Assembly: GCA_014872815.1 (NCBI GenBank) | Contig: WKFK01000015.1 | Span: 124,001-188,000 of the forward strand | Direction: 5' to 3' | Source: Paracoccaceae bacterium | GTDB lineage: Bacteria; Pseudomonadota; Alphaproteobacteria; Rhodobacterales; Rhodobacteraceae | Length of the DNA stretch: 64,000 nucleotides | In this document: in pieces, positions 1 through 64,000 of the stretch | Position numbering within the stretch: the stretch's first letter is position 1 | How the letters are laid out: every line of letters starts with the position of its first letter | Made by a program: the position numbers and the translations under genes | The notes under the pieces: model-generated | What the model was told of the DNA's origin: nothing | Databases searched by the model: none | Seen by the model: only the letters and a program-made list of their open reading frames with translations

Positions 1-312
1 AGCCTCCTGGATCCGAGCATGCAAAACCGACGGATTCTGGATGTGATATTCCGTGATCTTGGCGTCCTCCCCAATGTGGTGGCGGAAACCGGGGAGTTCA
101 CTGCATCCATGTTGATGGCGGCCAATGGCGTGGCCGCGACAGTGATCCCGGTTGGCTTGGCCAACTGTCTGGGGCACATGCCAAATACCGTTGCCCTGCC
201 GCTCACCTCCCCTGAGGAAGAGAAAAATGTGAGCCTGGTGTCGCCCCATCGCGATCCTGGCCTGTCCACGGTAGAGGCGCTGCGCCGGACGCTTGGGTTG
301 AGTAAATCATAA
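1..312 (+). CDS. LysR-family regulator, C-terminal part (truncated by window edge)
   Basis: The frame is open from base 1, so the true start and the DNA-binding helix-turn-helix lie upstream of the window. The visible 103 residues look like the end of a LysR substrate-binding domain: a stretch with ETGEFTASMLMAANGVAATVIP, the usual segment where an inducer-binding domain closes, then a short helical tail ending LRRTLGLSKS. The gene lies 85 bases before, and on the same strand as, the formate dehydrogenase genes. It may regulate them, but this is inferred from position only. Family assignment is reasonably sure from the motif pattern; the ligand is unknown. Confidence 0.6.
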   Translation, partial: SLLDPSMQNRRILDVIFRDLGVLPNVVAETGEFTASMLMAANGVAATVIPVGLANCLGHMPNTVALPLTSPEEEKNVSLVSPHRDPGLSTVEALRRTLGLSKS

Positions 313-397
313 TCAAAAATTATCGCAGCTTAAGCTCTGCCTGATTGATTATCACTTTGCGTGATGCCACCCTTACCCATCTGGCAGGGAGGTGACC

Positions 398-2089
398 ATG
401 GTACCGCTGGACGACTCCAAGGGAGTTTGGAAGAAAAAAGGCACGGGAAAATCGCGCCGTACGCCCAAAGGGCGACAGGTTGACGACGCCGCGCTGGCCG
501 AGATTCAGATGCTATTGGGAAAGTCGCCGCGTCGGCGTGACCTGCTGATCGAGTTTTTGCATCTTATTCAAGACGCTTACGGGCATTTGTCCGCCGCACA
601 CATCCGCGCTTTGGCGGAAGAGATGCGGGTTGGGCAGGCCGAGGTCTATGAGGTTGCCACCTTCTATGCCCATTTTGATGTGGTCTCCGAGGACGAGCCC
701 CCCCCCCCTGCCCTAACCATTCGAGTGTGTGATTCGCTGTCGTGCGAGTTGGCGGGTGCGGAACAACTGCATCAGGCGCTGAAAGACGGCATGGATCCGT
801 CCGAAGTGCGCGTGCTACGGGCACCTTGCATGGGGCGCTGTGATACGGCGCCGACACTAGAATTGGGCCACAATCACATTGACCACGCCACGGTGGAAAA
901 GGTTGAGACCGCGATTGCCGCAGACGACACCCATGCGCATATTCCGGATTATGAGGACCTAGCGGCCTATCAGACCGAAGGTGGCTATGCTGAGCTTGCC
1001 AGGCTGCGCCAGGGCGGTGATTGGGAAAAAGTGCAGGAGCAGGTGCTGGCCAGTGGCCTACGCGGGCTTGGCGGCGCGGGGTTCCCGTCTGGCAAGAAGT
1101 GGGGCTTTGTGCGCGCCAACGCGGGACCAAGGTTTCTCGCGGTGAACGGCGACGAAGGCGAGCCGGGCACCTTCAAGGACCGCTACTATCTGGAGCGCCG
1201 TCCGCATCTGTTCCTCGAAGGCATGTTGGTTGCAGCATGGGCGGTGGAAGCCGAGACCTGCTTTATCTATTTACGCGACGAATATCCGGCGGCTCGGCTA
1301 ATTCTCACACGAGAGGTTGCCAAGCTGGAAGCCGCAGGAATTGTGGCGCCGGGCTACATTGATCTGCGCCGCGGCGCGGGGGCCTATATCTGCGGCGAAG
1401 AAAGCGCGATGATCGAGTCGATCGAGGGCAAGCGCGGCTTACCCCGCCACCGCCCACCGTTTGTCGCCCAAGTAGGCATCTTCAACCAACCCACATTGGT
1501 GCACAACGTGGAGACGCTTTATTGGGTGGCGCGGATTGTGCGCGAAGGCGCGGAGACCTTGGCTTCGGTTGAGCTGAACGGCCGCAAAGGGCTGCGCAGC
1601 TATTCAGTGTCAGGTCGCGTCAAAGCACCCGGCGTATATGAGCTTCCTGCGGGGTCCACCATTTTGGATATAATCGCCGCCGCGGGAGGCATGCTCGACG
1701 GGCACACATTCAAGGCCTATCAGCCGGGTGGACCCTCCTCTGGCCTGCTGCCTGCTTCGGTAGCGGATGTGCCGTTGGACTTTGACACTTTGCAGCCGCT
1801 GGGCACCTTCATTGGCTCCGCCGCCGTCGTGGTACTTTCAGATCACGACAGCGCACGGGATGCGGCGCTCAACATGCTCAAGTTCTTTGAGGACGAGAGC
1901 TGTGGGCAATGTACGCCATGCCGTACGGGCTGTGAGAAAGCTGTTAAGCTGATGCAAGCGGACAGTTGGGATCAGCCCCTGCTCGAAGACCTGTGTCAAG
2001 TAATGAGCGACGCCAGCATCTGTGGCCTAGGACAGGCTGCGCCCAATCCAATCCGCCTTGTGATGAAGCATTTCAGCGAGGAGATTTAG
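398..2089 (+). CDS. fdsB: NAD-dependent formate dehydrogenase, fused gamma/beta subunit (FdsG-FdsB)
   Basis: This is the electron-output half of a soluble NAD-linked formate dehydrogenase: it takes electrons from the FdsA subunit and reduces NAD+. The N-terminal third is a NuoE/FdsG-like thioredoxin-fold [2Fe-2S] domain, with cysteines in VCDSLSC (near residue 111) and APCMGRCD (near 145). The remainder is NuoF/FdsB-like: FMN-binding [10 protein letters not shown] near 224, the NAD-site NGDEGEPG near 250, GAYICGEES, and the [4Fe-4S] motif [13 protein letters not shown] near 501. In many bacteria these are two separate genes. ATG at 398 is preferred over the GTG at 392 because the GTG lies inside the Shine-Dalgarno GGGAGGT (387-393). 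A run of eleven C residues lies inside the gene, at the domain linker. A VOC gene and fdsA follow. Confidence 0.92.
698..708 (+). repeat. C11 homopolymer inside fdsGB
   Basis: Eleven consecutive C residues encode three whole Pro codons and part of a fourth (EPPPPA) between the start of the FdsG domain and its iron-sulfur motif. The reading frame is intact here. A tract of this length is a likely slippage site. Confidence 0.9.
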
Positions 2090-2090
2090 G

Positions 2091-2469
2091 ATGGCGAGCA
2101 TGGATTTGGGTGCATTTTCGGTGAGTTTGGCGGTCAAGGATTTGGCCGCGAGCAAAGCCTTCTATGAAAAACTTGGTTTTGAGATGATGGGGGCAGCCGG
2201 CCGAGAACTGGTGCATTCTGAAAAACGGAGACCATGTGATCGGGCTGTTTCAGGGCATGTTTGAGGACAACATCCTGACGTTCAATCCCGGCTGGGACCA
2301 AAGTGCGCAGAACACAGACTCCTTCACCGATGTGCGTGATGTGCAAAAACAACTCAAAGCCCATGGGCTAGAATTGATGAGCGAGGCAGATGAGGCCTCT
2401 GACGGGCCTGCGAGCCTGATGCTGCAAGATCCGGATGGCAACACCATCCTGATTGACCAACACCGATAA
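2091..2469 (+). pseudogene. VOC (glyoxalase/bleomycin-resistance fold) protein, frameshifted
   Basis: The gene begins one base after the fdsGB stop with [18 protein letters not shown], a typical VOC beta strand, and continues [16 protein letters not shown]. The frame is then lost and runs to an early stop near 2280. In the +1 frame the protein resumes as [19 protein letters not shown] and runs through FNPGWDQ and LQDPDGNTILIDQH to TAA at 2467. Removing a single G from the G5 run at 2189-2193 restores one reading frame of about 126 residues with no other change. The end motif PDGN is the usual metal-site strand of VOC proteins. The substrate is unknown. Its place between fdsGB and fdsA suggests co-transcription. 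The shift could be a real mutation or a sequencing error in a homopolymer. Confidence 0.85.
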
Positions 2470-2483
2470 AGAGCGAGGTCGCC

Positions 2484-5267
2484 ATGCTTGACGCCAGCCA
2501 GACCAACACTGTGACCTTTTCCCTTGATGGAAAGGACGTGACCGTACCCGAAGGCACGAGCATTTGGGATGCAGCCAACGGGCAGGGGTTTGTGATCCCG
2601 CATCTGTGCCATAAACCGGCCAAAAGCTATCGCCCGGATGGCAATTGCCGCGCCTGCGTGGTGGAGGTGGAAGGAGAGCGCACCCTGGCAGCTTCCTGCA
2701 TTCGCCCCGTCACTGAGGGCATGGTTGTGCACACCCAGTCCGAGCGTGCGGTGAAAGCGCGGGAGATGGTGATCGAACTTTTGGCCGCTGATCAGCCCGA
2801 AGTGAAGCACGACGCCAGCAGCCATTTTGCCGACATCGCGACCCAAGTTGGGGTGGAACAGTCTCGATTCCCGGCCAAAGCGGCAGAGTCTGTGCCGCTG
2901 TTGGATGCGTCCCACGTGGCGATGAGCGTCAACCTGGACGCCTGCATCCACTGTAACCTCTGTGTACGGGCCTGCCGCGAGGTGCAGGTCAACGATGTGA
3001 TCGGCATGAGCGGACGCGGGGCTGAGGCCAAGATTGTGTTTGATCAGGACGACGCCATGGGGGCTTCCTCCTGTGTCGCCTGTGGCGAATGTGTGCAGGC
3101 CTGCCCCACCGGCGCGTTGATGCCAGCGGCTGTTTTGGACGAGACCGGCGCAGGCGACAGCGCGGATTATGACCGCGAAGTCAAAAGCGTCTGCCCCTAT
3201 TGTGGTGTGGGCTGTCAGATCAGCTTCAAGGTCAAAGACGACAAGATCAAATATGTCGAGGGCATTGACGGGCCAGCCAATGAAAACCGGCTCTGCGTGA
3301 AAGGCCGCTTTGGCTTTGACTACATCGAACACCCGCACCGTTTAACCAAACCGTTGATCCGCCGCGAGGATGCGCCAGCTAAGGGTTTGAACGTCGATCC
3401 GGGCAATTTGCTCACGCACTTCCGCGAAGCGACATGGGATGAGGCGCTGGATGCCGCGGCCGGTGGATTGGCCAAGCTGCGGGCCGAAAAAGGCACCAAC
3501 GTTGCTGGATTCGGCTCTGCAAAGTGTTCCAATGAAGAGGCGTATCTGTTCCAAAAACTGATCCGTCAGGGCTTTGGCCACAACAACGTGGACCACTGCA
3601 CCCGGCTGTGCCACGCGTCGTCGGTGTCTGCGCTGTTGGAAAACGTCGGCTCCGGCGCGGTGACCGCGACGTTTAACGAAATCGAAAACGCCGATGTGGC
3701 GATTGCGATTGGCTGTAATCCGATCGAAAACCACCCAGTGGCGGCGACCTATTTCAAACAGTTCGCCAAACGGGGCGGCAAGCTGATTGTCTGTGACCCA
3801 CGGGGTGTGGGCCTTGGCAAACATGCCTCTCACAAGCTGCAGTTTAAGCCTGGTGCGGATGTCTCCATGCTGAACGCAATCATGCATGTGATCGTCGAAG
3901 AAGAGCTTTATGACGCGGACTACATCGCGCAGTTCACCGAGAACTGGGACGAGATGAAAGCGCATCTGAAGGACTTCAGCCCAGAAGCAATGGAGCCGAT
4001 TTGCGGTATTGATCCAGAACTGCTGCGAGACGCGGCGCGGACCTTTGCCAAAGGCAAAGCGGGCATGATTTTCTGGGGCATGGGTGTGTCTCAGCACATT
4101 CACGGCACCGACAATGCGCGTTGCCTGATTTCCTTGGCGCTGATGACCGGCAATGTTGGCAAACCGGGTGCAGGTCTGCACCCGCTGCGCGGGCAGAATA
4201 ACGTGCAAGGCGCGTCTGATGCCGGTCTGATCCCGATGTTCCTGCCAGATTATCAGTCGGTCATGGACGACGGTGTGCGCTCTGCCTTCACCAAGGTCTG
4301 GGACAGCGAAGATTTCTCCGCGCAGAAGGGTCTCACGGTGGTGGAGATCATGCATGCGATCCATGATGGCGACATCAAAGGCATGTATATTCTGGGTGAA
4401 AACCCAGCGATGTCGGACCCGGATGTGGATCACGCCCGCGCCGCGCTGGCGATGCTGGATCATCTGGTGGTGCAGGATATTTTCCTCACAGAAACAGCGA
4501 ACTACGCCGATGTGATCCTACCCTCAAGCGCGTGGTACGAGAAGTCCGGGACGGTGACCAACACCAACCGTCAGGTGCAGATGGGCCGACCTGTAACGCC
4601 ACCTCCGGGTGATGCCAAAGAAGACTGGTGGATCGAGGTGGAGCTGGCCAAACGGCTGGGTCTAAACTGGGACTACGGCCACCCTAAGGAGGTGTTTGCC
4701 GAGATGAAGCTCAACATGGGCTCGCTCAACAACATCACTTGGGAGCGTCTGGAAGGAGAGGCGGTGACCTACCCGTCGCTGTCACCCGAAGACCCCGGAC
4801 AGGCAATTGTGTTTGGCGATGGCTTCCCACGCGAAAACAAACGTGCGCGGTTCACCCCGGCGTCAGTGATTGCGCCGGATGACAAGCAAAACGAAGACTA
4901 TCCGATGGTGCTGATCACCGGGCGGCAGTTGGAGCATTGGCACACAGGGTCTATGACCCGCCGCGCCAGCACGTTGGATGCGCTGGAGCCTGAAGCGAAC
5001 TGTTCGCTACACCCGTCGACCCTGCGCAAGCTCGGGGTTGAGGCCGGGGAATACGTGGCGTTGACCACGCGGCGCGGCTCCGTGATTGTCATGGCGCGGG
5101 CGGATCGGGCGGTAGCGCCGGACAACGTGTTCCTGCCCTTTGCCTATGTCGAGGCGGCGGCGAATATTCTGACGAACGCAGCGCTGGACCCGTATGGAAA
5201 AATCCCGGAGTTCAAGTTCTCTGCGGTGAAGGTGGAGAAGGCAGAGACCCCGGTGGCGGCGGAATAG
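2484..5267 (+). CDS. fdsA: NAD-dependent formate dehydrogenase, molybdenum/tungsten catalytic subunit (FdsA)
   Basis: FdsA oxidises formate to CO2 at a bis-molybdopterin-guanine-dinucleotide centre and passes electrons through iron-sulfur clusters to the FdsGB protein. Of its 927 residues, the first ~80 form a plant-type [2Fe-2S] domain (HLCHKP, GNCRACVVE). A pair of [4Fe-4S] motifs follows (CIHCNLCVRAC, CVACGECVQACPTG), then CPYCGVGC near residue 238 at the start of the molybdopterin domain. The metal ligand is cysteine, not selenocysteine: Cys376-His377 within RLCHASS. The C-terminal MopB domain begins around ITGRQLEHWHTGSMTRR. The maturation genes fdsC and fdsD are not next to it here. A strong terminator follows 20 bases after the stop. 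ATG at 2484 has a GAGCGAGGTC leader. Confidence 0.95.
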   Translation: MLDASQTNTVTFSLDGKDVTVPEGTSIWDAANGQGFVIPHLCHKPAKSYRPDGNCRACVVEVEGERTLAASCIRPVTEGMVVHTQSERAVKAREMVIELLAADQPEVKHDASSHFADIATQVGVEQSRFPAKAAESVPLLDASHVAMSVNLDACIHCNLCVRACREVQVNDVIGMSGRGAEAKIVFDQDDAMGASSCVACGECVQACPTGALMPAAVLDETGAGDSADYDREVKSVCPYCGVGCQISFKVKDDKIKYVEGIDGPANENRLCVKGRFGFDYIEHPHRLTKPLIRREDAPAKGLNVDPGNLLTHFREATWDEALDAAAGGLAKLRAEKGTNVAGFGSAKCSNEEAYLFQKLIRQGFGHNNVDHCTRLCHASSVSALLENVGSGAVTATFNEIENADVAIAIGCNPIENHPVAATYFKQFAKRGGKLIVCDPRGVGLGKHASHKLQFKPGADVSMLNAIMHVIVEEELYDADYIAQFTENWDEMKAHLKDFSPEAMEPICGIDPELLRDAARTFAKGKAGMIFWGMGVSQHIHGTDNARCLISLALMTGNVGKPGAGLHPLRGQNNVQGASDAGLIPMFLPDYQSVMDDGVRSAFTKVWDSEDFSAQKGLTVVEIMHAIHDGDIKGMYILGENPAMSDPDVDHARAALAMLDHLVVQDIFLTETANYADVILPSSAWYEKSGTVTNTNRQVQMGRPVTPPPGDAKEDWWIEVELAKRLGLNWDYGHPKEVFAEMKLNMGSLNNITWERLEGEAVTYPSLSPEDPGQAIVFGDGFPRENKRARFTPASVIAPDDKQNEDYPMVLITGRQLEHWHTGSMTRRASTLDALEPEANCSLHPSTLRKLGVEAGEYVALTTRRGSVIVMARADRAVAPDNVFLPFAYVEAAANILTNAALDPYGKIPEFKFSAVKVEKAETPVAAE

Positions 5268-5286
5268 AGATTGATATTTGTGCAGT

Positions 5287-5321
5287 AAGGCCGCGCTCCA
5301 GATCGGAAGCGCGGCCTTTTT
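5287..5321. terminator. Intrinsic terminator between fdsA and the convergent GST gene
   Basis: The stem GGCCGCGCTCC / GGAAGCGCGGCC with loop AGATC is followed by TTTTT on the plus strand. It ends two bases before the stop of the opposing gene and may serve both directions. Confidence 0.85.
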
Positions 5322-5322
5322 G

Positions 5323-5937
5323 TCAGTCGCTTGGCACAGTGGCCAGCATGCTTTCGCGTTTGGAAAACTCTGAATACCAGCCTGCCAGACCATCCCGGCT
5401 TTGGCGCCAGTTGCGGTCGTCATGGCGGAAATCCAGATAGCCCAGCGCGCAGCCAACAGCGATTTGCCCCAAGTCGAGCGGTCCAAACAGGTGGCTCATC
5501 CAGCGCTCATTGAGGGCGTCCAGTGCGCCTTCCACTTTGCCCCATTGCGCGGTGAGCCAGTCGTCAAAGACAATTTCTTCCGGGCGCAGGCGTTTTTCGT
5601 AGACCATCAGGACGGCGGCTTCGAGAATGCCATCTGCGGTGGCCTCTAAAGTCAACACATCCCAAAGGCGGTCTTCAGGGTAAAGGTCCGCCCCCGAGCG
5701 GGCCACCAGATAACGACAAATCACGCGGCTGTCGTAAATCGCCGGGCCATCCGGGCGCACCAGTGCGGGGATTTTGCCCAACGGGTTGGCGGCGGCGGCT
5801 TCGTCAGCCGTGCTGAGCGCAGTGGTATGCACGCGGGTGAGGTCGACGTCATCGGTTTGGCTGGTCTCTGCCAGGGTCACACGCACTTTGCGCACGAAGG
5901 GGGAGGCCGGGGAATGGATCAGCTGCAATTTGGACAT
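5323..5937 (-). CDS. Glutathione S-transferase family protein
   Basis: This 204-residue protein has the normal GST size and two-domain layout. The N-terminal thioredoxin-like domain starts LQLIHSPASPFVRKVRVTLAE, with Ser rather than Tyr at the usual activating position. The glutathione-binding strand is LGKIPALVRPDGPAIYDSRVI, in which the cis-Pro and the acidic-Ser pair are conserved. The C-terminal helical domain contains DRLWDVLTLEATADGILEAAV. The substrate is unknown. It is the last gene of a minus-strand series that includes another GST and a PaiB-like protein. Confidence 0.85.
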   Translation of the reverse strand: MSKLQLIHSPASPFVRKVRVTLAETSQTDDVDLTRVHTTALSTADEAAAANPLGKIPALVRPDGPAIYDSRVICRYLVARSGADLYPEDRLWDVLTLEATADGILEAAVLMVYEKRLRPEEIVFDDWLTAQWGKVEGALDALNERWMSHLFGPLDLGQIAVGCALGYLDFRHDDRNWRQSRDGLAGWYSEFSKRESMLATVPSD

Positions 5938-5942
5938 ATCAA

Positions 5943-6581
5943 TTACTCCGTATCGGGGTCGGCAAAAGGGGACTGCATCAAGGCGGCGATTTCGCGGGCT
6001 TCGCTGCCAAAGCCGTAGGCGGCCATTTGATCGGCCGCCGCGTGGCGCACGTCGGTTGGTTTGTTCTGCCCAAGTTTCCAGGTGCCCTGCACATCCTCAA
6101 TTGTGAGGCGATAGGGCACAATCATACGCACCATGCGCTCAAAGCTATCGCCACTCATCTTGGCACGGGTCCAAGGCGGTTTAGGAAGCAGATTGGCTTC
6201 AAAATGCGCGGACAGACGATCCAAGAGATCGGGCAAGTTGTCCTGTGGCAGCGGGGACAGCTGGCCGGTGAGGTGTACGGCGACATAGTTCCAGGTCGGG
6301 ACCTGATCGTCTGCGTTATACCAATCCGGGGAGACATAGCTGTCCGGCCCATTCACCACCAATCGCGCTGGGGCGGCGTCTTTAACGGCGCGGGCCATGG
6401 GATTGGAGCGCACGAGGTGCAGATCTGCGGTTTTGCCGTCTTCAGACAGCAGAAACGGCACGTGGCTCACCATCGGGGCGGCATCGGTTACGGAGATTGC
6501 GAGCATGCCAAAGCCGCGCTCCTTGGCAAATGCCAAGTTTTTGTCCTCTGCGGTGCCGCGGAATGCCGGATTGGGATGCAT
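5943..6581 (-). CDS. FMN-binding PaiB-family protein
   Basis: About 212 residues match the PaiB (FMN-binding, 'negative transcriptional regulator') family: start MHPNPAFRGTAED, then ISVTDAAPMVSHVPFLL, HLVRSNPMARAV, the typical YVSPDWY and VPTWNYVAVHLTG, and a C-terminal helix with the WKLGQNKP motif. PaiB proteins have a split-barrel flavin fold. Their regulatory role was shown in Bacillus; here the function is unproven. The ATG at 6581 is preferred over the ATG at 6593 because an AGG lies six bases in front of it. The gene ends five bases before the GST start downstream. Confidence 0.82.
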   Translation of the reverse strand: MHPNPAFRGTAEDKNLAFAKERGFGMLAISVTDAAPMVSHVPFLLSEDGKTADLHLVRSNPMARAVKDAAPARLVVNGPDSYVSPDWYNADDQVPTWNYVAVHLTGQLSPLPQDNLPDLLDRLSAHFEANLLPKPPWTRAKMSGDSFERMVRMIVPYRLTIEDVQGTWKLGQNKPTDVRHAAADQMAAYGFGSEAREIAALMQSPFADPDTE

Positions 6582-6623
6582 GATGCGCCTCATCTCTGAT
6601 TTGGCGCGATCGTGCAGGGGCGA

Positions 6624-7280
6624 TTACGGATTGGCAACCGCTATTGCACGTTCAAAGCGCAGCGGTGCATCTCCGTCGCGCCACATCGGCAATTTGGGCA
6701 TGATTGCAGCGAAACGCTCGGACCCGATAAAGGCCTCCAGCCAATTGGATAGGCTGCGCCCCGTGTCCGCGTCAAAGCGGTTTTTGTTGATGAACGCGAA
6801 CTGGCGCACAAAAGGCAGAATCGCCATGTCGGCCAAGCTGGGCATGTCGCCAAAGAGCCAGGGGTTGTCACCGATCTGTTGATCCAATTTGGACAGAAAC
6901 GCCATGGCGTTGGCCCGCGACTCTTCCGGGTCCAGTTCCGGGTAGCGAGTGTGGTATTTGGTGTGATCCAGCGCGGCCTTAAAAGGGCCATCCGCCTGGG
7001 CAATTAGCTCATGGCCCAGGTCCGGCATATCCAGCCAGCCTTCCGGGTCGTTTTGCTGCAACGCCCAGATCATCACGTCGAGGCTTTCGTCAATCACTAG
7101 ATCGCCCGCCTTCAAACAGGGCACCGTGCCACTTGGCGAGGTCTCCAGAAACGCAGGTGCCTTGTCTCTTAACAAAATCTCACGCAGCTCCACCGCCACA
7201 CCGGAGGCCGCGACTGCCAAACGGGCGCGCATCGCATAAGGGCAGCGACGGAAGGAATAGAGAACGGGCAATTCAGTCAT
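6624..7280 (-). CDS. Glutathione S-transferase / glutaredoxin-like protein
   Basis: From ATG at 7280 (MTELPVLYSFRRCPYAMRAR) the protein has 218 residues. It begins with a thioredoxin-fold domain carrying CPYA, a single-cysteine glutaredoxin-like motif, and SPSGTVPCLKAGDLVIDESLD, the glutathione gamma-glutamyl site. A helical domain with NPWLFGDMPSLADMAILPFVRQFA follows. The frame stays open upstream to 7367, but that would overlap mtaB and read through a GC-rich repeat. The Shine-Dalgarno-like GAAAGAG lies in the edge of that repeat. The substrate is unknown. Confidence 0.85.
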   Translation of the reverse strand: MTELPVLYSFRRCPYAMRARLAVAASGVAVELREILLRDKAPAFLETSPSGTVPCLKAGDLVIDESLDVMIWALQQNDPEGWLDMPDLGHELIAQADGPFKAALDHTKYHTRYPELDPEESRANAMAFLSKLDQQIGDNPWLFGDMPSLADMAILPFVRQFAFINKNRFDADTGRSLSNWLEAFIGSERFAAIMPKLPMWRDGDAPLRFERAIAVANP

Positions 7281-7296
7281 CTTGTTTTCTCTTTCC

Positions 7297-7331
7297 AGAA
7301 ATATCTCGGGGGTTTGGGGGCTGGCCCCCAA
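7297..7331 (-). repeat. GC-rich palindrome plus GATATTT element, copy 1
   Basis: On the minus strand this reads GGGGGCCAGCCCCC, AAA, CCCCCGAGATATTT, then a GGAAAGAGAAA tail at 7284-7296. A closely similar string occurs at 55856-55919. It lies in the 55-base gap between the mtaB stop and the GST start, and its purine-rich tail provides the ribosome-binding site of the GST gene. Confidence 0.6.
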
Positions 7332-7335
7332 GCGC

Positions 7336-8598
7336 TTAGGCGACCAGCTGTTGCCCCCGCACATCAAGGATCGGCGCGGTCACGATCGCCCCTTCCCTTT
7401 GCGGGGTGTCAAACGTGACTTCGGTGAACTGTTCCGTGCGGCCCATATTGGGGTTTTCCATCAGGATGTGATGGGTTTTGCCCAACTGCGCCGCAAGGTG
7501 TTTCTCCACCTGTGCTGCCCCGGCTTCGCGCAATTGCGCCGCGCGGGCCTTGATGACGTTGCCATTCACCTGGCTGGGGATTTTGGCCGCCGGGGTGCCT
7601 TCGCGCTTGGAATAGGGGAAGACATGCAGCCACGTGAGGTCACAGTCCTGCACCAGCTTCAAAGAGTTCTCAAAATGCGCGTCGGTTTCGGTTGGAAAAC
7701 CGGCAATGATGTCCGCGCCAAAGGTCATCTCAGGACGCAGCTTTTTGGCATCTTCGCAGAACCGGATGGCATCGTCTCGCAGGTGACGACGTGCCATGCG
7801 CTTGAGGATCAGGTCATCGCCATGCTGCAGGCTCAGATGCAGATGCGGCATCAGGCGCGGCTCGGTGGCGATGGCAAGCATCAGGTTTTCATCCACCTCA
7901 ATGCTGTCAATCGAGCTGATCCGCAGGCGCGGCAGGTCCGGCACCAGCTTCAGGATGCGCATCACCAGATCGCCCAACTTCGGTTGCATCGGCTGATCCG
8001 CGCCCCAGCTGGTGAGGTCCACACCGGTCAGCACAACTTCATTGAAGCCTTTGTCCACCAGACGTTTGATTTGATCGACCACCACACCGGCCGGCACCGA
8101 TCGGGAATTGCCGCGGCCATAGGGAATGATGCAGAAGGTGCAGCGGTGGTCACATCCGTTTTGCACCTGCACATAAGCGCGCGAGCGGGTGCCAAAGCCA
8201 TCGATCAGGTGCCCGGCGGTCTCCGTCACCGACATAATGTCGTCGACCCGCACCTTTTCGGTCTCACCAATGAAATCGGCGGCCATGCCCTGCCAGGTGG
8301 CGGGGTTCATTTTTTCGGTGTTGCCAATGACCTTGTCGACTTCGCCCATGGCGGCGAAGGTTTCTGGCTCAACCTGCGCGGCACAGCCGGTGACAATGAT
8401 CTGCGCGTCCGGGTTGTCGCGGCGCAGGCGGCGGATTTCCTGACGCGATTTGCGCACAGCCTCCGCGGTTACCGCACAGGTGTTCACGATCACGGCGTTT
8501 TCCAGACCGGCGGACTGCGCCATGTCCTTCATCGCCTCTGATTCATAAGAGTTCAATCGACAACCCAATGTCGCGAACTTTGGCGGATTGACAGTCAT
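7336..8598 (-). CDS. mtaB: tRNA t6A37 methylthiotransferase MtaB
   Basis: MtaB adds a methylthio group to N6-threonylcarbamoyladenosine 37 of tRNA (ms2t6A), using radical SAM chemistry and two [4Fe-4S] clusters. The N-terminal UPF0004 domain has its three cysteines in FATLGCRLN, VNTCAVT and TGCAAQ. The radical SAM motif CDHRCTFC lies near residue 147, in VQVQNGCDHRCTFCIIPYGR. GFPTETDAHF and LHVFPYSKREGTPAA follow. The short C-terminal region matches the TRAM-type end of this subfamily. It overlaps the dapF stop by four bases, so the two are translationally coupled. Length (420 aa) is normal. Confidence 0.93.
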   Translation of the reverse strand: MTVNPPKFATLGCRLNSYESEAMKDMAQSAGLENAVIVNTCAVTAEAVRKSRQEIRRLRRDNPDAQIIVTGCAAQVEPETFAAMGEVDKVIGNTEKMNPATWQGMAADFIGETEKVRVDDIMSVTETAGHLIDGFGTRSRAYVQVQNGCDHRCTFCIIPYGRGNSRSVPAGVVVDQIKRLVDKGFNEVVLTGVDLTSWGADQPMQPKLGDLVMRILKLVPDLPRLRISSIDSIEVDENLMLAIATEPRLMPHLHLSLQHGDDLILKRMARRHLRDDAIRFCEDAKKLRPEMTFGADIIAGFPTETDAHFENSLKLVQDCDLTWLHVFPYSKREGTPAAKIPSQVNGNVIKARAAQLREAGAAQVEKHLAAQLGKTHHILMENPNMGRTEQFTEVTFDTPQREGAIVTAPILDVRGQQLVA

Positions 8599-9449
8599 TT
8601 GTGCCGCTCCAGAAAGGCAGCGGTGAACTGGCCGGACATGACATGCTCGGTCTCACCGGTCATCCAGACACCGTCGTCTGCCCAGTTGATCCAAAGCGTG
8701 CCGCCGTCCAAATCAATCTGCACCTCTCGGCCGGTCAACCCACGACGCGCCGCCGCCACGGCGGTGGCGCAACTGGACGAACCAGACGCGAGAGTCGTGC
8801 CGACACCGCGCTCCCAAACCCGCATGCGGATGTGGTTTTCGCCAATGATCTGCGCAACCTGCACATTGGTGCGCTCAGGATAGAGCGGATGATGCTCATG
8901 TGCGGCGCCAAAGGCTTCAAGATCCACGCTGTCCACATCGTCGACAAAGAAGGTGCAATGCGGGTTGCCCATGCCGGTCGCAGTCGGCGCACCGTTGATG
9001 GGAAGTTCCAGCGTGTCCATCTCGTGCGCCAGCGGCACTTCCTGCCAAGAAAGCTGTGGATGGCCCATGTTCACGGATACCAGACCGTCACCGGCCTCGC
9101 GCGCAAACAAAGTGCCGCGATCCGTGGTCAAGGTCAGCGACTCAGCCCCCGACTCATCCATAAGGTGGCGCGCGATACAGCGGGTGGCATTGCCGCAGGC
9201 GGCGGAGGTGGAACCATCAGCGTTATAAAACGTCAAATGTGCATCTGCGTTGCTGCCCTCGGTGCCATGGGTGATCACCGCAAGCTGATCAAATCCCACA
9301 CCTTTTTGCCGGTGGGCGATGGCGGTGATTTGACCTTCGGTCAGATCAAAGGCGCGCGTGCGGCCGTCGACAACGACAAAATCATTGCCCAGCCCATGCA
9401 TTTTCATAAACGCCAAAGGGGTTTCAACACGTGTATCCATTGGGCGCAT
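8595..9449 (-). CDS. dapF: Diaminopimelate epimerase DapF, with Ser at the second catalytic Cys position
   Basis: DapF interconverts LL- and meso-diaminopimelate for lysine and peptidoglycan synthesis, using two cysteines as acid/base. The N-terminal half carries FMKMHGLGNDFVVVDG and the first catalytic site, NADGSTSAACGNATRC. The second half carries GNPHCTFFVDD and the region ERGVGTTLASGSSSCATAV. In characterised DapF proteins the equivalent of Ser222 (codon TCT, 8784-8786) is the second catalytic Cys (ACG-type motif); here it reads ASG. The rest of the fold looks intact and full length. ATG at 9440 is an alternative start. The gene is the first of the dapF-mtaB-GST-PaiB-GST series. Confidence 0.9.
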   Translation of the reverse strand: MRPMDTRVETPLAFMKMHGLGNDFVVVDGRTRAFDLTEGQITAIAHRQKGVGFDQLAVITHGTEGSNADAHLTFYNADGSTSAACGNATRCIARHLMDESGAESLTLTTDRGTLFAREAGDGLVSVNMGHPQLSWQEVPLAHEMDTLELPINGAPTATGMGNPHCTFFVDDVDSVDLEAFGAAHEHHPLYPERTNVQVAQIIGENHIRMRVWERGVGTTLASGSSSCATAVAAARRGLTGREVQIDLDGGTLWINWADDGVWMTGETEHVMSGQFTAAFLERHK

Positions 9450-9504
9450 ATACGCCCGTTGAACAGCCTTTTCCAGTATCGCGAAATTTTTCTCGAGAAT
9501 CGGG

Positions 9505-9533
9505 TTGACCCCCCCGTTCAGTCGGCATAGTAA
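9505..9533 (+). promoter_or_regulatory. Probable sigma-70 promoter of tRNA-Lys
   Basis: TTGACC (9505-9510) and TAGTAA (9528-9533) are separated by 17 bases. The predicted transcript would start about 15 bases before the mature tRNA. The -35 is good and the -10 is moderate. Confidence 0.5.
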
Positions 9534-9554
9534 CCGCGCACCAACACAGAGAGT

Positions 9555-9630
9555 GGGCCGTTAGCTCAGTTGGTAGAGCAACTGACTTTTAATCAGTGGG
9601 TCATAGGTTCGAATCCTATACGGCTCACCA
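9555..9630 (+). tRNA. tRNA-Lys (anticodon UUU)
   Basis: A complete 76-base cloverleaf. The acceptor stem GGGCCGT pairs with ACGGCTC (one G-U pair). The D arm holds GCTCAGTTGGTAGAGC. The anticodon stem ACTGA/TCAGT carries loop CTTTTAA, with TTT at 9588-9590. The T arm holds GGTTCGAATCC, and CCA is encoded at the 3' end. A lone tRNA with its own promoter and terminator. Confidence 0.97.
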
Positions 9631-9636
9631 CTTTCA

Positions 9637-9667
9637 AACAAAACCCCGCCTTTGGCGGGGTTTTGTT
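9637..9667 (+). terminator. Intrinsic terminator after tRNA-Lys
   Basis: A perfect 14-bp stem, AACAAAACCCCGCC / GGCGGGGTTTTGTT, with a TTT loop and a T-rich 3' arm, begins seven bases after the tRNA. Confidence 0.92.
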
Positions 9668-9716
9668 GTTTTGGCGTCTTCAATAATTGCTTTTTTACAG
9701 TCTAGTTAACTTAGGA

Positions 9717-10670
9717 TCAGGCAGACTCGTTGGGTTCAGAACGGCGCAAGGCCTGACTGACCCGGAAACTGCCGGGGGACATGCCACGTGAGCGGGTGCG
9801 TAGAACCGGAGTTTGCTCGGACGTGCCACCGGTGGCTTCGCGCGCAATAATGAAGAGGCCGCTCGCGACAATCACCGCTGCGCCGATCAGGGTTGGCGCA
9901 TCCGGTGTCTCGTCAAACAGCAGCATGCCAAAAATCACTGCCCAAATGATTTGCGAATACTGCATTGGCGCCACCAGAGCGGCCTCGCCGATTGTGTAAG
10001 CGGAGACCATAAGCAAGGTGGCGATGAAGCCAAAAACCGCGACAATGGCGAACCCGGCCAGATCAGGCGCGGCAACCGGTTGATAGACAAACCCCATTGC
10101 AACGGACATGACTGCCACGCTGATCAGCAATGGGTAGAGCATCAGCACCACGCGGCGCTCATCCTGCCCAATCTTGCGCACGATAACAGACTGCAATGCG
10201 GCGGTGCCTGCGGCCACCAAAGCGGCAAGGTGGCCGACATTCAACTCGGTTGCACCGGGGCGGACAACAATCATTACCCCTAAGAGGCCCACCAGAACCG
10301 CCAACATGCGCCAGATACCCACCTTTTCGCCGAGGACGGGGATCGCCAGAACGGTGACCAACAAAGGCGTGGAGAACAGCAGCGCGTAAACCTGCGCCAG
10401 AGGTAAAACCGAAAAGGCATAAAAGGCTGCCGTGGGGCAGATCACCACGCAAAGCGAGCGCAGCGCCACCCACCAAGGATGCACCGGGCGCAGGTTGCCG
10501 TGCGTCGGGTCGCGCACCAGCATCAGAGTGATCAGTGGAAAACTGAACAGCGACGAAAAGAAAACGATCTGAAACGGCGAGAAACTCGCACCGAGGTGCT
10601 TCACCACAACATCATGGGTGGAATAGATCGCAAAGGCCAGCAGGGCCAGCAGGGTCGCTTTCAGATTCAT
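9717..10670 (-). CDS. DMT-family (EamA) permease
   Basis: This 317-residue inner-membrane protein has about ten hydrophobic segments in two EamA repeats. The first repeat runs from LLALLAFAIYSTHDVVVKHL to VLVGLLGVMIVVRPG. The second runs from VAAGTAALQSVIVRKIG to IGAAVIVASGLFIIARE. Position and size fit the 10-TMS drug/metabolite transporter group. The substrate cannot be told from the sequence. A hydrophilic tail of about 35 residues, rich in Ser and Arg, follows the last helix. The gene stands alone between tRNA-Lys and the flagellar island. Confidence 0.85.
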   Translation of the reverse strand: MNLKATLLALLAFAIYSTHDVVVKHLGASFSPFQIVFFSSLFSFPLITLMLVRDPTHGNLRPVHPWWVALRSLCVVICPTAAFYAFSVLPLAQVYALLFSTPLLVTVLAIPVLGEKVGIWRMLAVLVGLLGVMIVVRPGATELNVGHLAALVAAGTAALQSVIVRKIGQDERRVVLMLYPLLISVAVMSVAMGFVYQPVAAPDLAGFAIVAVFGFIATLLMVSAYTIGEAALVAPMQYSQIIWAVIFGMLLFDETPDAPTLIGAAVIVASGLFIIAREATGGTSEQTPVLRTRSRGMSPGSFRVSQALRRSEPNESA

Positions 10671-10722
10671 GGGGCTTCTCCGCGCCTGATGGCGCTAACG
10701 GATTGAGTCATCCGATGTGTGC

Positions 10723-10754
10723 CACGCGCCGCCTCAAAAGGGAAGCGGCGCGTG
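10723..10754 (-). terminator. Hairpin downstream of fliP
   Basis: A 10-bp perfect stem, CACGCGCCGC / GCGGCGCGTG, with a 12-base loop, lies just past the fliP stop. There is no T run after it on the minus strand, so it may end transcription weakly or protect the mRNA end. Confidence 0.5.
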
Positions 10755-10759
10755 CGGCG

Positions 10760-11500
10760 TTAGAAGTAACTGCGCACCAAGCTGCCCGCGATCAGGCTCC
10801 AACCATCTGCGATCACAAAGAACGACAATTTAAACGGCAAAGATACGATCGCCGGCGGGACCATCATCATACCCATGGACATCAGCACGGCGGCGACAAC
10901 CAAGTCGATGATCAGGAACGGCAGGAAGATCAGGAAACCAATCTGAAACGCGCGGGCGATTTCAGACAGCATGAAGCTGGGCACCAGAACCGACAGGGGC
11001 GAGTCTGGGCCGGGGGCTGTGTCCACCGTATCCGGGCGCAACGACGCCAGATGGGTGTAGGTGTCTGGATCCAGGCGGGCCGCCATAAATTGACGGAAGG
11101 GTTCCGTGGTCAGCTCAAAGGCGGTTTCTATGTCGATCAATTCTGCCATCAGGGGTTCCACCCCAGTAGTCCAGGCCTGCGTGAACACCGGCTCCATGAC
11201 GTAGTAGGTCAGGAACATCGCCAGCGAGACCATCATCATATTGGGCGGGGATTGCTGCAGACCGATGGCCTGACGCAGGATCGAAAGCACCGTCACGATG
11301 AAGGGGAAGCAGGTGACCATGATCGCGATCCCCGGCGCGAGACTGAGGACCGTGATCAGGAGAAAGATTTGAATGCTGCGTGCCGTCAGCGAGCCGTCTT
11401 GGGTGATCGGAATGGACAGATCCTGCGCCGAGGCTGGATCTGCCATAAAGAGAAAGACGGTGGAGAAAGTGACGGCAAGAAAAGCCGCGCGGATCATCAC
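10760..11500 (-). CDS. fliP: Flagellar type III export protein FliP
   Basis: FliP forms the core of the flagellar export gate with FliQ and FliR in the inner membrane. The protein has 246 residues: a cleavable signal sequence (MMIRAAFLAVTF to PASAQD), then TM segments including IQIFLLITVLSLAPGIAIMVT, FPFIVTVLSILRQAIGLQQSP (the FliP signature region), and the C-terminal IGFLIFLPFLIIDLVVAAVL plus MGMMMVPPAIVSLPFKL. Start GTG at 11500 or ATG at 11497; both overlap the fliN stop. It is the last gene of the fliF-fliH-fliN-fliP operon. Confidence 0.95.
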   Translation of the reverse strand: MMIRAAFLAVTFSTVFLFMADPASAQDLSIPITQDGSLTARSIQIFLLITVLSLAPGIAIMVTCFPFIVTVLSILRQAIGLQQSPPNMMMVSLAMFLTYYVMEPVFTQAWTTGVEPLMAELIDIETAFELTTEPFRQFMAARLDPDTYTHLASLRPDTVDTAPGPDSPLSVLVPSFMLSEIARAFQIGFLIFLPFLIIDLVVAAVLMSMGMMMVPPAIVSLPFKLSFFVIADGWSLIAGSLVRSYF

Positions 11501-11778
11501 AGGCCGCTTTCGAACTCTGCTACTTCGGTCAGACGCACGGCCAGTTGGCCTTCTTGTCCGCCCTCCATTTCCTCAAGCTCACCGCGGGCAATAAGCTTGT
11601 CCCCCACATAAAGCTCCACCGGGTCATCCACCCGCTTGTCCAGCGGCAGCACCGAGTTTTCGTTCATGTTCAGCAGATCGCCAATCAACGGGCGCGCTTT
11701 GCCCACGGAAATGGTGATTTCCACTGGCACAGAGGTGAACGGGTTGCCGGAATCAGGTTTGAGAGTTGGATCAGCCAT
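11497..11778 (-). CDS. fliN: Flagellar motor switch protein FliN
   Basis: FliN is part of the C-ring and also docks FliH-FliI during export. The chosen ATG (11778) gives 93 residues, MADPTLKPDSGN, followed by one SpoA/CheC-like surface domain: VPVEITISVGKARPLIGDLL, then VLPLDKRVDDPVELYVGDKLIARGE and VRLTEVAEF. The open frame extends upstream but within fliH. The start overlaps the fliH stop by eight bases. The partners FliM and FliG are not in the window. Confidence 0.9.
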   Translation of the reverse strand: MADPTLKPDSGNPFTSVPVEITISVGKARPLIGDLLNMNENSVLPLDKRVDDPVELYVGDKLIARGELEEMEGGQEGQLAVRLTEVAEFESGL

Positions 11779-12370
11779 TCTGGGCCTCCTTGCGTGTTTC
11801 ATGTGTGAACGCAGCCATTGCTTCACCGACGGCTTCGAGAACCTCGCTGAGATCAATTAGGCGTTCGCGTTGGGCAAATTCAAAACGCACCTGACCTTCT
11901 GCCAGGCTTTCGTCGCGCACCACTTCGACGGGGAATTGCTGGTCTTCAGGCATGACGTCGATGACCGGCTGGTAGCAATCCGGCGCGGTTGACAACACCA
12001 CCGGAGTTTCACTGTTTTCGCGCACAATCTGGTTCAGCTGTTCCACGGCCAATGCGCCCACGGCCTGACGGGCCACCTCCGGCAAAACCGTCATGATGGC
12101 TTTTTCCACAGTGGGGGCGAGATCGGCGAGAATCGCTTCGCGTGCCTCGTGATAGGTGAACGAAAGGTCGTTTAATTTGCTGGCGAGAGCCGCAGAGACA
12201 CTGGCGTGCTCTTCTGATTTGGCGCTTATCGCGTCATCCCAGCCAGCTTTGTAGCCCTGCTCAAAGGATTCGAGCATGTCATCTTCGTTGCCCTCGTCCT
12301 GCGCAGCAACAGGTTCTGGCTCTGGCGTTCTGATCCCGCCAAAATCTTCAAATAGGTGGGAAATCGACAT
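11771..12370 (-). CDS. fliH: FliH-like flagellar assembly protein
   Basis: This 199-residue soluble protein lies between fliF and fliN, where FliH (negative regulator and stator of the FliI ATPase) is expected. The N-terminus is acidic and disordered (GNEDDMLESFEQGYKAGWDD). A long helical part follows (SEEHASVSAALASKLNDLSFTYHEAREA), then DLAPTVEKAIMTVLPEVARQAVGALAVEQL, the helical FliH/HrpE-type core, and a final alpha/beta part. FliH is poorly conserved, so the call rests on composition and position. It overlaps fliF by one base. Confidence 0.72.
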   Translation of the reverse strand: MSISHLFEDFGGIRTPEPEPVAAQDEGNEDDMLESFEQGYKAGWDDAISAKSEEHASVSAALASKLNDLSFTYHEAREAILADLAPTVEKAIMTVLPEVARQAVGALAVEQLNQIVRENSETPVVLSTAPDCYQPVIDVMPEDQQFPVEVVRDESLAEGQVRFEFAQRERLIDLSEVLEAVGEAMAAFTHETRKEAQNG

Positions 12371-14016
12371 CAGGCTTCCTCCCGATCATCGAGCCAATTC
12401 CGCAGGATCTCGACGGTTTCATCTTTGCGATCGTTGATCAGGCCACGGAGGCGATCTGCCGCGTCAGATTGCGACATGCTGCCACCATCCCCGCCCAGCG
12501 CTGGCAAGCCACCGCCCAAGTCAGGAAGGCCACCAACTTCGCCGCCCATGTCGCCGATCGCCATTGGCATGCCCATGTCGCCGCCCATTTCACCCATCAT
12601 CGGTGCCATGGCGGGGAAATCATCATCTCCGCCCAAGTCAGGCAACATTGGAGCGTCGCCAAGTTCATTCAGCTCGCGACTGCCACCGCCAGCCAACAAA
12701 GGCCGCACCACAAACAGTCCCAATACCAGCGCCACAATCGCGAGTACCGCAGTTTGGATGATCGACATCAGATCAAGCTCCATGCCTTTGAACATGGAAG
12801 AATCGGCCGAGGTGCCCATCGGCAGGACTGGCTGAAAATTCATCGATTTCAGGGTGATCACGTCGCCACGGGATTCGTTAAATCCAACCGCGGAGGCCAC
12901 GAGTTCGCGCAACGCTTCCAACTCTTCGTCCGGACGCGGGGTCACAATAGGCTCACCCAGCTCGTTTTCGGTTTGCGTGCCGTTGACCAACACCGCCACG
13001 GTCATACGTTTCACAGCGCCTGGCTGACGCAAAATCTCGCGCTGGGTTTCAGACACCTCATAGTTGATGCGCTCGCGGGTTTCACGATTCTGGTTGGTAG
13101 ACCCGGAATTCTCCGCCGCATCGCCGTCCGGCAAGTTGGAGGCCACAGTCACCTGACCAGACGCGTTTTGGGAATCAGTGCTGCGCTCCTCTGTGTCGGT
13201 ACTGATCGCCACCCGACTGGCAGGATCAAAAATACGTTCAGTGATAGATTCGGTCTCGGTCACAGTTTCGATACTGACTTCGACAACCGCATTGCCCGGA
13301 CCTACGCGCGCTTCCAGCATACGCTGCACGGCCAGACGCGTCTCTTCTTCCTTATTATCACCCACTTTGGTGCTGGTTTCATCCGCCACACCCACCAGAC
13401 CGCCGCTGCCATCAATAATGGCAACATCTTCTGGAGAGAGACCGGAGACCGCAGAGGCCACTAGGAAACGCAGAGCCTGAGCATGTTTGTTGGGCAAATC
13501 CCCGGCAGGTGTTGTGATCGTCACGGAGGCGGACGGTTTGATGTGCCGTTGGAAGGGATTGGAAGAGGCGTTGGCAATATGCACGCGTGCCTGACTGATC
13601 AGCGGGCTAACCACAATTGTACGGGCCAGCTCACCTTCTTTGGCGCGCCAGTAAGCTGCGTCAAACATTTGCGAGGTGGTTCCAAAACCCGAAAGCGAAT
13701 CGAGCAGCTCGTAACCCTGAGTCGTATTTGCAGGCAAACCTTCGCTCGCGAGGGTCATGCGCAGCTCGTCCCGAGCGCCGGACGCCACATAAATGGACCC
13801 GCCGCGCACTTCGTAAATGGCGCCACGTTGTTCTAGCGCGGTGACAACTTCGCCTGCCGCTCCGCTTTCCAAACCACTATATAAAAGGGCCATTCCTGGT
13901 TTTGTGGCGACCCGACCCAACGACAGCACGGTGGCAAAAACCGCGATAGTGGCCAAAACGACGATGACCTTCCGCCGATTGTCCATTGCTGTCCACATAT
14001 TCAAAAATTGTTGCAC
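12370..14016 (-). CDS. fliF: Flagellar MS-ring protein FliF
   Basis: FliF builds the membrane-embedded MS-ring on which the C-ring and export gate assemble. TM1 is near the N-terminus (VIVVLATIAVFATVLSLG). The periplasmic ring-building motifs include LYSGLESGAAGEVVTALEQ, LASEGLPANTTQGYELLD, TIVVSPLISQARVHIA and the RBM3 region. A long linker precedes TM2 (IIQTAVLAIVALVLGLFVVRPLL). The C-terminal cytoplasmic tail ends in the FliG-binding helix DRLRGLINDRKDETVEILRNWL. The frame is open to 14073, but GTG at 14016 (VQQFLNMW) is preferred: it sits behind GGAGAAGAG and gives the usual FliF N-terminus. The linker is Met/Gly/Asp-rich. First gene of its operon. Confidence 0.92.
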   Translation of the reverse strand: MQQFLNMWTAMDNRRKVIVVLATIAVFATVLSLGRVATKPGMALLYSGLESGAAGEVVTALEQRGAIYEVRGGSIYVASGARDELRMTLASEGLPANTTQGYELLDSLSGFGTTSQMFDAAYWRAKEGELARTIVVSPLISQARVHIANASSNPFQRHIKPSASVTITTPAGDLPNKHAQALRFLVASAVSGLSPEDVAIIDGSGGLVGVADETSTKVGDNKEEETRLAVQRMLEARVGPGNAVVEVSIETVTETESITERIFDPASRVAISTDTEERSTDSQNASGQVTVASNLPDGDAAENSGSTNQNRETRERINYEVSETQREILRQPGAVKRMTVAVLVNGTQTENELGEPIVTPRPDEELEALRELVASAVGFNESRGDVITLKSMNFQPVLPMGTSADSSMFKGMELDLMSIIQTAVLAIVALVLGLFVVRPLLAGGGSRELNELGDAPMLPDLGGDDDFPAMAPMMGEMGGDMGMPMAIGDMGGEVGGLPDLGGGLPALGGDGGSMSQSDAADRLRGLINDRKDETVEILRNWLDDREEA

Positions 14017-14078
14017 GTCTCTTCTCCGTGGGATCGCACCTTCTGCACGACCGTCACGAACTGTTTCTCTCAACAGAC

Positions 14079-14093
14079 TTAATAATCGGTTAG
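14079..14093. promoter_or_regulatory. CtrA-like box between fliF and fliL
   Basis: TTAA-N7-TTAG (14079-14093) differs from the CtrA consensus TTAA-N7-TTAA by one base. It lies in the only gap between the divergent fliF and fliL operons. CtrA controls motility in several roseobacters; binding here is inferred. Confidence 0.45.
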
Positions 14094-14139
14094 TTTCTGT
14101 GTGGTTGAAGTTGCAGGGACAAAGAATTTGGAACCTGTG

Positions 14140-14634
14140 ATGACTGACGAAACTGTCGAGACAGAAGACGCACCGAAAAAAGCGTCAAAACTCCCTTTAA
14201 TCATTGGGCTCGTGCTGGCTTTGGCTGGCGGCGGCGGCGGATTCTACGCTGTCTATTCGGGCATGATCCTGGGGGATGATTCTGCTGAAGTGGCCGAAGA
14301 ATCGGTGCCAGCGGAAGAGATCGAAGCTCTGCCTGACGTGGTTTACGTCGGCATGGACCCTCTTATCGTTTCATTGTCTTCCAGTGGCGGCGCAGACTAC
14401 CTGCGATTCCGCGCCCAGTTGGAAGTGCCAAGCGATCATCAGGAAGAAGTCGAGCGGGTGTTGCCGCGTGTTGTGGATGTGCTGAACGGCTATCTGCGGG
14501 CGCTGAACACCTCTGACATCGAATCGCCGGACGCTCTGGTCACTTTACGGTCGCAAATGCTGCGACGCGTACAAATTGTTACGGGATCTGAACGCGTATC
14601 CGACCTGTTGGTCATGGAATTCGTATTAAACTGA
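14140..14634 (+). CDS. fliL: FliL-family flagellar basal-body protein (copy 1)
   Basis: FliL is a single-pass inner-membrane protein that surrounds the stator and supports motor torque. From ATG 14140 the protein has 164 residues: an acidic cytoplasmic end (MTDETVETEDAPKK), TM helix LPLIIGLVLALAGGGGGFY, an acidic linker, and the periplasmic SPFH/stomatin-like domain from VVYVGMDPLIVSLS to VSDLLVMEFVLN. A GTG at 14101 would add 13 residues. It is the first gene of the long operon leading to flhA-fliR-flhB. A second FliL paralogue is encoded at 24126-24623. Confidence 0.88.
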   Translation: MTDETVETEDAPKKASKLPLIIGLVLALAGGGGGFYAVYSGMILGDDSAEVAEESVPAEEIEALPDVVYVGMDPLIVSLSSSGGADYLRFRAQLEVPSDHQEEVERVLPRVVDVLNGYLRALNTSDIESPDALVTLRSQMLRRVQIVTGSERVSDLLVMEFVLN

Positions 14635-14645
14635 GGAGTGTCGAG

Positions 14646-15284
14646 ATGAACTTGATCGCAGATATCTTGTTGGTAGCCGGTGCCCTCGGGGCGGGCATTT
14701 ACTGTTTTGTTTTGGCGCGCCGCCTGTCCAAATTCAATGATTTGGAATCAGGTGTTGGCGGCGCCGTGGCCGTTTTGTCCGCCCAAGTGGACGACATGAC
14801 GCGCACCCTGAAAGCCGCGCAAGGCACCGCCGGTAAATCCACCGAACGCCTGGAAGCCTTAACTCAACGTGCGGAAGGGGTTTCTAAACGTCTTGAGCTG
14901 ATGATGGCCGCAATGCACGACATCGAGGATTCGAAACCAGTGAAAGAAAAGGCGGCGCCAGAACCAGAAGCCGTTGAGCCTGAGCCTGCAAGAGAAGAAG
15001 CAGAAACAGAGGTCGCCGAACCGGTGACTGAAGATGTCGAAGCAGAAGAAGCTGTAGAGGCCAATAACGATGAAGATTGGGCGCGTATCCAAGCCGAAGC
15101 GATTGCCGCAGAAGAAGCCAAGCTGATCCGTCGCGCAAAGAAAAAGGCCAAGAAGAAAGCCAAGAAAAAGGCTGCAATGGCCCTGGCGGCCATGCAGGCG
15201 GAGGCCGCACCGGCGGCAACACAGGCAACGCCAGAAGCCAAAGAGCCCGAAGCAGGCCCGATGTTTAAACGCCACGTCGCCTAA
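14646..15284 (+). CDS. Membrane-anchored coiled-coil protein with Lys-rich tail, unknown function
   Basis: I do not recognise a named family with certainty; uncharacterised proteins like this sit between fliL and motE in related genomes. The 212 residues divide into an N-terminal TM segment (LIADILLVAGALGAGIYCFVLA), a helical coiled-coil-like part (FNDLESGVGGAVAVLSAQVDDMT to RLELMMAAMHDI), a highly acidic Glu/Ala/Pro stretch, and a tail with three tandem KKKA units (RRAKKKAKKKAKKKA). Most of the protein should be cytoplasmic. Alternating strongly acidic and basic blocks suggest an intrinsically disordered, charge-patterned tail. Shine-Dalgarno GAGGAG is present. The operon context (fliL before, motE after) suggests a stator or motor role. 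Confidence 0.75.
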   Translation: MNLIADILLVAGALGAGIYCFVLARRLSKFNDLESGVGGAVAVLSAQVDDMTRTLKAAQGTAGKSTERLEALTQRAEGVSKRLELMMAAMHDIEDSKPVKEKAAPEPEAVEPEPAREEAETEVAEPVTEDVEAEEAVEANNDEDWARIQAEAIAAEEAKLIRRAKKKAKKKAKKKAAMALAAMQAEAAPAATQATPEAKEPEAGPMFKRHVA

Positions 15285-15298
15285 CTGGAGCGTATGCG

Positions 15299-15970
15299 AT
15301 GAAAAAAGACGCCAAGAAAACCCGCGCCAAAGCGGCTGCGGAGACGCTGATCAAGCCGGACGCTCCGGTCAGCAAGCCTAAGGCTAAGAAGAAAGCGCGC
15401 CGGAAACAGTCCAAAGGGAGCCTGTTTCTGATTGCGACGTTTCTAATTGCCTCGGCCACCGTGCGCGTGGGTATCAGCGCCAATGAGGCATTGGCGCGTG
15501 AAGAGCCACTTTTTGAGTCGCCACTGGCCAACATGGCCAAACCGGAAACCTGTGAGCCGCCAGAAGACCTGCGTGAGCTGATGGCAGTGTTCAAAGAACG
15601 TGAGCAGCGCATCGAACAGCGTGAAGCCGAGATCAAGAATCGCCTACAAGCTCTGAATGTCGCGGATGGAGAAGTGACTCGCAAGCTGGCGGCTCTGGAA
15701 GATGCCGAAGGACGTTTGCGCAGCCTGATTGCCCTGTCAGAGACCGCCGCGGAAGATGACCTGCTGCGACTGACCCAGGTTTATGAGACCATGAAGCCCA
15801 AAGATGTGGCCGCTCTGTTTGAAGAGATGGACCCAAAATTTGCTGCTGGTTTCATCGGGCGTATGAAGCCTGAGGCCGCTGCTGGCGTCATGGCTGGCAT
15901 GACACCAGACGCTGCTTACACAATCAGCGTAATTTTGGCTGGTCGGAACGCAAATACCCCCACCGAATGA
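15299..15970 (+). CDS. motE: MotE-family motility chaperone
   Basis: MotE proteins (known in rhizobia as periplasmic chaperones needed for motility) end in an MgtE-N-like helical repeat. Here the 223 residues have a basic cytoplasmic start rich in Lys/Ala, a TM segment (SLFLIATFLIASATVRVGIS), a periplasmic coiled coil (AVFKEREQRIEQREAEIKNR to LIALSETAAEDDLL), and then the MgtE-like block YETMKPKDVAALFEEMDPKF, AAGFIGRMKPEAAAGVMAGM and TPDAAYTISVILAGR. It lies between fliL/orf and motA in one operon, 60 bases ahead of motA. In rhizobia the client is MotC; the client here is unknown. Confidence 0.82.
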   Translation: MKKDAKKTRAKAAAETLIKPDAPVSKPKAKKKARRKQSKGSLFLIATFLIASATVRVGISANEALAREEPLFESPLANMAKPETCEPPEDLRELMAVFKEREQRIEQREAEIKNRLQALNVADGEVTRKLAALEDAEGRLRSLIALSETAAEDDLLRLTQVYETMKPKDVAALFEEMDPKFAAGFIGRMKPEAAAGVMAGMTPDAAYTISVILAGRNANTPTE

Positions 15971-16030
15971 GAACTTGTTAACCGGCGTCGGCCTATGGTC
16001 GGACTGAAACGCTACTAGGAGTTTGAACCC

Positions 16031-16900
16031 GTGCTAGGCATTATTGGCATCGCTGTTGTTTTTATCATGGTGTTGGGCGGATACGTTCTTGCCGGTGGTA
16101 GTCTTGGCCCGATTATGAAGGCCCTTCCTTTTGAGATGATCATCATTGGCGGTTCCGGTGTGGGTGCCTTTTTGGTGTCCAATGACGGCTCGGTGGTAAA
16201 ACACACGCTGAAGGACCTTGGAAAGGTATTCAAAGGTCCGAAATGGAAGCCCGACGATTACAAAGACCTACTTTGTTTGCTCTTTGAGCTCATACGATTG
16301 GCCAGGAAAAACCCTGTTGCGATTGAAGAGCACATCGAAAACCCGGATGAGTCTGACATCTTCCAAAAATATCCGCGCATCACGGCGGACAAAGAGGCGA
16401 TCAACCTGATTGCGGACACCATGCGCTCTGCATCGATGAACTATGACGATCCGCACCAGGTGGAAGAAGTACTAGAGAAGCGAATCGAAGCCAATTTTCA
16501 CCACGCGATGCACCCCAACCACGCATTGCAGTCGCTCGCAGATGCGCTTCCGGCGCTGGGAATTGTTGCGGCGGTTTTGGGTGTTATCAAAACCATGGGC
16601 TCGATCGACCAACCACCAGAGGTTCTGGGTGGCATGATTGGTGGCGCGCTTGTGGGGACGTTCCTCGGGGTTTTCCTAGCCTATGGTCTGGTGGGTCCGT
16701 TTGCCGCCAAAATCAAAGGCGTGGTCGAGGATGAAGCGCATTTCTATCAGCTGATCCGCGAAGTCCTGATTGCGAACCTGCACAACCACTCACCAAACAT
16801 CTGTATCGAGGTGGGGCGTCAAAACACACCGGGCCACAACCGTCCACAGTTTGCGGAACTGGAAGAGGCACTGGCCGAAGTGAAGAAGGAAGCGGCATGA
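16031..16900 (+). CDS. motA: Flagellar stator protein MotA
   Basis: MotA is the proton-channel stator subunit that pushes on FliG. The 289-residue protein has four TM segments: LGIIGIAVVFIMVLGGYVLA, FEMIIIGGSGVGAFLVS, the pair ADALPALGIVAAVLGVIKTM, and ALVGTFLGVFLAYGLVGPFA. Between TM2 and TM3 lies a large cytoplasmic loop with the conserved torque-region sequence MRSASMNYDDPHQVEEVLEKRI. The C-terminal cytoplasmic tail is RQNTPGHNRPQFAELEEAL. Start is GTG at 16031, preceded by CTAGGAGTTTG. No motB follows; the next gene, overlapping by four bases, encodes a large exported protein instead. Confidence 0.93.
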   Translation: MLGIIGIAVVFIMVLGGYVLAGGSLGPIMKALPFEMIIIGGSGVGAFLVSNDGSVVKHTLKDLGKVFKGPKWKPDDYKDLLCLLFELIRLARKNPVAIEEHIENPDESDIFQKYPRITADKEAINLIADTMRSASMNYDDPHQVEEVLEKRIEANFHHAMHPNHALQSLADALPALGIVAAVLGVIKTMGSIDQPPEVLGGMIGGALVGTFLGVFLAYGLVGPFAAKIKGVVEDEAHFYQLIREVLIANLHNHSPNICIEVGRQNTPGHNRPQFAELEEALAEVKKEAA

Positions 16901-19224
16901 AACAGCTTCTGCTTGCTGTTCCGATGGTATTGGCGGCCTCTGCGGGGGCCGCACAAGACGTGCTGTTCCGGTCCGGCGAGCACGAAGATTTCACCCGTTT
17001 GGTGGCGACGCTGCCATCAGCAGAAACCGACTGGACCGTGTCGCGCGACGGACGGTTTTACACCATCAAAATCGAAGGTGATGACGTAAACCTGCGCACC
17101 AGCACAATCTTTGACAAAATCCCGCGCGACCGATTGGCCAATTTTGTCGCCAATGATGCCGACGGCGAGCTGGAATTGGAATTGGCCTGTGCCTGTCGTG
17201 TGGTATCGATTCCCTATGACGAACGCTATGTGATTTTCGACATTCGAGATGACCTTCCGCCTGCGCAGAACGACGACTTGCCCCAGGTGCCTCTGTCGTT
17301 TGGCGAAGCGGTGCCGATTGAGAAAAAGCCACAACGTCAATTCCGCTTCTCGTCGTTTGAGGCAGCTGCCCCTACGCCGACACCGGTTCAGGTGGCAGAA
17401 GCTGCGCCAAAGCCAGATTTTTCGCATCTTCTGGCACTGGAGAATTTTGTCGACCGCAGCGCCCAGGTGCAAATCCTACGGGGCGACCTGATCAAACAAG
17501 TGGACCGCGCCGCCAATCAGAACCTGTTACAGGCGCAAACTCCGGAAATTGAAGATACCAACGGTCTGGTGAGCGAGCCTGTAAAAACTGCTGAGTCTCA
17601 GATGCCAAAGCTTGGCAGCTCGGATCACGTGCCACCGCAAGCAGCCATCGGTTTGGAAGGGCAAGACCTCAACATTGTGGCCTACAACGTGATTGATGAA
17701 GTGGGCCGTGACATTGCTGCACTGCTCAGTGGGCAGGTCGCAACAAACCATTGCTTGCCGGATTCGGCCGTGAATATCGCAGATTGGAGCGGTGAGGGCA
17801 CCTTTGTACAGGAGCTTGGTCGCTTGCGTCAGGAGGTCGTGGGGGAATTTGACCGCACCAACAAGGACGCTTTGCGCGAGCTGGCACAGCTTTATGTGCA
17901 CTACACATTTGGTGCGGAAGCTTTGCAAATCATGGACCTTCTGCCGGACAGTGGTGAGAACAATATCCTGATCGCTATGGCGCACATCATGGACGGGCGC
18001 GAGCTGCCGGCAGACAATTCATCGTTTGTCAGCCAAGGACACTGCGCCGGCAACTCCGCCATTTGGGCCGCCCTGTCAGGGGAAACTCTGGTTGGAGAAA
18101 GCGCTGTGAACGGCGCATTGGATGCGCTGCAAAAAATGCCGCGCCACCTGCGCGAGTACCTTGGTCCAAAGCTTAGCAACCAATTGGTGGCGCAAGGTCA
18201 AACCGAAGCCGCGACGCTGGTTCTGAACGGGATTGAGCGCACTTCACCACAGCCGGATGTAAATTTTGACTTTGCTGAAGCCACTCTCAACGCGGAACTG
18301 GGCAACACCGAGGAAGCCACCGAAGCGCTCACCGAAATTGCCACGCAGAACGCCGACATCTCTACCAAGGCGGTCATCGATCTGATTGAAACCCATGTGG
18401 CGCAAGGCGTTGCACCATCAAACGAAACTATTTCGCTGGTGGGGGCTTTGGCCGTTGAACACAAAGGCGGTGCCATGGGGCCGGACCTGCGCCGTGCCCA
18501 CGCGCTCGCGCGGATGATGGAGCAAAAATTTGGCGCAGCGTTTAAAATTATTAACGATATCGAGACGCGCGATGGTGCCGAAGCCGCAGAAGAGGTGCGC
18601 AGCCAAGTGGTGATGGCCGTGCTGGAACATGCCGATGATTTTGAAGTGATTTCCTGGTCCATTCAGGAGCGCCTCGCGTCACCTGGCCGCATTACCACCG
18701 ACACCGCGCTGGCACTGGCTCACAAAACTTTTGAGATGGGATTCTTGGGCGAAACCAAACGTCTGATGCAGGCCGCACAAACTGTAATTCCAACGGATGA
18801 GAAGCGCCTGCTGAATGCGCGCTTGGCCTTAGCGGAAGCACTCCCCAAACGCGCCGAAGCAGAGCTTATGGGTATGGAAACACCGGTTGCCGATCGTCTG
18901 CGGGCGCAAGCCAAAGCCATGGCGGGCGATCATGCCGGTGCGGCACGTTTGCTGGCCGAGCTTGGCGAACGTGGGTTGGCGGAAACCGAAGCCTGGCTGG
19001 ATGGCGACCTGGCGTCTCTGACCGCCTCGGAAAACGAAGTCTTGCGACGCGCCTCCACTTACCTGCTACCAGCCGAAGAAGACAGCGCGGCTGAGGCGGC
19101 CACAGATCGTGTGACGGAAGGTATGTTGGCGCGTAATCGGGCGTTGCTGGAAGGCGCGGCGGAGAGCCGAGGCGTGCTGGGTGACTTGCTCGAGCTGCAC
19201 AGCGTGACCGAGCCATCTTCTTAA
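16897..19224 (+). CDS. Large exported helical-repeat protein of the motA operon, unknown function
   Basis: This 775-residue protein is not one I can name. The signal peptide (MKQLLLAVPMVLAASAGAAQ) predicts export to the periplasm. Residues ~25-120 look like a small beta domain (DFTRLVATLPSAETDWTV, RFYTIKIEGDDV, CACRVVSIPYDERYVIFDIRDD), a layout seen in AMIN-type surface-binding domains. A Pro/Ala linker follows. Residues ~320-740 are almost entirely paired helices with TPR-like spacing (LRELAQLYVHYTFGAEALQIM, LNARLALAEALPKRAEAELM). The start overlaps motA by four bases, so synthesis is coupled to the stator. It could play a MotC-like role with MotE and MotA, but this is inference from position, export and size only. 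Confidence 0.8.
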   Translation: MKQLLLAVPMVLAASAGAAQDVLFRSGEHEDFTRLVATLPSAETDWTVSRDGRFYTIKIEGDDVNLRTSTIFDKIPRDRLANFVANDADGELELELACACRVVSIPYDERYVIFDIRDDLPPAQNDDLPQVPLSFGEAVPIEKKPQRQFRFSSFEAAAPTPTPVQVAEAAPKPDFSHLLALENFVDRSAQVQILRGDLIKQVDRAANQNLLQAQTPEIEDTNGLVSEPVKTAESQMPKLGSSDHVPPQAAIGLEGQDLNIVAYNVIDEVGRDIAALLSGQVATNHCLPDSAVNIADWSGEGTFVQELGRLRQEVVGEFDRTNKDALRELAQLYVHYTFGAEALQIMDLLPDSGENNILIAMAHIMDGRELPADNSSFVSQGHCAGNSAIWAALSGETLVGESAVNGALDALQKMPRHLREYLGPKLSNQLVAQGQTEAATLVLNGIERTSPQPDVNFDFAEATLNAELGNTEEATEALTEIATQNADISTKAVIDLIETHVAQGVAPSNETISLVGALAVEHKGGAMGPDLRRAHALARMMEQKFGAAFKIINDIETRDGAEAAEEVRSQVVMAVLEHADDFEVISWSIQERLASPGRITTDTALALAHKTFEMGFLGETKRLMQAAQTVIPTDEKRLLNARLALAEALPKRAEAELMGMETPVADRLRAQAKAMAGDHAGAARLLAELGERGLAETEAWLDGDLASLTASENEVLRRASTYLLPAEEDSAAEAATDRVTEGMLARNRALLEGAAESRGVLGDLLELHSVTEPSS

Positions 19225-19246
19225 CACCGGTTACCACATCTTAACC
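19221..19246 (+). promoter_or_regulatory. Three TTAAC/TTACC half-sites at 10-bp spacing
   Basis: TTAAC (19221), TTACC (19231) and TTAACC (19241) are spaced exactly one helical turn apart, just ahead of the small gene and flhA. They resemble CtrA half-sites but do not have the standard 11-base repeat of TTAA-N7-TTAA. They could mark an internal promoter. Confidence 0.3.
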
Positions 19247-19292
19247 ATGCGCCGATAGCTTGGGCCTTGAACTGGGGCAGAAAGCTATCGGT

Positions 19293-19676
19293 ATGATAAA
19301 ACAGTACGTTTTCAACGCGATGTCGCGATTCCATGGCGACTCACTCAAGACCGCCACAATCGGTCTTCTGGGACTTGTGGCAAGTCTCCTTTTGGTTTTC
19401 ACCATATTTGCACAAGACAGCACCGACGGCGCGGAAACCAACAACAGGGATGACGGGGCCAATCAGGCGCGCCCCTCCAATTATGCCGCCACAATCAAGG
19501 CCCGTTTTAAACGCGATCTGGCGCAATCGCCGGATCAGCCGGTGAAGCGCACCGTCACTGTGATCCGCGAAAACAATTTCCCGCTGCTTCAGCATAGTAG
19601 TTCAACTGGCACGATGGGCTCGCTTGTGCCGCTTGGATCCGGATCGGGCCGCTCTTTGCTGAGAAATGGAGGGTAA
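19293..19676 (+). CDS. Small membrane-anchored protein upstream of flhA, unknown function
   Basis: From ATG 19293 the protein has 127 residues. A TTG at 19260 would add eleven. It starts MIKQYVFNAMSRFHGDSL, followed by one hydrophobic segment (TATIGLLGLVASLLLVFTIFA), an acidic patch (DSTDGAETNNRDD) and a Ser/Gly-rich C-terminus that looks disordered. Topology is probably a signal anchor with the remainder in the periplasm. I recognise no domain. It ends three bases before the flhA start, and its last codons contain the flhA Shine-Dalgarno (GGAGGG), so translation is probably coupled. Reality of the gene is supported by tight packing but not by any family match. Confidence 0.6.
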   Translation: MIKQYVFNAMSRFHGDSLKTATIGLLGLVASLLLVFTIFAQDSTDGAETNNRDDGANQARPSNYAATIKARFKRDLAQSPDQPVKRTVTVIRENNFPLLQHSSSTGTMGSLVPLGSGSGRSLLRNGG

Positions 19677-19679
19677 TCC

Positions 19680-21776
19680 GTGAACCCAACGTTCTCTGTA
19701 AAGGCGCTTTTTAGTCCGACAATCCTGCTCGCCCTCGCCCTGATGGCGATTATTGTCATGATGATTCTGCCGATGCCCTCCTGGGTGTTGGACATCGGGT
19801 TGGCCGCGTCTTTTGCCCTCGCCATTCTGATCTTCACCGTGACGCTGTTTATCGAGCGTCCGTTGGACTTTTCCGCCTTCCCAACCATTCTGCTGGCTTC
19901 GCTGATGCTGCGGCTGTCGCTCAACGTGTCCTCGACCAAGCTGATCATTGGGCAAGGTCACACCGGCACAAACGCCGCGGGTGATGTGATCGAGGGCTTT
20001 GCCAACTTCGTCATGGGCGGCAGCGTGTTTCTGGGCCTCGTTGTGTTCTGTGTGTTGCTCATCGTGAACTTCATGGTGATCAACAAAGGCGCCACCCGGA
20101 TGGCCGAAGTCGGCGCACGTTTCGCCCTCGACGGCATGCCTGGTAAGCAGCTTGCGATTGACAGCGATATGTCCGCAGGTGCGATTGATCACGCCGAAGC
20201 CAAAGCGCGCCGGGAACGGGAACAGCAGGAAACCACCTTTTTTGGGTCCCTTGATGGTGCGTCAAAGTTTGTGAAGGGCGACGCCATTGCTGGCCTGTTG
20301 ATCACACTTTTGAACCTGGTTATGGGCCTGATCATGGGCGTGGCCATTCACGGCATGCCAATTGGCCAGGCGTTTGAGACGTACGCCATCCTGACCGTTG
20401 GTGACGGTCTGGTGACGCAGATCCCGGCCGTGATCATTTCGATTGCCTCTGCCTTGCTGCTGGCACGTGGCGGCACCACCGGTTCCACCGACCTGACCCT
20501 GCTGAAACAACTCGGCAACTACCCGCCAGCGATTGCCACTGTGGCCGTGCTGATGATGCTGTTCGCGCTGGTGCCTGGCCTGCCATTCCTGCCCTTCCTG
20601 GCAGGTGGCGGCGTGCTTGGATTTGCGGCGTATTACCTGCACCAAAAGAAAAAAGAAGAGGCGGACGCCAGCCTTGAAACCGACGAAGAAGACGCGCCGG
20701 TGCTGCCACGTGACAAGCCCATCGGCGACGTTCTGGATCTGGATGACATTCATGTCGAATTTGCCACCGATCTGGTGAACATGGTGCTCGATCCCGGCGC
20801 AGGTCTGGACGCACGCATCACCAATATGCGCACCCATGTGGCCTCCACCTATGGTTTGATCCTGCCGGAAATCCGCCTGACGGACGAGCCATCGCTACCA
20901 AACGGCACCTACACCATCCGCATTCAAGGCGTGGAGCAAGTGCGCGATCGCCTTGAGCCGGAAAAGGTTCTGGCCCTAGCGGGTGACAGCCCAGATTCGC
21001 TGCCATCTGGTGAAGATGTTTCTGAACCGGTTTATGGCGCCCCTGCCCGCTGGATCGACAGCGCCGCGCAGGAAAAAGCTGCCCTCGCAGGCATCACCAT
21101 TGTGACACCGGGCGAAGTTCTTGCGACACACCTGCTGGAGACCATCAAATCCAACTTTGGCCGTCTGCTGACGTTTAAGGCGCTGCGTCGCATTCTGGAT
21201 GAAATGATGAACCTGTCTGATCCGGTGCGAGCCGATGCCAACCGCCGGATGATGGATGAGTTTGTGCCCGACAAAGTGCCGCTGGATCTGTTGCACCGCA
21301 TTTTGCGGATGCTGTTGGATGAGCAGGTGTCGATCCGCAACATGCCATTGATTTTGGAATCCATTGCCGAAGCCCGTCATGTGAGCGTGCAGCCAGAAGC
21401 GATCTGCGAGAATGTGCGTCAGCGTTTGGGCTTCCAGTTGATCTCCGATCTGAAGCGCGACGACGGGACCATTCCTCTGGTCCAGCTGGCCCCGGAATGG
21501 GAAGACACCTTTGCGACCTATCAAGTGGACGGGGACGCAGGCGGCATGGATGTGGCGCTGCCACCGGATGTGTTCAACGCGCTGGCGCAATCAATTGCCG
21601 ACCGGATGACCGACGCAGGCAACAGCGGGATTTTTGCGGCGCTTGTGACATCAACCCGCCGCCGTCGGTTCCTGCGCACAGTGCTCAGCGCCAAAGGCAT
21701 CTCCAATCCTGTGCTTAGTTTTGAGGAAATTGGACTGGACGCCCGGCCAGCGCTCGTCGGGGTTGTTGCCGCATGA
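19680..21776 (+). CDS. flhA: Flagellar export gate protein FlhA
   Basis: FlhA is the large membrane component of the flagellar type III secretion gate and the docking platform for chaperone-substrate complexes. Of 698 residues, about the first 310 hold eight TM helices, including LLALALMAIIVMMILPMPSW and the FHIPEP-type cytoplasmic loop region (GATRMAEVGARFALDGMPGKQLAIDSDM, quoted here only in part as DGMPGKQLAIDSDMSAG). The C-terminal cytoplasmic ring domain contains LVNMVLDPGAGLDARITNMR and ILRMLLDEQVSIRNMPLILE. Start is GTG at 19680 behind GGAGGG with six-base spacing. The stop overlaps fliR by four bases. Confidence 0.96.
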   Translation: MNPTFSVKALFSPTILLALALMAIIVMMILPMPSWVLDIGLAASFALAILIFTVTLFIERPLDFSAFPTILLASLMLRLSLNVSSTKLIIGQGHTGTNAAGDVIEGFANFVMGGSVFLGLVVFCVLLIVNFMVINKGATRMAEVGARFALDGMPGKQLAIDSDMSAGAIDHAEAKARREREQQETTFFGSLDGASKFVKGDAIAGLLITLLNLVMGLIMGVAIHGMPIGQAFETYAILTVGDGLVTQIPAVIISIASALLLARGGTTGSTDLTLLKQLGNYPPAIATVAVLMMLFALVPGLPFLPFLAGGGVLGFAAYYLHQKKKEEADASLETDEEDAPVLPRDKPIGDVLDLDDIHVEFATDLVNMVLDPGAGLDARITNMRTHVASTYGLILPEIRLTDEPSLPNGTYTIRIQGVEQVRDRLEPEKVLALAGDSPDSLPSGEDVSEPVYGAPARWIDSAAQEKAALAGITIVTPGEVLATHLLETIKSNFGRLLTFKALRRILDEMMNLSDPVRADANRRMMDEFVPDKVPLDLLHRILRMLLDEQVSIRNMPLILESIAEARHVSVQPEAICENVRQRLGFQLISDLKRDDGTIPLVQLAPEWEDTFATYQVDGDAGGMDVALPPDVFNALAQSIADRMTDAGNSGIFAALVTSTRRRRFLRTVLSAKGISNPVLSFEEIGLDARPALVGVVAA

Positions 21777-22549
21777 TGGAAACCGCCCTCTTCCTCCTGA
21801 ACACCACAGAAGCCGCGCTCTGGCACGGCTTTTTGGTGTTTTTGCGGGTAGGAACAGCGGTGGCGTTGCTGCCAGCTTTTGGGGAAACCTCGGTGCCGAC
21901 ACGCATCAAACTGGGATTGGCGGTCGCATTTACCGTGATCGTCGCTCCGGCGGTGCCCGTTTTTGAAAGCGCTGAGCCGACGTTTCCGCTCATAGCGCAA
22001 TATGCACTCACCGAAACCATGAGTGGTTTTCTTATGGGCATAGGTATCCGTATGTTTGTATTGGCTCTTCAGACTGCGGGAACCATTGCCGGTCAATCAA
22101 CCTCGTTGGCCCAACTGTTGGGTGGCGCCGCGGGCGAACCTCTTCCCGCTATCGGCAACGTACTTGTGATTGCTGGCTTGGCGCTTGCCGTCACAATGGG
22201 ACTGCATGTCTATGTCGCACGCTACCTGATCGGGTCGTACATGCTGTTTCCAGCGGGTAGTTTTCCGCCCCGAGAAATCATGACCGAGTGGAGCGTGCCT
22301 CATATGGCGCAGGCGTTCAACATGGCGTTCCGACTGGCGGCACCCTTTGTGATTATTTCGGCGATCTACAACCTGATGCTTGGCGTTATCAACCGCGCCA
22401 TGCCGCAGTTGATGGTGGCTTTCGTTGGTGCGCCGCTGATCACGGCAGGCGGCCTGTTCCTCTTGTTCCTCGTGGCGCCCGCGCTGCTCACCCTTTGGTG
22501 GGGCGCGATGGAAGCGTTCATGATCAATCCAGTTGAGGGTTTGAGATGA
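21773..22549 (+). CDS. fliR: Flagellar export gate protein FliR
   Basis: FliR completes the FliP-FliQ-FliR export channel. The 258 residues carry six hydrophobic segments: LWHGFLVFLRVGTAVALLPA, LGLAVAFTVIVAPAVPVF, LTETMSGFLMGIGIRMFVLA, GNVLVIAGLALAVTMGLHVY, AAPFVIISAIYNLMLGVINR and GGLFLLFLVAPALLTLWWG. The family motifs QTAGTIAGQSTSLAQ and NRAMPQLMVAFVGAPL are present. It overlaps flhA upstream and flhB downstream by four bases each, giving a fixed-ratio translational unit. Confidence 0.95.
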   Translation: MMETALFLLNTTEAALWHGFLVFLRVGTAVALLPAFGETSVPTRIKLGLAVAFTVIVAPAVPVFESAEPTFPLIAQYALTETMSGFLMGIGIRMFVLALQTAGTIAGQSTSLAQLLGGAAGEPLPAIGNVLVIAGLALAVTMGLHVYVARYLIGSYMLFPAGSFPPREIMTEWSVPHMAQAFNMAFRLAAPFVIISAIYNLMLGVINRAMPQLMVAFVGAPLITAGGLFLLFLVAPALLTLWWGAMEAFMINPVEGLR

Positions 22550-23637
22550 GCGGCGGCGGTCAAGACGACGACAGCGAGAAGAGTTTTGAGCCCACCCAGA
22601 AGAAACTGGATGATGCGCGCAAGAAAGGCGAGATCGCCAAGTCCATGGATGTCTTCGTGGCGGCGGGCTACCTTGGCCTAACGCTGGCTTTTCTCACGAT
22701 CGGCGGCGCGACCATCAAAGCCGCTGGCAATGGGTTGATGGTTTTGTTGGATCAGGCAGATGAGCTTGCACCAATGGTGTTTGAGGGCAATCCGTCTACA
22801 CCGCTAGGCGGCATCATGCTGGAAACCTTAACTTCCGTAGCGCCTTGGTTTGCGGTGCCAATGTTGGCCGTGATTTTGAGTGTAATAGCACAGCGTGCCT
22901 TTCTGGTGACTCCGTCCAAACTGGCGCCCAAACTGTCTCGAATAAATCCGATCTCCAACGCCAAAAACAAATTTGGTCGCGGCGGCCTGTTTGAGTTTGC
23001 CAAAAGCTTTGCCAAATTGGTGATCTTTTCCGTCTGCCTTGGTTTTTTCCTAAGAGCACGCATGGCCGAGATGGCTTCGTCCATTCAGCTCGACGCGATG
23101 ATGGTGCCTGCCCTTCTAGGTCGTCTGATGCTTGAGTTTTTGATGATTGTGATCATCGTTTCCGCGACCATCGCAGTGATAGACTACTTCTGGCAGCACG
23201 CCGAGCACATTCGCAAAAACATGATGACCCGCAAGGAAATGACCGACGAAAGCAAAGAAGCTGAAGGCGATCCGCACATGAAACAACAGCGGCGCCAAAA
23301 GGGTCAAGAAATTGCGATGAACCAGATGCTAGCGGACGTGCCGGACGCGGATGTGGTTATGGTGAACCCAACCCACTATGCGGTGGCGCTCAAATGGTCG
23401 CGCAAACCTGGTGCCGCGCCTGTCTGTGTGGCCAAAGGTGTTGATGAAGTTGCGGCCAAAATCCGAGAAGTGGCGCAAGAAAATGCCGTGCCCATTCACC
23501 GCGATCCACCTTCAACACGAGCCTTGCACGCGGTGGTGGAAATTGGCCAGGAAGTGCCACCAGATCACTATGCCCCTGTGGCGGCTGCGATCCGATTTGC
23601 AGACGCTATGCGTCAACGAATGAAAGGCCGCGTATGA
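22546..23637 (+). CDS. flhB: Flagellar export switch protein FlhB
   Basis: FlhB gates export specificity by cleaving itself at an NPTH site. The 363-residue protein has the usual start DDDSEKSFEPTQKKLDDARKKGE, four TM segments (VAAGYLGLTLAFLTIGGA, APWFAVPMLAVILSVIAQ, FAKLVIFSVCLGFFLRA, LMLEFLMIVIIVSATIAVI), a charged linker (MTRKEMTDESKEAEGDPH) and the cytoplasmic autocleavage domain with VVMVNPTHYAVALKW, where Asn274-Pro275 is the scissile bond. It overlaps fliR and the next gene by four bases. Confidence 0.96.
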   Translation: MSGGGQDDDSEKSFEPTQKKLDDARKKGEIAKSMDVFVAAGYLGLTLAFLTIGGATIKAAGNGLMVLLDQADELAPMVFEGNPSTPLGGIMLETLTSVAPWFAVPMLAVILSVIAQRAFLVTPSKLAPKLSRINPISNAKNKFGRGGLFEFAKSFAKLVIFSVCLGFFLRARMAEMASSIQLDAMMVPALLGRLMLEFLMIVIIVSATIAVIDYFWQHAEHIRKNMMTRKEMTDESKEAEGDPHMKQQRRQKGQEIAMNQMLADVPDADVVMVNPTHYAVALKWSRKPGAAPVCVAKGVDEVAAKIREVAQENAVPIHRDPPSTRALHAVVEIGQEVPPDHYAPVAAAIRFADAMRQRMKGRV

Positions 23638-24047
23638 GCGACGATTTGAAAGAGCTGAACGTGATCACCCAGGCGCGCTATCAAAAGGCGCAGTCGGCGA
23701 TGCAGTCCATACAAGCGGAAGAAAACAAACTGCGTGGGTTGCTTAGTGACCTGGCAGAGCAAGAGAAAAACGGACGGGACATGCTCACAGGTGATACGGC
23801 CATGCGCATCACCGGTGGTGATTTGGCTTGGAATAGCTGGATTGGTCGCAACCGGAAGATTCTCAACCACCAACTGGCTAATGTCATGGTGCGCAAGGAA
23901 ATGGCCTACAAGGATCTCCAGAAGCATTTTGGCAAGGCCGATGTCATGGAGAAACTATTGGAACACGAGGTGCAAACCCGACGCCAAATCCGTGCGGCGG
24001 CTCTGGTGGATTCGATCATGGAAGGCAAATTGAGCTGCGGCATGTAA
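23634..24047 (+). CDS. Coiled-coil flagellar protein, possible FliJ equivalent
   Basis: This 137-residue, almost entirely helical and highly charged protein overlaps flhB by four bases. It has no TM segment or signal. Heptad-like stretches include LNVITQARYQKAQSAMQSIQ, EENKLRGLLSDLAEQEKNGR, and VRKEMAYKDLQKHFGKADVM. Size and composition are like FliJ, the ~140-residue coiled-coil stalk of the FliI ATPase, and no other fliJ candidate lies beside fliI in this window. FliJ sequences are very divergent, so this is a hypothesis. A strong terminator closes the operon 26 bases after the stop. Confidence 0.55.
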   Translation: MSDDLKELNVITQARYQKAQSAMQSIQAEENKLRGLLSDLAEQEKNGRDMLTGDTAMRITGGDLAWNSWIGRNRKILNHQLANVMVRKEMAYKDLQKHFGKADVMEKLLEHEVQTRRQIRAAALVDSIMEGKLSCGM

Positions 24048-24072
24048 CCCGGCACAACTTCTGTACAAACAA

Positions 24073-24102
24073 AAAGGGCGGTGCCGGAAAGCACCGCCCT
24101 TT
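24073..24102. terminator. Bidirectional terminator between the flhB operon and the flgB operon
   Basis: The stem GGGCGGTGC / GCACCGCCC, loop CGGAAA, is flanked by AAA/A-run upstream and TTT downstream. It can end both the plus-strand flhA-flhB operon and the minus-strand operon ending in fliL copy 2. Confidence 0.85.
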
Positions 24103-24125
24103 AGTGTGTTGGGAACACTTATAAG

Positions 24126-24623
24126 TTACGCGATGTCCTGACGTGTGATCTGGACAATCAAAACATCGGAAATTTCGTCACCGAACGTCTTCTGTGCCAC
24201 TTCCAGGAATGTCTTGCGCAAGCGGTCCAACCGGCTGGAGTTTGTAAACGCGCCTTCAAATCCGCCAATATTGGCATGATCAAACATCGTCTGCAGCAAA
24301 GCACCACGAATGCGCGGCTCCGCTTCAAAAATGGCTTCGCTGTAGCCAGTTTCAACTTCGATGGTGAGCGTGATCAGAATGAGCGAAGACACCGCATCAT
24401 CGTGCACAACGGGCACAATAAACTGGTCGACCAGATCAACGTAAACGCGCCCCTTGGGCGGACCGTCCTCTTCATCTGTCTTACCAGTTTTTTCAGCGTG
24501 TTCTCCGCTCTCAGTGCCTTCGGTAGTTTCCACTGGCGTAGGTTCCGGGCGCAGGGCAAGCCCCGCGCCAACGCCAGCGCCGACGCCAACCAAGAGGAGT
24601 ATAATAGGGAGAAGTTTCTTCAT
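24126..24623 (-). CDS. fliL: FliL-family flagellar basal-body protein (copy 2)
   Basis: The protein has 165 residues: N-terminal TM (LLPIILLLVGVGAGVGAGLAL), a Thr/Glu/Lys-rich linker, then a periplasmic domain with GRVYVDLVDQFIVPVVHDD, SSLILITLTIEVE, RIRGALLQTMFDHANIGGFE and FGDEISDVLIVQITRQDI. The layout matches FliL, and the end (SDVLIVQITRQDI) is the typical FliL strand. It is the last gene of the flgB operon, 12 bases after flgH, whereas copy 1 leads the motA/flhA operon. The two are divergent in sequence, so they are unlikely to be a recent duplication. Confidence 0.85.
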   Translation of the reverse strand: MKKLLPIILLLVGVGAGVGAGLALRPEPTPVETTEGTESGEHAEKTGKTDEEDGPPKGRVYVDLVDQFIVPVVHDDAVSSLILITLTIEVETGYSEAIFEAEPRIRGALLQTMFDHANIGGFEGAFTNSSRLDRLRKTFLEVAQKTFGDEISDVLIVQITRQDIA

Positions 24624-24635
24624 CAGATCACCCGA

Positions 24636-25367
24636 TTAGTAAGGCAGGACGGCGTCCATGACCTGTTGACCCCAACGTGGTTGCTGCATGTCAGTAATCT
24701 GACCACGACCGCCATAAGACACACGCGCAGAAGCGATTTTGTCGAAGGTAATTTCGTTCTGTCGGGAAATGTCCTCAGAACGGGCAAAGCCAGACACAAG
24801 CAGTTCACGCAATTCGTAGTTCACACGCAATTCCTGAGAACCTTCAATCGCCAACACGCCATTGGGCAGCACATCTACAACCGTGGCCGCAACGCGCAAC
24901 GTCAGTTTCTCACTTCGCTTCACGGATCCATCGCCTGAGCTGGAGCTGTTGGAGCTCAGATCCACCAAAGGATCAGTTGTGGCACCGTCTGGCAGACGCG
25001 AATTGATGCGCTGCGGCAACCCAGCAAATGCTGGAATGCTCAGGCTGTCAGATCCGCTGCGGCTGCGTTCGGTTTCATTGTTGATTTGGGCTTTTTCATC
25101 AACCTCAATCACAACGGTGAGGATATCGCCCCGGCTCGCGGCACGCCGATCGCCAAGCAAGGAGGCTTTGTTTCCGCTCCACAAAGACGCCGTGTCGGAC
25201 CGACGCGACACGCTGGCCTGCTGCGGCAGCGGTGGGTTCATCATTGCATAGTGCTCTTGATTGTTGGTGGTTGGTGTAAAGCTCGGCGCCTTACCCATAT
25301 GATCCGTACGACCACACGCGGACACGGCCAGCGTCACAAGAAGAAGTGTTGTTGAGAGAATACGCAC
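24636..25367 (-). CDS. flgH: Flagellar L-ring protein FlgH
   Basis: FlgH is the outer-membrane lipoprotein that forms the L-ring bushing. The 243 residues begin with a lipoprotein signal whose lipobox is AVSAC (Cys18). The family core is clear: ASLWSGNKASLLGDRRAASRGDILTVVIE (quoted in parts: LGDRRAASRGDILTVVIE), then NETERSRSGSD, LRVAATVVDVLPNGVLAIEG, RVNYELRELLVSGFARSEDI and ARVSYGGRGQITDM. The P-ring gene flgI, usually nearby, is absent from the window. Confidence 0.95.
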   Translation of the reverse strand: MRILSTTLLLVTLAVSACGRTDHMGKAPSFTPTTNNQEHYAMMNPPLPQQASVSRRSDTASLWSGNKASLLGDRRAASRGDILTVVIEVDEKAQINNETERSRSGSDSLSIPAFAGLPQRINSRLPDGATTDPLVDLSSNSSSSGDGSVKRSEKLTLRVAATVVDVLPNGVLAIEGSQELRVNYELRELLVSGFARSEDISRQNEITFDKIASARVSYGGRGQITDMQQPRWGQQVMDAVLPY

Positions 25368-25379
25368 TGGTGTGTTCCT

Positions 25380-25799
25380 TTAATTGGCGACCTGAATATT
25401 GCCGTTGGGCAATACAGTTCCGGTGATGGTGGAGCGGGAGCTGAGGTTCATAACGCGAAGGCGTTCGCCTTCACCGCCACGGGCAAGGGAGCGGCCTTCG
25501 GTTTCGATATTCAACCCATTGGCGCTGTAGACCAGCGTGACAATTTGGTTACGTTCGACAAGCGCAGGCTCTCCAATATCGCCTTTGCGCACAGGACGGC
25601 CTGGATAGATGGCCTTTCGGGCCTCTTTGCCAATGACGGCTTCCAGATCGGTATGGACGCCAGGCACATCGCCTTGCTTGAGGCCGACCACACCAGGTTC
25701 GATAATGGTGTTGGCGCGGATGATTTCTGTGGCGACAACAATTTCCGCAGAAACCGGAGCAGCCAGAACGGTCAGGATGAGGGCGAGGGCACGTTTCAT
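25380..25799 (-). CDS. flgA: Flagellar P-ring assembly chaperone FlgA
   Basis: FlgA is a periplasmic chaperone for FlgI. The protein is short (139 aa), as is usual in alphaproteobacteria. Signal peptide MKRALALILTVLAAPVSAE is followed by ATEIIRANTIIEPGVVGL, the SAF-domain core KAIYPGRPVRKGDIGEPALV, and the C-terminal NGLNIETEGRSLARGGEGE and RVMNLSSRSTITGTVLPNG. It starts two bases after the flgG stop. Confidence 0.93.
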   Translation of the reverse strand: MKRALALILTVLAAPVSAEIVVATEIIRANTIIEPGVVGLKQGDVPGVHTDLEAVIGKEARKAIYPGRPVRKGDIGEPALVERNQIVTLVYSANGLNIETEGRSLARGGEGERLRVMNLSSRSTITGTVLPNGNIQVAN

Positions 25800-25800
25800 C

Positions 25801-26586
25801 TTAGCGTACCTGCGCCGTGGCAGCCATCATCTGATCTGCTGCGGTGATGACTTTAGCGTTGAGCTCATAACCACGCTGCGCTTCGATCAGCTCGGTCACT
25901 TCGCGCACCGCATCTACAGAACTGTCCTCAAGATAGCCCTGACGCAGTGTGCCAAGGCCGTCTTCGCCAGGGTTGGTCACATTTGGGGCGCCGGATGCTT
26001 CTGTTTCGGCAAACAAGTTGCCGCCCAGAGCCTCAAGACCTTTCGCGTTGGAGAAGCCTGCGAGTGTAAACTGGCCCAACAACTCTGCATCGGTCGCGTC
26101 GGAGAAGTACGCATAGACTTCGCCGTCCCCGTTGATGGAGATGCTGGTCGCGTCTTCTGGGATTGTGATTTGCGGCGCTACTGGGAAGCCATCAGATGTC
26201 ACAATCAGACCATCGGCGCTGCGCTTCAGGCCACCATCCCGTGTGTAGGCAGATTCACCGTTGGGCAGAGTGACTTCAAGGTAGCCTTTACCTTCGATCG
26301 CCACATCAAGATCACCGCCGGTGTTGGACAGGGAGCCCTGCTCCAAGTTGACGTTGATCGCCGCTGCGCGCACACCGAGGCCAACCTGAACACCGGTTGG
26401 AAGAACAGACCCATCAGAGGCGCTGATCGCGCCGGCGCGGGAGACTTGCTGGTAGTGCAAGTCGGCAAATTCGGCGCGACGGGCGTTATAGCCGGTGGTC
26501 GACATGTTGGAGAGGTTGTTGGAGATCGTCTCAACACGCAGTTGCTGAGCGCTCATACCGGTGGCTGCAATTGTCAGGGCACGCAT
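25801..26586 (-). CDS. flgG: Flagellar distal rod protein FlgG
   Basis: FlgG forms the distal rod. The length of 261 residues is standard. The N-terminus has MRALTIAATGMSAQQLRVET and ISNNLSNMSTTGYNARRAEF, the rod-protein ANNLAN-type motif. DLDVAIEGKGYLEVTLPNGE and AYTRDGGLKRSADGLIVTSD follow. The C-terminal coiled helix is DAVREVTELIEAQRGYELNA. It shares these with flgF, flgC and flgB in the same operon. Confidence 0.95.
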   Translation of the reverse strand: MRALTIAATGMSAQQLRVETISNNLSNMSTTGYNARRAEFADLHYQQVSRAGAISASDGSVLPTGVQVGLGVRAAAINVNLEQGSLSNTGGDLDVAIEGKGYLEVTLPNGESAYTRDGGLKRSADGLIVTSDGFPVAPQITIPEDATSISINGDGEVYAYFSDATDAELLGQFTLAGFSNAKGLEALGGNLFAETEASGAPNVTNPGEDGLGTLRQGYLEDSSVDAVREVTELIEAQRGYELNAKVITAADQMMAATAQVR

Positions 26587-26607
26587 TCTGCTGTCCTCTT
26601 TCTAAGG

Positions 26608-27321
26608 TTATTTGACGAATGTTTTCACCGCGTCACGGATGCGGTTATGTTCATTTTCCAAGAAGGTTTGTCCCATTTCATAGGCGCGTTGCACCTCGAT
26701 CATTCGGGACAATTGAGTGATCGGATTCACGTTGGAATTCTCGAGGAAGCCCTGCAAAACGCGTGCTTCTTCGATGGGCTCCACTCCATCAGGTGCGTCA
26801 AACAAAACGCCGGTTTCCCGCTTCAGATCGAGCGGGTTGATCGGGCGATAAATCCCGAGCTGACCAAGCGGGTTGCCATCGACACTAAAGGTGCCATCCG
26901 ATGATACATCCACGCTTTTAGCATCCGGTGGAATGAAGATCGGAGCGCCACCTGCATCAAGCACAAGGTGGCCGTCCATGTTCACCAGATCGCCATTTTC
27001 ATTGGGAGAAAACGCACCAGCGCGGGTCAGACGCTCACCGTTGGGGGTCTGCACCATAAAGAAACCTGGGCCCTCAACGGCAAAATCCAGGCTCCCGCCT
27101 GTTTGCTTCAATGCGCCTTGCTCAAGCGAGGTCATCTGCACATTGGCCGTCGCCATGGAGATACTCTCGGTACCCGGGGCCGACTTGATGAATTCTGAGA
27201 AGGCAATGCCCTCAGCACGGTAGCCGGTGGTGGCCGCATTGGCGATGTTGTTTGCCAGAACATTCATCTCACGTTTGAGACCGGACTGACGGGTCAACGT
27301 TGTGTAGCCTGCGTTGTCCAT
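26608..27321 (-). CDS. flgF: Flagellar proximal rod protein FlgF
   Basis: FlgF is a proximal rod subunit. The start ATG at 27321 (MDNAGYTTLTRQSGLKRE) gives 237 residues; the frame is open further upstream only through the antisense-like overlap with fliQ. Motifs: NVLANNIANAATTGYRAEGI, SLDFAVEGPGFFMVQTPNGE, RLTRAGAFSPNENGDLV and the C-terminal RMIEVQRAYEMGQTFLENEH. It starts two bases after the fliQ stop, with a GGAGG Shine-Dalgarno inside the fliQ end. Confidence 0.94.
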   Translation of the reverse strand: MDNAGYTTLTRQSGLKREMNVLANNIANAATTGYRAEGIAFSEFIKSAPGTESISMATANVQMTSLEQGALKQTGGSLDFAVEGPGFFMVQTPNGERLTRAGAFSPNENGDLVNMDGHLVLDAGGAPIFIPPDAKSVDVSSDGTFSVDGNPLGQLGIYRPINPLDLKRETGVLFDAPDGVEPIEEARVLQGFLENSNVNPITQLSRMIEVQRAYEMGQTFLENEHNRIRDAVKTFVK

Positions 27322-27323
27322 AA

Positions 27324-27593
27324 TTAACCTCCAGCAATCAACGGAACGAGGGTGGATTGAAAAAACGAAACGAGGGTTTGGCTCATGAAACCCATGGTCG
27401 CCCAGAAGACGATGACGATTGAGAGCACCTTCGGCACAAAGGTCAGGGTCATCTCCTGGATCGACGTCAGCGCCTGAAACAAGCCAACCACGACACCAGA
27501 GATCAACGCCACCGCCAGAATGGGCAGGGAGATCATCACCGCGACCCAAAGGCCCTGGCGAAGCGTGTCAAAGAAGATGGCTTGATCCAACAT
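27324..27593 (-). CDS. fliQ: Flagellar export gate protein FliQ
   Basis: This 89-residue protein has two TM helices, as expected for FliQ: LWVAVMISLPILAVALISGV and VLSIVIVFWATMGFMSQTL. The signature between them is VVGLFQALTSIQEMTLTFVPK. Its stop lies two bases before the flgF start, and its start overlaps the fliE stop by one base. Together with FliP and FliR it forms the export channel. Confidence 0.94.
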   Translation of the reverse strand: MLDQAIFFDTLRQGLWVAVMISLPILAVALISGVVVGLFQALTSIQEMTLTFVPKVLSIVIVFWATMGFMSQTLVSFFQSTLVPLIAGG

Positions 27594-27880
27594 CAGACCG
27601 GCATACGCAGAATTTCTTGGTAGGCTTCCACCACCTTGTTACGCACAGTCACAGCGGTTTCGACGGCCAATTCGGTTTGCGCCAGCGCTTGAACCAATGT
27701 GTGTGGGTCTGCTTTGCTGGTCATCGCCTGCATCGAGACCTGCTCGCTTTCCTGAAGTGTGGCAGCAAAGTCTTTTGCCAGGCCAAACAGAGCATTCCCG
27801 CCCTGGCCGTTTTCAGCCGGCCCGGTCGCGGGCTTGGAGGCGGTGTAGTTCTGAGCGGCTAGTACTGTACGGACATCCAT
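27593..27880 (-). CDS. fliE: Flagellar hook-basal body junction protein FliE
   Basis: FliE joins the rod to the MS-ring/export gate. The 95 residues end with the conserved helices GLAKDFAATLQESEQVSMQA, DPHTLVQALAQTELAVETAV and VRNKVVEAYQEILRMPV. The first ~35 residues are less conserved. It lies between flgC and fliQ. Confidence 0.93.
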   Translation of the reverse strand: MDVRTVLAAQNYTASKPATGPAENGQGGNALFGLAKDFAATLQESEQVSMQAMTSKADPHTLVQALAQTELAVETAVTVRNKVVEAYQEILRMPV

Positions 27881-27901
27881 TCTGGGTCTCCTTAATTAAA
27901 T

Positions 27902-28288
27902 TTATTTGCGCAAGAGTTCCATGAGCGAGGAGGACATCTGACGGGTTTGGTCAAACATCTTGAGGTTGGCTTCGTAGCTGCGCTGCGCTTCGCGCGCGTC
28001 AGCGATTTCGATGATCATGTCGACGTTGGAGCCAAGGTAGTTACCAGACGCGTCCGCCATCGGATGGCTTGGATCGAAGATCTTCTGACCCTCGGTACGG
28101 TCCAGCTGCACCGGGCTCACGGAAACCTGACCATCGCGTGTGGATGTGTCGGCCTCAAAGCTCACAGTCTTACGCTGATAGCCGGGAGTGTCGGCGTTGG
28201 CGATATTTTCGGACACGTGGCGCAGGCGGGCAGCCTGTGCGCGCAAACCTGACGAGGTGACGCTTAATGCGGAACCAAAATCACTCAT
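27902..28288 (-). CDS. flgC: Flagellar proximal rod protein FlgC
   Basis: FlgC is a proximal rod subunit. The 128 residues show the rod N-terminus SDFGSALSVTSSGLRAQAAR and HVSENIANADTPGYQRKTVS, then YLGSNVDMIIEIADAREAQR and the C-terminal SYEANLKMFDQTRQMSSSLM. These are full-length family features. It is followed by fliE after 21 bases. Confidence 0.95.
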   Translation of the reverse strand: MSDFGSALSVTSSGLRAQAARLRHVSENIANADTPGYQRKTVSFEADTSTRDGQVSVSPVQLDRTEGQKIFDPSHPMADASGNYLGSNVDMIIEIADAREAQRSYEANLKMFDQTRQMSSSLMELLRK

Positions 28289-28310
28289 TGATCATGACTT
28301 TCTGTCTTGC

Positions 28311-28694
28311 TTAACGTCCAAGTGCTGTTCTGAGCACGGACAGGGAAGATTTGTAGATGGCCAGCGACCGGTCGTGCTGGCGTTTAACGTCCACCGCCTT
28401 CAGCATCTCTTCTTCCAAAGAAACGCTGTTGCCGCTGGGGGCAACTTCGGAGGTAGAAAGTGTGGGGCGTAGTGCGGAAGCTTCCAGCCCATGGCCTTGA
28501 TGACCGGAGCGGGTCGCACGCATAGTGGAGGCACCACCGTCATTGCGGTAAACCTCTTTAAACGGCGTGATGTCGCGGGCTTTGTAGCCCGGCGTATCGG
28601 CGTTTGCCATATTCTGGGCCACAACCGACTGGCGTACAGCGGCGTGTTGGCCCATGGCATGTGCAGTTTTAAATACGTTCAAATTCTTGAACAC
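28311..28694 (-). CDS. flgB: Flagellar proximal rod protein FlgB
   Basis: FlgB is the most proximal rod subunit. The 127 residues have MFKNLNVFKTAHAMGQHAAV, QNMANADTPGYKARDITPFK and the C-terminal EEEMLKAVDVKRQHDRSLAI. It is the first gene of the minus-strand operon flgB-flgC-fliE-fliQ-flgF-flgG-flgA-flgH-fliL2. A TTAA-N8-TTAACC element (28715-28732) lies 20 bases upstream, in the gap shared with fliI. Confidence 0.95.
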   Translation of the reverse strand: MFKNLNVFKTAHAMGQHAAVRQSVVAQNMANADTPGYKARDITPFKEVYRNDGGASTMRATRSGHQGHGLEASALRPTLSTSEVAPSGNSVSLEEEMLKAVDVKRQHDRSLAIYKSSLSVLRTALGR

Positions 28695-28714
28695 GGGGTT
28701 TCTCCCTCGATGGC

Positions 28715-28732
28715 TTAAATCAAGGCTTAACC
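28715..28732. promoter_or_regulatory. TTAA-N8-TTAACC element between flgB and fliI
   Basis: Two TTAA half-sites separated by eight bases lie in the divergent gap of flgB and fliI. The spacing is one base longer than the CtrA consensus, so this is a weak candidate for the same regulator as at fliF/fliL. Confidence 0.3.
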
Positions 28733-28777
28733 CTGATTCCTTTAGAAAGGGTTTCGAAGGAACTTTGGAGAATCCAA

Positions 28778-30109
28778 ATGGACGCTAAAGGGCTAGAAAG
28801 CCTTGGCGCAGAACTCAAAAGAGTGCGCCCAATCAAAGACATAGGACGAGTCTGCGCGGTTGAGGGCAACCTTTTGCGCATCAGTGGCCTTAATGCGGTC
28901 GCACGAATCGGAGATCTGCTTGAAGTCACGCTTCATGACGGTGCAAAAATTGCCGGTGAGGTGATCCAGCTGCATACACAGGACATGACTATGCTGCCGG
29001 ATGCCGCGCCGGACGGGGTGTCGATTGGCGACCGTGTGGCCCTGCGCGACCAAATTGGTATTGCACCGTCGGATGCCTGGATCGGGCGGATCATTGATCC
29101 TTATGGCAATCCGTTGGACGGAAAGCCCCTGTTGCGGGGACCTCAAATGCGGCCGTTGAAGAATGCGCCGCCGCCGCCAGCTGCGCGGCGAGCTCTGGGT
29201 GATCGGCTCGAAACCGGGATGGCGATTTTCAACACAATGCTGCCGATTGTGAAAGGCCAACGTATTGGTTTGTTTGCAGGTTCTGGCGTCGGTAAATCGA
29301 GCCTGATGGGCCAATTCGCCAAACATATGACCGGTGACATTGCGGTCATCGCCTTGATTGGGGAACGCGGCAGAGAACTTCGGGAGTTTGTAGAAAATGT
29401 TCTGGGGCCAGAGGGGCTTAAGCGTTCCGTTGTTGTGGCCGCGACTTCGGACCAATCTCCACTGGTACGTCGGCGTTGCGCTTTGGCGGCGATGAGTGTG
29501 GCAGAGCACTTCCGAGATGCGGGTAAGCATGTGATTTTTATGGCGGATTCGATCACGCGTTTCGCCGAAGCGCACCGCGAGGTGGCTGTTGCATCCGGTG
29601 AAATGCCAGCCCTTAGGGGCTATCCGCCATCGACCTCTCATATGATCATGTCGCTCTGTGAACGGGCGGGGCCGGGACTGGAAGGTCAAGGCGATATTAC
29701 CGGTGTTTTCAGTGTCTTAGTCGCAGGCTCGGACATGGATGAGCCCATTGCCGACATCCTGCGCGGGGTGTTGGATGGGCATGTGGTGCTGGATCGGAAG
29801 ATTGCGGAACGTGGGCGATACCCGGCGGTGGACCTTCTGAGGTCGGTCTCGCGGAGCCTGCCGCATTGCGCAACAGACCAAGAAAATGCAACAATTTCAG
29901 AGGCTCGCAGGCTTTTGGGGGCCTATGAACAAAGCGCCACAATGATCCGAGCAGGGCTGTATTCGGCGGGGTCTGATCCGGTGCTGGATGTGGCGATCAA
30001 CGCGTGGCCGGAGCTGGATGCCTATATGGGTGACGGCAATAGCGCGTCAATTATGAATGCATTTCAAAAGCTTACACTTCTTCTGCGCCGCGCGGGTGCA
30101 AAAGCGTAA
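28778..30109 (+). CDS. fliI: Flagellum-specific ATPase FliI
   Basis: FliI energises the loading and unfolding of export substrates with FliH. The 443 residues resemble F1-beta. An N-terminal beta barrel (GNLLRISGLNAVARIGDLLE) is followed by the Walker A GLFAGSGVGKSSLMGQF near residue 168, ALIGERGRELREFVENVLGP, Walker B region KHVIFMADSITRFAEAHREV, and GYPPSTSHMIMSLCERAGPG. It is a single-gene unit divergent from flgB and closed by a terminator. No fliJ follows it. Confidence 0.96.
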   Translation: MDAKGLESLGAELKRVRPIKDIGRVCAVEGNLLRISGLNAVARIGDLLEVTLHDGAKIAGEVIQLHTQDMTMLPDAAPDGVSIGDRVALRDQIGIAPSDAWIGRIIDPYGNPLDGKPLLRGPQMRPLKNAPPPPAARRALGDRLETGMAIFNTMLPIVKGQRIGLFAGSGVGKSSLMGQFAKHMTGDIAVIALIGERGRELREFVENVLGPEGLKRSVVVAATSDQSPLVRRRCALAAMSVAEHFRDAGKHVIFMADSITRFAEAHREVAVASGEMPALRGYPPSTSHMIMSLCERAGPGLEGQGDITGVFSVLVAGSDMDEPIADILRGVLDGHVVLDRKIAERGRYPAVDLLRSVSRSLPHCATDQENATISEARRLLGAYEQSATMIRAGLYSAGSDPVLDVAINAWPELDAYMGDGNSASIMNAFQKLTLLLRRAGAKA

Positions 30110-30130
30110 ACAGGCTCTTCATGAAACGAC

Positions 30131-30159
30131 AAAAGCGCGCCCTTTGAGGCGCGCTTTTT
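30131..30159 (+). terminator. Intrinsic terminator after fliI
   Basis: The stem GCGCGCC / GGCGCGC, extended by AAA/TTT, with loop CTTTGA and a T5 run, lies 25 bases after the fliI stop. Confidence 0.88.
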
Positions 30160-30231
30160 GCTGAGTTTCCACGTCAGTATTACGTCGGTATCGCGACTGT
30201 ATTGCGACGGTTCTATATCTTGTGCGTCAGA

Positions 30232-31020
30232 TCAGTAGGACAACAAGGTCAAAGCAATCTGGCCGCCGCTCATGCCCTGGGTATTGTTGATCTGAGACAT
30301 GATCAGATAGCGATCCACCAGCTTCTGTTGCGCGTCTTCGCTCACAAACTGACCAATCTCGGAGTCGCCAGTCAATTTCTCCATGCGACCACGGAAAACT
30401 TCGAGCTGCTTGTCGAGATCCAGCGCACCAAAGGAGGATGGCAGATTGAAGGTTTGCTCCATCACATTGCGGAGTGGTGGGGAGCCGAGCACGGAAAACC
30501 ACTTGGTGTTGTCACTGCCACCGTTCACCGAAATCTCTTCCAGTTCACGCACCGCGTTAAGTGCTAGCCGCAGACTCTCGTCCTGCTCTCCCACAGCAAT
30601 CTCAAACTGCCGGGTGGTGTATTGCTCTTTGATGTCTTCGACGAAGGAGTCACGCTTGTGCCAAGGACCGCCCAGGTCACCAAAGCCAAAGTCTTTGGTG
30701 AAGGCAAGATAGCGTTTGTCGGCCATTTTATTGGCCAGGGAGTCTGAAGCTTGCGAACCTTCCTCAAGAATCTTTTTCATGAAAAAGGTGTTGTTGATGT
30801 CGTCATCCAACCCGTAGGCACCCAGCGCAATCCGCATCAAGCGACGGTCGCTGGTGAGATCCTCGGCGGTTTCGACATTTCGAATATTCTCTTCAAAATA
30901 ATCGAGATCGCGCTGCATCGCCGGCGAACTTTCGAACGCCTTGGTCTGCGTGTCCATCGTGCGCTGGAGAAAGTTCCACGCAACGAGACCGCTGCCTGCG
31001 ACGATGGGTTGAAAGCTCAT
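30232..31020 (-). CDS. DUF1217 flagellar-associated protein
   Basis: This 262-residue protein starts MSFQPIVAGSGLVAWNFLQR and continues QRDLDYFEENIRNVETAEDL, RRLMRIALGAYGLDDDINNT and FFMKKILEEGSQASDSLANK. These are features of the DUF1217 family found beside flagellin genes of alphaproteobacteria. It is soluble and helical, with a repeated layout of about 60 residues. The function is not established. It overlaps the flbT stop by four bases, so it belongs to the fliC-flaF-flbT operon, which suggests a role with the filament or its control. Confidence 0.82.
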   Translation of the reverse strand: MSFQPIVAGSGLVAWNFLQRTMDTQTKAFESSPAMQRDLDYFEENIRNVETAEDLTSDRRLMRIALGAYGLDDDINNTFFMKKILEEGSQASDSLANKMADKRYLAFTKDFGFGDLGGPWHKRDSFVEDIKEQYTTRQFEIAVGEQDESLRLALNAVRELEEISVNGGSDNTKWFSVLGSPPLRNVMEQTFNLPSSFGALDLDKQLEVFRGRMEKLTGDSEIGQFVSEDAQQKLVDRYLIMSQINNTQGMSGGQIALTLLSY

Positions 31021-31421
31021 TGGCGTGCCACCGCCATCAGTCGGTCCTCACGCGGCAACAATGCGCGCAAAGCCTTGAGGCCTTGGTAGTGACGACCTGC
31101 GATCACTGCATCCGTAGCAGCTGCGATCATCTGGCGACTGTCGTTGTCGGTGAAGACCTGGCTCAGATCTTCAATGTGGCGCAGCAGGGTGCGTTCCACG
31201 TCGTCGGCATCAGAGTCGCCGGACAGGACCAGTTGCAGCGCATAGCAGGCGCGGCGCACAGGGGTGTTGGCTTCTTCCGGGTGGATTGCATCCCGCAGGC
31301 GCAAGATGTTGGCATTTGGGGTCATGATGGACAGACGGGACCGGCGGTCTCCGTTTTCGATGACTGCACCGTTGACCAGAACCCGCTCTTTGGGGCTCAA
31401 TTTGAGAACAAGGCCGCTCAT
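31017..31421 (-). CDS. flbT: Flagellin synthesis repressor FlbT
   Basis: FlbT binds flagellin mRNA and limits its translation in Caulobacter. The 134 residues begin MSGLVLKLSPKERVLVNGAV, followed by IENGDRRSRLSIMTPNANIL, RLRDAIHPEEANTPVRRACY and YALQLVLSGDSDADDVERTL, all typical of FlbT. The gene is coupled to flaF and to the DUF1217 gene by four-base overlaps. The fliC-flaF-flbT order fits coordinated control of filament subunit level. Confidence 0.93.
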   Translation of the reverse strand: MSGLVLKLSPKERVLVNGAVIENGDRRSRLSIMTPNANILRLRDAIHPEEANTPVRRACYALQLVLSGDSDADDVERTLLRHIEDLSQVFTDNDSRQMIAAATDAVIAGRHYQGLKALRALLPREDRLMAVARQ

Positions 31422-31795
31422 GCTGCTGCTGCTCCGCTTCGAAGGCCGCGAAGGATCGCGGTGTTGACTTCCAGTAGGGGCCGCACATTCGCGTCGCCCG
31501 CCAGCACTTTTGCGCTGTGATGATCCGTGAATTCCGCGAGGTAGAAGATCTGAGCCCGAAGCTGTTCGGGAAGACCGTTGTCTTTACCGGCAACATCCAC
31601 TGCGAGAAGGGTCCAAAGGGAGCGGTTCTCATGGATGGCTTCGGCAAGAAGAGGGAAACCACGTTTGCCTTGCATGGCAGCTTGTTTCAGCTTGTGGGTG
31701 ACCCGCGCGATCACGTCATATTCTAGCTTACCTGTGGACTTTGTTGGCGCTGCGGCCTGCCCGTAGGCACGTTTTGCGAGAGCATTTGGTGTCAC
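31418..31795 (-). CDS. flaF: Flagellin synthesis regulator FlaF
   Basis: FlaF acts with FlbT to tune flagellin production and secretion in alphaproteobacteria. The GTG at 31795 is taken as start because the family N-terminus is (M)TPNALAKRAYGQ and GGGAGA lies eight bases upstream; the frame is open to 31870 through the fliC-flaF hairpin. The 125 residues include EYDVIARVTHKLKQAAMQGK, FPLLAEAIHENRSLWTLLAV and VAGKDNGLPEQLRAQIFYLA. It ends overlapping flbT by four bases. Confidence 0.9.
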   Translation of the reverse strand: MTPNALAKRAYGQAAAPTKSTGKLEYDVIARVTHKLKQAAMQGKRGFPLLAEAIHENRSLWTLLAVDVAGKDNGLPEQLRAQIFYLAEFTDHHSAKVLAGDANVRPLLEVNTAILRGLRSGAAAA

Positions 31796-31842
31796 GTCGG
31801 AGTTCTCCCGATATGCGAGACAGAAATTAGAAAGATGGAGGT

Positions 31843-31871
31843 GTTGGGGGCGCCGTTCGAGCGCCCCCAAC
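31843..31871 (-). terminator. Strong hairpin between fliC and flaF
   Basis: An 11-bp perfect stem, GTTGGGGGCGC / GCGCCCCCAAC, with a seven-base loop, lies eight bases after the flagellin stop. A T-rich but interrupted stretch follows on the minus strand. It is probably a leaky terminator or 3' stabiliser that keeps flagellin mRNA more abundant than flaF-flbT. Confidence 0.65.
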
Positions 31872-31879
31872 TAAGTCCA

Positions 31880-33112
31880 TTAACGGAAGAGCGACAGCAG
31901 CTGCTGTGGCGCCTGGTTCGCGATAGACAGCGACTGTGTCGCCAGCTGTTGCTGAACCTGCAGAGCCTGCAGACGTGCGGAAGTTTCTTCCATATCGGCG
32001 TCAACCATGGAACCGATGCCCGAAGTCAGAGAGTCAGACAGCTTCGATACGAAGTCGTTCTGAGTGCTGATGCGGGATTCAACGGTACCGAATGCTGCGG
32101 CTGCGTCGATGGTGGTGGTGATCAGACCTTCGATGGCACCCAGTGCGGCGGTTGCACCCGCTGCGTTGGATACGTCGATGCCTGTCAGAGCGCTAAGACC
32201 ACCGGCGCCAGCATTTTGGAAGCTACCGGTAATGTTCAGCGTTTGAGAGCCAGTGTTGTTGAAGGTCAGTTCGCCTGGTGCACCTGCTGCGTCATACACA
32301 ACTTCCAGACCTGCGATACCAAGATCATCAATGGCAGTTTTCATGCCTGCGATAACTTTGTCGGTCGCGTTGGAGGTTGCGCCTGCAAGGTCACCTGCGG
32401 TGACAGTGTAGGAAGCAGATTGATCGCCAATAGTCATAGTGATCGTGTCACCAGCCGCCCAAGCGGTTGCGCCCTCTTGGATGGTGATGTCATCAGTACC
32501 AGTGGTGTCATCAAGCGCAATAACAAAAGAGTCTTGGTTTGCGTTGACGGTGGCGTTACCTGTGGTGGAACCGACGTCGAAAACGTCGTTTGCAGTGTAG
32601 CCACCAGTGCTCAGGTTTTGACCTGCAACAGTGATCGAGGACGCGGTCACGTTACCGGATGCGTCACGATCAAGCGAAGACAGAACGTCTGTGGAAGTGG
32701 TGGAACCGTCAACCAGGTTCAGACCGTTAAACTGGGCTGCGCCCACAACGGAACCGATCTGATCGCGCAGGTCGTTCACTTCAGCTTGCAGTTTGGTCCG
32801 GTCCACGTTGTCACCCTGTGCGGCAACAATACGCTCTTTCATCTGACCCAAGAGGTCGGTCACTGTTTCGGTTGCGTTACGTGCAACAGCAACAGTGGAT
32901 TCACCCAGCGAAAGGCTCTCTTTCACCGATTTGAAACCGTTTACGTCAGATTCCATGGTCTTGGAAATCGCCCACACGGCCGCGTTTTGCTTGGCGTCGG
33001 CAACCTTCTTACCGGTAGAGATCATGCTCTGGGTATCAGACAGGCTGGAGTTCACGGATTTCAGGGTTTGCAGCGCAACCATTGCGCCGTTGTTAGTCAG
33101 AATGCTGGACAT
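31880..33112 (-). CDS. fliC: Flagellin
   Basis: This is the filament subunit, 410 residues. The conserved D0/D1 ends are present: MSSILTNNGAMVALQTLKSV and NAAVWAISKTMESDVNGFKS at the N-terminus; FGTVESRISTQNDFVSKLSD, DMEETSARLQALQVQQQLAT and QSLSIANQAPQQLLSLFR at the C-terminus. The variable middle (~residues 150-330) is rich in Thr, Asp and Gly. It heads the operon with flaF, flbT and the DUF1217 gene. The ~230-base leader to FlgN carries its promoter; I see no convincing sigma-28 or sigma-54 motif. No signal peptide, as expected for type III export. Confidence 0.96.
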   Translation of the reverse strand: MSSILTNNGAMVALQTLKSVNSSLSDTQSMISTGKKVADAKQNAAVWAISKTMESDVNGFKSVKESLSLGESTVAVARNATETVTDLLGQMKERIVAAQGDNVDRTKLQAEVNDLRDQIGSVVGAAQFNGLNLVDGSTTSTDVLSSLDRDASGNVTASSITVAGQNLSTGGYTANDVFDVGSTTGNATVNANQDSFVIALDDTTGTDDITIQEGATAWAAGDTITMTIGDQSASYTVTAGDLAGATSNATDKVIAGMKTAIDDLGIAGLEVVYDAAGAPGELTFNNTGSQTLNITGSFQNAGAGGLSALTGIDVSNAAGATAALGAIEGLITTTIDAAAAFGTVESRISTQNDFVSKLSDSLTSGIGSMVDADMEETSARLQALQVQQQLATQSLSIANQAPQQLLSLFR

Positions 33113-33339
33113 GGCATTTCCTATGTGTCGTGACGCTTTTGCGTCGGGTTGTATTTTGCGCCCCTACTCGATGGGGGCACTCCTGAACGTCATTCTGACA
33201 TCTACCGGTCGGCTCAGGTCCGTGTCCGGTGCCACCCTCATTGGGATGCGGGATCAACATGGCGCGGTAAGTGCTAACGTTTCCCTAAACCCAAACCAGA
33301 CAATCGATGGCATTTTAAACAAACTTGGAAGAGTGTGAT

Positions 33340-33711
33340 TTACGCTCTCTTTTCAACACGTTGACCTGCAGACAGATGCACTGCCTGGCGCTGGCCACGG
33401 TTGTCATAAGATTCGAAAGAGGTGCGTACGCGGCGCAGGGTGCCCATACGTTCCTGAGTGGCGCGCAAACCGGCCTGTGCCGATTCCAGAAGCCGCTGGT
33501 TGCGCGCGAATCCGTCTTGCAGCGGGGCGAGATCGTCGGCGTCGATCTCTTCTTCCTCTTGCAAAGTCGAAAGCTCTTCAAAAAGCGCCTCTTTGCGTTC
33601 AAGAAGATCAGGCAGCGCGTCCATTTTGCCTTCGATCAAGGCAATACGTTCGTCCTCCAGCAGTTCTTGAAGCGAATCGATCAGCGGGAATTCTACGGTC
33701 TCATCAGACAT
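33340..33711 (-). CDS. FlgN-like flagellar export chaperone
   Basis: This soluble helical protein of 123 residues is strongly acidic at its start. It contains LIDSLQELLEDERIALIEGK and LPDLLERKEALFEELSTLQE, the pattern of the FlgN/FlgN-like chaperone for the hook-associated proteins. GLRATQERMGTLRRVRTSFE follows, and the C-terminus is basic. It overlaps the flgJ-like gene by eight bases. Its presumed clients FlgK and FlgL are encoded outside this window. Confidence 0.7.
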   Translation of the reverse strand: MSDETVEFPLIDSLQELLEDERIALIEGKMDALPDLLERKEALFEELSTLQEEEEIDADDLAPLQDGFARNQRLLESAQAGLRATQERMGTLRRVRTSFESYDNRGQRQAVHLSAGQRVEKRA

Positions 33712-33997
33712 CGGCGCGCTCCTTCAGGGCATTGAAAAAGGCCTCGGACAGGCCGATGCCGCCAGCATCCACCATGGCGCGGGCTTGTTCTTGGACAAGG
33801 AAGGAGGAGAATTGGTCTTCGCCAGCGCCACCACCGAAAGATTCGCTGGTTTTTCCGAGACCTGCGGATTTCAGCATCTCTGCCAGGAAGCTGGCTTCGA
33901 GCTCTTTGGCGGCGTCGCGCAATGCGGTTTCCCGCGCGCTGGGCGTCGGTTGAATGGGGGGCGCGGCAGGCGCCACGACGGGGGATGTGTTGAGCAT
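33704..33997 (-). CDS. flgJ: FlgJ-like rod-binding protein
   Basis: The 97-residue product corresponds to the N-terminal rod-capping domain of FlgJ without the muramidase domain, as is common in alphaproteobacteria. Key sequences are ALRDAAKELEASFLAEMLKS, GKTSESFGGGAGEDQFSSFL and QEQARAMVDAGGIGLSEAFF. The ATG at 33997, six bases after GAGG, is preferred to the GTG at 34009. A separate peptidoglycan hydrolase must open the wall for the rod. Confidence 0.85.
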   Translation of the reverse strand: MLNTSPVVAPAAPPIQPTPSARETALRDAAKELEASFLAEMLKSAGLGKTSESFGGGAGEDQFSSFLVQEQARAMVDAGGIGLSEAFFNALKERADV

Positions 33998-34110
33998 TTC
34001 TTGCCTCACAGTCTACATGCGGATTTTTCTGTTGTGGCTGAGGACGGTAAAGAAAGTGGTAAGGAACACTGAGATAGAGAGGAGCCGTGGAAGAATTCCC
34101 GGAGACCGCT

Positions 34111-35487
34111 ATGCTCAATCTGCCTTTTGTGACCCAACCCTCTGCTCCAAGCGAGGCGAGCGCACCTAAAAAATCGACCGATCCAAAGCGGGAAAGTGAA
34201 GACTTTTCCAAGGCTTACGAAGCGTCGGACACAGGCAATGACCGCCCTTCTGAAGACGTGCAAGACACCCGCGCTCCTGATCAGGAACGTGCTGATAACG
34301 ACCGTGCGGATACTGATTCGCCTCGTGATCAAGACGGCAGGCAGGCGACGTCTGAGGACGGAAATCAGGATGCCGATGCGCCTGAAGATGCGGATTTTGC
34401 AGCTGTGGAAGTCGCCGAGGCGGTTGAAGATGCCCCTGAGACTGCGGCCCGGACGGATGACGTGAGACCGGCAAAAGGGTCTCCTGAGAACGCCGCGTTG
34501 ATGAAGTTGGCCGGTCAGTCTGAAGACAAAAAAGTACAACCCGCTGTACAGGCGGTACGGACCGCTGACCCAAAGCAGGGCACCTTGCCAGAGCAGGCGT
34601 CCGCGAAGGCAGTGGAGGCGGTTGAGGCGGCCAATAGCAAGGGGGCCAAACTTGCGGCAGAAACGCCAGAGGGATTGGACCCGATGCGGGTTCAAGTCCG
34701 TGCGCAAGTGAGCCAGCAGGTAGTTCAGTCCGCCCCGCAACAAGTGGTTCAAGACGTGGCAGCAGAGGATGCGGGCCGTCGGGGCGCCCTGCAACAGACC
34801 GTGGAAGCTGTGGATGAGGCACCAGCGCCAAAGCTGGAAACGCCTTCTGTGCCGACAACCTCCACAACGCAGCAAATGCAGGCCCGCGCTATCATGGAGC
34901 AGGTCAACGCTGGTATTCAGCAGATGAATTCGAAAGCGACAGATGTTCAGGCCTCCCAAGCCTTGGACATGGTCGTGGCCGCTGCGGACGAAACCACCAA
35001 CAGTTCCCGTTCGATCATGAGTGCTCAGGAAGCGGCCTCGCAAGCCCGGCTGACCAATAGCGCCCCTAACCCCGCGTATGTTGTACGACAGGTCGCAGAA
35101 GCCGTGAAAATGAGTGACAAGAACCTCATTGAGCTGGCGATGGATCCACCGGAGCTTGGCAAGGTGCGCATGTCCCTGTCCGAAGCCGGTGGGGTCATGA
35201 CCGTGAACATAGCGGCGGAAAACCAGGCCACCTCCGAACTGATGCGCCGTCACATTGATATGCTGCGCAAAGACTTCATGGAAATGGGCTACCAGGACGT
35301 GTCCTTCAGCTTTGAACAGCAAGGCAGTGACGGCCAAAACGCCCAATCCGGCAATGAATTTGGCCAAGGTGGTCAAGGCGGTGGCGCGCAGGGTGAAGGG
35401 CCACTTATGGCCGACGCCGCCACATTGGCTGCGCAACAGGCAGCGCCACAAACCTACGTAAATGGCGGCCTTGATATCCGCGTCTAG
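34111..35487 (+). CDS. fliK: Flagellar hook-length control protein FliK
   Basis: FliK is the secreted ruler that measures hook length and switches FlhB specificity. From ATG 34111 the protein has 458 residues. The first ~330 are low-complexity (Asp, Glu, Ala, Gln, Pro), as in other FliK. The conserved C-terminal domain is VRQVAEAVKMSDKNLIELAM, DPPELGKVRMSLSEAGGVMT and VNIAAENQATSELMRRHIDM, followed by a Gln/Gly-rich tail. An alternative GTG at 34087 adds eight residues, but its AGGAG is only two bases away. flgD follows after nine bases. Confidence 0.88.
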   Translation: MLNLPFVTQPSAPSEASAPKKSTDPKRESEDFSKAYEASDTGNDRPSEDVQDTRAPDQERADNDRADTDSPRDQDGRQATSEDGNQDADAPEDADFAAVEVAEAVEDAPETAARTDDVRPAKGSPENAALMKLAGQSEDKKVQPAVQAVRTADPKQGTLPEQASAKAVEAVEAANSKGAKLAAETPEGLDPMRVQVRAQVSQQVVQSAPQQVVQDVAAEDAGRRGALQQTVEAVDEAPAPKLETPSVPTTSTTQQMQARAIMEQVNAGIQQMNSKATDVQASQALDMVVAAADETTNSSRSIMSAQEAASQARLTNSAPNPAYVVRQVAEAVKMSDKNLIELAMDPPELGKVRMSLSEAGGVMTVNIAAENQATSELMRRHIDMLRKDFMEMGYQDVSFSFEQQGSDGQNAQSGNEFGQGGQGGGAQGEGPLMADAATLAAQQAAPQTYVNGGLDIRV

Positions 35488-35496
35488 GAGACAGTT

Positions 35497-36174
35497 ATGA
35501 CAACAGTTACCGGTACTTCAGCGGCAACCGCGCAACAGACCGCGGCATCGCAAAACACCACAAGCCAAGGCTCTGCTGCGCTTGCTTCAGACTTTGAAAC
35601 CTTCCTGACCATGCTGTCTGTTCAGATGCAGAACCAGGACCCGTTGAACCCGACGGATTCGACAGAGTTCGCGTCGCAGCTTGCTCAGTTCTCCACGGTT
35701 GAACAACAAACGTTGACCAATACGCTTTTGACCAATCTTGGCACGCAGCTTGGTGCGATGGGCATGGGGAACCTGGCAACCTGGGTGGGCATGGAAGCCC
35801 GCGTGACCGCGCCGGCCCATTTCACTGGTGAACCAGTCCAGGTGGTGCCCAATGCCAATGCGTTGGCTGTGGAAGCAACATTGATCGTCCGCGACGACTC
35901 CGGCACCGAAGTTCAGCGGTACGCCATTGACCCAAAAGCGGAGTCTGTGACGTGGTCCGGTATCGATGATGACGGCAATCCGTTCCCTGAGGGCAACTAC
36001 ACCTTTGTCACGGAAAGCCGCTCCAATGGTGAGGTACTGGATACGGTTTACAGCGACGTTTACATGCGCGTCACAGAGGCGCGGAACACCGATAGTGGCG
36101 TTGTTTTGATCTCTCCCGGCGGCATCGAATTTGCCGCGGATTCGGTTGTTTCTCTGCGCGAACCTGTCACCTAA
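35497..36174 (+). CDS. flgD: Flagellar hook cap protein FlgD
   Basis: FlgD scaffolds hook polymerisation. The 225 residues have a Ser/Thr/Ala/Gln-rich start, the conserved FETFLTMLSVQMQNQDPLNP and TDSTEFASQLAQFSTVEQQT, then a Tudor/Fn3-like hook-cap part (EATLIVRDDSGTEVQRYAID, SVTWSGIDDDGNPFPEGNYT). It forms an operon with fliK. The hook gene flgE, often next, is absent. The next gene, 61 bases on, is unrelated. Confidence 0.94.
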   Translation: MTTVTGTSAATAQQTAASQNTTSQGSAALASDFETFLTMLSVQMQNQDPLNPTDSTEFASQLAQFSTVEQQTLTNTLLTNLGTQLGAMGMGNLATWVGMEARVTAPAHFTGEPVQVVPNANALAVEATLIVRDDSGTEVQRYAIDPKAESVTWSGIDDDGNPFPEGNYTFVTESRSNGEVLDTVYSDVYMRVTEARNTDSGVVLISPGGIEFAADSVVSLREPVT

Positions 36175-36235
36175 GGCTTGCCTCTGTTGGGAACGTGAAA
36201 TAGCGTCGCGGCGCTCTGCTCAAAGGACCGCCGCG

Positions 36236-37114
36236 GTGACTGAATTGCCCTCTTCCCCCCCGGATTCCGTGCTTTCGGCGCTGGCCGACGCGGTCCCGCA
36301 CCATGCGACCCCGACAGGGTGGACGCTGTTGCATGGTGGGCGGACCAATACAGCATGGCATGGGACCTGCGAGGGCGCGTCTGACGTCGTGCTCAAGCTC
36401 TATGCAGGGGCAGCACGCAATCCTCTTTTTCCCAATGATCCAAATGCGGAGGAGACTCTGCTGAGGCTTTTGGCTCCGCGCGGCATTGCACCGACCTTTG
36501 TGGCAAGTTTCGACACAGACCATGGGCGCTGCAACCTCTATGAACACCTGCCCGGCGACACCTGGTATATGGACACGCCCGCTGTGGCGCGTCTGATGAG
36601 ACTGCTGCATATTTTGCCTGCACCGGAAGGATTGCGCAGCGCCTGCGATGGCTCCGCCGCTTTGGTGCGTCAGACATTGGAAATTGTCGGAAAATGCGGC
36701 GTTGTGCCGGCCTTTTTGTCTGATTTACCGGAGGGCGCCGTGCAACCAAGCGGGCGCCAAACCTTACTGCACGCTGACATTGTCCCGGGAAACGTGATTC
36801 AAACCGGCGGCAAACTAAAGCTGATTGATTGGCAATGCCCTGCGGTTGGCGACCCCTGCGAAGACATTGCCATTTTCCTGTCCCCGGCCATGCAGCAGCT
36901 TTATCGCGGGCGTCCCTTGTCGGAGCAGGAAACCGACGCGTTCTTTATTGCCTATGACGACGAGAACGTGGCCGAGCGTTACCGCCGATTGGCCCCATTT
37001 TACCACGCGCGTATGGCGGCCTATTGCCTTTGGCAGGTTGAGAATGATCGCCCGGCCTATGGGGACGGGTTGCAGCTTGAAGTGACCGCGCTTCAGAGGT
37101 CCTTGAGACCGTAG
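36236..37114 (+). CDS. APH/choline-kinase-like phosphotransferase
   Basis: From GTG 36236 (behind AAAGGA) the protein has 292 residues with an aminoglycoside/choline-kinase fold. The nucleotide-binding start is GWTLLHGGRTNTAWHGTC and VVLKLYAG. The catalytic loop is LLHADIVPGNVI (H-x-D-x4-N), and the metal-binding LKLIDWQCPAVGDPCEDIAI follows. The acceptor could be choline, ethanolamine, a thiamine precursor or another small alcohol; the sequence does not decide. The open frame to 36131 overlaps flgD and is not used. Its 3' end overlaps the convergent oxidase gene by 22 bases. Confidence 0.78.
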   Translation: MTELPSSPPDSVLSALADAVPHHATPTGWTLLHGGRTNTAWHGTCEGASDVVLKLYAGAARNPLFPNDPNAEETLLRLLAPRGIAPTFVASFDTDHGRCNLYEHLPGDTWYMDTPAVARLMRLLHILPAPEGLRSACDGSAALVRQTLEIVGKCGVVPAFLSDLPEGAVQPSGRQTLLHADIVPGNVIQTGGKLKLIDWQCPAVGDPCEDIAIFLSPAMQQLYRGRPLSEQETDAFFIAYDDENVAERYRRLAPFYHARMAAYCLWQVENDRPAYGDGLQLEVTALQRSLRP

Positions 37115-38418
37115 TAGAGATACCCCGGATACATCGCCAAACGGCGAAAGCGCCCGAAGGGGAACCGGCCGGGGGTGGCGCGCAGTATATCCGGGTGTAT
37201 TAGGGTCGTTTCCTGCAGGATATCCTGCGCAATCAAAGCGCCTGCGTAGCTGCCCATGGCGACGCCGTTGCCATGGTAGGCAAAGCCTGCATAGAGGTTG
37301 TCCACGCCGGGAACACGGCCAGCGAAGGGCGTTTGGCCACGGCTGTAGCAAACAAAACCGGACCAGTAGTACGGCGTTTCGATGTGTGACCAGGCTGGGA
37401 AGAGCCGCTCAAAATGCTGGCGGATGCGCAGCTTGATCTGGTCGCTGGTGCGTTTGGACGTGGAGAGCCCGCCGCGCATGCCAAAAAGGAACCGGTTGTC
37501 CGGCATGAGGCGGAAGTAATGCAGCAGGTTGCGGCTGTCATAGGACATTTGCCGCGAGGTCCAACCTTGCGCGGCCTGCTCTTCCGGTGTGATCGGTCGC
37601 GTGACAATCACGCTGGACTGTGCCGGAAGGAAGCGCCCAGCAAGCCACGGCGGGGTCGACTCGCTTGAGTAGCCATTGGTGGCGATCACCAGTTTTTTGG
37701 CAGTGACCTGACCTTGCGGCGTGGTGAGCTGCCACAGGCCACCCACCTGTTTGGTCTCCAACACAGGCGTATCGCCATAAACTGTAGCACCGGCGTTTTC
37801 AGCGGATTGGGCCAAGTTAGAGACGTATTTGCGTGGATTGAGGGCAAAACCAATAGGCGTTGTGATGGCCCCGTAGAACCCGCCACCAAAGCCACGGTCG
37901 GCGAGGTCTTCCTTGGCGATCACATCGATCGGCTTTTTGTAAAGCGTGGCGAGGTCTTCGGCGTCTTGCGCAAATCCAGCTGCAGCGCGGGCGTTGTGCG
38001 CCAACATGGTTTCGCCGTCGCTGTGCCTGTCTACGTCCCAATTGAACCGCGCCAGAAGTCCATCCACATGATCGACTGCGGTGCGTTCGGCGGTCATGTA
38101 ATCGGACAGAGCCAGTTCGCCAAATCGCCGTTTTAGAGACTTGTAAGACGCTTTGGCGCCGCCCAGGCAGCAGAAGCCACCGTTGCGCCCGGACGCGCCC
38201 CAACCAACTTGCTTTGCATCGAGCACGGTGACGTCGATCCCCGCCTCGGCCAGCTTAAGCGCGGCGTTCAGACCGGTGAATCCCGCGCCGATGATCGCAA
38301 CCTCTGTGGTCACATTGCCCGACAGAGCGGCACGAGCCGAAACAGGCACTGTTTCGGCCCAAAAGCTGTGTTCTACCGGACCGTCCGAGTAGGCAAACGG
38401 GTCGCAGATACGTTTCAT
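37093..38418 (-). CDS. FAD-dependent amine oxidase, PuuB-like (gamma-glutamylputrescine oxidase family)
   Basis: The 441 residues form a DAO-type flavoprotein. The Rossmann motif is EVAIIGAGFTGLNAALKLAE, then DAKQVGWGASGRNGGFCCLG. Substrate-domain marks are HYFRLMPDNRFLFGMRGG and YYWSGFVCYSRGQTPFAGRV. The FAD-closing region is NLYAGFAYHGNGVAMGSYAG. The C-terminal end FPFGRFRRLAMYPGYLYYGL matches the end of PuuB-type enzymes. PuuB oxidises gamma-glutamylputrescine, but no puuA-type synthetase is present in this window, so the exact substrate is open. It ends a minus-strand operon with the polyamine importer, overlapping potI by four bases. Confidence 0.82.
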   Translation of the reverse strand: MKRICDPFAYSDGPVEHSFWAETVPVSARAALSGNVTTEVAIIGAGFTGLNAALKLAEAGIDVTVLDAKQVGWGASGRNGGFCCLGGAKASYKSLKRRFGELALSDYMTAERTAVDHVDGLLARFNWDVDRHSDGETMLAHNARAAAGFAQDAEDLATLYKKPIDVIAKEDLADRGFGGGFYGAITTPIGFALNPRKYVSNLAQSAENAGATVYGDTPVLETKQVGGLWQLTTPQGQVTAKKLVIATNGYSSESTPPWLAGRFLPAQSSVIVTRPITPEEQAAQGWTSRQMSYDSRNLLHYFRLMPDNRFLFGMRGGLSTSKRTSDQIKLRIRQHFERLFPAWSHIETPYYWSGFVCYSRGQTPFAGRVPGVDNLYAGFAYHGNGVAMGSYAGALIAQDILQETTLIHPDILRATPGRFPFGRFRRLAMYPGYLYYGLKDL

Positions 38419-39233
38419 GCCAGCTTGTCTGCCGCCGCTTCCTCACGCCGTTGGCGCATCACGTTGCGCTTGTTGATCAGCGAGGCGGTGATCACGCCAA
38501 TCGCCACCACAAGGATCATGATGGTGGAAAGCGCGTTGATTTCCGGGCTGACGCCAAGGCGCACCGAAGACCAGATCTTCATCGGCAAGGTGGTGGCCGA
38601 GGGGCCGGAGGTGAAGGAGGCGATCACCAGATCGTCCAGCGACAGGGTAAAGGCCAGAAGCCAGCCGGAGATCACCGCGGGGGCGATGATCGGCAGGGTG
38701 ACGAGTCGGAAGGCTTGCACAGGGGAACATCCCAGATCGAGCGCGGCTTCTTCCAGGCTTTGGTCAAAGCTCACGAGGCGCGAGCTGACCACGACGGAGA
38801 CGTAGCACATCGCAAAGGTGGTGTGCGCCAACACAATGGTGAAAACGCCGCGGTCCATGCCAAGGCTGATGAACAGCAAAAGCAAAGACAGGCCGGTGAT
38901 GACTTCGGGCATCACCATGGGGGCGTAGATCATGCCGGAGAACAGCGTGCGACCCCGGAACCGCCCAGCCCGGACCATGACGATGGCCGCCATGGTGCCC
39001 AGGATCGTCGCGAGGCACGAGCTTAAGAAAGCGACTTTCACCGTCACCCATGCGGCGTCCAGAAAGGCGGTATTGCGCAGCACTTCACCGTACCATTTTG
39101 TACTGAATCCAGCCCAAACAGTGACAAGTTTGCTTTCGTTGAAGCTGTAGATGATGAGGATCACCATCGGCAGATAGAGGAAGGCAAAGCCAAACGTCAG
39201 CGAGGTGACGTTGAACCAGGTCATGCGTCTCAT
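38415..39233 (-). CDS. potI: Polyamine ABC transporter permease, PotI-like
   Basis: This inner-membrane permease of 272 residues (start ATG 39233, MRRMTWFNVTSLTFGFAFLY) has six TM segments, for example FAFLYLPMVILIIYSFNESK and VVVSSRLVSFDQSLEEAALD. The EAA loop that contacts the ATPase is EEAALDLGCSPVQAFRLVTL. ISGWLLAFTLSLDDLVIASF is the typical PotC/PotI region. It overlaps the partner permease and the oxidase by four bases each. The frame beyond 39233 lies in potH. Confidence 0.9.
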   Translation of the reverse strand: MRRMTWFNVTSLTFGFAFLYLPMVILIIYSFNESKLVTVWAGFSTKWYGEVLRNTAFLDAAWVTVKVAFLSSCLATILGTMAAIVMVRAGRFRGRTLFSGMIYAPMVMPEVITGLSLLLLFISLGMDRGVFTIVLAHTTFAMCYVSVVVSSRLVSFDQSLEEAALDLGCSPVQAFRLVTLPIIAPAVISGWLLAFTLSLDDLVIASFTSGPSATTLPMKIWSSVRLGVSPEINALSTIMILVVAIGVITASLINKRNVMRQRREEAAADKLA

Positions 39234-40117
39234 TGATCGGCCTCCCGCTGTTTCTGCTCGTTGCGCTGGAAGAGCACGATGGGGATGATCAGGATCAGCA
39301 AGAGCACGACAGCCACGGCGGAGGCCACCGGCCAATCGCGGTTGGAGAAGAACTCCTCCCAGAGGACTTTACCAATCATCAGGGTGCGGGAGCCGCCTAA
39401 GAGCGATGGGATCACAAATTCGCCAATGGTCGGGATGAAGACCAGGAAGCTGCCTGCGATGATGCCTTGCTTGGAAAGCGGGATCGTCACCAGCCAGAAA
39501 GCCGAGAAGCGGGAACAACCGAGGTCTTCGGCGGCTTCCAGCAGGCTGATGTCGAGCTTTTCCAATGCCGCGTAGATCGGCAGGATCATGAACGGCAGGT
39601 AGGTGTACACGATGCCGATGTAGACGGCGATGTTGGTGTTGAGAATCACCAGCGGTTCGTTGATCACGCCAATCCAGAGCAGCACCTGATTGAGGTAGCC
39701 TTCTTGGCTCAAAATCCCCATCCAGGAATAGACGCGGATTAGAAAACTGGTCCAAAATGGCAGGATCACCAGCATGAACAACATGGCGCGCCATTCTTCC
39801 GGCGCGCGGGCCATGCCATAAGCGATGGGATAGCCAACAAGCAGCGTCAACAGGGTCGAAATCACCGCAATCTTGAGGCTGGAGAGGTAGGCTTTCCAAT
39901 AAAGCGCATCCTCGGTCAGCCAGATGTAGTTCTCAAAATCCAGCTCGGCGAGGAAGGCTTTGAACCCGGCCCAGCCCTCGGCGATGTCCAGTGTTGGCGT
40001 GTAGGGCGGGATCGCCACCGCCAGATCGGACAGGGAAATTTTGAAGACAATGACAAAGGGCACAATGAAGAGTGCCAGCAGCCAAAGATACGGTATGGCA
40101 ATCAGCAGGCGGCGCAT
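39230..40117 (-). CDS. potH: Polyamine ABC transporter permease, PotH-like
   Basis: The 295-residue permease has six TM segments: IPYLWLLALFIVPFVIVFKI, LKIAVISTLLTLLVGYPIAY, AMLFMLVILPFWTSFLIRVY and others. The Asn/Glu-rich periplasmic loop after TM1 (DFENYIWLTEDALYW) is characteristic of PotB/PotH. EAA loop: EAAEDLGCSRFSAFWLVTIP. It lies three bases from the ATPase stop. Confidence 0.92.
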   Translation of the reverse strand: MRRLLIAIPYLWLLALFIVPFVIVFKISLSDLAVAIPPYTPTLDIAEGWAGFKAFLAELDFENYIWLTEDALYWKAYLSSLKIAVISTLLTLLVGYPIAYGMARAPEEWRAMLFMLVILPFWTSFLIRVYSWMGILSQEGYLNQVLLWIGVINEPLVILNTNIAVYIGIVYTYLPFMILPIYAALEKLDISLLEAAEDLGCSRFSAFWLVTIPLSKQGIIAGSFLVFIPTIGEFVIPSLLGGSRTLMIGKVLWEEFFSNRDWPVASAVAVVLLLILIIPIVLFQRNEQKQREADQ

Positions 40118-40120
40118 GGC

Positions 40121-41245
40121 TTAGCGCTCCAGAAAGACACCGGCGGTGTCTGTCCAGCTGAGCCACACCTTGTCTTCCCAAGTGAAGGCCCGGCGGGAAA
40201 TGCGGCGGTTGTTGGCGGATTGCGCCTTAATGATTTGGCCGCCTGCAAGCTTTACGTGATAGGTCGAAATGTTGCCAAGGTAGGCAATGTCATGCACTTC
40301 GCCCTGAATGGCATTGGCGGCGTTCTCGGGCTTTTCGGCAGAAATAGAGACTTTTTCCGGGCGAATTGCATAGTGCACGTCTTGCCCTTTTGTGGCCCCT
40401 TCCAGAGGCGAGCCAACAACGGCAGGTTGGCCTTCGGCCCAGTGCATGTGCAGCTTGTCGCCTTGCGGATCGGCCTTGCCGGAGAGCAGGTTCACGTCGC
40501 CGATGAAGTCCGCGACATAGGTGGAATTTGGCGCCTCATAGATCACATCCGGTGTGGACACCTGAATGATCTTGCCGTGATCCATCACCGCCACGCGGCT
40601 CGCCACGGTCATCGCCTCTTCCTGATCGTGGGTCACAATCACAAAGGTGGTGCCGGTGGTTTCCTGAATGTCCATCAACTCGAATTGAGTTTCCTGGCGC
40701 AGTTTTTTGTCGAGCGCACCAAGCGGCTCGTCGAGCAGCAGCAGTTTGGGGGCTTTGGCCAAGGACCGCGCAAGGGCCACACGCTGACGCTGGCCGCCGG
40801 AGATCTGGTGCGGTTTGCGGCGGGCAAATTTCTCGAGCCGGGTCAGACGCAACATCTCTTCGACGCGTTCGCCAATCTGGTCCTTGGGCATCTTGTCACG
40901 ACGCAGGCCAAAAGCGATGTTTTCCCAGATCGAGAGATGCGGGAACAGCGCATAAGACTGGAACATCATGTTCACGGCGCGCTTATTGGGCGGTACAGGT
41001 CCAATGTCTTCACCTGCCAGGAGGATTTGCCCTTCAGTGGGCGTTTCAAACCCGGCCAGCATGCGCATCATGGTGGTTTTGCCACAGCCAGAGGGACCAA
41101 GAAGGGCAAAGAACTCCTTCTCGAAGATGTCCACGGTCAGATCATCAATCGCCGTAAAGTCACCAAAGCGTTTGGTCACGTTCTGAAACTGAATGAGGGG
41201 TTTTGCGTTGGGGTCATCCCAAGGGGCAAAGACATCAAGCGCCAT
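40121..41245 (-). CDS. potG: Polyamine ABC transporter ATPase, PotG-like
   Basis: ATPase of the putrescine-type importer. The ATG at 41245 (MALDVFAPWDD), seven bases after GGAG, is preferred to the TTG at 41275. The ATPase motifs are complete: Walker A GPSGCGKTTMM, Q-loop FQSYALFPHLSIWENI, signature SGGQRQRVALARSLA, Walker B LLLLDEPLGALDKKLR and H-loop VIVTHDQEEAM. A TOBE domain ends the protein (GEVHDIAYLGNISTYHVKL). It serves as an internal control for the frameshifted second ATPase at 45052. Gap of 73 bases to potF holds a hairpin. Confidence 0.93.
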   Translation of the reverse strand: MALDVFAPWDDPNAKPLIQFQNVTKRFGDFTAIDDLTVDIFEKEFFALLGPSGCGKTTMMRMLAGFETPTEGQILLAGEDIGPVPPNKRAVNMMFQSYALFPHLSIWENIAFGLRRDKMPKDQIGERVEEMLRLTRLEKFARRKPHQISGGQRQRVALARSLAKAPKLLLLDEPLGALDKKLRQETQFELMDIQETTGTTFVIVTHDQEEAMTVASRVAVMDHGKIIQVSTPDVIYEAPNSTYVADFIGDVNLLSGKADPQGDKLHMHWAEGQPAVVGSPLEGATKGQDVHYAIRPEKVSISAEKPENAANAIQGEVHDIAYLGNISTYHVKLAGGQIIKAQSANNRRISRRAFTWEDKVWLSWTDTAGVFLER

Positions 41246-41278
41246 GGCAGGCTCCGGCAGTGTTGGAGAAGTCAAAAT

Positions 41279-41305
41279 AGGCCCGCGCAGCAGCTGCGCG
41301 AGCCT
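41279..41305 (-). terminator. Hairpin between potF and potG
   Basis: On the minus strand, AGGCTCGCGCAGC pairs with GCTGCGCGGGCCT (27 bases in all, about 11 bp of stem after allowing a loop) and ATTTTGA follows. Its location after the binding-protein gene suggests partial termination, raising SBP over ATPase/permease. Confidence 0.6.
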
Positions 41306-41318
41306 GGATCAATCGGGC

Positions 41319-42404
41319 TTAGGTGCCGGATTTGATTTTGGTCCACATACGGGTCACGACGCGCTGTACCTTTGGTGGGTACGGCGAGGTGGTGTAGAGG
41401 TTTTCCAGAGTGGCTTCATCCGGATAAATCGCCGGATCGCCAATCACGTCTTCTTCCAAGAGCGGCTGGGACGCCTTGTTGCCGTTGGCGTAGTAAACGT
41501 AGTTGGAGGCATCCGCCATGTTCTGCGCATCCATGATGAAGTTCAGAAATTTGTGCGCCGCTTCGGCGTTTGGCGCATCCGCTGGAATCGCCATTTGGTC
41601 AAACCACATCAGCGCACCCTCAGATGGCGCATTGTAGGCGATTTCGACACCGTTTTCAGCTTCGTCCGCACGGTCACGTGCTTGAAGAATGTCACCAGAC
41701 CAGCCCACGGCCACACAGATGTCGCCGTTGGCCAGCGCGTTGATGTACTCGGAGCTGTGGAACTTCTGAATGTACGGTGCAATTGCGGTGAACAGAGGTT
41801 CGGTTTTGGCAATCACGTCTTTGTCGTGGCTGTCAGGGTCCTCGCCCAAATACGCCAGCGCCGCCGGGATCATTTCATCCGCCGCGTCGAGCACGTGCAC
41901 GCCGCAAGACGCCAGCTTTTCCATGTTGGCCGGATCAAAGATCAGCGCGAGAGAGCCGATTGGCGCATCTTCGCCCAGCACTTCCTTCACCTTACCAACA
42001 TTCACGCCGATGCCGGTGGTGCCCCACATGTAGTTGATGGAATACTCATTGCCGGGGTCGTAGCTGCTTGTGCGGTCCGCAATCACATCCCACATGTTGC
42101 CCATGTTAGAGAGCTGGGATTTGTCGAGCTTCTGGAACGCGCCCGCTGCGATCTGGCGCTGCAGGAAAGTGCCGGATGGCACAACCACGTCATAGCCGGA
42201 GTTGCCCGCCAGCATTTTGGTTTCCAGAACGTCGTTGCTGTCAAACACATCGTAGATCAGCTTGATGCCGGTTTCGTCCTGAAACTTGGTCAGCAGTTCT
42301 TCGTCGATGTAATCAGACCAGTTGTAAACACGCACCTCTTCGGCGGTGGCAGCTGTCGCGCCAATCGCCAGTGAAGCCGCGAGTGCGATGAAGGATGTCT
42401 TCAT
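41319..42404 (-). CDS. potF: Polyamine ABC transporter periplasmic binding protein, PotF-like
   Basis: This periplasmic binding protein has 361 residues from ATG 42404. The signal peptide is MKTSFIALAASLAIGATAATAE; the mature protein begins EVRVYNWSDYIDEELLTKFQ, the PotF/PotD signature. KLIYDVFDSNDVLETKMLAG, GYDVVVPSGTFLQRQIAAGA and MWGTTGIGVNVGKVKEVLG follow, and AALAYLGEDPDSHDKDVIAK. Residue pattern fits putrescine or spermidine; specificity is not decidable by eye. First gene of its operon, divergent from the GntR gene. Confidence 0.93.
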   Translation of the reverse strand: MKTSFIALAASLAIGATAATAEEVRVYNWSDYIDEELLTKFQDETGIKLIYDVFDSNDVLETKMLAGNSGYDVVVPSGTFLQRQIAAGAFQKLDKSQLSNMGNMWDVIADRTSSYDPGNEYSINYMWGTTGIGVNVGKVKEVLGEDAPIGSLALIFDPANMEKLASCGVHVLDAADEMIPAALAYLGEDPDSHDKDVIAKTEPLFTAIAPYIQKFHSSEYINALANGDICVAVGWSGDILQARDRADEAENGVEIAYNAPSEGALMWFDQMAIPADAPNAEAAHKFLNFIMDAQNMADASNYVYYANGNKASQPLLEEDVIGDPAIYPDEATLENLYTTSPYPPKVQRVVTRMWTKIKSGT

Positions 42405-42456
42405 GATGTTCTCCCGTTGGACGCCAGGTTCAGACCCGGTCGCATTCTGTGAGATT

Positions 42457-42470
42457 AATTTGATCAAGTT
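42457..42470. promoter_or_regulatory. Candidate GntR operator, potF side
   Basis: AATTTGATCAAGTT is an imperfect palindrome around TTGATCAA, about 55 bases in front of potF and 82 bases in front of gntR. The first ten bases, AATTTGATCA, recur at 43273-43282 upstream of the aminotransferase. Confidence 0.4.
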
Positions 42471-42551
42471 TTTGCGTTATGGCAATATGCTTGTGCATTT
42501 TGCCGATGAATATACGTTCTAGCACATCGCATTGAGGAATGGATTGCACAA

Positions 42552-43268
42552 ATGGAAGGCACTGGGAAATTGGGACAAGGTTCTGAACACAACGACGAAA
42601 ACGCGCCGCGCGTCCCAGTGCATCAGCAAGTTTATGCGCAACTGCGAGAGGCCGTTTTATTTGGCGAGCTCGCGCCGGGTCAGGCGGTCACAATCCAAGG
42701 TTTGATCGAAAGAACCGGCGCAGGCATGACCCCAATTCGCGAGGCGATTCGCCGCCTGACGAGTGAAGGGGCTCTGGAGTTTCGCGGCAACCGCCGGGTG
42801 GTGGTGCCGATGCTGACCGCCGACGCCATTGATGACCTTATTTTCTTAAGGGAAACCGTAGAGTCCCGATTGGCTGCACATGCTGCTGAAAAGATCACAG
42901 CGCCGGATATTACGGCGCTCGAAAAGATCGATGCGCAGGTTGATGAGGCCATTACACGCGGGGATGTGTCAGCCTACTTGCGCCAGAACTTTGCCTTTCA
43001 CGCCAAGCTTTATGCGGTGGCAAATGCGCCTATTCTGATGGATGTAGCCAACAGCGTTTGGCTGCGCTTCGGGCCGTCTATGCGGGTGGTCTGCGGGCGT
43101 ATGGGCACGCAGAATTTGCCGGACAATCACAAGACTGCGCTGGATGCTTTGAAGGCAAAAGACGCGGAAGCGACCGCCAATGCGATGCGCGAAGATGTGG
43201 TTCAAGGCATGGAACAGATCCGCGAAGCCCTGCTGGATGGCACCGCTTTTAGCGACACGATTGACTAA
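42552..43268 (+). CDS. GntR-family (FCD-type) transcriptional regulator
   Basis: The 238-residue protein has an N-terminal winged helix (VPVHQQVYAQLREAVLFGEL, AGMTPIREAIRRLTSEGALE) and a helical FCD ligand domain with the metal-site pattern LRETVESRLA, FHAKLYAVANAPILMDV and DNHKTALDALKAKDAEATANA (quoted as HKTALDALKAKDAEAT). The final AMREDVVQGMEQIREALLDG is also typical. It is divergent from potF and co-directional with the aminotransferase, so it probably controls both. The ligand may be a polyamine or breakdown product, by context only. Confidence 0.9.
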   Translation: MEGTGKLGQGSEHNDENAPRVPVHQQVYAQLREAVLFGELAPGQAVTIQGLIERTGAGMTPIREAIRRLTSEGALEFRGNRRVVVPMLTADAIDDLIFLRETVESRLAAHAAEKITAPDITALEKIDAQVDEAITRGDVSAYLRQNFAFHAKLYAVANAPILMDVANSVWLRFGPSMRVVCGRMGTQNLPDNHKTALDALKAKDAEATANAMREDVVQGMEQIREALLDGTAFSDTID

Positions 43269-43272
43269 TCAG

Positions 43273-43287
43273 AATTTGATCATATTT
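43273..43287. promoter_or_regulatory. Candidate GntR operator, aminotransferase side
   Basis: AATTTGATCATATTT lies 70-80 bases in front of the aminotransferase ATG, starting right after the gntR stop. It shares AATTTGATCA with the potF-side site. Confidence 0.4.
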
Positions 43288-43355
43288 TTGTGGCAAGAGA
43301 TGTGAAGCGGTGATTTGGCCGTTTTGCCCACCCTGATTCTGTTGCGAGGTTTGCC

Positions 43356-44744
43356 ATGAACGCGATCACCAATCATTTGCCCACTGCGGAGCTCCAGGCG
43401 CTGGATGTGGCGCACCACATGCATCCGTTTTCCACGCAGAACGATTTCAACGAGACTGGCGCACGGGTGATCACCCAGGCCAAGGGCGTAACGCTGACCG
43501 ACAGCGAAGGCGAACAGATTCTCGATGCGATGGCCGGTCTGTGGTGTGTGAACATCGGCTATGGACGCGAAGAGCTGGCCGAGGTGGCGGCGCGGCAGAT
43601 GAAAGAGCTGCCCTATTACAACACCTTCTTCAAAACCACCCATGTGCCGGTGATTGCGCTGTCCGCGAAGCTGGCAGAGCTGGCGCCAGGCGATCTGAAT
43701 CACGTGTTTTATGCCGGGTCCGGCTCGGAAGCGAATGACACCAACCTACGTTTGGTGCGGCATTACTGGTCTGCCAAAGGCAAGCCGACCAAGACCATCT
43801 TCATCAGCCGTAAGAACGCCTACCACGGCTCCACAGTGGCGGGCGCAAGCCTCGGTGGCATGGTGCCGATGCACCAGCAGGGCAGCTTGCCAATTCCGGA
43901 CATTCACCACATCAACCAGCCAAACTGGTGGGCTGAAGGTGGCGATATGTCTCCGGAAGAATTTGGTCTGCAGCGCGCGCAAGAGCTGGAAGATGCCATT
44001 CTGGAGCTTGGCGAAGATCGCGTGGCGGCCTTTATTGCCGAGCCGATTCAGGGTGCGGGCGGTGTAATTGTGCCGCCAGAAACATATTGGCCAGAAATCC
44101 AGCGCATCTGTGACAAATATGAAATCCTGCTGATTGCGGATGAGGTGATCTGTGGCTTTGGCCGCACCGGCAACTGGTTTGGCAGTCAGACAGTGGGCAT
44201 CAAGCCGCACATCATGTCGATCGCCAAAGGCCTGTCCTCCGGCTATGCGCCGATTGGTGGCAGCATCGTTTGTGATGAGGTGGCAGAAGTGGTTGGCGCG
44301 ACCGAGTTCAATCATGGCTACACCTACTCCGGGCATCCGGTGTCCTGTGCCGTGGCGCTGGAAAACCTAAGGATTCTTGAGGAAGAGAAGATCGTAGAGC
44401 ATGTACGCGATGATGTTGCGCCCTACCTCAAAGAAAAGTGGGAAGCACTGGCCGATCATCCACTGGTCGGGGAAGCCAAGATTGTTGGCATGATGGGCTC
44501 CATCGCGCTCACGCCAAATAAGGCAACCCGCGCGCCGTTTGAAGCTGAGGCGGGAACTGTGGGCTACAAATGCCGCGAGCACTGCTTTGCCAACAATCTG
44601 GTGATGCGCCATGTGGGCGACCGCATGATCATTTCCCCACCACTGGTCATGACTCGCGATGAAGTCGATGTACTCATCGAGCGGGCGACCAAAGCACTGG
44701 ACATGACATATGAGCAGATTCAAGCCGAGGGACTTTATAAATAA
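43356..44744 (+). CDS. Class III aminotransferase, putrescine-pyruvate (SpuC) type
   Basis: A PLP-dependent omega-amino transferase of 462 residues. It shows the family landmarks LDAMAGLWCVNIGYGREELA, YYNTFFKTTHVPVIALSAKL, YAGSGSEANDTNLRLVRHYW, AEPIQGAGGVIVPPETYW, LLIADEVICGFGRTGNWFGS and the PLP lysine in SIAKGLSSGYAPIGG. The motif set is that of SpuC-like enzymes that transfer the amino group of putrescine (or related diamines) to pyruvate. Together with the importer and the PuuB-like oxidase it forms a polyamine catabolic set. An intrinsic terminator follows. Confidence 0.88.
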   Translation: MNAITNHLPTAELQALDVAHHMHPFSTQNDFNETGARVITQAKGVTLTDSEGEQILDAMAGLWCVNIGYGREELAEVAARQMKELPYYNTFFKTTHVPVIALSAKLAELAPGDLNHVFYAGSGSEANDTNLRLVRHYWSAKGKPTKTIFISRKNAYHGSTVAGASLGGMVPMHQQGSLPIPDIHHINQPNWWAEGGDMSPEEFGLQRAQELEDAILELGEDRVAAFIAEPIQGAGGVIVPPETYWPEIQRICDKYEILLIADEVICGFGRTGNWFGSQTVGIKPHIMSIAKGLSSGYAPIGGSIVCDEVAEVVGATEFNHGYTYSGHPVSCAVALENLRILEEEKIVEHVRDDVAPYLKEKWEALADHPLVGEAKIVGMMGSIALTPNKATRAPFEAEAGTVGYKCREHCFANNLVMRHVGDRMIISPPLVMTRDEVDVLIERATKALDMTYEQIQAEGLYK

Positions 44745-44772
44745 TCCGCTCAATCCTTGCGCAGATGACATC

Positions 44773-44799
44773 AACCCGGGGCATTGCTCCGGGTTTTTT
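44773..44799 (+). terminator. Intrinsic terminator after the aminotransferase gene
   Basis: The stem AACCCGG / CCGGGTT with loop GGCATTGCT is followed by TTTTTT, about 30 bases after the stop. Confidence 0.88.
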
Positions 44800-45051
44800 A
44801 TTTCGTGACCAAGCCGCGCCTTTCAACTTTGAGCCGAGATAATGCCATATTTTGCATTCTTATGGGTTTACCATTGGATCAAAATTGGCGAAAACCGTCA
44901 TCGAAGTGTCGCAAACCGACATCGTGTCGGCCAAATGGCTGCCAGACTTTCCTTACGGAATGCTGGCTTGCGCATTCAAGCTCAGGTGTGGTTACACTTG
45001 AAACAGACGAGCAGAGTAAATCTGCCGACGGACAACACAGGGAGCCGATTT
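44800..45051 (+). other. Leader region of the second polyamine ABC operon
   Basis: About 250 bases carry no supported gene. The frame is open from 44842 into the ATPase, but it has no Shine-Dalgarno or family match before 45052. The region is locally AT-rich near 44840-44890 and must hold the promoter. I see no clear -35/-10 pair. ATTGGATCAAAATTGG (44873-44888) is only loosely like the candidate GntR sites. Confidence 0.4.
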
Positions 45052-46154
45052 TTGGCTGATAGTGCATCGAACGACGCGTTTGTCGAATTTGACCGCGTGC
45101 AAAAGAGCTATGATGGTGAGACCCTCGTCGTCAAAGATCTGAACTTAAGCCTGCCGAAAGGTGAGTTTCTGACAATGTTGGGGCCATCTGGTTCAGGCAA
45201 GACAACTTGCCTGATGATGTTGGCGGGCTTTGAAACAGCAACACATGGGGACATCCGTCTGGGTGGTACCTCAATCAACAACATCCCACCGCACAAACGG
45301 GGCATCGGCATGGTGTTCCAGAATTACGCGCTGTTCCCGCATATGACGATTGCGGAGAACCTGAGCTTCCCACTGGAAGTGCGTAAGATGGGCAAAACCG
45401 AACGCGAAGAGAAAATCATGCGCGCGCTGGATATGGTTGAGATGGGGGCTTTTGGTGGCCGCCGTCCGGCGCAGCTTTCTGGTGGTCAGCAGCAGCGGAT
45501 CGCCCTGGCGCGGGCGCTGGTGTTTGAACCCGAACTGGTGCTGATGGACGAACCGCTGGGCGCGCTCGACAAACAGCTGCGCGAAAAGATGCAGTTTGAG
45601 ATCACCAACCTTGCGCACAATCTGGGCATCACCACGGTTTATGTGACCACGACCAGACAGAGGCACTGACCATGTCTGACCGTGTGGCGGTGTTTGACGA
45701 TGGCCGCATTCAGCAGCTGGATCCGCCTGACACGTTGTATGAAGAGCCACAAAACAGCTTCGTGGCGCAGTTCATCGGCGAGAACAACACGCTGGAAGGT
45801 CTCGTCAAAGAGATCAACAACGGCGTTGCCTTGGTAGAACTGGATGACGGCGAGCTGATCGACTGTAAGCCGGTGCATGACAGTGTGAAGCCGGGTGCCC
45901 GCACCCGCGTATCGATCCGTCCGGAACGTGTTGAATACAACAAAGACCGGATTCAGGAAGGCGCCCACACGCTGAAGGCCGAAGTGAAAGAGTTCATCTA
46001 TATGGGTGACATCTTCCGCACACGTCTGTCCGTGGCCGGCAATGATGAATTCATCATCAAGACCCGGAACGCACCAGATGTGGAACGTCTCGTACCAGGG
46101 CAGCAGATCGAAGTCGGCTGGTTGCCTGAAGATTGCCGCGCGCTGGACGCCTAA
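45052..46154 (+). pseudogene. Second polyamine-type ABC ATPase (PotA-like), one-base frameshift
   Basis: The start is TTG at 45052 (LADSASNDAFVEFDRV) with GGGAG six bases upstream. The first frame holds Walker A GPSGSGKTTCLMM, FQNYALFPHMTIAENL, signature LSGGQQQRIALARAL and Walker B LVLMDEPLGALDKQLR, then reads TTVYVTTTRQRH and stops at 45667. In the next frame MSDRVAVFDDGRIQQLDPPD runs to 46154 with the TOBE region. A deletion of one C at 45647-45648 (ACCACG instead of ACCCACG) explains both: restoring it gives VYVTHDQTEALTMSDRV. The lesion removes the H-loop histidine. The rest of the operon is intact. Real mutation versus base-calling error cannot be told here. Confidence 0.88.
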
Positions 46155-46233
46155 ACGGGCTGGCGCGCACCAACCGGGCATAAGATCCGGACAAGAAAAA
46201 TAAGACTTAAGAAATCAACAAGGAGTGTATCCA

Positions 46234-47322
46234 ATGAAGACCAAGCTGACAGCTCTTGCCGTCACAACCGCACTGGTGGCCCCTGCTGCCATGGCACAAG
46301 AAATGACCATCGTTTCCTGGGGCGGTGCCTATTCCAAATCGCAGTTGAAGGCCTATCACGAGCCCTATACCGCGAAGACCGGCGTATCCATCATCAACGA
46401 CGACAGCTCCGCTGAAGCTGTAGCCAAGCTGCGCGCCATGAACGAAGCTGGCAACGTAACATGGGATGTTGTGGACGTGGTTGCTGCAGACGCGATGCGC
46501 CTGTGTGACGAAGGTCTCGCAATGGAAATCGACCCGGACACCATGCTGGCAGCAGCACCGGACGGCACATCCGCGGCTGATGACTTTGGTGACCTGCTGG
46601 TTTCCGAATGCTTCATTCCACAGATCGTGTACTCCACCACCTTCGGCTACCGCACCGACCTGGTTGGCGACACGCCTCCAACCAAAATCTGTGACGTGTT
46701 TGACACCGCAGCTTATCCTGGCAAACGTTCGCTGGAAAAGCGCCCAATCAACAACATGGAATGGGCCCTGCTCTGTGACGGTGTCGCCAAAGAAGACGTT
46801 TATGACGTTCTGGCGACCCCAGAAGGCCAAGATCAGGCTCTGGCCAAGCTCGACACCATCAAAGACGACGTGATCTGGTGGTCTGCGGGTGCCGACACGC
46901 CACAACTGCTCGCGGATGGCGAAGTGATCATGGGCTCCACCTACAACGGCCGTTTGTTCTCCGTGATCGAAGAGCAGAAACAGCCAGTTGCCATGCTGTG
47001 GGACGCGCAGGTGTTTGACCTTGACGGCTGGATCATCCCAGCGGGTCTGTCCGAAGAGCGTCAGAAGCAGGCTCTGGACTACATCATGTTCGCAACCGAC
47101 ACGCAGCGTCTGGCCGATCAGGCGAAGTACATCTCCTACGGTCCAGCACGTAAATCTTCCGCTCCGCTGGTTGGGAAGCACGCGGACCTGGGCATCGATA
47201 TGGCACCACACATGCCAACCGATCCGAACAACGCGAAGAACACCTTCCTGTACAACTATGAGTTCTGGGCAGATTACCGCGACGACATCGACGCCAAATT
47301 CCAGGCGTGGCTGGCGAAGTAA
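46234..47322 (+). CDS. Polyamine-type ABC transporter periplasmic binding protein
   Basis: Periplasmic binding protein of the second importer, 362 residues from ATG 46234 (AAGGAG eight bases before). Signal peptide MKTKLTALAVTTALVAPAAM-AQ is followed by EMTIVSWGGAYSKSQLKAY, the start of the SBP_bac_8 polyamine group. Further marks: TGVSIINDDSSAEAVAKLRA, WDVVDVVAADAMRLCDEGLA, IVYSTTFGYRTDLVGDTPPT, DDVIWWSAGADTPQLLADGE and DGWIIPAGLSEERQKQALDY. The substrate may be a polyamine or another cation; the group also includes binding proteins for other ligands. A long hairpin follows its stop. Confidence 0.9.
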   Translation: MKTKLTALAVTTALVAPAAMAQEMTIVSWGGAYSKSQLKAYHEPYTAKTGVSIINDDSSAEAVAKLRAMNEAGNVTWDVVDVVAADAMRLCDEGLAMEIDPDTMLAAAPDGTSAADDFGDLLVSECFIPQIVYSTTFGYRTDLVGDTPPTKICDVFDTAAYPGKRSLEKRPINNMEWALLCDGVAKEDVYDVLATPEGQDQALAKLDTIKDDVIWWSAGADTPQLLADGEVIMGSTYNGRLFSVIEEQKQPVAMLWDAQVFDLDGWIIPAGLSEERQKQALDYIMFATDTQRLADQAKYISYGPARKSSAPLVGKHADLGIDMAPHMPTDPNNAKNTFLYNYEFWADYRDDIDAKFQAWLAK

Positions 47323-47340
47323 GTTCGCTTAGAAAGATTG

Positions 47341-47367
47341 GGATGGGGCCACGCGATGGCCCTATCC
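47341..47367 (+). terminator. Hairpin between binding-protein and permease genes
   Basis: GGATGGGGCCA pairs with TGGCCCTATCC (11 bp with one G-T pair, loop CGCGA). No T run follows. It is probably an mRNA-stabilising or attenuating hairpin, the same arrangement as after potF in the first importer. Confidence 0.6.
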
Positions 47368-47431
47368 TTCCCAAAAAGATCAGACCCGGCGTAACGCTAG
47401 AAGGTCTGACACCCAACCAAACGGGGACATT

Positions 47432-48706
47432 ATGACAGACGCCACCTCTCAGAGCGGACCAATGCTGGCCGCCGATGGCACACCGCTTAAGAAGAGCCTT
47501 GCACGGGCTTTGCGTATGCAAAAAATGCGGGCCTTGATGCTCATTGCGCCCCTGCTGATTTTTGTCCTGATTTCCTTTATTATTCCCATCGGCTCAATGC
47601 TGTTCCGATCCGTGGAAAACGGTATCGTCGCGGAAACGCTGCCACTGACCGTGGCCGAATTGCAGAACTGGGACGCCGATTCTGGCGAATTGCCAGACGA
47701 ACCTCTCTATGCGGCCTTTGTCACCGACATGGTCGCTGCGATCGAGGCCAAGAAACACACACGCCTTGGTACGCGGCTAAACTATGAACAAACCGGCATG
47801 TCGTCGTTGTTCCGCAAGTCTGGCCGTAAAATAAAGCGCATGGATCCGGCAACTGACGGGCCGTTCAAAGAACAGTTGATCAAAGTCGACAAAAAATGGG
47901 GTGAAGTGGAAACCTGGGCGGTGATCAAAGCCCACTCGGTGAAGATCACAAACGGCTACTTCCTCAACGCTGTCGACATGCAACGCACGCCAGATGGCGC
48001 GGCTCCTCAACCCGAAGATAAGCGCATTCTGATCAAGCTTTTCCAACGGACATTGATCATGTCGCTCATCATCACCGCCAGCTGCATTATGCTAGGCTAT
48101 CCTGTGGCATGGATTTTGGCCAACCTGCCAGCGCGCACCGCAAATGTCCTGATGATTTTGGTCCTGTTGCCATTCTGGACCTCACTGCTGGTGCGGACGT
48201 CAGCTTGGAAAGTGATGCTGCAACAGCAGGGTGTGATCAATGAAGTGCTGGTATGGATCGGGCTTGTCGCAGATGATGCGCGCTTGGTGATGATCAACAA
48301 CGAATTCGGCACAATCGTGGCGATGACCCACATTCTGCTGCCATTTATGATCTTGCCAATGTATTCCGTGATGCAAACCATCAACCCATCCTATCTGCGT
48401 GCGGCCAAATCCATGGGCGCGACCAACTGGACGGCCTTCTGGCGGGTGTATTTCCCGCTGTCCGTGCCGGGCATTGGCGCGGGGTCGATCCTCGTGTTCA
48501 TTCTGGCGATTGGCTACTACATCACTCCTGAGATTGTTGGCGGTACAAAAGGCGTCTTTATCTCAAACCGGATCGCATATCACATCTCCAGCTCCTTGAA
48601 TTGGGGCCTCGCCGCGGCGTTGGGCACCATCCTGCTGGCGGTCGTGCTGATCCTTTACTGGGCCTATGACAAGATCGTGGGCATCGACAACGTGAAATTG
48701 GGATAA
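47432..48706 (+). CDS. Polyamine-type ABC permease with large periplasmic insertion (PotB-like)
   Basis: The 424 residues are longer than a usual PotB (~290). TM1 is LMLIAPLLIFVLISFIIPIG. Then comes an insertion of about 140 mostly hydrophilic residues (LPLTVAELQNWDADSGELPD to QRTPDGAAPQPEDKRILIKL) before TM2 SLIITASCIMLGYPVAWILA. The remaining TMs and the EAA loop (RAAKSMGATNWTAFWRVYFP) are standard, including GSILVFILAIGYYITPEIVG. The insertion faces the periplasm and could contact the binding protein. It is separated from the binding protein by a 109-base gap. Confidence 0.88.
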   Translation: MTDATSQSGPMLAADGTPLKKSLARALRMQKMRALMLIAPLLIFVLISFIIPIGSMLFRSVENGIVAETLPLTVAELQNWDADSGELPDEPLYAAFVTDMVAAIEAKKHTRLGTRLNYEQTGMSSLFRKSGRKIKRMDPATDGPFKEQLIKVDKKWGEVETWAVIKAHSVKITNGYFLNAVDMQRTPDGAAPQPEDKRILIKLFQRTLIMSLIITASCIMLGYPVAWILANLPARTANVLMILVLLPFWTSLLVRTSAWKVMLQQQGVINEVLVWIGLVADDARLVMINNEFGTIVAMTHILLPFMILPMYSVMQTINPSYLRAAKSMGATNWTAFWRVYFPLSVPGIGAGSILVFILAIGYYITPEIVGGTKGVFISNRIAYHISSSLNWGLAAALGTILLAVVLILYWAYDKIVGIDNVKLG

Positions 48707-48711
48707 GAACC

Positions 48712-49926
48712 ATGGCTGCACTCACTCCAATTTCCCGCAAACCCATGTCTCTGGTTCTGCCCACGGTGGCAGCGGCAGGGGGCTTCTTTGGTCTCTTTGT
48801 TGGCACCGCCAATGGTTCCGGCCTGCTGGGCGTGCTGATCGGCGCCGCATTGGCGGTTGTCCTGGCGCTGGTCTATGTAAGCGTGCTCAAGAACGAGGCC
48901 CTGTCAAAATGGATCAACATCGCCCTGTTTGGCGTGTTGGGCTATGTCTTTGGGGGCGGCATTGCGCCCGCTATCATCGGATTGGTCTATGGTTGGTTCA
49001 TTCACTGGTTCACATACTGGCTTTATGAAGGCCGCTATCGCGCACGCTTGTTGCCATATCTGACTCCCGGTCAGGTGCTCTGGCACTACAGCTTCCGTGT
49101 GATTTGTGGCGCGATCTTTACCTTCTTGATCACGCCAATTCTGGTGGTGATGCCGCTTTCGTTCAACGCGCAGGACTTCTTCACCTTTACGCCAGAAATG
49201 CTGCGGCTGGATCCGGCGGGCTACTCGCTGAAGCACTATCAGGACTTCTTCACCAACAACGAATGGCAGCGGAGTTTCAAAAACTCGCTGATCATTGCGC
49301 CAATTGCGACGGTCATCTCCGTCAGCCTGGGCACTCTTGCCGCGATTGGCCTGTCCCAAAGCCACGTGCCAGGACGCCGAGCCATTATGGCGGTCATGAT
49401 TTCGCCGATGATTGTCCCCTTAATCATCTCAGCCACCGGTATGTTCTTCTTCTACAGCCAGATCGGCAACTGGATGGAAGGCACGCTGGGCTTCAACAAA
49501 ACCTTTGTCGGTTATGTGAAAGTTGTGCTGGCTCACGCAGTCCTGGGCATTCCGTTTGTGATCATCACCGTGACCGCCACGCTGGTGGGTTTTGACCGCT
49601 CCCTGACACGCGCGGCGGCCAACATGGGCGCCAACCCGGTGACAACCTTCTTCCGGGTGCAGATGCCATTGATCCTCCCGGGCGTGATTTCTGGTGGTCT
49701 ATTCGCCTTCATCACCTCGTTTGACGAGGTTGTTGTGGTGTTGTTTGTCGGGTCGGCCAGTCAGAAAACGTTGCCATGGCAGATGTTCACCGGCCTGCGC
49801 GAGCAGATCAGCCCAACCATTCTAGCTGTGGCAACCATCCTAGTGGCGATCTCCATCCTGCTGCTGGCCACCGTGGAAATGCTGCGCCGTCGCTCTGAGC
49901 GGCTGCGGGGTATGTCTCCAAGCTAA
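48712..49926 (+). CDS. Polyamine-type ABC permease with extra N-terminal membrane segments (PotC-like)
   Basis: Second permease of the importer, 404 residues. The first ~125 residues hold three or four extra hydrophobic segments (LVLPTVAAAGGFFGLFVGTA, GLLGVLIGAALAVVLALVYV, WINIALFGVLGYVFGGGIAP) that ordinary PotC proteins lack. The PotC core begins at SFRVICGAIFTFLITPILVV, with NSLIIAPIATVISVSLGTLA, EAA loop TRAAANMGANPVTTFFRVQM and ITSFDEVVVVLFVGSASQKT. It starts five bases after the other permease stop. The function of the extension is unknown. Confidence 0.87.
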   Translation: MAALTPISRKPMSLVLPTVAAAGGFFGLFVGTANGSGLLGVLIGAALAVVLALVYVSVLKNEALSKWINIALFGVLGYVFGGGIAPAIIGLVYGWFIHWFTYWLYEGRYRARLLPYLTPGQVLWHYSFRVICGAIFTFLITPILVVMPLSFNAQDFFTFTPEMLRLDPAGYSLKHYQDFFTNNEWQRSFKNSLIIAPIATVISVSLGTLAAIGLSQSHVPGRRAIMAVMISPMIVPLIISATGMFFFYSQIGNWMEGTLGFNKTFVGYVKVVLAHAVLGIPFVIITVTATLVGFDRSLTRAAANMGANPVTTFFRVQMPLILPGVISGGLFAFITSFDEVVVVLFVGSASQKTLPWQMFTGLREQISPTILAVATILVAISILLLATVEMLRRRSERLRGMSPS

Positions 49927-50041
49927 CGCGTTAGGGATTTTACAGCACATTTTGAAGAACATGGACAAAGTCGGGCGCTCCCGGCTTTGTCCACAGGTCT
50001 GACTGTGGCATATTTTCTGCACGTAAACGGAACGAGTACCT

Positions 50042-50614
50042 ATGCATAGACGTCATTTCCTTGCCGCTGGCGCCAGCCTTCTGGCTACTCCGCATATCCT
50101 GCGCGCGGCGCAGAACGACAATTTCGAATTGATGGACCACCTGAAACCCAAAGAGGTGCGGGTGAAAAAGAAGTATGGCTTCCAGCCCGGCCAACTGGTT
50201 GTGGTTCTGGCCTCCTACCATCTGTATCACATGCAGGATGAGCGCAACGCGATCCGCTATGGCGTGGCGATTGGGCAAGAGGGTCTAAACTTCTCCGGAC
50301 GCGCCACTATTGACCGCAAGGTGGAGTGGCCCAGTTGGCGCCCCACCAAAGAGATGATCGAGCGCAACCCACGCTATGCCAGATACGAGGACGGCATGCC
50401 CGGAGGTCCGAACAACCCTCTGGGGTCTCGCGCCATGTACCTCTACCAAAATGGCCGCGACACGCTGTTCCGCATTCATGGCACCACTGCGCCGCAATCA
50501 ATTGGCACACCCAGTTCAAACGGCTGTATCCGCATGGCCAACTGGCACATCGAACAGCTCTATGAGCAGGTGCCCCTGGGCACTGAGGTGATTGTGATCA
50601 GCGGCCGCGAGTAA
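50042..50614 (+). CDS. L,D-transpeptidase (YkuD family), probable Tat substrate
   Basis: The 190-residue protein forms 3-3 or lipoprotein-type cross-links in peptidoglycan. A twin-arginine-like signal (MHRRHFLAAGASLLATPHIL) predicts export. The YkuD domain has GQLVVVLASYHLYHM, AIRYGVAIGQEGLNFSG, and the catalytic signature from HGTTAPQSIGTP to SSNGCIRM, with Cys in SNGCIRM and His in RIHGTT. Residue WPSWRPTKEMIERNP is typical of the ErfK/YbiS group. A bidirectional terminator separates it from the convergent lytic transglycosylase. Confidence 0.92.
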   Translation: MHRRHFLAAGASLLATPHILRAAQNDNFELMDHLKPKEVRVKKKYGFQPGQLVVVLASYHLYHMQDERNAIRYGVAIGQEGLNFSGRATIDRKVEWPSWRPTKEMIERNPRYARYEDGMPGGPNNPLGSRAMYLYQNGRDTLFRIHGTTAPQSIGTPSSNGCIRMANWHIEQLYEQVPLGTEVIVISGRE

Positions 50615-50636
50615 GCCAGACTACCCGAGGCACAAC

Positions 50637-50669
50637 AAAAGGCGCGCCGGATCAGGACGCGCCTTTTTT
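50637..50669. terminator. Bidirectional terminator between L,D-transpeptidase and lytic transglycosylase genes
   Basis: AAAAGGCGCG / CGCGCCTTTTTT with an eleven-base loop lies between convergent stops. The A run on one side and T run on the other serve both strands. Confidence 0.85.
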
Positions 50670-50675
50670 GATGTC

Positions 50676-51947
50676 TTAGCGTAGGGTTTTCAGCAGGGTT
50701 AGAGACGCATATCCGTCTGGCACCATGCCTTCAGCGCGTTGATACTCTCGCACCGCAGCGATGGTGAGCGGGCCGATTTTGCCGTCGATCTTTTTGGTGT
50801 CAAACCCTGCCTTGGTCAGGCGTTTTTGCAGCTCGATCCGCTCTTTGTAGGTCAATGCGCGGTCACCACGGGGCCAGTTCCCTTGAATGGCCGGGCCGCC
50901 CATGATGCGATCACTGAGATGGCCAACACCAATCACATAGGCGTCTGCTGTGTTGTAGTGCTCGATCACGTCAAAGTTCTCAAAGATCATAAAGGCCGCC
51001 CCCTGTGCACCAGCAGGTAACAAGATCGATGCCTTGCCATGGTTGGGCACCGCACGACCGCGCATGTCCTTGATACCCAGACGCGCCCACTCGCTGGGGT
51101 TTTTCAGGTTTTCACGATTGGCAGAGGCGTAATCAAAGCCTTTGGGTAGCTTCACTTCCACGCCCCAGGGCTGGTTCTTCTTCCAACCAAAGTGCTTGAG
51201 ATAGGCGGCGGTGGAGGCGAGCGCGTCAGTTGGGTCACCCGACCAGATGTCACGCTTGCCATCGCCGGTGAAATCCACGGCGTAAGACTGGAAAGACGTG
51301 GGCATAAATTGGGTATGGCCCATGGCGCCCGCCCAGCTGCCTTTCATGTTTTGCGCGGTCACATCGCCGTTTTGCAGGATGCTGAGCGCGGCGGTGAGCT
51401 GTTCCTCAAAGAAGTCGCCGCGCCGCCCGTCATAGGCCAAGGTCGCCAAGGCTTCGATCACTGGCGTGCTGCCTTTGAAGGTGCCATAGGCGCTCTCCAG
51501 ACCCCAGATCGCGACCACAACCTCCTTGTCGACACCGTAACGCTTTTCGATTTTTTGAAGAGTGGCGTTGTGCTTGCTCAGCGCGGCCTTGCCGTTGCGA
51601 ATACGGGCGTCTGAGGCAGCGCTGTCGAGATAATCCCAAATGGTCTTGGTGAACTCGTTTTGATTGCGGTCTTTCTTAATGATGTCGGAGTTGTACTGAA
51701 CGCCTTGGAAGGCTTGATCAAACACCGCGGCGCTGATCCCGGCTTTCAGAGCACGGGATTTGTAGCGCTTGATCCAACGTTGCAGACCTTTGGTAGAGGC
51801 GGCAGCTTCAATGGGCTGTTGCGCCGCCAGAGCATCCGCCACAGGGCGCAGCACAGGCCGGAGAGACTGCGACGGTGCCCCGGCCGAGACCGTGGACGCG
51901 ACCAAGCTGCCAATAACCAAACCCACCAATACCCCAGATATGCGCAT
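50676..51947 (-). CDS. MltB-type lytic murein transglycosylase with peptidoglycan-binding domain
   Basis: The 423 residues (ATG 51947; GTG 51950 also possible) begin with a signal peptide (MRISGVLVGLVIGSLVASTV). The catalytic SLT-2/MltB domain follows: FDQAFQGVQYNSDIIKKDRN, YGVDKEVVVAIWGLESAYGT with the catalytic Glu, STPVIEALATLAYDGRRGDF, and GAMGHTQFMPTSFQSYAVDF. A C-terminal PG_binding_1 domain ends it (GFDTKKIDGKIGPLTIAAVR). It cleaves glycan strands to 1,6-anhydromuramic products in the periplasm. Confidence 0.92.
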   Translation of the reverse strand: MRISGVLVGLVIGSLVASTVSAGAPSQSLRPVLRPVADALAAQQPIEAAASTKGLQRWIKRYKSRALKAGISAAVFDQAFQGVQYNSDIIKKDRNQNEFTKTIWDYLDSAASDARIRNGKAALSKHNATLQKIEKRYGVDKEVVVAIWGLESAYGTFKGSTPVIEALATLAYDGRRGDFFEEQLTAALSILQNGDVTAQNMKGSWAGAMGHTQFMPTSFQSYAVDFTGDGKRDIWSGDPTDALASTAAYLKHFGWKKNQPWGVEVKLPKGFDYASANRENLKNPSEWARLGIKDMRGRAVPNHGKASILLPAGAQGAAFMIFENFDVIEHYNTADAYVIGVGHLSDRIMGGPAIQGNWPRGDRALTYKERIELQKRLTKAGFDTKKIDGKIGPLTIAAVREYQRAEGMVPDGYASLTLLKTLR

Positions 51948-52010
51948 CACAACTTTCCCTGCCTCATTTTGAGGAAGTGTAGCGCGGGGATGGGGGTGGC
52001 AAAAGCGCTC

Positions 52011-52727
52011 TCAGCCAGAGGCGCGGGGATTTGCCGATGCGTCTATTTCTGCCTGAAGCCGCGCTTTGAACTCCCGCAACATGGGAATACGGCGCGGGCG
52101 GAAGGAGCGGTCACTGAGATTGAGGTTGTCCATACGATCAAGGCGAAAAGCCCGATAATCTGCGCGCAGGTGGCAATAGGCCAGAAGGCAGTGCACATTC
52201 TGCATGAACACGATGGAGAGCGGATCGACCTCCCGGGTGGTGCGTCGTCCTTCGGCATCGCCATAGTCAAAGGCCACAGTCCGCTCTTCCCAGGCGGCTT
52301 GGCGCAGGGCACCGGCGTCGATTGTGATCTCTGGCGGCTTGTGAAAGCGTTTGGCGGTCAGAACGGCATGTTTCAGGCGATGCGCCTGGGCCTCCGGAAG
52401 ACGCGATTTCAGCTTGGTTAGAGCCGTTTTTGCGGCGTTGGCGAGGGATGGATCAGCCACTTCCATAACCTCTTTGAGCCCAACCACCAGCGCCTCAATT
52501 TCTTCAGGCACAAAGCCCAAGGGCGGCAGAGTGGCGTCTTCAATAAGAGTGAATCCGAAGCCAGCCTCCCCGTCAATTACGGCACCGAGGCTGCGCAGGC
52601 TGTCGATGTCGCGGTAGATTGTGCGCTCGGACACGCCGGTTTCCTGCGCCAGGGCTTGCGCGGTGGCGGGGGGCGGCAGGTCGCGCAGGGCCTGCATGAG
52701 TTGGAACAGTCGGTCGGTGCGGCTCAT
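52011..52727 (-). CDS. HTH-WYL transcriptional regulator (YafY-like)
   Basis: From ATG 52727 the protein has 238 residues: an HTH_11 domain (RLFQLMQALRDLPPPATAQA, TGVSERTIYRDIDSLRSLGA), a linker, and a WYL ligand-sensing domain (AWEERTVAFDYGDAEGRRTT, EVDPLSIVFMQNVHCLLAYC, HLRADYRAFRLDRMDNL). The two intergenic starts are only 86 bases apart from the divergent GST gene, so the pair probably forms a regulator-target unit. The ligand is unknown. Confidence 0.88.
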   Translation of the reverse strand: MSRTDRLFQLMQALRDLPPPATAQALAQETGVSERTIYRDIDSLRSLGAVIDGEAGFGFTLIEDATLPPLGFVPEEIEALVVGLKEVMEVADPSLANAAKTALTKLKSRLPEAQAHRLKHAVLTAKRFHKPPEITIDAGALRQAAWEERTVAFDYGDAEGRRTTREVDPLSIVFMQNVHCLLAYCHLRADYRAFRLDRMDNLNLSDRSFRPRRIPMLREFKARLQAEIDASANPRASG

Positions 52728-52813
52728 GATTTTGGGATACTGCACCCTACTGACAGAAACTGACAAGAGGGGTGTTTAAGACGGGCTCCACAATCAATCA
52801 GTGGAGAGTTCCC

Positions 52814-53548
52814 ATGCACCTTATTGTTTTCCCCGGCGACGCGCAGTTTCCCACCCATTCGCCATTCTGCCTGAAGGCCATGTGCCTGTTGGAAATGGCC
52901 AAGGTCGACTGGCAGCCAGAGCTGATCCAGGACTTTGAAGCGCTGCCTCTCGGCAAGGTGCCCGTGGCTCGGGTTGGCGATGCCTTGATCCCGGACAGCC
53001 ACAACATTCAGGCCTATTTAGAGTCTAATGGCGCGGATTTCATGCCGGGCTTGAGCCGGATTGAGAAGGCGGCAACGCATGCCCTGATCCGCACCGTGGA
53101 AGAGAGCCTGCGTCTTGGGCTGGTGCATGATCGCTGGCTGAACGACGACTGCTGGGCCGTGATGAAGGAGATCTTCTTTGCCGCGGTGCCTGCGCCGATG
53201 CGAGATCAGGCGGCAGAAGACGCGCGTGATCATGTGCGGGCTGGCCTGATGTCCGAAGGCATCGCGCGGTTCTCACCCGAAGACCGGCAGGCGCGGTTTG
53301 ACAAAGATCTGGAGGTGATTGACGCCAAACTCGACGGGCTGTCGTTCCTGTTTGGCGACACGCCAACAGCCGCAGATGCGGCGGTCGCGCCGGTTCTGGA
53401 TATGATCCTGACCTTGCCGGTGGCCACCGACCTGCGCAAAGCGGTTGAGGCCCGTCCCGCGCTGGCGGCCTATGTGGCGCGCGTGCGGGAGGCAATTTAT
53501 CCGGATCCGGCGCGGGTGATGGCCGCGTTTAGCGCCGCCGCCGAGTGA
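52814..53548 (+). CDS. Glutathione S-transferase family protein
   Basis: The 244 residues begin MHLIVFPGDAQFPTHSPFCL, an N-terminal thioredoxin domain with Ser-Pro-Phe-Cys at the usual active segment. LGKVPVARVGDALIPDSHNI is the glutathione gamma-Glu site. The helical domain (RTVEESLRLGLVHDRWLNDD) ends with FGDTPTAADAAVAPVLDMIL. The ATG at 52814 follows GTGGAGAG. Its stop overlaps the convergent RNase R gene by 20 bases. It is likely under the neighbouring WYL regulator. Confidence 0.85.
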   Translation: MHLIVFPGDAQFPTHSPFCLKAMCLLEMAKVDWQPELIQDFEALPLGKVPVARVGDALIPDSHNIQAYLESNGADFMPGLSRIEKAATHALIRTVEESLRLGLVHDRWLNDDCWAVMKEIFFAAVPAPMRDQAAEDARDHVRAGLMSEGIARFSPEDRQARFDKDLEVIDAKLDGLSFLFGDTPTAADAAVAPVLDMILTLPVATDLRKAVEARPALAAYVARVREAIYPDPARVMAAFSAAAE

Positions 53549-55796
53549 CTTTGCGTTTGGTCTTGGCCGCCTTGTGCTTTGCCTTGGCGGCCTTGCGACG
53601 GATGGGGCCTCCACGGCCCCGCCCTTTTCCGCCACCACGTCCGGCGCGTTTGACCAACTCGCCATCCAGTGAGATCAGTTCCAGCGCGATGCCACCCGTC
53701 ACCGGGGCGGCCTCGGTCAGACGAGCCGTCACGCGTTGGCCGAGACCAATCACGATGCCCGTGTCCGATCCGGTGAGTGTGTTGGTTTCGCTGTCAAAGT
53801 GGAAATACTCCCGGCCCAGTTCTCGCATCGGGATCAGGCCATCAGCGCCGGTTTCATCCAGCTTCACAAACACGCCAAAGCGGGCAATGCCGCTGACGCG
53901 CCCGGTGAATTCATTGCCGATGCGCTCTGACATATAGGCGGCGAGGTAGCGATCCGTGGTGTCGCGTTCCGCCAACATCGAGCGGCGTTCGGTGTCCGAG
54001 ATATGCGTGGCGGTTTTCTCGAGCACTTCGGTGGCCTCGGGTGTGAGGCCGTCGTCACCCCAGCCGTGCGCCGAAATGAGCGCACGGTGTACGATCAAGT
54101 CTGCATAGCGACGGATCGGGGAGGTGAAGTGGGCATAAGCGCGCAGCGCGAGGCCGAAGTGGCCGAAGTTGGACGGCGCATAGTACGCCTGTGTCATGGA
54201 GCGCAGGGTGGAGATGTTGATCAGCTCCGCCTGTTCCGTGCCTGCGGCGGCATCCAGCAACTGATTCAAATGCCGGGTTTGCAGCACCTGACCTTTGGCC
54301 AGTGTCAGGCCGGCGGCCTGGGCGGTGTCACGCAGGGCGTTGAGTTTTTCAGGGCTGGGTTCCTCGTGCACGCGGAACAGCAGCGGGGACTTCTTGGCAA
54401 TCAGCGTTTCAGCGGCACAGACATTGGAGAGCACCATGAACTCTTCGACCAGCTTGTGCGCGTCAAACCGGTCACGGAAGTTCACAGAGGTGACTTCGCC
54501 TGCATCAGAGAGCTCAATTTTGCGCTCCGGCAGGTCAAGCGCCAGCGGCTGACGTTCGGCTTTTGCCTTTGTTAGAGCCTCATATGCGGCATAAAGCGGG
54601 CGGATGATTTCATCCATCAAAGGCGCACAGCGCTCGTTTGGATGACCGTCTTGTGCCTGTTGCACTTCGCCGTAGTTCAGCGAGGCCACGGAACGGATCA
54701 TAGCGCGGGTGAACCGATGGCCGATCTTTTTGCCCTTGCTGTCGATCTGAATGCGCAGAGCCAGCACAGCGCGGGGCACGCCTTCGTGCAGGGAACACAG
54801 ATCGCCAGACAGGCGGTCCGGCAGCATTGGCACCACGCGGTCCGGGAAGTAGCTGGAGTTGCCGCGCTTACGGGCCTCGCGGTCCAGCGCGGTGTCGGAT
54901 CGCACGTAGTGCGCCACATCGGCGATCGCGACCCAGAGCACATGGCCGCCTTCATTTTTGGGATCGTCATCCGCGTGGGCCCAGCAGGCGTCATCGTGGT
55001 CGCGCGCATCCGCCGGATCGATGGTGACAAAGGGCATGTCGCGCAGGTCTTCGCGTTGGCCCAAAGGCGCCGGTTTGGCCTTATCAGACTCTGATATGAC
55101 CTCATCCGGGAAGGTGTCCGGGATGCCATGTTGGTGGATCGCGATGAGGCTCACGGCCTTGGGTGCGGTGGGATCTCCAATGCGGGCCACCACGCGGGCG
55201 CGCGGCAGACCAAGGCGGCCTTTGGGACCGGATTGTTCGGCCTCGACCAGCTCACCATCTTTGGCACCATGGGTTTGATCGGAAGCCACGGACCATTCTT
55301 TGCCGTCGCCCTTGTCAATTGGCAGAATGCGGCCACCCTCGGCGGTCTTGCGGAACATGCCCAGCACGCGGCGCGGGTTGGTGCCGATGCGGCGGATCAG
55401 CCGGGCCTCATATTGAATGTCGCCGTCGTCCAGTTTGCTCAGACGCCCCAGAATACGGTCGCCCGCACCCAGCGCTGGATCGGACGCGCGGGGCAGCACC
55501 AGAATTTTGGGCTCTTCGCCTTCGCCGTGCCATTCCAGTGGGCGGGCAAAGAGATCGCCATCGGCATCTGCCTCAAGGATTTGCAGCACAGTGACCGGCG
55601 GCAGGCTTTCCGGATCGCGGTAGGTCTTGCGCCGCTTTTGCAGGTGCCCTTCGGCCTCCAGCTCCTTGAGCAGGCGCTTCAGATCGATGCGCGCAGCCCC
55701 TTTGATGCCAAAGGCTTTGGCGATGTCACGTTTGGAGGTGAGGGTCGGGTTCTCGGAAATCCACTCAAGGACTTCCTCTTTGCTGGGCATAGGCAT
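53529..55796 (-). CDS. rnr: Ribonuclease R
   Basis: RNase R is a 3'-5' exoribonuclease. The 755 residues include a winged-helix start (LTSKRDIAKAFGIKGAARID), cold-shock/OB domains (ILEADADGDLFARPLEWHGE, VVARIGDPTAPKAVSLIAIH), the RNB core with VTIDPADARDHDDACWAHAD, whose Asp cluster binds two metals, and an S1 domain (EFTGRVSGIARFGVFVKLDE). A Lys/Arg-rich tail of about 40 residues (GRGGGKGRGRGGPIRRKAAK and on) is typical of RNase R and helps unwind structured RNA. Its 3' end overlaps the convergent GST gene. Confidence 0.95.
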   Translation of the reverse strand: MPMPSKEEVLEWISENPTLTSKRDIAKAFGIKGAARIDLKRLLKELEAEGHLQKRRKTYRDPESLPPVTVLQILEADADGDLFARPLEWHGEGEEPKILVLPRASDPALGAGDRILGRLSKLDDGDIQYEARLIRRIGTNPRRVLGMFRKTAEGGRILPIDKGDGKEWSVASDQTHGAKDGELVEAEQSGPKGRLGLPRARVVARIGDPTAPKAVSLIAIHQHGIPDTFPDEVISESDKAKPAPLGQREDLRDMPFVTIDPADARDHDDACWAHADDDPKNEGGHVLWVAIADVAHYVRSDTALDREARKRGNSSYFPDRVVPMLPDRLSGDLCSLHEGVPRAVLALRIQIDSKGKKIGHRFTRAMIRSVASLNYGEVQQAQDGHPNERCAPLMDEIIRPLYAAYEALTKAKAERQPLALDLPERKIELSDAGEVTSVNFRDRFDAHKLVEEFMVLSNVCAAETLIAKKSPLLFRVHEEPSPEKLNALRDTAQAAGLTLAKGQVLQTRHLNQLLDAAAGTEQAELINISTLRSMTQAYYAPSNFGHFGLALRAYAHFTSPIRRYADLIVHRALISAHGWGDDGLTPEATEVLEKTATHISDTERRSMLAERDTTDRYLAAYMSERIGNEFTGRVSGIARFGVFVKLDETGADGLIPMRELGREYFHFDSETNTLTGSDTGIVIGLGQRVTARLTEAAPVTGGIALELISLDGELVKRAGRGGGKGRGRGGPIRRKAAKAKHKAAKTKRKVTRRRR

Positions 55797-55855
55797 GGGT
55801 TGGCCCTAGCACGGAGATGCGAGGAGGTCACGTGGAGAAAACTGGGTACAGGCAA

Positions 55856-55919
55856 GGGGCCAGCCCCTTCTTGGGCTTGCGGCCCAATTCAACCCCGGGA
55901 TATTTGGGAAGGAGAAAGA
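55856..55919 (+). repeat. GC-rich palindrome plus GATATTT element, copy 2
   Basis: GGGGCCAGCCCC (55856-55867), then, after 22 bases, AACCCCGGGATATTTGGGAAGGAGAAAG. The parts match the element at 7284-7331 in order and spacing class. It lies between the rnr start and the stop of the neighbouring transferase gene. Confidence 0.6.
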
Positions 55920-56498
55920 CTAGAGGCGCGCCAGATCGGCAGCGGTGTCCACATCTGCCAGCGTGGCGATGGTGGCAATGCGCGCACCCCACAGGGTAGC
56001 ACGGCTGTCGGCCAAGGCATGTTCCGTAGACCAGCGCACATTTGCAAAGAGCCCGGGCTTTGGCGCGTGTTTCAAACCCACCAGCCAATAGCCACCGTCC
56101 GGCGCGGGGCCAAAGACCGCATCATGATCGCCTAGCGCTTTGAAGGCCTGTGCGATGTGGGGCAGTTGAATGCCGGGGATGTCAGCCCCAATGATGCAGG
56201 TTGGGCCTTGGTGGAAACGCAGCTGCCGTGCCATGCGATCACCGAGATTGCCAGTGCCTTGCGGTACACGCGGCAGATGGGCGGGCCAAACGCGCGACGT
56301 CAGGCCCCTGTAATCCGGTGCAACGGCCAGGATCAGGTTCCATCGATGATCCTCAAGACGGCGCAACAGCGCGGTAGATTGATGACGAAACCACCAGGCG
56401 GCGGTGGTCATGCCGAGGTCGCGGCCCAAACGGGTTTTCACCCGGCCAGGGCGTGGCTCCTTGATCATCACCACAAGGTTGGGGCGGGTTTTAGGCAA
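55920..56498 (-). CDS. DUF2064-type glycosyltransferase (TIGR04282-like)
   Basis: The 182-192 residue protein has the nucleotidyl/glycosyl-transferase-like fold of the DUF2064 family: [39 protein letters not shown] and [20 protein letters not shown]. The start is uncertain: TTG at 56498 (inside the dapE stop region), GTG at 56474/56471 or ATG at 56468 all keep the conserved [10 protein letters not shown]; further upstream the frame runs antisense-like through dapE. The enzyme activity is not established. It follows dapE with an eight-base overlap if TTG is used. Confidence 0.78.
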
Positions 56499-57636
56499 AA
56501 TAGTCTCGCAAAATGCGGCTGTAGATGTCTTTGAGCTGATGGATCTGCGCAACCGGCACCTGTTCATCCACCTGATGCATGGTTTTGCCCACGAGACCAA
56601 ATTCCACCACCGGGCAATGGTGCTGAACAAAGCGGGCGTCCGAGGTGCCGCCGGAAGTGGAAAGTTCCGGGCGACGACCGGTTTCTGCTTCCACAGAGGA
56701 AGCGACCAGTTCGGACAAATCACCCGGAGGGGTGATGAAGCTTTCGCCGGAGATGGTGACTTTCATGTCGATGCCAACACCAGTTTCCGCCGAAATAGTG
56801 TCTACTTTTGTCTGCATCCACTCTGTGAGAGACGCGCCGGAGTGGGAATCGTTGAAGCGGATGTTGAGTGTGGCTTTGCACTCTGCCGGGATCACGTTGG
56901 TGGCCGGGTTGCCGGTGTCCATGGTGACAACCGCCAAGGTAGACGCATCAAAATGATCGGTGCCGTTGTCCAGAGGCTCGGAGGAGAATTGGTCCATCAG
57001 GCGCGCCATCACCGGCAGCGGGTTGTTGGCGCGGTGCGGATAGGCGGAATGCCCCTGTTTACCGGTGAAGGTGAAATAGGCGGTCATCGAGCCGCGTCGG
57101 CCAATTTTCATCATCTCCCCCATCTCGTTGGGGCAGGTTGGCTCCCCCACAAGACAGACGGACATGCGCTCCTGCTCGGTGGACATATAGTCCAGCAAAG
57201 CTGTGGTGCCGTCGATGGCGTCGCCTTCTTCATCGCCAGTGATGGTGAGAATGATTGCGCCCTCTGGCGGCGTGTTAGAGACAAAATCAATGGCGGCGGC
57301 GGCAAACGCGGCGATGCCGGATTTCATATCAGTGGCCCCACGGCCATACATGATGCCGTCTTTGATCTCCGCGCCAAAGGGATCAACCGTCCAGGCGGCT
57401 TCGTCCCCCACCGGCACAACGTCCGTATGGCCATTGAAACCAAAAGTTTTGCTGTCACCCTTACGCCCCCAGCGGGCAAAAAGGTTGCTGACGTTACCGC
57501 GATCCACACGGGCACATTCAAACCCGGCGTCAGACAGCCGCTTTTCCAGCAAGACCAGCGCCCCGCCCTCCTCCGGCGTCACAGAGGGACAGCGGATCAA
57601 ATCAGCAGTCAACTGTGCGGCATCGGTCTTGGTCAT
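56491..57636 (-). CDS. dapE: Succinyl-diaminopimelate desuccinylase DapE
   Basis: DapE removes succinate from N-succinyl-LL-diaminopimelate in the lysine/peptidoglycan pathway, upstream of DapF. From ATG 57636 the 381 residues show the dizinc M20 features: [20 protein letters not shown] (zinc His-Asp), [20 protein letters not shown] (bridging Asp), [20 protein letters not shown] (catalytic Glu), [27 protein letters not shown] and, at the end, [20 protein letters not shown]. An extended start at 57717 has no support. Confidence 0.95.
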
Positions 57637-57927
57637 GGCGGGCGTCCTCTGGTTGTCAGTGTTGCGAGGAAGGTTGTGGCACAGCTGTGCCTGACCCGAA
57701 AGCCACATTTCAAACACAAAGCGGTGCGGTGCCCCTTAACAAGCGGAAAAATTTCCTGTTTATTTGTAGTTAATAAAAACCGACCGAGGCAGGTCACCAG
57801 CAGTTCGGCTAAAACAGCCAAAGGTTTCCAAAGAACGCATCACGAAATGCGACGAAACCCGATTGAGCGCCCTGTGAGCAGGTGGGGTTGTTGTGTGGCG
57901 TGCCTCAAACACATGAGGCGAGCAGAC
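57637..57927 (+). other. Intergenic region before the first Hint-domain gene
   Basis: This 291-base gap between dapE and the divergent Hint gene has no supported gene. It contains an AT-rich block at 57735-57782 with GGAAA-AA-TTTCC (57745-57756), a short inverted repeat, and TTAATAAAAACC. It is the only place for both promoters. Confidence 0.4.
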
Positions 57928-59496
57928 ATGCCCAGATTGCCCGTAAACACCGGCGCTTCGGCCATGGATATGGCGGAAACCATTTTTAGTGATGACGTGA
58001 CCATCGTGTCCGCCAGCTACAATGGGCAAAACTCCTCCTCCGGCATCTACTCGAATGGCGATACCATCTCACCCGGCGTCACGCCGAGTGATGAAGGCGT
58101 GATCCTGTCCACGGGCCGTGCAAACAATTTCACCAATCGGTGGGGTGGCTACAACCAGCGCACCAACCGATCCACAGACACCAATGGTGAGAACAACAAC
58201 CCGGAGTTCAACGCGGTTGCGGGCACAAACACTTATGATGCGTCTTACCTGGATGTGTCGTTTGAAGCCTCCGAAGCCGGTCAAATGACCATGCAGTTTG
58301 TCTTCGCCTCTGAAGAATACCCGGAATACATCAACTCAATCTATCAGGACTTTGTCGCGGTTTCGATTAATGGAGACTACGTGCCACTGGAAATTGGCGA
58401 TGGCGATGTGGATCCGGGCAACATCAACAACGGCGAAAACGAGAGCCTTTTTGTCAATAACACCGGCGGCATCTACAACACGGAGATGGATGGGTTCACC
58501 ATCACGATGACGCTGACGTTTGACATTGTTGAAGGCATGAACGACCTGCGGATTGTCATCGCCGATGTGTCCGACAGCCAATATGACAGTTCCTTGTTGA
58601 TCGCGGCAGACTCGGTTCAAACTTCCCTGATCGCCAACACCGACCTAGTAGATCTTCCAATCGATGGCACGCGTACGGTGGATGTGCTCGCCAATGACGT
58701 CAACGAAACCGGCAATTCACTGACCATCACCCATATTTCCGGCCAACCCGTCACGGTTGGGTCGCCGATCACCTTACCAAGCGGGCAGGTTATCACCGTA
58801 AACGGCGATGGCACGATCACGTTTGAAGGCGACAGTGACGAAGAAGAGGTCAACCTGACCTACACTGTAGATGATGGCAACGGCACCACAGATGTCGGCT
58901 ACATCACCATCAACCAAGCGCCGTGTTTCACTGCGGGCACGTTCATTCGCACGCCGCACGGCGAGGTGCCGGTTGAATGCCTGAATGTTGGTGATCTGGT
59001 TGAGACGCTGGATTGCGGGCCACAGCCTCTGCGCTGGATCGGACGCCGCAAAGTGCCCGCCACTGGTCCACTTGCGCCCATCCGAATCATGGCCGACACG
59101 CTGGGCAATCACCGCGAACTTCTACTGTCGCCTTTGCATCGCGTTTTGATCCGCAACGCTTGGGCGGAGCTCTTATTTGGTGAAGAGGAGGTGCTTGTTG
59201 CAGCCCGTGATCTGGTGAATGACAAAACCATTCGCCGCGTGCCGGGGGGCGAAGTTGAGTATGTGCACCTCCTGTTTGATGACCACCAAATTATCTTCTC
59301 TGAAAAGCTGATGACCGAAAGCTATTTGCCGGGCCCGCAGACGGCGAGCAGTTTTGAACCGGAAATCGTGGCAGAGATCTGCGCCATTTTCCCGGAACTC
59401 GATCCTATATCCGGCGAAGGCTATGGCAAAATGGCGCGCCGTGGGTTGCGCAGCTTTGAGGTCGCCACACTTTCGCAAATTGCCTTCCAGAACTGA
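57928..59496 (+). CDS. Choice-of-anchor-L plus Hint-domain secreted protein (copy 1)
   Basis: From ATG 57928 (522 aa) the N-terminal ~220 residues resemble choice-of-anchor-L proteins: VILSTGRANNFTNRWG, QFVFASEEYPEYINSIYQDF, VAVSINGDYVPLEIGDGDVD and DGFTITMTLTFDIVEGMNDL. A bacterial Ig/cadherin-like segment follows (RTVDVLANDVNETGNSLTIT). The C-terminal Hint domain starts at PCFTAGTFIRTPHGEVPVEC with Cys333, and has QPLRWIGRRKV, LLSPLHRVLIRNAWAELLFG and YVHLLFDDHQIIFSEKLM. In related proteins Cys starts an autocatalytic N-S acyl shift. There is no classical signal peptide, so type I export is likely. The frame open to 56404 overlaps dapE and is rejected. Confidence 0.86.
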   Translation: MPRLPVNTGASAMDMAETIFSDDVTIVSASYNGQNSSSGIYSNGDTISPGVTPSDEGVILSTGRANNFTNRWGGYNQRTNRSTDTNGENNNPEFNAVAGTNTYDASYLDVSFEASEAGQMTMQFVFASEEYPEYINSIYQDFVAVSINGDYVPLEIGDGDVDPGNINNGENESLFVNNTGGIYNTEMDGFTITMTLTFDIVEGMNDLRIVIADVSDSQYDSSLLIAADSVQTSLIANTDLVDLPIDGTRTVDVLANDVNETGNSLTITHISGQPVTVGSPITLPSGQVITVNGDGTITFEGDSDEEEVNLTYTVDDGNGTTDVGYITINQAPCFTAGTFIRTPHGEVPVECLNVGDLVETLDCGPQPLRWIGRRKVPATGPLAPIRIMADTLGNHRELLLSPLHRVLIRNAWAELLFGEEEVLVAARDLVNDKTIRRVPGGEVEYVHLLFDDHQIIFSEKLMTESYLPGPQTASSFEPEIVAEICAIFPELDPISGEGYGKMARRGLRSFEVATLSQIAFQN

Positions 59497-59541
59497 GGCG
59501 ATGATGGACCGTAAGCTCACAGCATTTCGGAGGCATTCCCA

Positions 59542-60648
59542 ATGAGCTGGATTGCGCTATGGGATCGTAAGCAGGCGCTGTTTGATGGTGGCGGCCTGGC
59601 ACGGCTTTGTGCTGGCTCGGCAGCGGGCGAACAGCCATTGTCCCCCGTTTCAAACGACCCGATGACTCAGGGCAGTTTGGTCGTCGAAACGCGCGTATCC
59701 CCATATGATCGTCCACAGACCCTGTTGGGCATCGCATCACAAACCGGGAGCGGGTTTCGCCTTTCGTTGCAGGCTGTCCCCGGCGGGGGGGTGGTGTTGG
59801 TGCTGACCCGAGGCGGACGCACGGCCCATGTGGCCGTCAATCTTGACACCGGCGGGCGGGCGGATGTTTTGCGCATCACCTATTCTTGGGATCTTCAGGC
59901 CAATGTCGGGCGATTGGCGGTTGAACAACCTGGCACTTGGCGTGTTGCGGTGCGCACGTTGACGAAACCTGTCGCGTTGACGATGGCAGAGGCACAGGAA
60001 TGTGTAAAAGATGACGCCGCCCGCGTGATTTCCGGTGACTTGTCTTTCATCGCTTTCTCAGATCGCATTGAACCCATCGGGCCGATGCCAAGCTTGTCTG
60101 AGGACACGCCGGTGATGACAGCAGACGGCTATCAGAAAGTCAGCGAATTGCAACGTGGGGATGTGGTGCAGACCCCCACTGGCGATCTGGTTCCTGTGCT
60201 TGCCAACATCCGCCGCACTGTGCCGGCTGCCGGACTTTTTGCGCCGATCCGACTGCGCGCGCCGTTTTTTGGTTTGAGCCGCGATATCATCACCAGTCCA
60301 ACACAGAGGCTCGTGATTGGGGGCAGCCGGGTTGAATACATGTTTGGCTCTGAATGCGTGCTGATCCCGGCAGGACATCTCCTGCACGGCAACGCGGCGA
60401 CCAGTGGCGGCACAACCCCCTTGGCGACCTACTGCCAACTCTTGCTGCCGAATCATGAGGCCATATTGGCCGCCGATACTTATGTGGAAAGCATGGACGT
60501 CGGCCGCATGCGTCGCCGTCGTGACCTGTTAAACGCCAGTCTGTTGTCAGGATACCCGCGCCGTCTATTGCCAGAGCACGCGCGCACTGCATTTCCGGTC
60601 TTGCGGGAGTTTGATGCCCTCACATTGGCAGCACAGCGCGCGGCCTGA
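59542..60648 (+). CDS. Hint-like protein with LamG-type N-terminal part, key residues replaced
   Basis: The 368 residues lie 45 bases after copy 1. The N-terminal half is beta-rich and LamG-like (GSLVVETRVSPYDRPQTLLG, LRITYSWDLQANVGRLAVEQ). The C-terminal half follows the Hint layout: PSLSEDTPVMTADGYQKVSE, LQRGDVVQTPTGDLVPVLAN, APIRLRAPFFGLSRDIITSP, TQRLVIGGSRVEYMFGSECV and LLLPNHEAILAADTYVESMD. Ser184 stands where the paralogues have the essential Cys, and TQR replaces the LHR/NHR His. It is therefore expected to be non-splicing or altered. Family membership is clear by layout. Confidence 0.8.
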   Translation: MSWIALWDRKQALFDGGGLARLCAGSAAGEQPLSPVSNDPMTQGSLVVETRVSPYDRPQTLLGIASQTGSGFRLSLQAVPGGGVVLVLTRGGRTAHVAVNLDTGGRADVLRITYSWDLQANVGRLAVEQPGTWRVAVRTLTKPVALTMAEAQECVKDDAARVISGDLSFIAFSDRIEPIGPMPSLSEDTPVMTADGYQKVSELQRGDVVQTPTGDLVPVLANIRRTVPAAGLFAPIRLRAPFFGLSRDIITSPTQRLVIGGSRVEYMFGSECVLIPAGHLLHGNAATSGGTTPLATYCQLLLPNHEAILAADTYVESMDVGRMRRRRDLLNASLLSGYPRRLLPEHARTAFPVLREFDALTLAAQRAA

Positions 60649-60664
60649 TGACCCTGTCATCGAC

Positions 60665-61036
60665 TCAGTGCTCGGTGGCCGCCGTATCCCCAGATTCCTC
60701 TCCGTGATAAAACGGAGTCATCTGCGCCACGACCACGGAGTTTTCATCCAGAGCCCGCTGCATCAGGCCGCGCTCTTGACCGTCAATCTCATGACCCTGC
60801 GCTTCCCGCTCTTCAATGGTGCCGTAGCCTGTCACATCCAACGGGTTCAGATCCGCCTGCTTAAGAATCGCAACCGTTTCACGCACTGCCTCTGCTTCAT
60901 CCACACCGCTGGCATAGATCATCAACGCACCGCCGGTGGCATCCTCCGGCAGGCCATCACCGTCTTTCCGGCCCACCTGCACCAAAAGCGTATAGACCTG
61001 CTGACGGGTTTTCTTCTTTTTCTTGTCTTGTGTCAT
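60665..61036 (-). CDS. Conserved hypothetical protein
   Basis: From ATG 61036 the protein has 123 residues (MTQDKKKKKTRQQVYTLLVQ). It starts with a run of five lysines. A mixed alpha/beta part follows (VGRKDGDGLPEDATGGALMI, YASGVDEAEAVRETVAILKQ, ADLNPLDVTGYGTIEEREAQ), and it ends in an acidic tail. There is no TM or signal. I do not recognise a function. It lies convergent to the Hint-like gene, with 16 bases between stops. Confidence 0.7.
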   Translation of the reverse strand: MTQDKKKKKTRQQVYTLLVQVGRKDGDGLPEDATGGALMIYASGVDEAEAVRETVAILKQADLNPLDVTGYGTIEEREAQGHEIDGQERGLMQRALDENSVVVAQMTPFYHGEESGDTAATEH

Positions 61037-61384
61037 GACGGTGCCTTTCTGTTGAACCGGCCTTAACGTGCAGCATGGCAAATGGTCAACTGCCCGTCCT
61101 TGAGGCATAAGTGGCTGCCAAACCAACTTCCAATAATTTACTTCGATTTTTCAGCGTCTTGATGATCTTAGTCACCATTTAGAAAGAGTTGCATTCCAAA
61201 CTGTTAGCGCGCAGAACGTGCCCTCTTTCTTTTGGACGCATACGAATCCTCTGTCGGCGCATTCGGCGCTGGATCAAGTTCTTGCTCTCTGTCTTGGAGC
61301 GATCACGCGGGATGTCGTCACGTCGCAAAGGAACCGGGGCCGGAATGCCATTTTTGGGTTTGGGAATACGTATAGGGGACCAAC
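61037..61384 (+). other. Intergenic region before the second Hint-domain gene
   Basis: Some 348 bases with no convincing gene; the open frames here (for example from 61189) have strongly basic composition and overlap the next gene out of frame. The left part (61125-61200) is AT-rich and probably carries the divergent promoters. I see no clear -35/-10 pair. Confidence 0.4.
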
Positions 61385-62965
61385 ATGCCGACCGCATCAG
61401 AATTGCCAATCGACAACAGCGCCAGCGCGAGTCAAATGGCAGAGGCCATGTTTGGATCGGGCATCACAATTATCGATGCCGACTACACCGGCCATTATAT
61501 GTCTAGCGGGATTTATTCGGACGGTGATACCGTAGCACCCGATGCCACCCCATCGGACAGCGGTGTGATCCTGTCCACCGGCTATACCAAAGACTTCACG
61601 AACACGACTGGCGACGTGAATGTAAACAGCGGCACCACTGGTCAGATGGGCACCGGAGGCGACGCCGATCTTACAGCCATGTCCGGTGGCACCACCTATG
61701 ACGCTGCCGTGTTCCAAGCCTCCTTCGTTCCAGACGGCGACACACTGACAATGCAGATCGTGTTTTCGTCGGAAGAATACTTGGAATATGTCGACAACGG
61801 CTTCAACGACGCAGTTGGGATTTGGGTCAACGGCGAAAAGGCCACCCTGTCGATTGGCGATGGCGACATCACCGTCGACAATATCAACAACGAAGACAAC
61901 GCAAACCTGTACCTCGACAACCCGGCAGACGGCGAGACCGTGAACAGTGAGATGGACGGTTTGACCGTTACATTGACCGTTAAGGCACCAGTAACGCCGG
62001 GTGAAGTTAACACCATCAAAATTGGCATCGCGGATTCTGGTGACGATCAATACGACTCCAACCTTTTGATCGCCGGGGATTCGATCCAGTGCGCCCTTGT
62101 CGCTCAGGATGATGAATATGAAATTGGCGCTGGTGCCACCAAAACCGTAGACGTTCTTGCCAACGATTCCGCCCCAGATGGGGCGACAATGACCATTACC
62201 AAAATCAACGGCCAGGAGGTCAACGCCGGCGATTCTGTCACCCTTGCCTCCGGTGAGATCGTGACCTTGAATCCCGATGGCACGCTGTCCATTGAAACCG
62301 ACAATGACCTGGGCAGCGAAGCCTTCACCTATGAAGTCGAAGATTCCGACGGCAACACAGACACCGGTTTTGTAAAAGTCACCACGACCACGGCGCCTTG
62401 CTTTGTGGCTGGAACAGAAATTGTGACCCAAGACGGGCTGATGAAAGTGGAAGACTTGATGCCCGGTCATAAGGTTCTGACACGTGACAACGGCTTCCAG
62501 CCTTTGCTCTGGATCGGCACAACCGTGCGGCAGGCGACAGGGCCTGACGCCCCCATCCGCCTCGCGAAGGATGCACTGGGCAACCACGAAGCGGTGGAGT
62601 TCTCTCCCAATCACCGTATTCTGATCAAATCCTCTCAGGCGGCCATGTTGTTTGGCGAATCCGAAGTGCTGGTGAAAGCCAAAGATCTGGTGAACGGCGA
62701 CACAATCACCGTGCGCGAAGATCATGGTCCTGTGACCTATGTGCACATTCTGTTTGACCGCCACGAGATTGTCCGCGCCAACGGGCTAGACAGCGAAAGC
62801 TACCATCCGGGACAGGAAACACTCGATAGTTTTGACGCAGAGACCCGCGATGAAATCCTGCGACTTATGCCAAACTCAGATGCTTTGATGGGCTATGGCT
62901 TTGGACCGTCCGCGCGTATTTCACTTCGCAAATATGAGGCCGAAGCGCTGATAACCGCAGCTTAA
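61385..62965 (+). CDS. Choice-of-anchor-L plus Hint-domain secreted protein (copy 2)
   Basis: The 526 residues are a paralogue of the product at 57928, with the same domain order. N-terminal marks: YMSSGIYSDGDTVAPDATPS, VILSTGYTKDFTNTTGDVNV, MQIVFSSEEYLEYVDNGFND, LSIGDGDITVDNINNEDNAN. Cadherin/Ig-like part: TKTVDVLANDSAPDGATMTI. The Hint domain begins PCFVAGTEIVTQDGLMKVED with Cys339; then QPLLWIGTTVRQATGPDAP, EFSPNHRILIKSSQAAMLFG and YVHILFDRHEIVRANGLDSE. The asparagine expected at an intein C-terminus is absent, so cleavage without ligation is expected. ATG 61385 follows AGGGGACC. A secreted, self-processing role is inferred. Confidence 0.87.
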   Translation: MPTASELPIDNSASASQMAEAMFGSGITIIDADYTGHYMSSGIYSDGDTVAPDATPSDSGVILSTGYTKDFTNTTGDVNVNSGTTGQMGTGGDADLTAMSGGTTYDAAVFQASFVPDGDTLTMQIVFSSEEYLEYVDNGFNDAVGIWVNGEKATLSIGDGDITVDNINNEDNANLYLDNPADGETVNSEMDGLTVTLTVKAPVTPGEVNTIKIGIADSGDDQYDSNLLIAGDSIQCALVAQDDEYEIGAGATKTVDVLANDSAPDGATMTITKINGQEVNAGDSVTLASGEIVTLNPDGTLSIETDNDLGSEAFTYEVEDSDGNTDTGFVKVTTTTAPCFVAGTEIVTQDGLMKVEDLMPGHKVLTRDNGFQPLLWIGTTVRQATGPDAPIRLAKDALGNHEAVEFSPNHRILIKSSQAAMLFGESEVLVKAKDLVNGDTITVREDHGPVTYVHILFDRHEIVRANGLDSESYHPGQETLDSFDAETRDEILRLMPNSDALMGYGFGPSARISLRKYEAEALITAA

Positions 62966-63020
62966 AGGGCAAAAACCCCCTGTTAGAGCCATAAAACCTC
63001 AGGTCATCCGCATAGCGTGG

Positions 63021-63048
63021 TTGACCGGCTCAAGGAGTGCGCGATAGG
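63021..63048 (+). promoter_or_regulatory. Possible promoter of the channel gene
   Basis: TTGACC (63021-63026) and GATAGG (63043-63048) are 16 bases apart, upstream of the ATG at 63076. The -10 match is poor. Confidence 0.25.
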
Positions 63049-63075
63049 GGGAGGCAAGCAACTTCGGTACTGACT

Positions 63076-64000
63076 ATGCGCTTCCTCCCCGCAGCCTTGA
63101 TCTGTCTCCTCTCCGTCCTGTCGTGGACGTCCAGCGGTTCTGCACAATCGCCAGATACTTTGACATTTGCCACTGTGGACCGTCCGCCGTTTGTCTTCTT
63201 AGATGACAACACACCGCGCGGCTTCAGCGTGGATTTGATCCGTGCCATCGCAGAAGATCTGGGCAAAGAGATCACCTTTGCGCCGCAGGACAGCTTCCCC
63301 GACATGTTAAGCGCAGTGGAAGCGGGCACAGTTGATGGTGCTATTGCCAACATTTCGATCACCGCGTCGCGCGAAACGGTGATGGATTTCAGCCAACCGA
63401 TTTTTGAAAGCGGCATTCAGATCCTGCTGCCATCCGAGCCCGGCAGCCTAGCGCGAATTGGCGGGCTGCTCACCCGGGAAATCCTCACCGCCATTATGGT
63501 GGCCTTGGGGATGCTGTTTGGCGGCGGAATGTTGATGTGGTTTTTTGAACGGCGGCATCAGCCGTATTTCGATCGCCCCGCCAAAGATGCCCTGTTCCCG
63601 TCTTTCTGGTGGGCGCTCAATCTGGTGGTAAACGGCGGCTTTGAAGAGCGCATGCCTCTGTCCCGCCCGGGTCGGTTCTTTGCAGTGATCCTCGTCGTGG
63701 CCAGCCTGTTTGTTGTCTCTGTCTTTGTGGCAACGATCACTGCCGCCGTGACGGTAGAGGCGTTGCAGGATTCGGTGGACAGCATCAACGATCTGGACGG
63801 TCGCAAAGTGGGCTCTGTGCGCGGATCTACTTCTGCGCAGTTCCTGACAACACGGGACATCCGCTTCCGTGACTTTGACTCGCCGCACGAACTCCTGGCT
63901 GCGTTTCAGGATGGGGACATCGATTCTGTTGTGTTTGACGGGCCAATCCTTGCGTATTTTGCCACCAACGATGGCCGCAATGAGTCCCGCTTGATTGAAC
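63076..64000 (+). CDS. Prokaryotic ionotropic glutamate receptor-like channel (truncated by window edge)
   Basis: The 308 visible codons start with a signal peptide (MRFLPAALICLLSVLSW). Then comes the first lobe of a periplasmic SBP_bac_3-type clamshell (LTFATVDRPPFVFLDDN, ISITASRETVMDFSQPIFES with Arg99 in the amino-acid carboxylate position). The lobe is interrupted by TM1 (residues ~135-156), a pore-loop segment (FPSFWWALNLVVNGGFEERM) and TM2 (~200-227). The second lobe resumes with LDGRKVGSVRGSTSAQFL. This is the order of GluR0-like ligand-gated channels. Where GluR0-type pores read GYGD, this one reads GFEE (residues 188-191), so selectivity is doubtful. The Shine-Dalgarno is weak. The rest of lobe 2 is missing. 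Confidence 0.82.
   Translation, partial: MRFLPAALICLLSVLSWTSSGSAQSPDTLTFATVDRPPFVFLDDNTPRGFSVDLIRAIAEDLGKEITFAPQDSFPDMLSAVEAGTVDGAIANISITASRETVMDFSQPIFESGIQILLPSEPGSLARIGGLLTREILTAIMVALGMLFGGGMLMWFFERRHQPYFDRPAKDALFPSFWWALNLVVNGGFEERMPLSRPGRFFAVILVVASLFVVSVFVATITAAVTVEALQDSVDSINDLDGRKVGSVRGSTSAQFLTTRDIRFRDFDSPHELLAAFQDGDIDSVVFDGPILAYFATNDGRNESRLIE

Follow-up and report, generated by a model that had tools for sequence, protein, structure and literature searches.

The window analysed here, 64,000 nucleotides at positions 124001–188000 of contig C3, carries three genes for Hint-domain proteins that we call P1, P2 and P3 (Table 1); the closest named relatives are Shimia. As a preliminary description of this DNA had proposed, P1 and P3 are paralogues (46% identity) that combine an anchor-L domain, an Ig-like domain and a Hint domain, all of which score above their cut-offs. 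In P1 these domains reach 133.8 bits for anchor-L (NF038133, cut-off 27), 35.1 bits for Big_9 (cut-off 23.6) and 169.1 bits for Hint_2 (PF13403, cut-off 28.4; Pfam E 1.1e-49), and in P3 169.0, 49.4 and 162.1 bits (Pfam E 1.5e-47 for Hint_2), respectively. The cysteines named in that description are also present, Cys333 in P1 and Cys339 in P3, and they are accompanied by S401-P-L-H404 and SPNHR, respectively. The Hint_2 domain of P2 scores 93.3 bits against the same cut-off (Pfam E 2.5e-26), while its N-terminal region has no Pfam or NCBIfam match. We take the Pfam E-values as the independent evidence for these assignments because a Hint profile that we built from 11 rows includes P1 and P3, but not P2; 900 shuffled sequences (300 per protein) gave no match to this profile at E ≤ 10. 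Hint proteins are not rare in the source genome, since it contains 14 Hint_2 domains.

Table 1 Positions in the window of the genes and key residues
Feature	Position	Strand	Description
dapE	56491..57717	-	Divergent neighbour marking the conserved P1-P2 locus; start is that of the longest frame
P1	57928..59496	+	522 aa; anchor-L 15-230, Ig/Big_9 235-329, Hint_2 332-469, C-terminal tail 470-522
P1 Cys333	58924..58926	+	Opens the Hint domain; Cys in 74/75 P1/P3 rows
P1 His404	59137..59139	+	SPxHR (block B) motif; His in 75/75 P1/P3 rows
P2	59542..60648	+	368 aa; LamG/CBM40-like 1-181, pseudo-Hint_2 184-319, conserved basic tail 322-368
P2 Ser184	60091..60093	+	Occupies the catalytic Cys position; S28/T23/G22/A7 in 80 rows
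P2 Gln255	60304..60306	+	Occupies the block-B His position; Gln in 78/80 rows
DUFm (name given here)	60665..61036	-	Small conserved gene between P2 and P3
P3	61385..62965	+	526 aa; anchor-L, Ig/Big_9 and Hint_2 domains; the other intact paralogue, in a transcription unit of its own
P3 Cys339	62399..62401	+	Opens the Hint domain

Because DUFm, on the opposite strand, splits P3 from P1-P2, the three genes are not one operon, and a single three-gene operon is ruled out. No Pfam or NCBIfam model matched DUFm above cut-off; the gene stands downstream of P2 in 65 of 80 P2 loci and at 18 of 20 loci of diverged P2 homologues. An Rfam scan of positions 50000–64000 gave nothing above gathering scores. 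The nearby type I exporter raised in the preliminary description was not found: in a search with the PrtD model, the sole ABC protein above cut-off lies on this contig at C3:790740, at a distance of about 600 kb. Within the first 45 residues of P1 and P3 the best 15-mers have KD values of 0.81 and 1.08, respectively, and neither N-terminus has a strongly hydrophobic stretch.

Catalytic residues, fold and selection

The residues by which an autoprocessing Hint domain is recognised, a Cys or Ser at residue 1 and the block-B His, are kept almost without exception in the P1/P3 alignment (Table 1). Among the sequence sets, A4 comprised 11 of the 17 P3-type genes of full length, and A3 was taken without the partial L097. 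In structure comparisons using a predicted model of P1 (mean pLDDT 79.1), Cys333 superposes on Hedgehog residue 258 and on intein residue 1. A Pro precedes the Cys in 73 of 75 rows, an arrangement that is unfavourable in inteins, so that P1 cannot be assumed to cleave quickly. P1 and P3 are uniformly and strongly acidic, with a median pI of 4.1 (tail 4.7).

P2 differs at both positions. The preliminary description had read Ser184 in the Cys column and TQR in place of the His motif; this reading is borne out, the motif being T254-Q255-R256, and extends to a conserved family. Across 80 aligned rows neither the catalytic Cys nor the block-B His occurs even once, Ser takes the first position in only 28 rows, and the two rows without Gln at the second have Ala and Lys. 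Among 32 diverged homologues the Cys is kept in three and the His in five, one of which has both. The Hint fold is nevertheless retained in the predicted model of P2 (mean pLDDT 93.2), with Z-scores of 13.7 to the Ssp DnaB intein (6frh, 122 residues), 13.4 to the bacterial intein-like (BIL) domain 2lwy (118 residues) and 11.0 to Hedgehog 1at0 (121 residues), and residue 184 superposes on residue 258 of Hedgehog and, in several rows, also on the first residue of the intein. Sequence searches of solved structures gave weak matches only (2lwy at E 0.0065 with the P1/P3 profile, and the gp41-1 intein at E 0.16); matches to beta-trefoil, RhoB, chaperonin and other solved structures were judged to be chance. 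The LamG-like N-terminus that had been described for P2 holds at the level of fold alone: in the predicted structure, residues 1–181 match CBM40 and sialidase lectin domains with Z about 11, and the match to neurexin LNS has an E of 5e-5 with low TM-scores.

P2 is basic in most homologues (median pI 8.7, tail 11.3), and the window's own copy is near neutral, with 34 Asp+Glu and 36 Lys+Arg. The tails of P1 and P2 have a motif in common (hhalign E 8.5e-5 in a single comparison, with a probability of just 60).

P2 is under purifying selection, with dN/dS values (NG86) of 0.02–0.13 in all 11 pairs computed, and at 79 of the 80 loci its frame measures 351–371 aa, the remaining one being cut by a contig end. 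It mostly varies faster than P1. In a tree that left out L167 (cut by a contig end) and L165, the P2 rows occupy one side of a branch with 100/100 support and form their own clade on a long stem, which rules out P2 as a recent tandem duplicate of P1. These sequence patterns make a decaying copy or pseudogene unlikely, and the strong conservation of a Hint domain devoid of the residues for cutting suggests a distinct function for the dead copy.

Pairing and distribution of P1 and P2

In 62 of 80 loci the gene immediately before P2 is P1, with gaps from -26 to +66 nt; 13 of these pairs overlap by 4 nt. In 12 further genomes a diverged P2 follows P1. The idea of a linked set is thus upheld for two of its three members, and the possibility that the orthologues never occur together fails. 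P3 is not part of the recurring unit: a full-length P3-type gene stands downstream in 17 of 80 loci, and among the matches listed a P3-type anchor-L gene occurs in 15 of 95 P2-positive genomes. The locus is marked by dapE, which is upstream in all 79 informative P2 loci (the 80th starts inside P2) and at all 20 diverged loci.

The coupling within the conserved P1-P2 unit is loose. In 17 of 79 informative loci P2 has no P1, always with dapE upstream, and in 9 of 40 regions examined P1 adjoins dapE but no P2 can be recognised. Neither protein strictly needs the other, since each occurs without its partner, and obligate pairing is ruled out in both directions. A search of 17 genomes in which P2 lacks an adjoining P1 gave no anchor-L match in 12, of which 5 are metagenome assemblies that may be incomplete.

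In a survey of 246 genomes of the family, 95 carry P2. Among the matches used, which extend down to E 1.8e-36 and cover 102 of at least 111 genomes with anchor-L, 62 of the 95 have an anchor-L gene directly before P2, and 28 have P2 without a strong anchor-L match. Hint_2 is present in 217 of the 246, and every P2-positive genome has at least four other Hint_2 matches. The mean number is 11.3 in P2-positive genomes versus 7.8 in other Hint_2 bearers, from counts limited to about 15 and taken without regard to phylogeny. P2 is absent from the 29 genomes that have no Hint_2, an absence that is partly circular because P2 itself scores as Hint_2.

Possible roles of P2 and related systems

The usual view of Hint domains is that of self-processing units with a single turnover, either working or decaying. 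In the literature searched we found neither a conserved pseudo-Hint or pseudoenzyme partner in the Hint superfamily nor a functional study of PF13403; a phrase search gave nothing on choice-of-anchor L or on Hint domains in roseobacters, and among the matches listed a search for inactive Hint domains returned only the wording "inactive intein". In P2, a Hint domain without the residues for the chemistry has been maintained by selection at a single locus across a bacterial family, most often in a tight gene pair with an intact Hint, and this is the pattern of a pseudoenzyme partner. We favour, with slightly less than even confidence, the reading that P1 and P2 are a pair of an active-type and a catalytically dead Hint protein, in which P2 partners Hint_2 proteins in a non-catalytic role. 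P1, like P3, is acidic and joins its anchor-L/Ig part to a C-terminal Hint_2 domain with the residues that Hedgehog/intein-type chemistry requires. It would most likely be exported first, after which Cys333 could carry out an N-to-S acyl shift that frees the anchor-L/Ig part or hands it to a nucleophile. P2, probably transcribed and made together with P1, still has the Hint fold and an end motif resembling that of P1, and should not cleave itself, because the Cys and His are lost. It may hold or escort the precursor, or time its reaction, through its pseudo-Hint and LamG-like surfaces. A broader form of this proposal, possible but doubtful, is that the pseudo-Hint acts in trans, P2, with its contrasting charge, binding the active Hint_2 proteins of the cell and controlling when or where they self-process. 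If true, P2 would be a protein regulator dedicated to Hint chemistry, and it would serve all Hint_2 proteins that the cell has and not just P1.

P2 might instead be a stand-alone protein of the LamG/CBM40-like, sugar-binding type, its Hint fold and tail being only an export or anchoring module for which cleavage is not required, and its adjacency to P1 reflecting common regulation and not binding. We regard this as unlikely but worth serious weight: the CBM40/sialidase lectin fold of residues 1–181, the 12 of 17 genomes with P2 but neither P1 nor an anchor-L match, and the similar end motifs of P1 and P2 all fit it, whereas the near-fixed Gln255 and conserved Hint core exceed the needs of a passive module, the mostly basic P2 stands against uniformly acidic P1 and P3, and the gene pair is tight and often overlapping. 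The same sugar-binding type fold and gene pairing could also point to P2 as an acyl acceptor, with the anchor-L/Ig part moving from Cys333 to a nucleophile of P2 or a P2-bound sugar and so being fixed at the surface. Anchor-L domains are named for their varied C-terminal anchors, and here the Hint domain stands where such anchors would be. We nevertheless consider an acceptor role improbable, since no strong anchor-L match accompanies P2 in 28 of 95 survey genomes (among the matches listed) or in 12 of the 17 others, and Ser173 is the sole fully invariant P2 residue among Lys, Cys, Ser and Thr.

There is likewise little chance that only the P1 and P3 Hints act and that P2 is a relic, kept by accident or by selection on its neighbours and without function in the pathway. 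Its faster variation and its absence beside P1 in some genomes would suit a relic; its intact frames, a dN/dS far below 1 and its persistence beside dapE in all 17 informative loci where P1 is gone would not. Least credible, and in our view very improbable, is an active P2 with an unusual nucleophile, either Ser184 or, in the manner of class 3 inteins, a block-F Cys. The window copy does have Ser184 and a block-F-like Cys298, and a passage of PMC7664689 describes inteins with a replaced block-B His and class 3 inteins without a residue-1 nucleophile. Across the family, however, 29 of 80 rows have Gly or Ala at position 184, 4 of 32 diverged homologues have Trp at the Cys position, and the equivalent of P1 Asp451 is Pro in 79 of 80 rows. 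The Ser-based variant offered in the preliminary description is not supported, as the Ser is not conserved and the His is lost, and class 3 chemistry is rejected on account of position 298, where the block-F Cys that should be conserved is found in just 22 of 80 rows.

Carried side by side in marine Rhodobacterales bacteria, a conserved dead Hint gene and a gene for a surface-type protein with an intact Hint offer, as a pair, a small and testable way into the large Hint_2 family. All three proteins resemble other Rhodobacteraceae Hint_2 proteins in scoring above the curated cut-off of PF13403, and P2 is unlike them in having lost both catalytic positions. This family is over-represented in Rhodobacteraceae with strong growth responses, according to a passage of PMC12487129, and receives a mention in PMC4189754. 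The Ig domain of P1 is similar to a domain beside or in the peptide-binding region of the large RTX adhesins FrhA (Z 11.3, 27% identity) and MpAFP (Z 10.9), but P1 matches no RTX repeat family and has no exporter nearby. With the Hedgehog C-terminal (Hog) domain P1 and P2 have the fold in common (Z 11.0 to 1at0 for both), as well as the placement of P1 Cys333 on Hedgehog 258; P1 differs in being bacterial, with anchor-L/Ig cargo, and P2 in having neither the Cys nor the His. BIL domains are also close in fold (P1 reaches Z 13.1 to 2lwy) and, according to PMC7664689, for the most part cleave instead of splicing; P2 would be inert, and for P1 and P3 cleavage is what we infer from their residues. 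An example among inactive inteins is the Arthrobacter Arth_1007 intein, a Hint fold said in PMC3196547 to have no activity. That intein is termed a pseudogene there, whereas P2 forms a family of orthologues that is conserved and subject to purifying selection.

Domain layout and Hint residues of P1, P2 and P3

The genome carrying P1, P2 and P3, whose closest named relatives are Shimia (Rhodobacterales), holds 14 Hint_2 (PF13403) domains and three choice-of-anchor L (NF038133) proteins, namely P1, P3 and L007, all of which also bear Hint_2. By profile, P1, P2 and P3 are each members of Hint_2. The common anchor-L, Ig-like (Big_9) and Hint layout that the preliminary description gave P1 and P3 is borne out by profile matches and by 46% identity between the two. 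P1 and P2 are 45 nt apart, near the wide end of the range across loci, and the small minus-strand gene separates P2 from P3.

Features of the window and other Hint_2 genes of its genome (window positions unless a genome contig, G000, is named)
Feature	Position	Strand	Content
Window	G000:C3:124001-188000
fliF	12370-14073	-	flagellar M-ring protein, by Pfam
TIGR04282 gene	55920-56723	-	glycosyltransferase-like; flanked by rnr and dapE
dapE	56491-57717	-
P1	57928-59496	+	anchor-L, Ig-like, Hint_2 domains
P2	59542-60648	+	N-terminal domain without Pfam/NCBIfam match; Hint_2 domain, 93 bits
Small gene	60665-61036	-	no Pfam/NCBIfam match over cut-off
P3	61385-62965	+	anchor-L, Ig-like, Hint_2 domains
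L011	G000:C8:63445-63855		Hint_2; Ser at first Hint position, block-B His kept (SPDHR)
L012	G000:C3:195123-195530		short Hint_2 (222 aa frame), no block-B His
L014	G000:C8:108914-109315		short Hint_2 (222 aa frame), no block-B His

Our alignment of the intact type has 75 rows: P1 and P3, 62 homologues of P1, and 11 P3-type sequences drawn from 17 of full length. The Hint domain begins with Cys in 74 rows, the exception being Tyr in one P1/P3-type row (L074), and no row lacks the block-B His, in line with the proposal that both proteins look active. Pro precedes the catalytic Cys in 73 of the 75 rows (P1 codon at 58921-58923); a Pro directly before Cys is unusual for the site of an N-S acyl shift.

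The P2 alignment comprises 80 rows, the window P2 and 79 of 80 loci with the partial L097 left out; these loci are the best 80 of 111 confirmed relatives, so its residue counts cover the closer part of the P2 family. Here the Cys and the His are found in none of the rows, as expected of the inactive-looking protein that P2 had been called, and P2 does not carry the residue set that the tested classes of active Hint require. The first Hint position is occupied by Ser (28), Thr (23), Gly (22) or Ala (7), the block-B position by Gln (78), Ala (1) or Lys (1), and the position of P1 Asp451 by Pro in 79 rows, while the second His (P1 453) is retained in 73. The Ser of the window P2 is thus one of several tolerated residues and the Gln is nearly fixed; the suggestion of a Ser-based variant is not supported. 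As a Ser-type Hint, L011 is a stronger candidate than P2, and L012 and L014 indicate that degenerate Hint_2 lineages besides P2 may exist.

P2 is under purifying selection, with NG86 dN/dS values of 0.02-0.13 (11 pairs computed); P1 gave 0.02-0.13 and P3 0.03-0.16, the wider pairs being near synonymous saturation. The AlphaFold2 model of P2 (mean pLDDT 93.2, pTM 0.91) matches inteins, BIL domains and Hedgehog over residues 178 to about 321, with Z scores of 13.7 to 6frh, 13.4 to 2lwy and 11.0 to 1at0. Residue 184 superposes on Hedgehog 258, and Cys333 in the P1 model (mean pLDDT 79.1, pTM 0.55, domain arrangement unsure) aligns with that Hedgehog residue and with the corresponding position in inteins.

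The P1-P2 locus and its diverged members

The co-occurrence search found P1 and P2 orthologues side by side. Among the best 80 of the 111 relatives, 62 loci have P1 as the immediate upstream neighbour of P2, with gaps from -26 to +66 nt and a 4-nt overlap in 13. In 79 a minus-strand dapE stands upstream, the remaining locus (L097) starting inside P2, and on the downstream side the small minus-strand gene can be recognised in 65. P1 is absent from 17 informative loci, each of which has dapE upstream and hence represents the same locus with P1 missing. Eighteen genomes lack an adjacent P1; an anchor-L search of 17 of them (L122 left out, the uninformative L097 included) gave no match in 12, five of these being labelled as metagenome assemblies. 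Searching the 17 with P1 gave between 4 and 13 matches in each, mostly through the Hint part and possibly including P2 itself. Record JAFKDC010000028.1 (L100) bears the actinobacterial name Enemella evansiae, yet its dapE-P2 locus is typical of Rhodobacterales; either the label or the assembly seems to be mistaken.

We surveyed 246 genomes of the family, close to one for each genus, and 95 of them contain P2 at E<=1e-30. A strong anchor-L gene lies directly upstream in 62 of these and P3-type anchor-L genes downstream in 15; 28 of the 95 have no strong anchor-L match. A further 35 survey genomes have a strong anchor-L match without P2 at this threshold; 12 of 40 regions taken from them contain a diverged P2 gene, and nine show P1 next to dapE with no recognisable P2 (L152, L154, L161, L163, L174, L175, L182, L186, L187). 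In L152, L154 and L163 a different gene, with substrate-binding and channel-like features (glutamate-receptor-like, by eye), occupies the place of P2, with P1 on one side and the small minus-strand gene on the other. The pairing is strong and old, yet obligate in neither direction, P2 occurring without P1 and P1 without P2.

We also sampled 20 of the 45 weakest among the survey's 96 P2 matches (E from 1.7e-60 up): dapE neighbours the locus in all 20, the small gene in 18, and P1 directly precedes P2 in 12. The TIGR04282 gene adjoins dapE at several diverged loci as well. Together with the 12 genes from the anchor-L regions these make 32 diverged P2 genes, in which the Cys position holds Cys in three (L137, L160, L167), Trp in four (L157, L165, L170, L177) and Gly, Ser, Thr or Ala in the rest; the block-B His is retained in five (L125, L126, L127, L131, L160), the L167 row ending before the site. 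L160 (genome G105), which follows P1 immediately at the standard locus, has both. Judged by these residues, the P2 family spans apparently complete to dead, most members seen being dead. A tree built from 65 Hint domains divides into 52 P2 rows and 13 intact rows across a branch supported at 100/100; L160 nests among dead P2 members, which implies more than one loss of the catalytic residues, with many inner branches weakly supported.

Possible roles of P2 and comparison with known systems

The median pI is 4.09 (range 4.05-4.47) for P1/P3 rows versus 8.7 (5.5-10.1) for P2 rows, the window's own P2 being near neutral overall, and tail pI is 4.7 versus 11.3. None of the three proteins has a strongly hydrophobic N-terminal stretch. 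Acidic composition without a signal peptide is a rule of thumb for type I export, which P1 and P3 would fit by sequence; a search with the PrtD model found no type I exporter near P1-P3. P1 and P3 would be exported and then process themselves at the Cys, and P2, which may remain inside the cell, would be inert as a Hint.

P2 is quite possibly a partner protein. Hint_2 was found in 217 of the 246 family genomes, and P2 in none of the 29 without it, a result that is partly circular, since P2 counts as a Hint_2 match too. With P2 set aside, no P2 genome has fewer than four Hint_2 matches; the mean is 11.3 versus 7.8 in 122 P2-less Hint_2 bearers, among matches listed (Mann-Whitney p 4e-12), a p value that overstates the case because at most about 15 matches were counted per genome, diverged P2s were taken as absent and shared ancestry was left uncorrected. 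These numbers suit a P2 serving Hint_2 proteins generally no less than a P2 linked to P1. A stand-alone lectin-like protein is the less likely reading of P2. Residues 1-181 of the model resemble CBM40 and sialidase lectin domains (Z about 11), a widespread sandwich fold from which no ligand can be read; for the LamG-like N-terminus the support lies in this predicted fold and not in a Pfam/NCBIfam match.

The open-access papers searched contained neither a functional study of PF13403 nor a conserved dead Hint; because the search was confined mostly to such papers, the novelty of a conserved dead Hint is provisional. PMC3196547 reports an inactive intein, which it calls a pseudogene. The modelled Ig domain of P1 resembles domains of the RTX adhesins FrhA and MpAFP (Z about 11).
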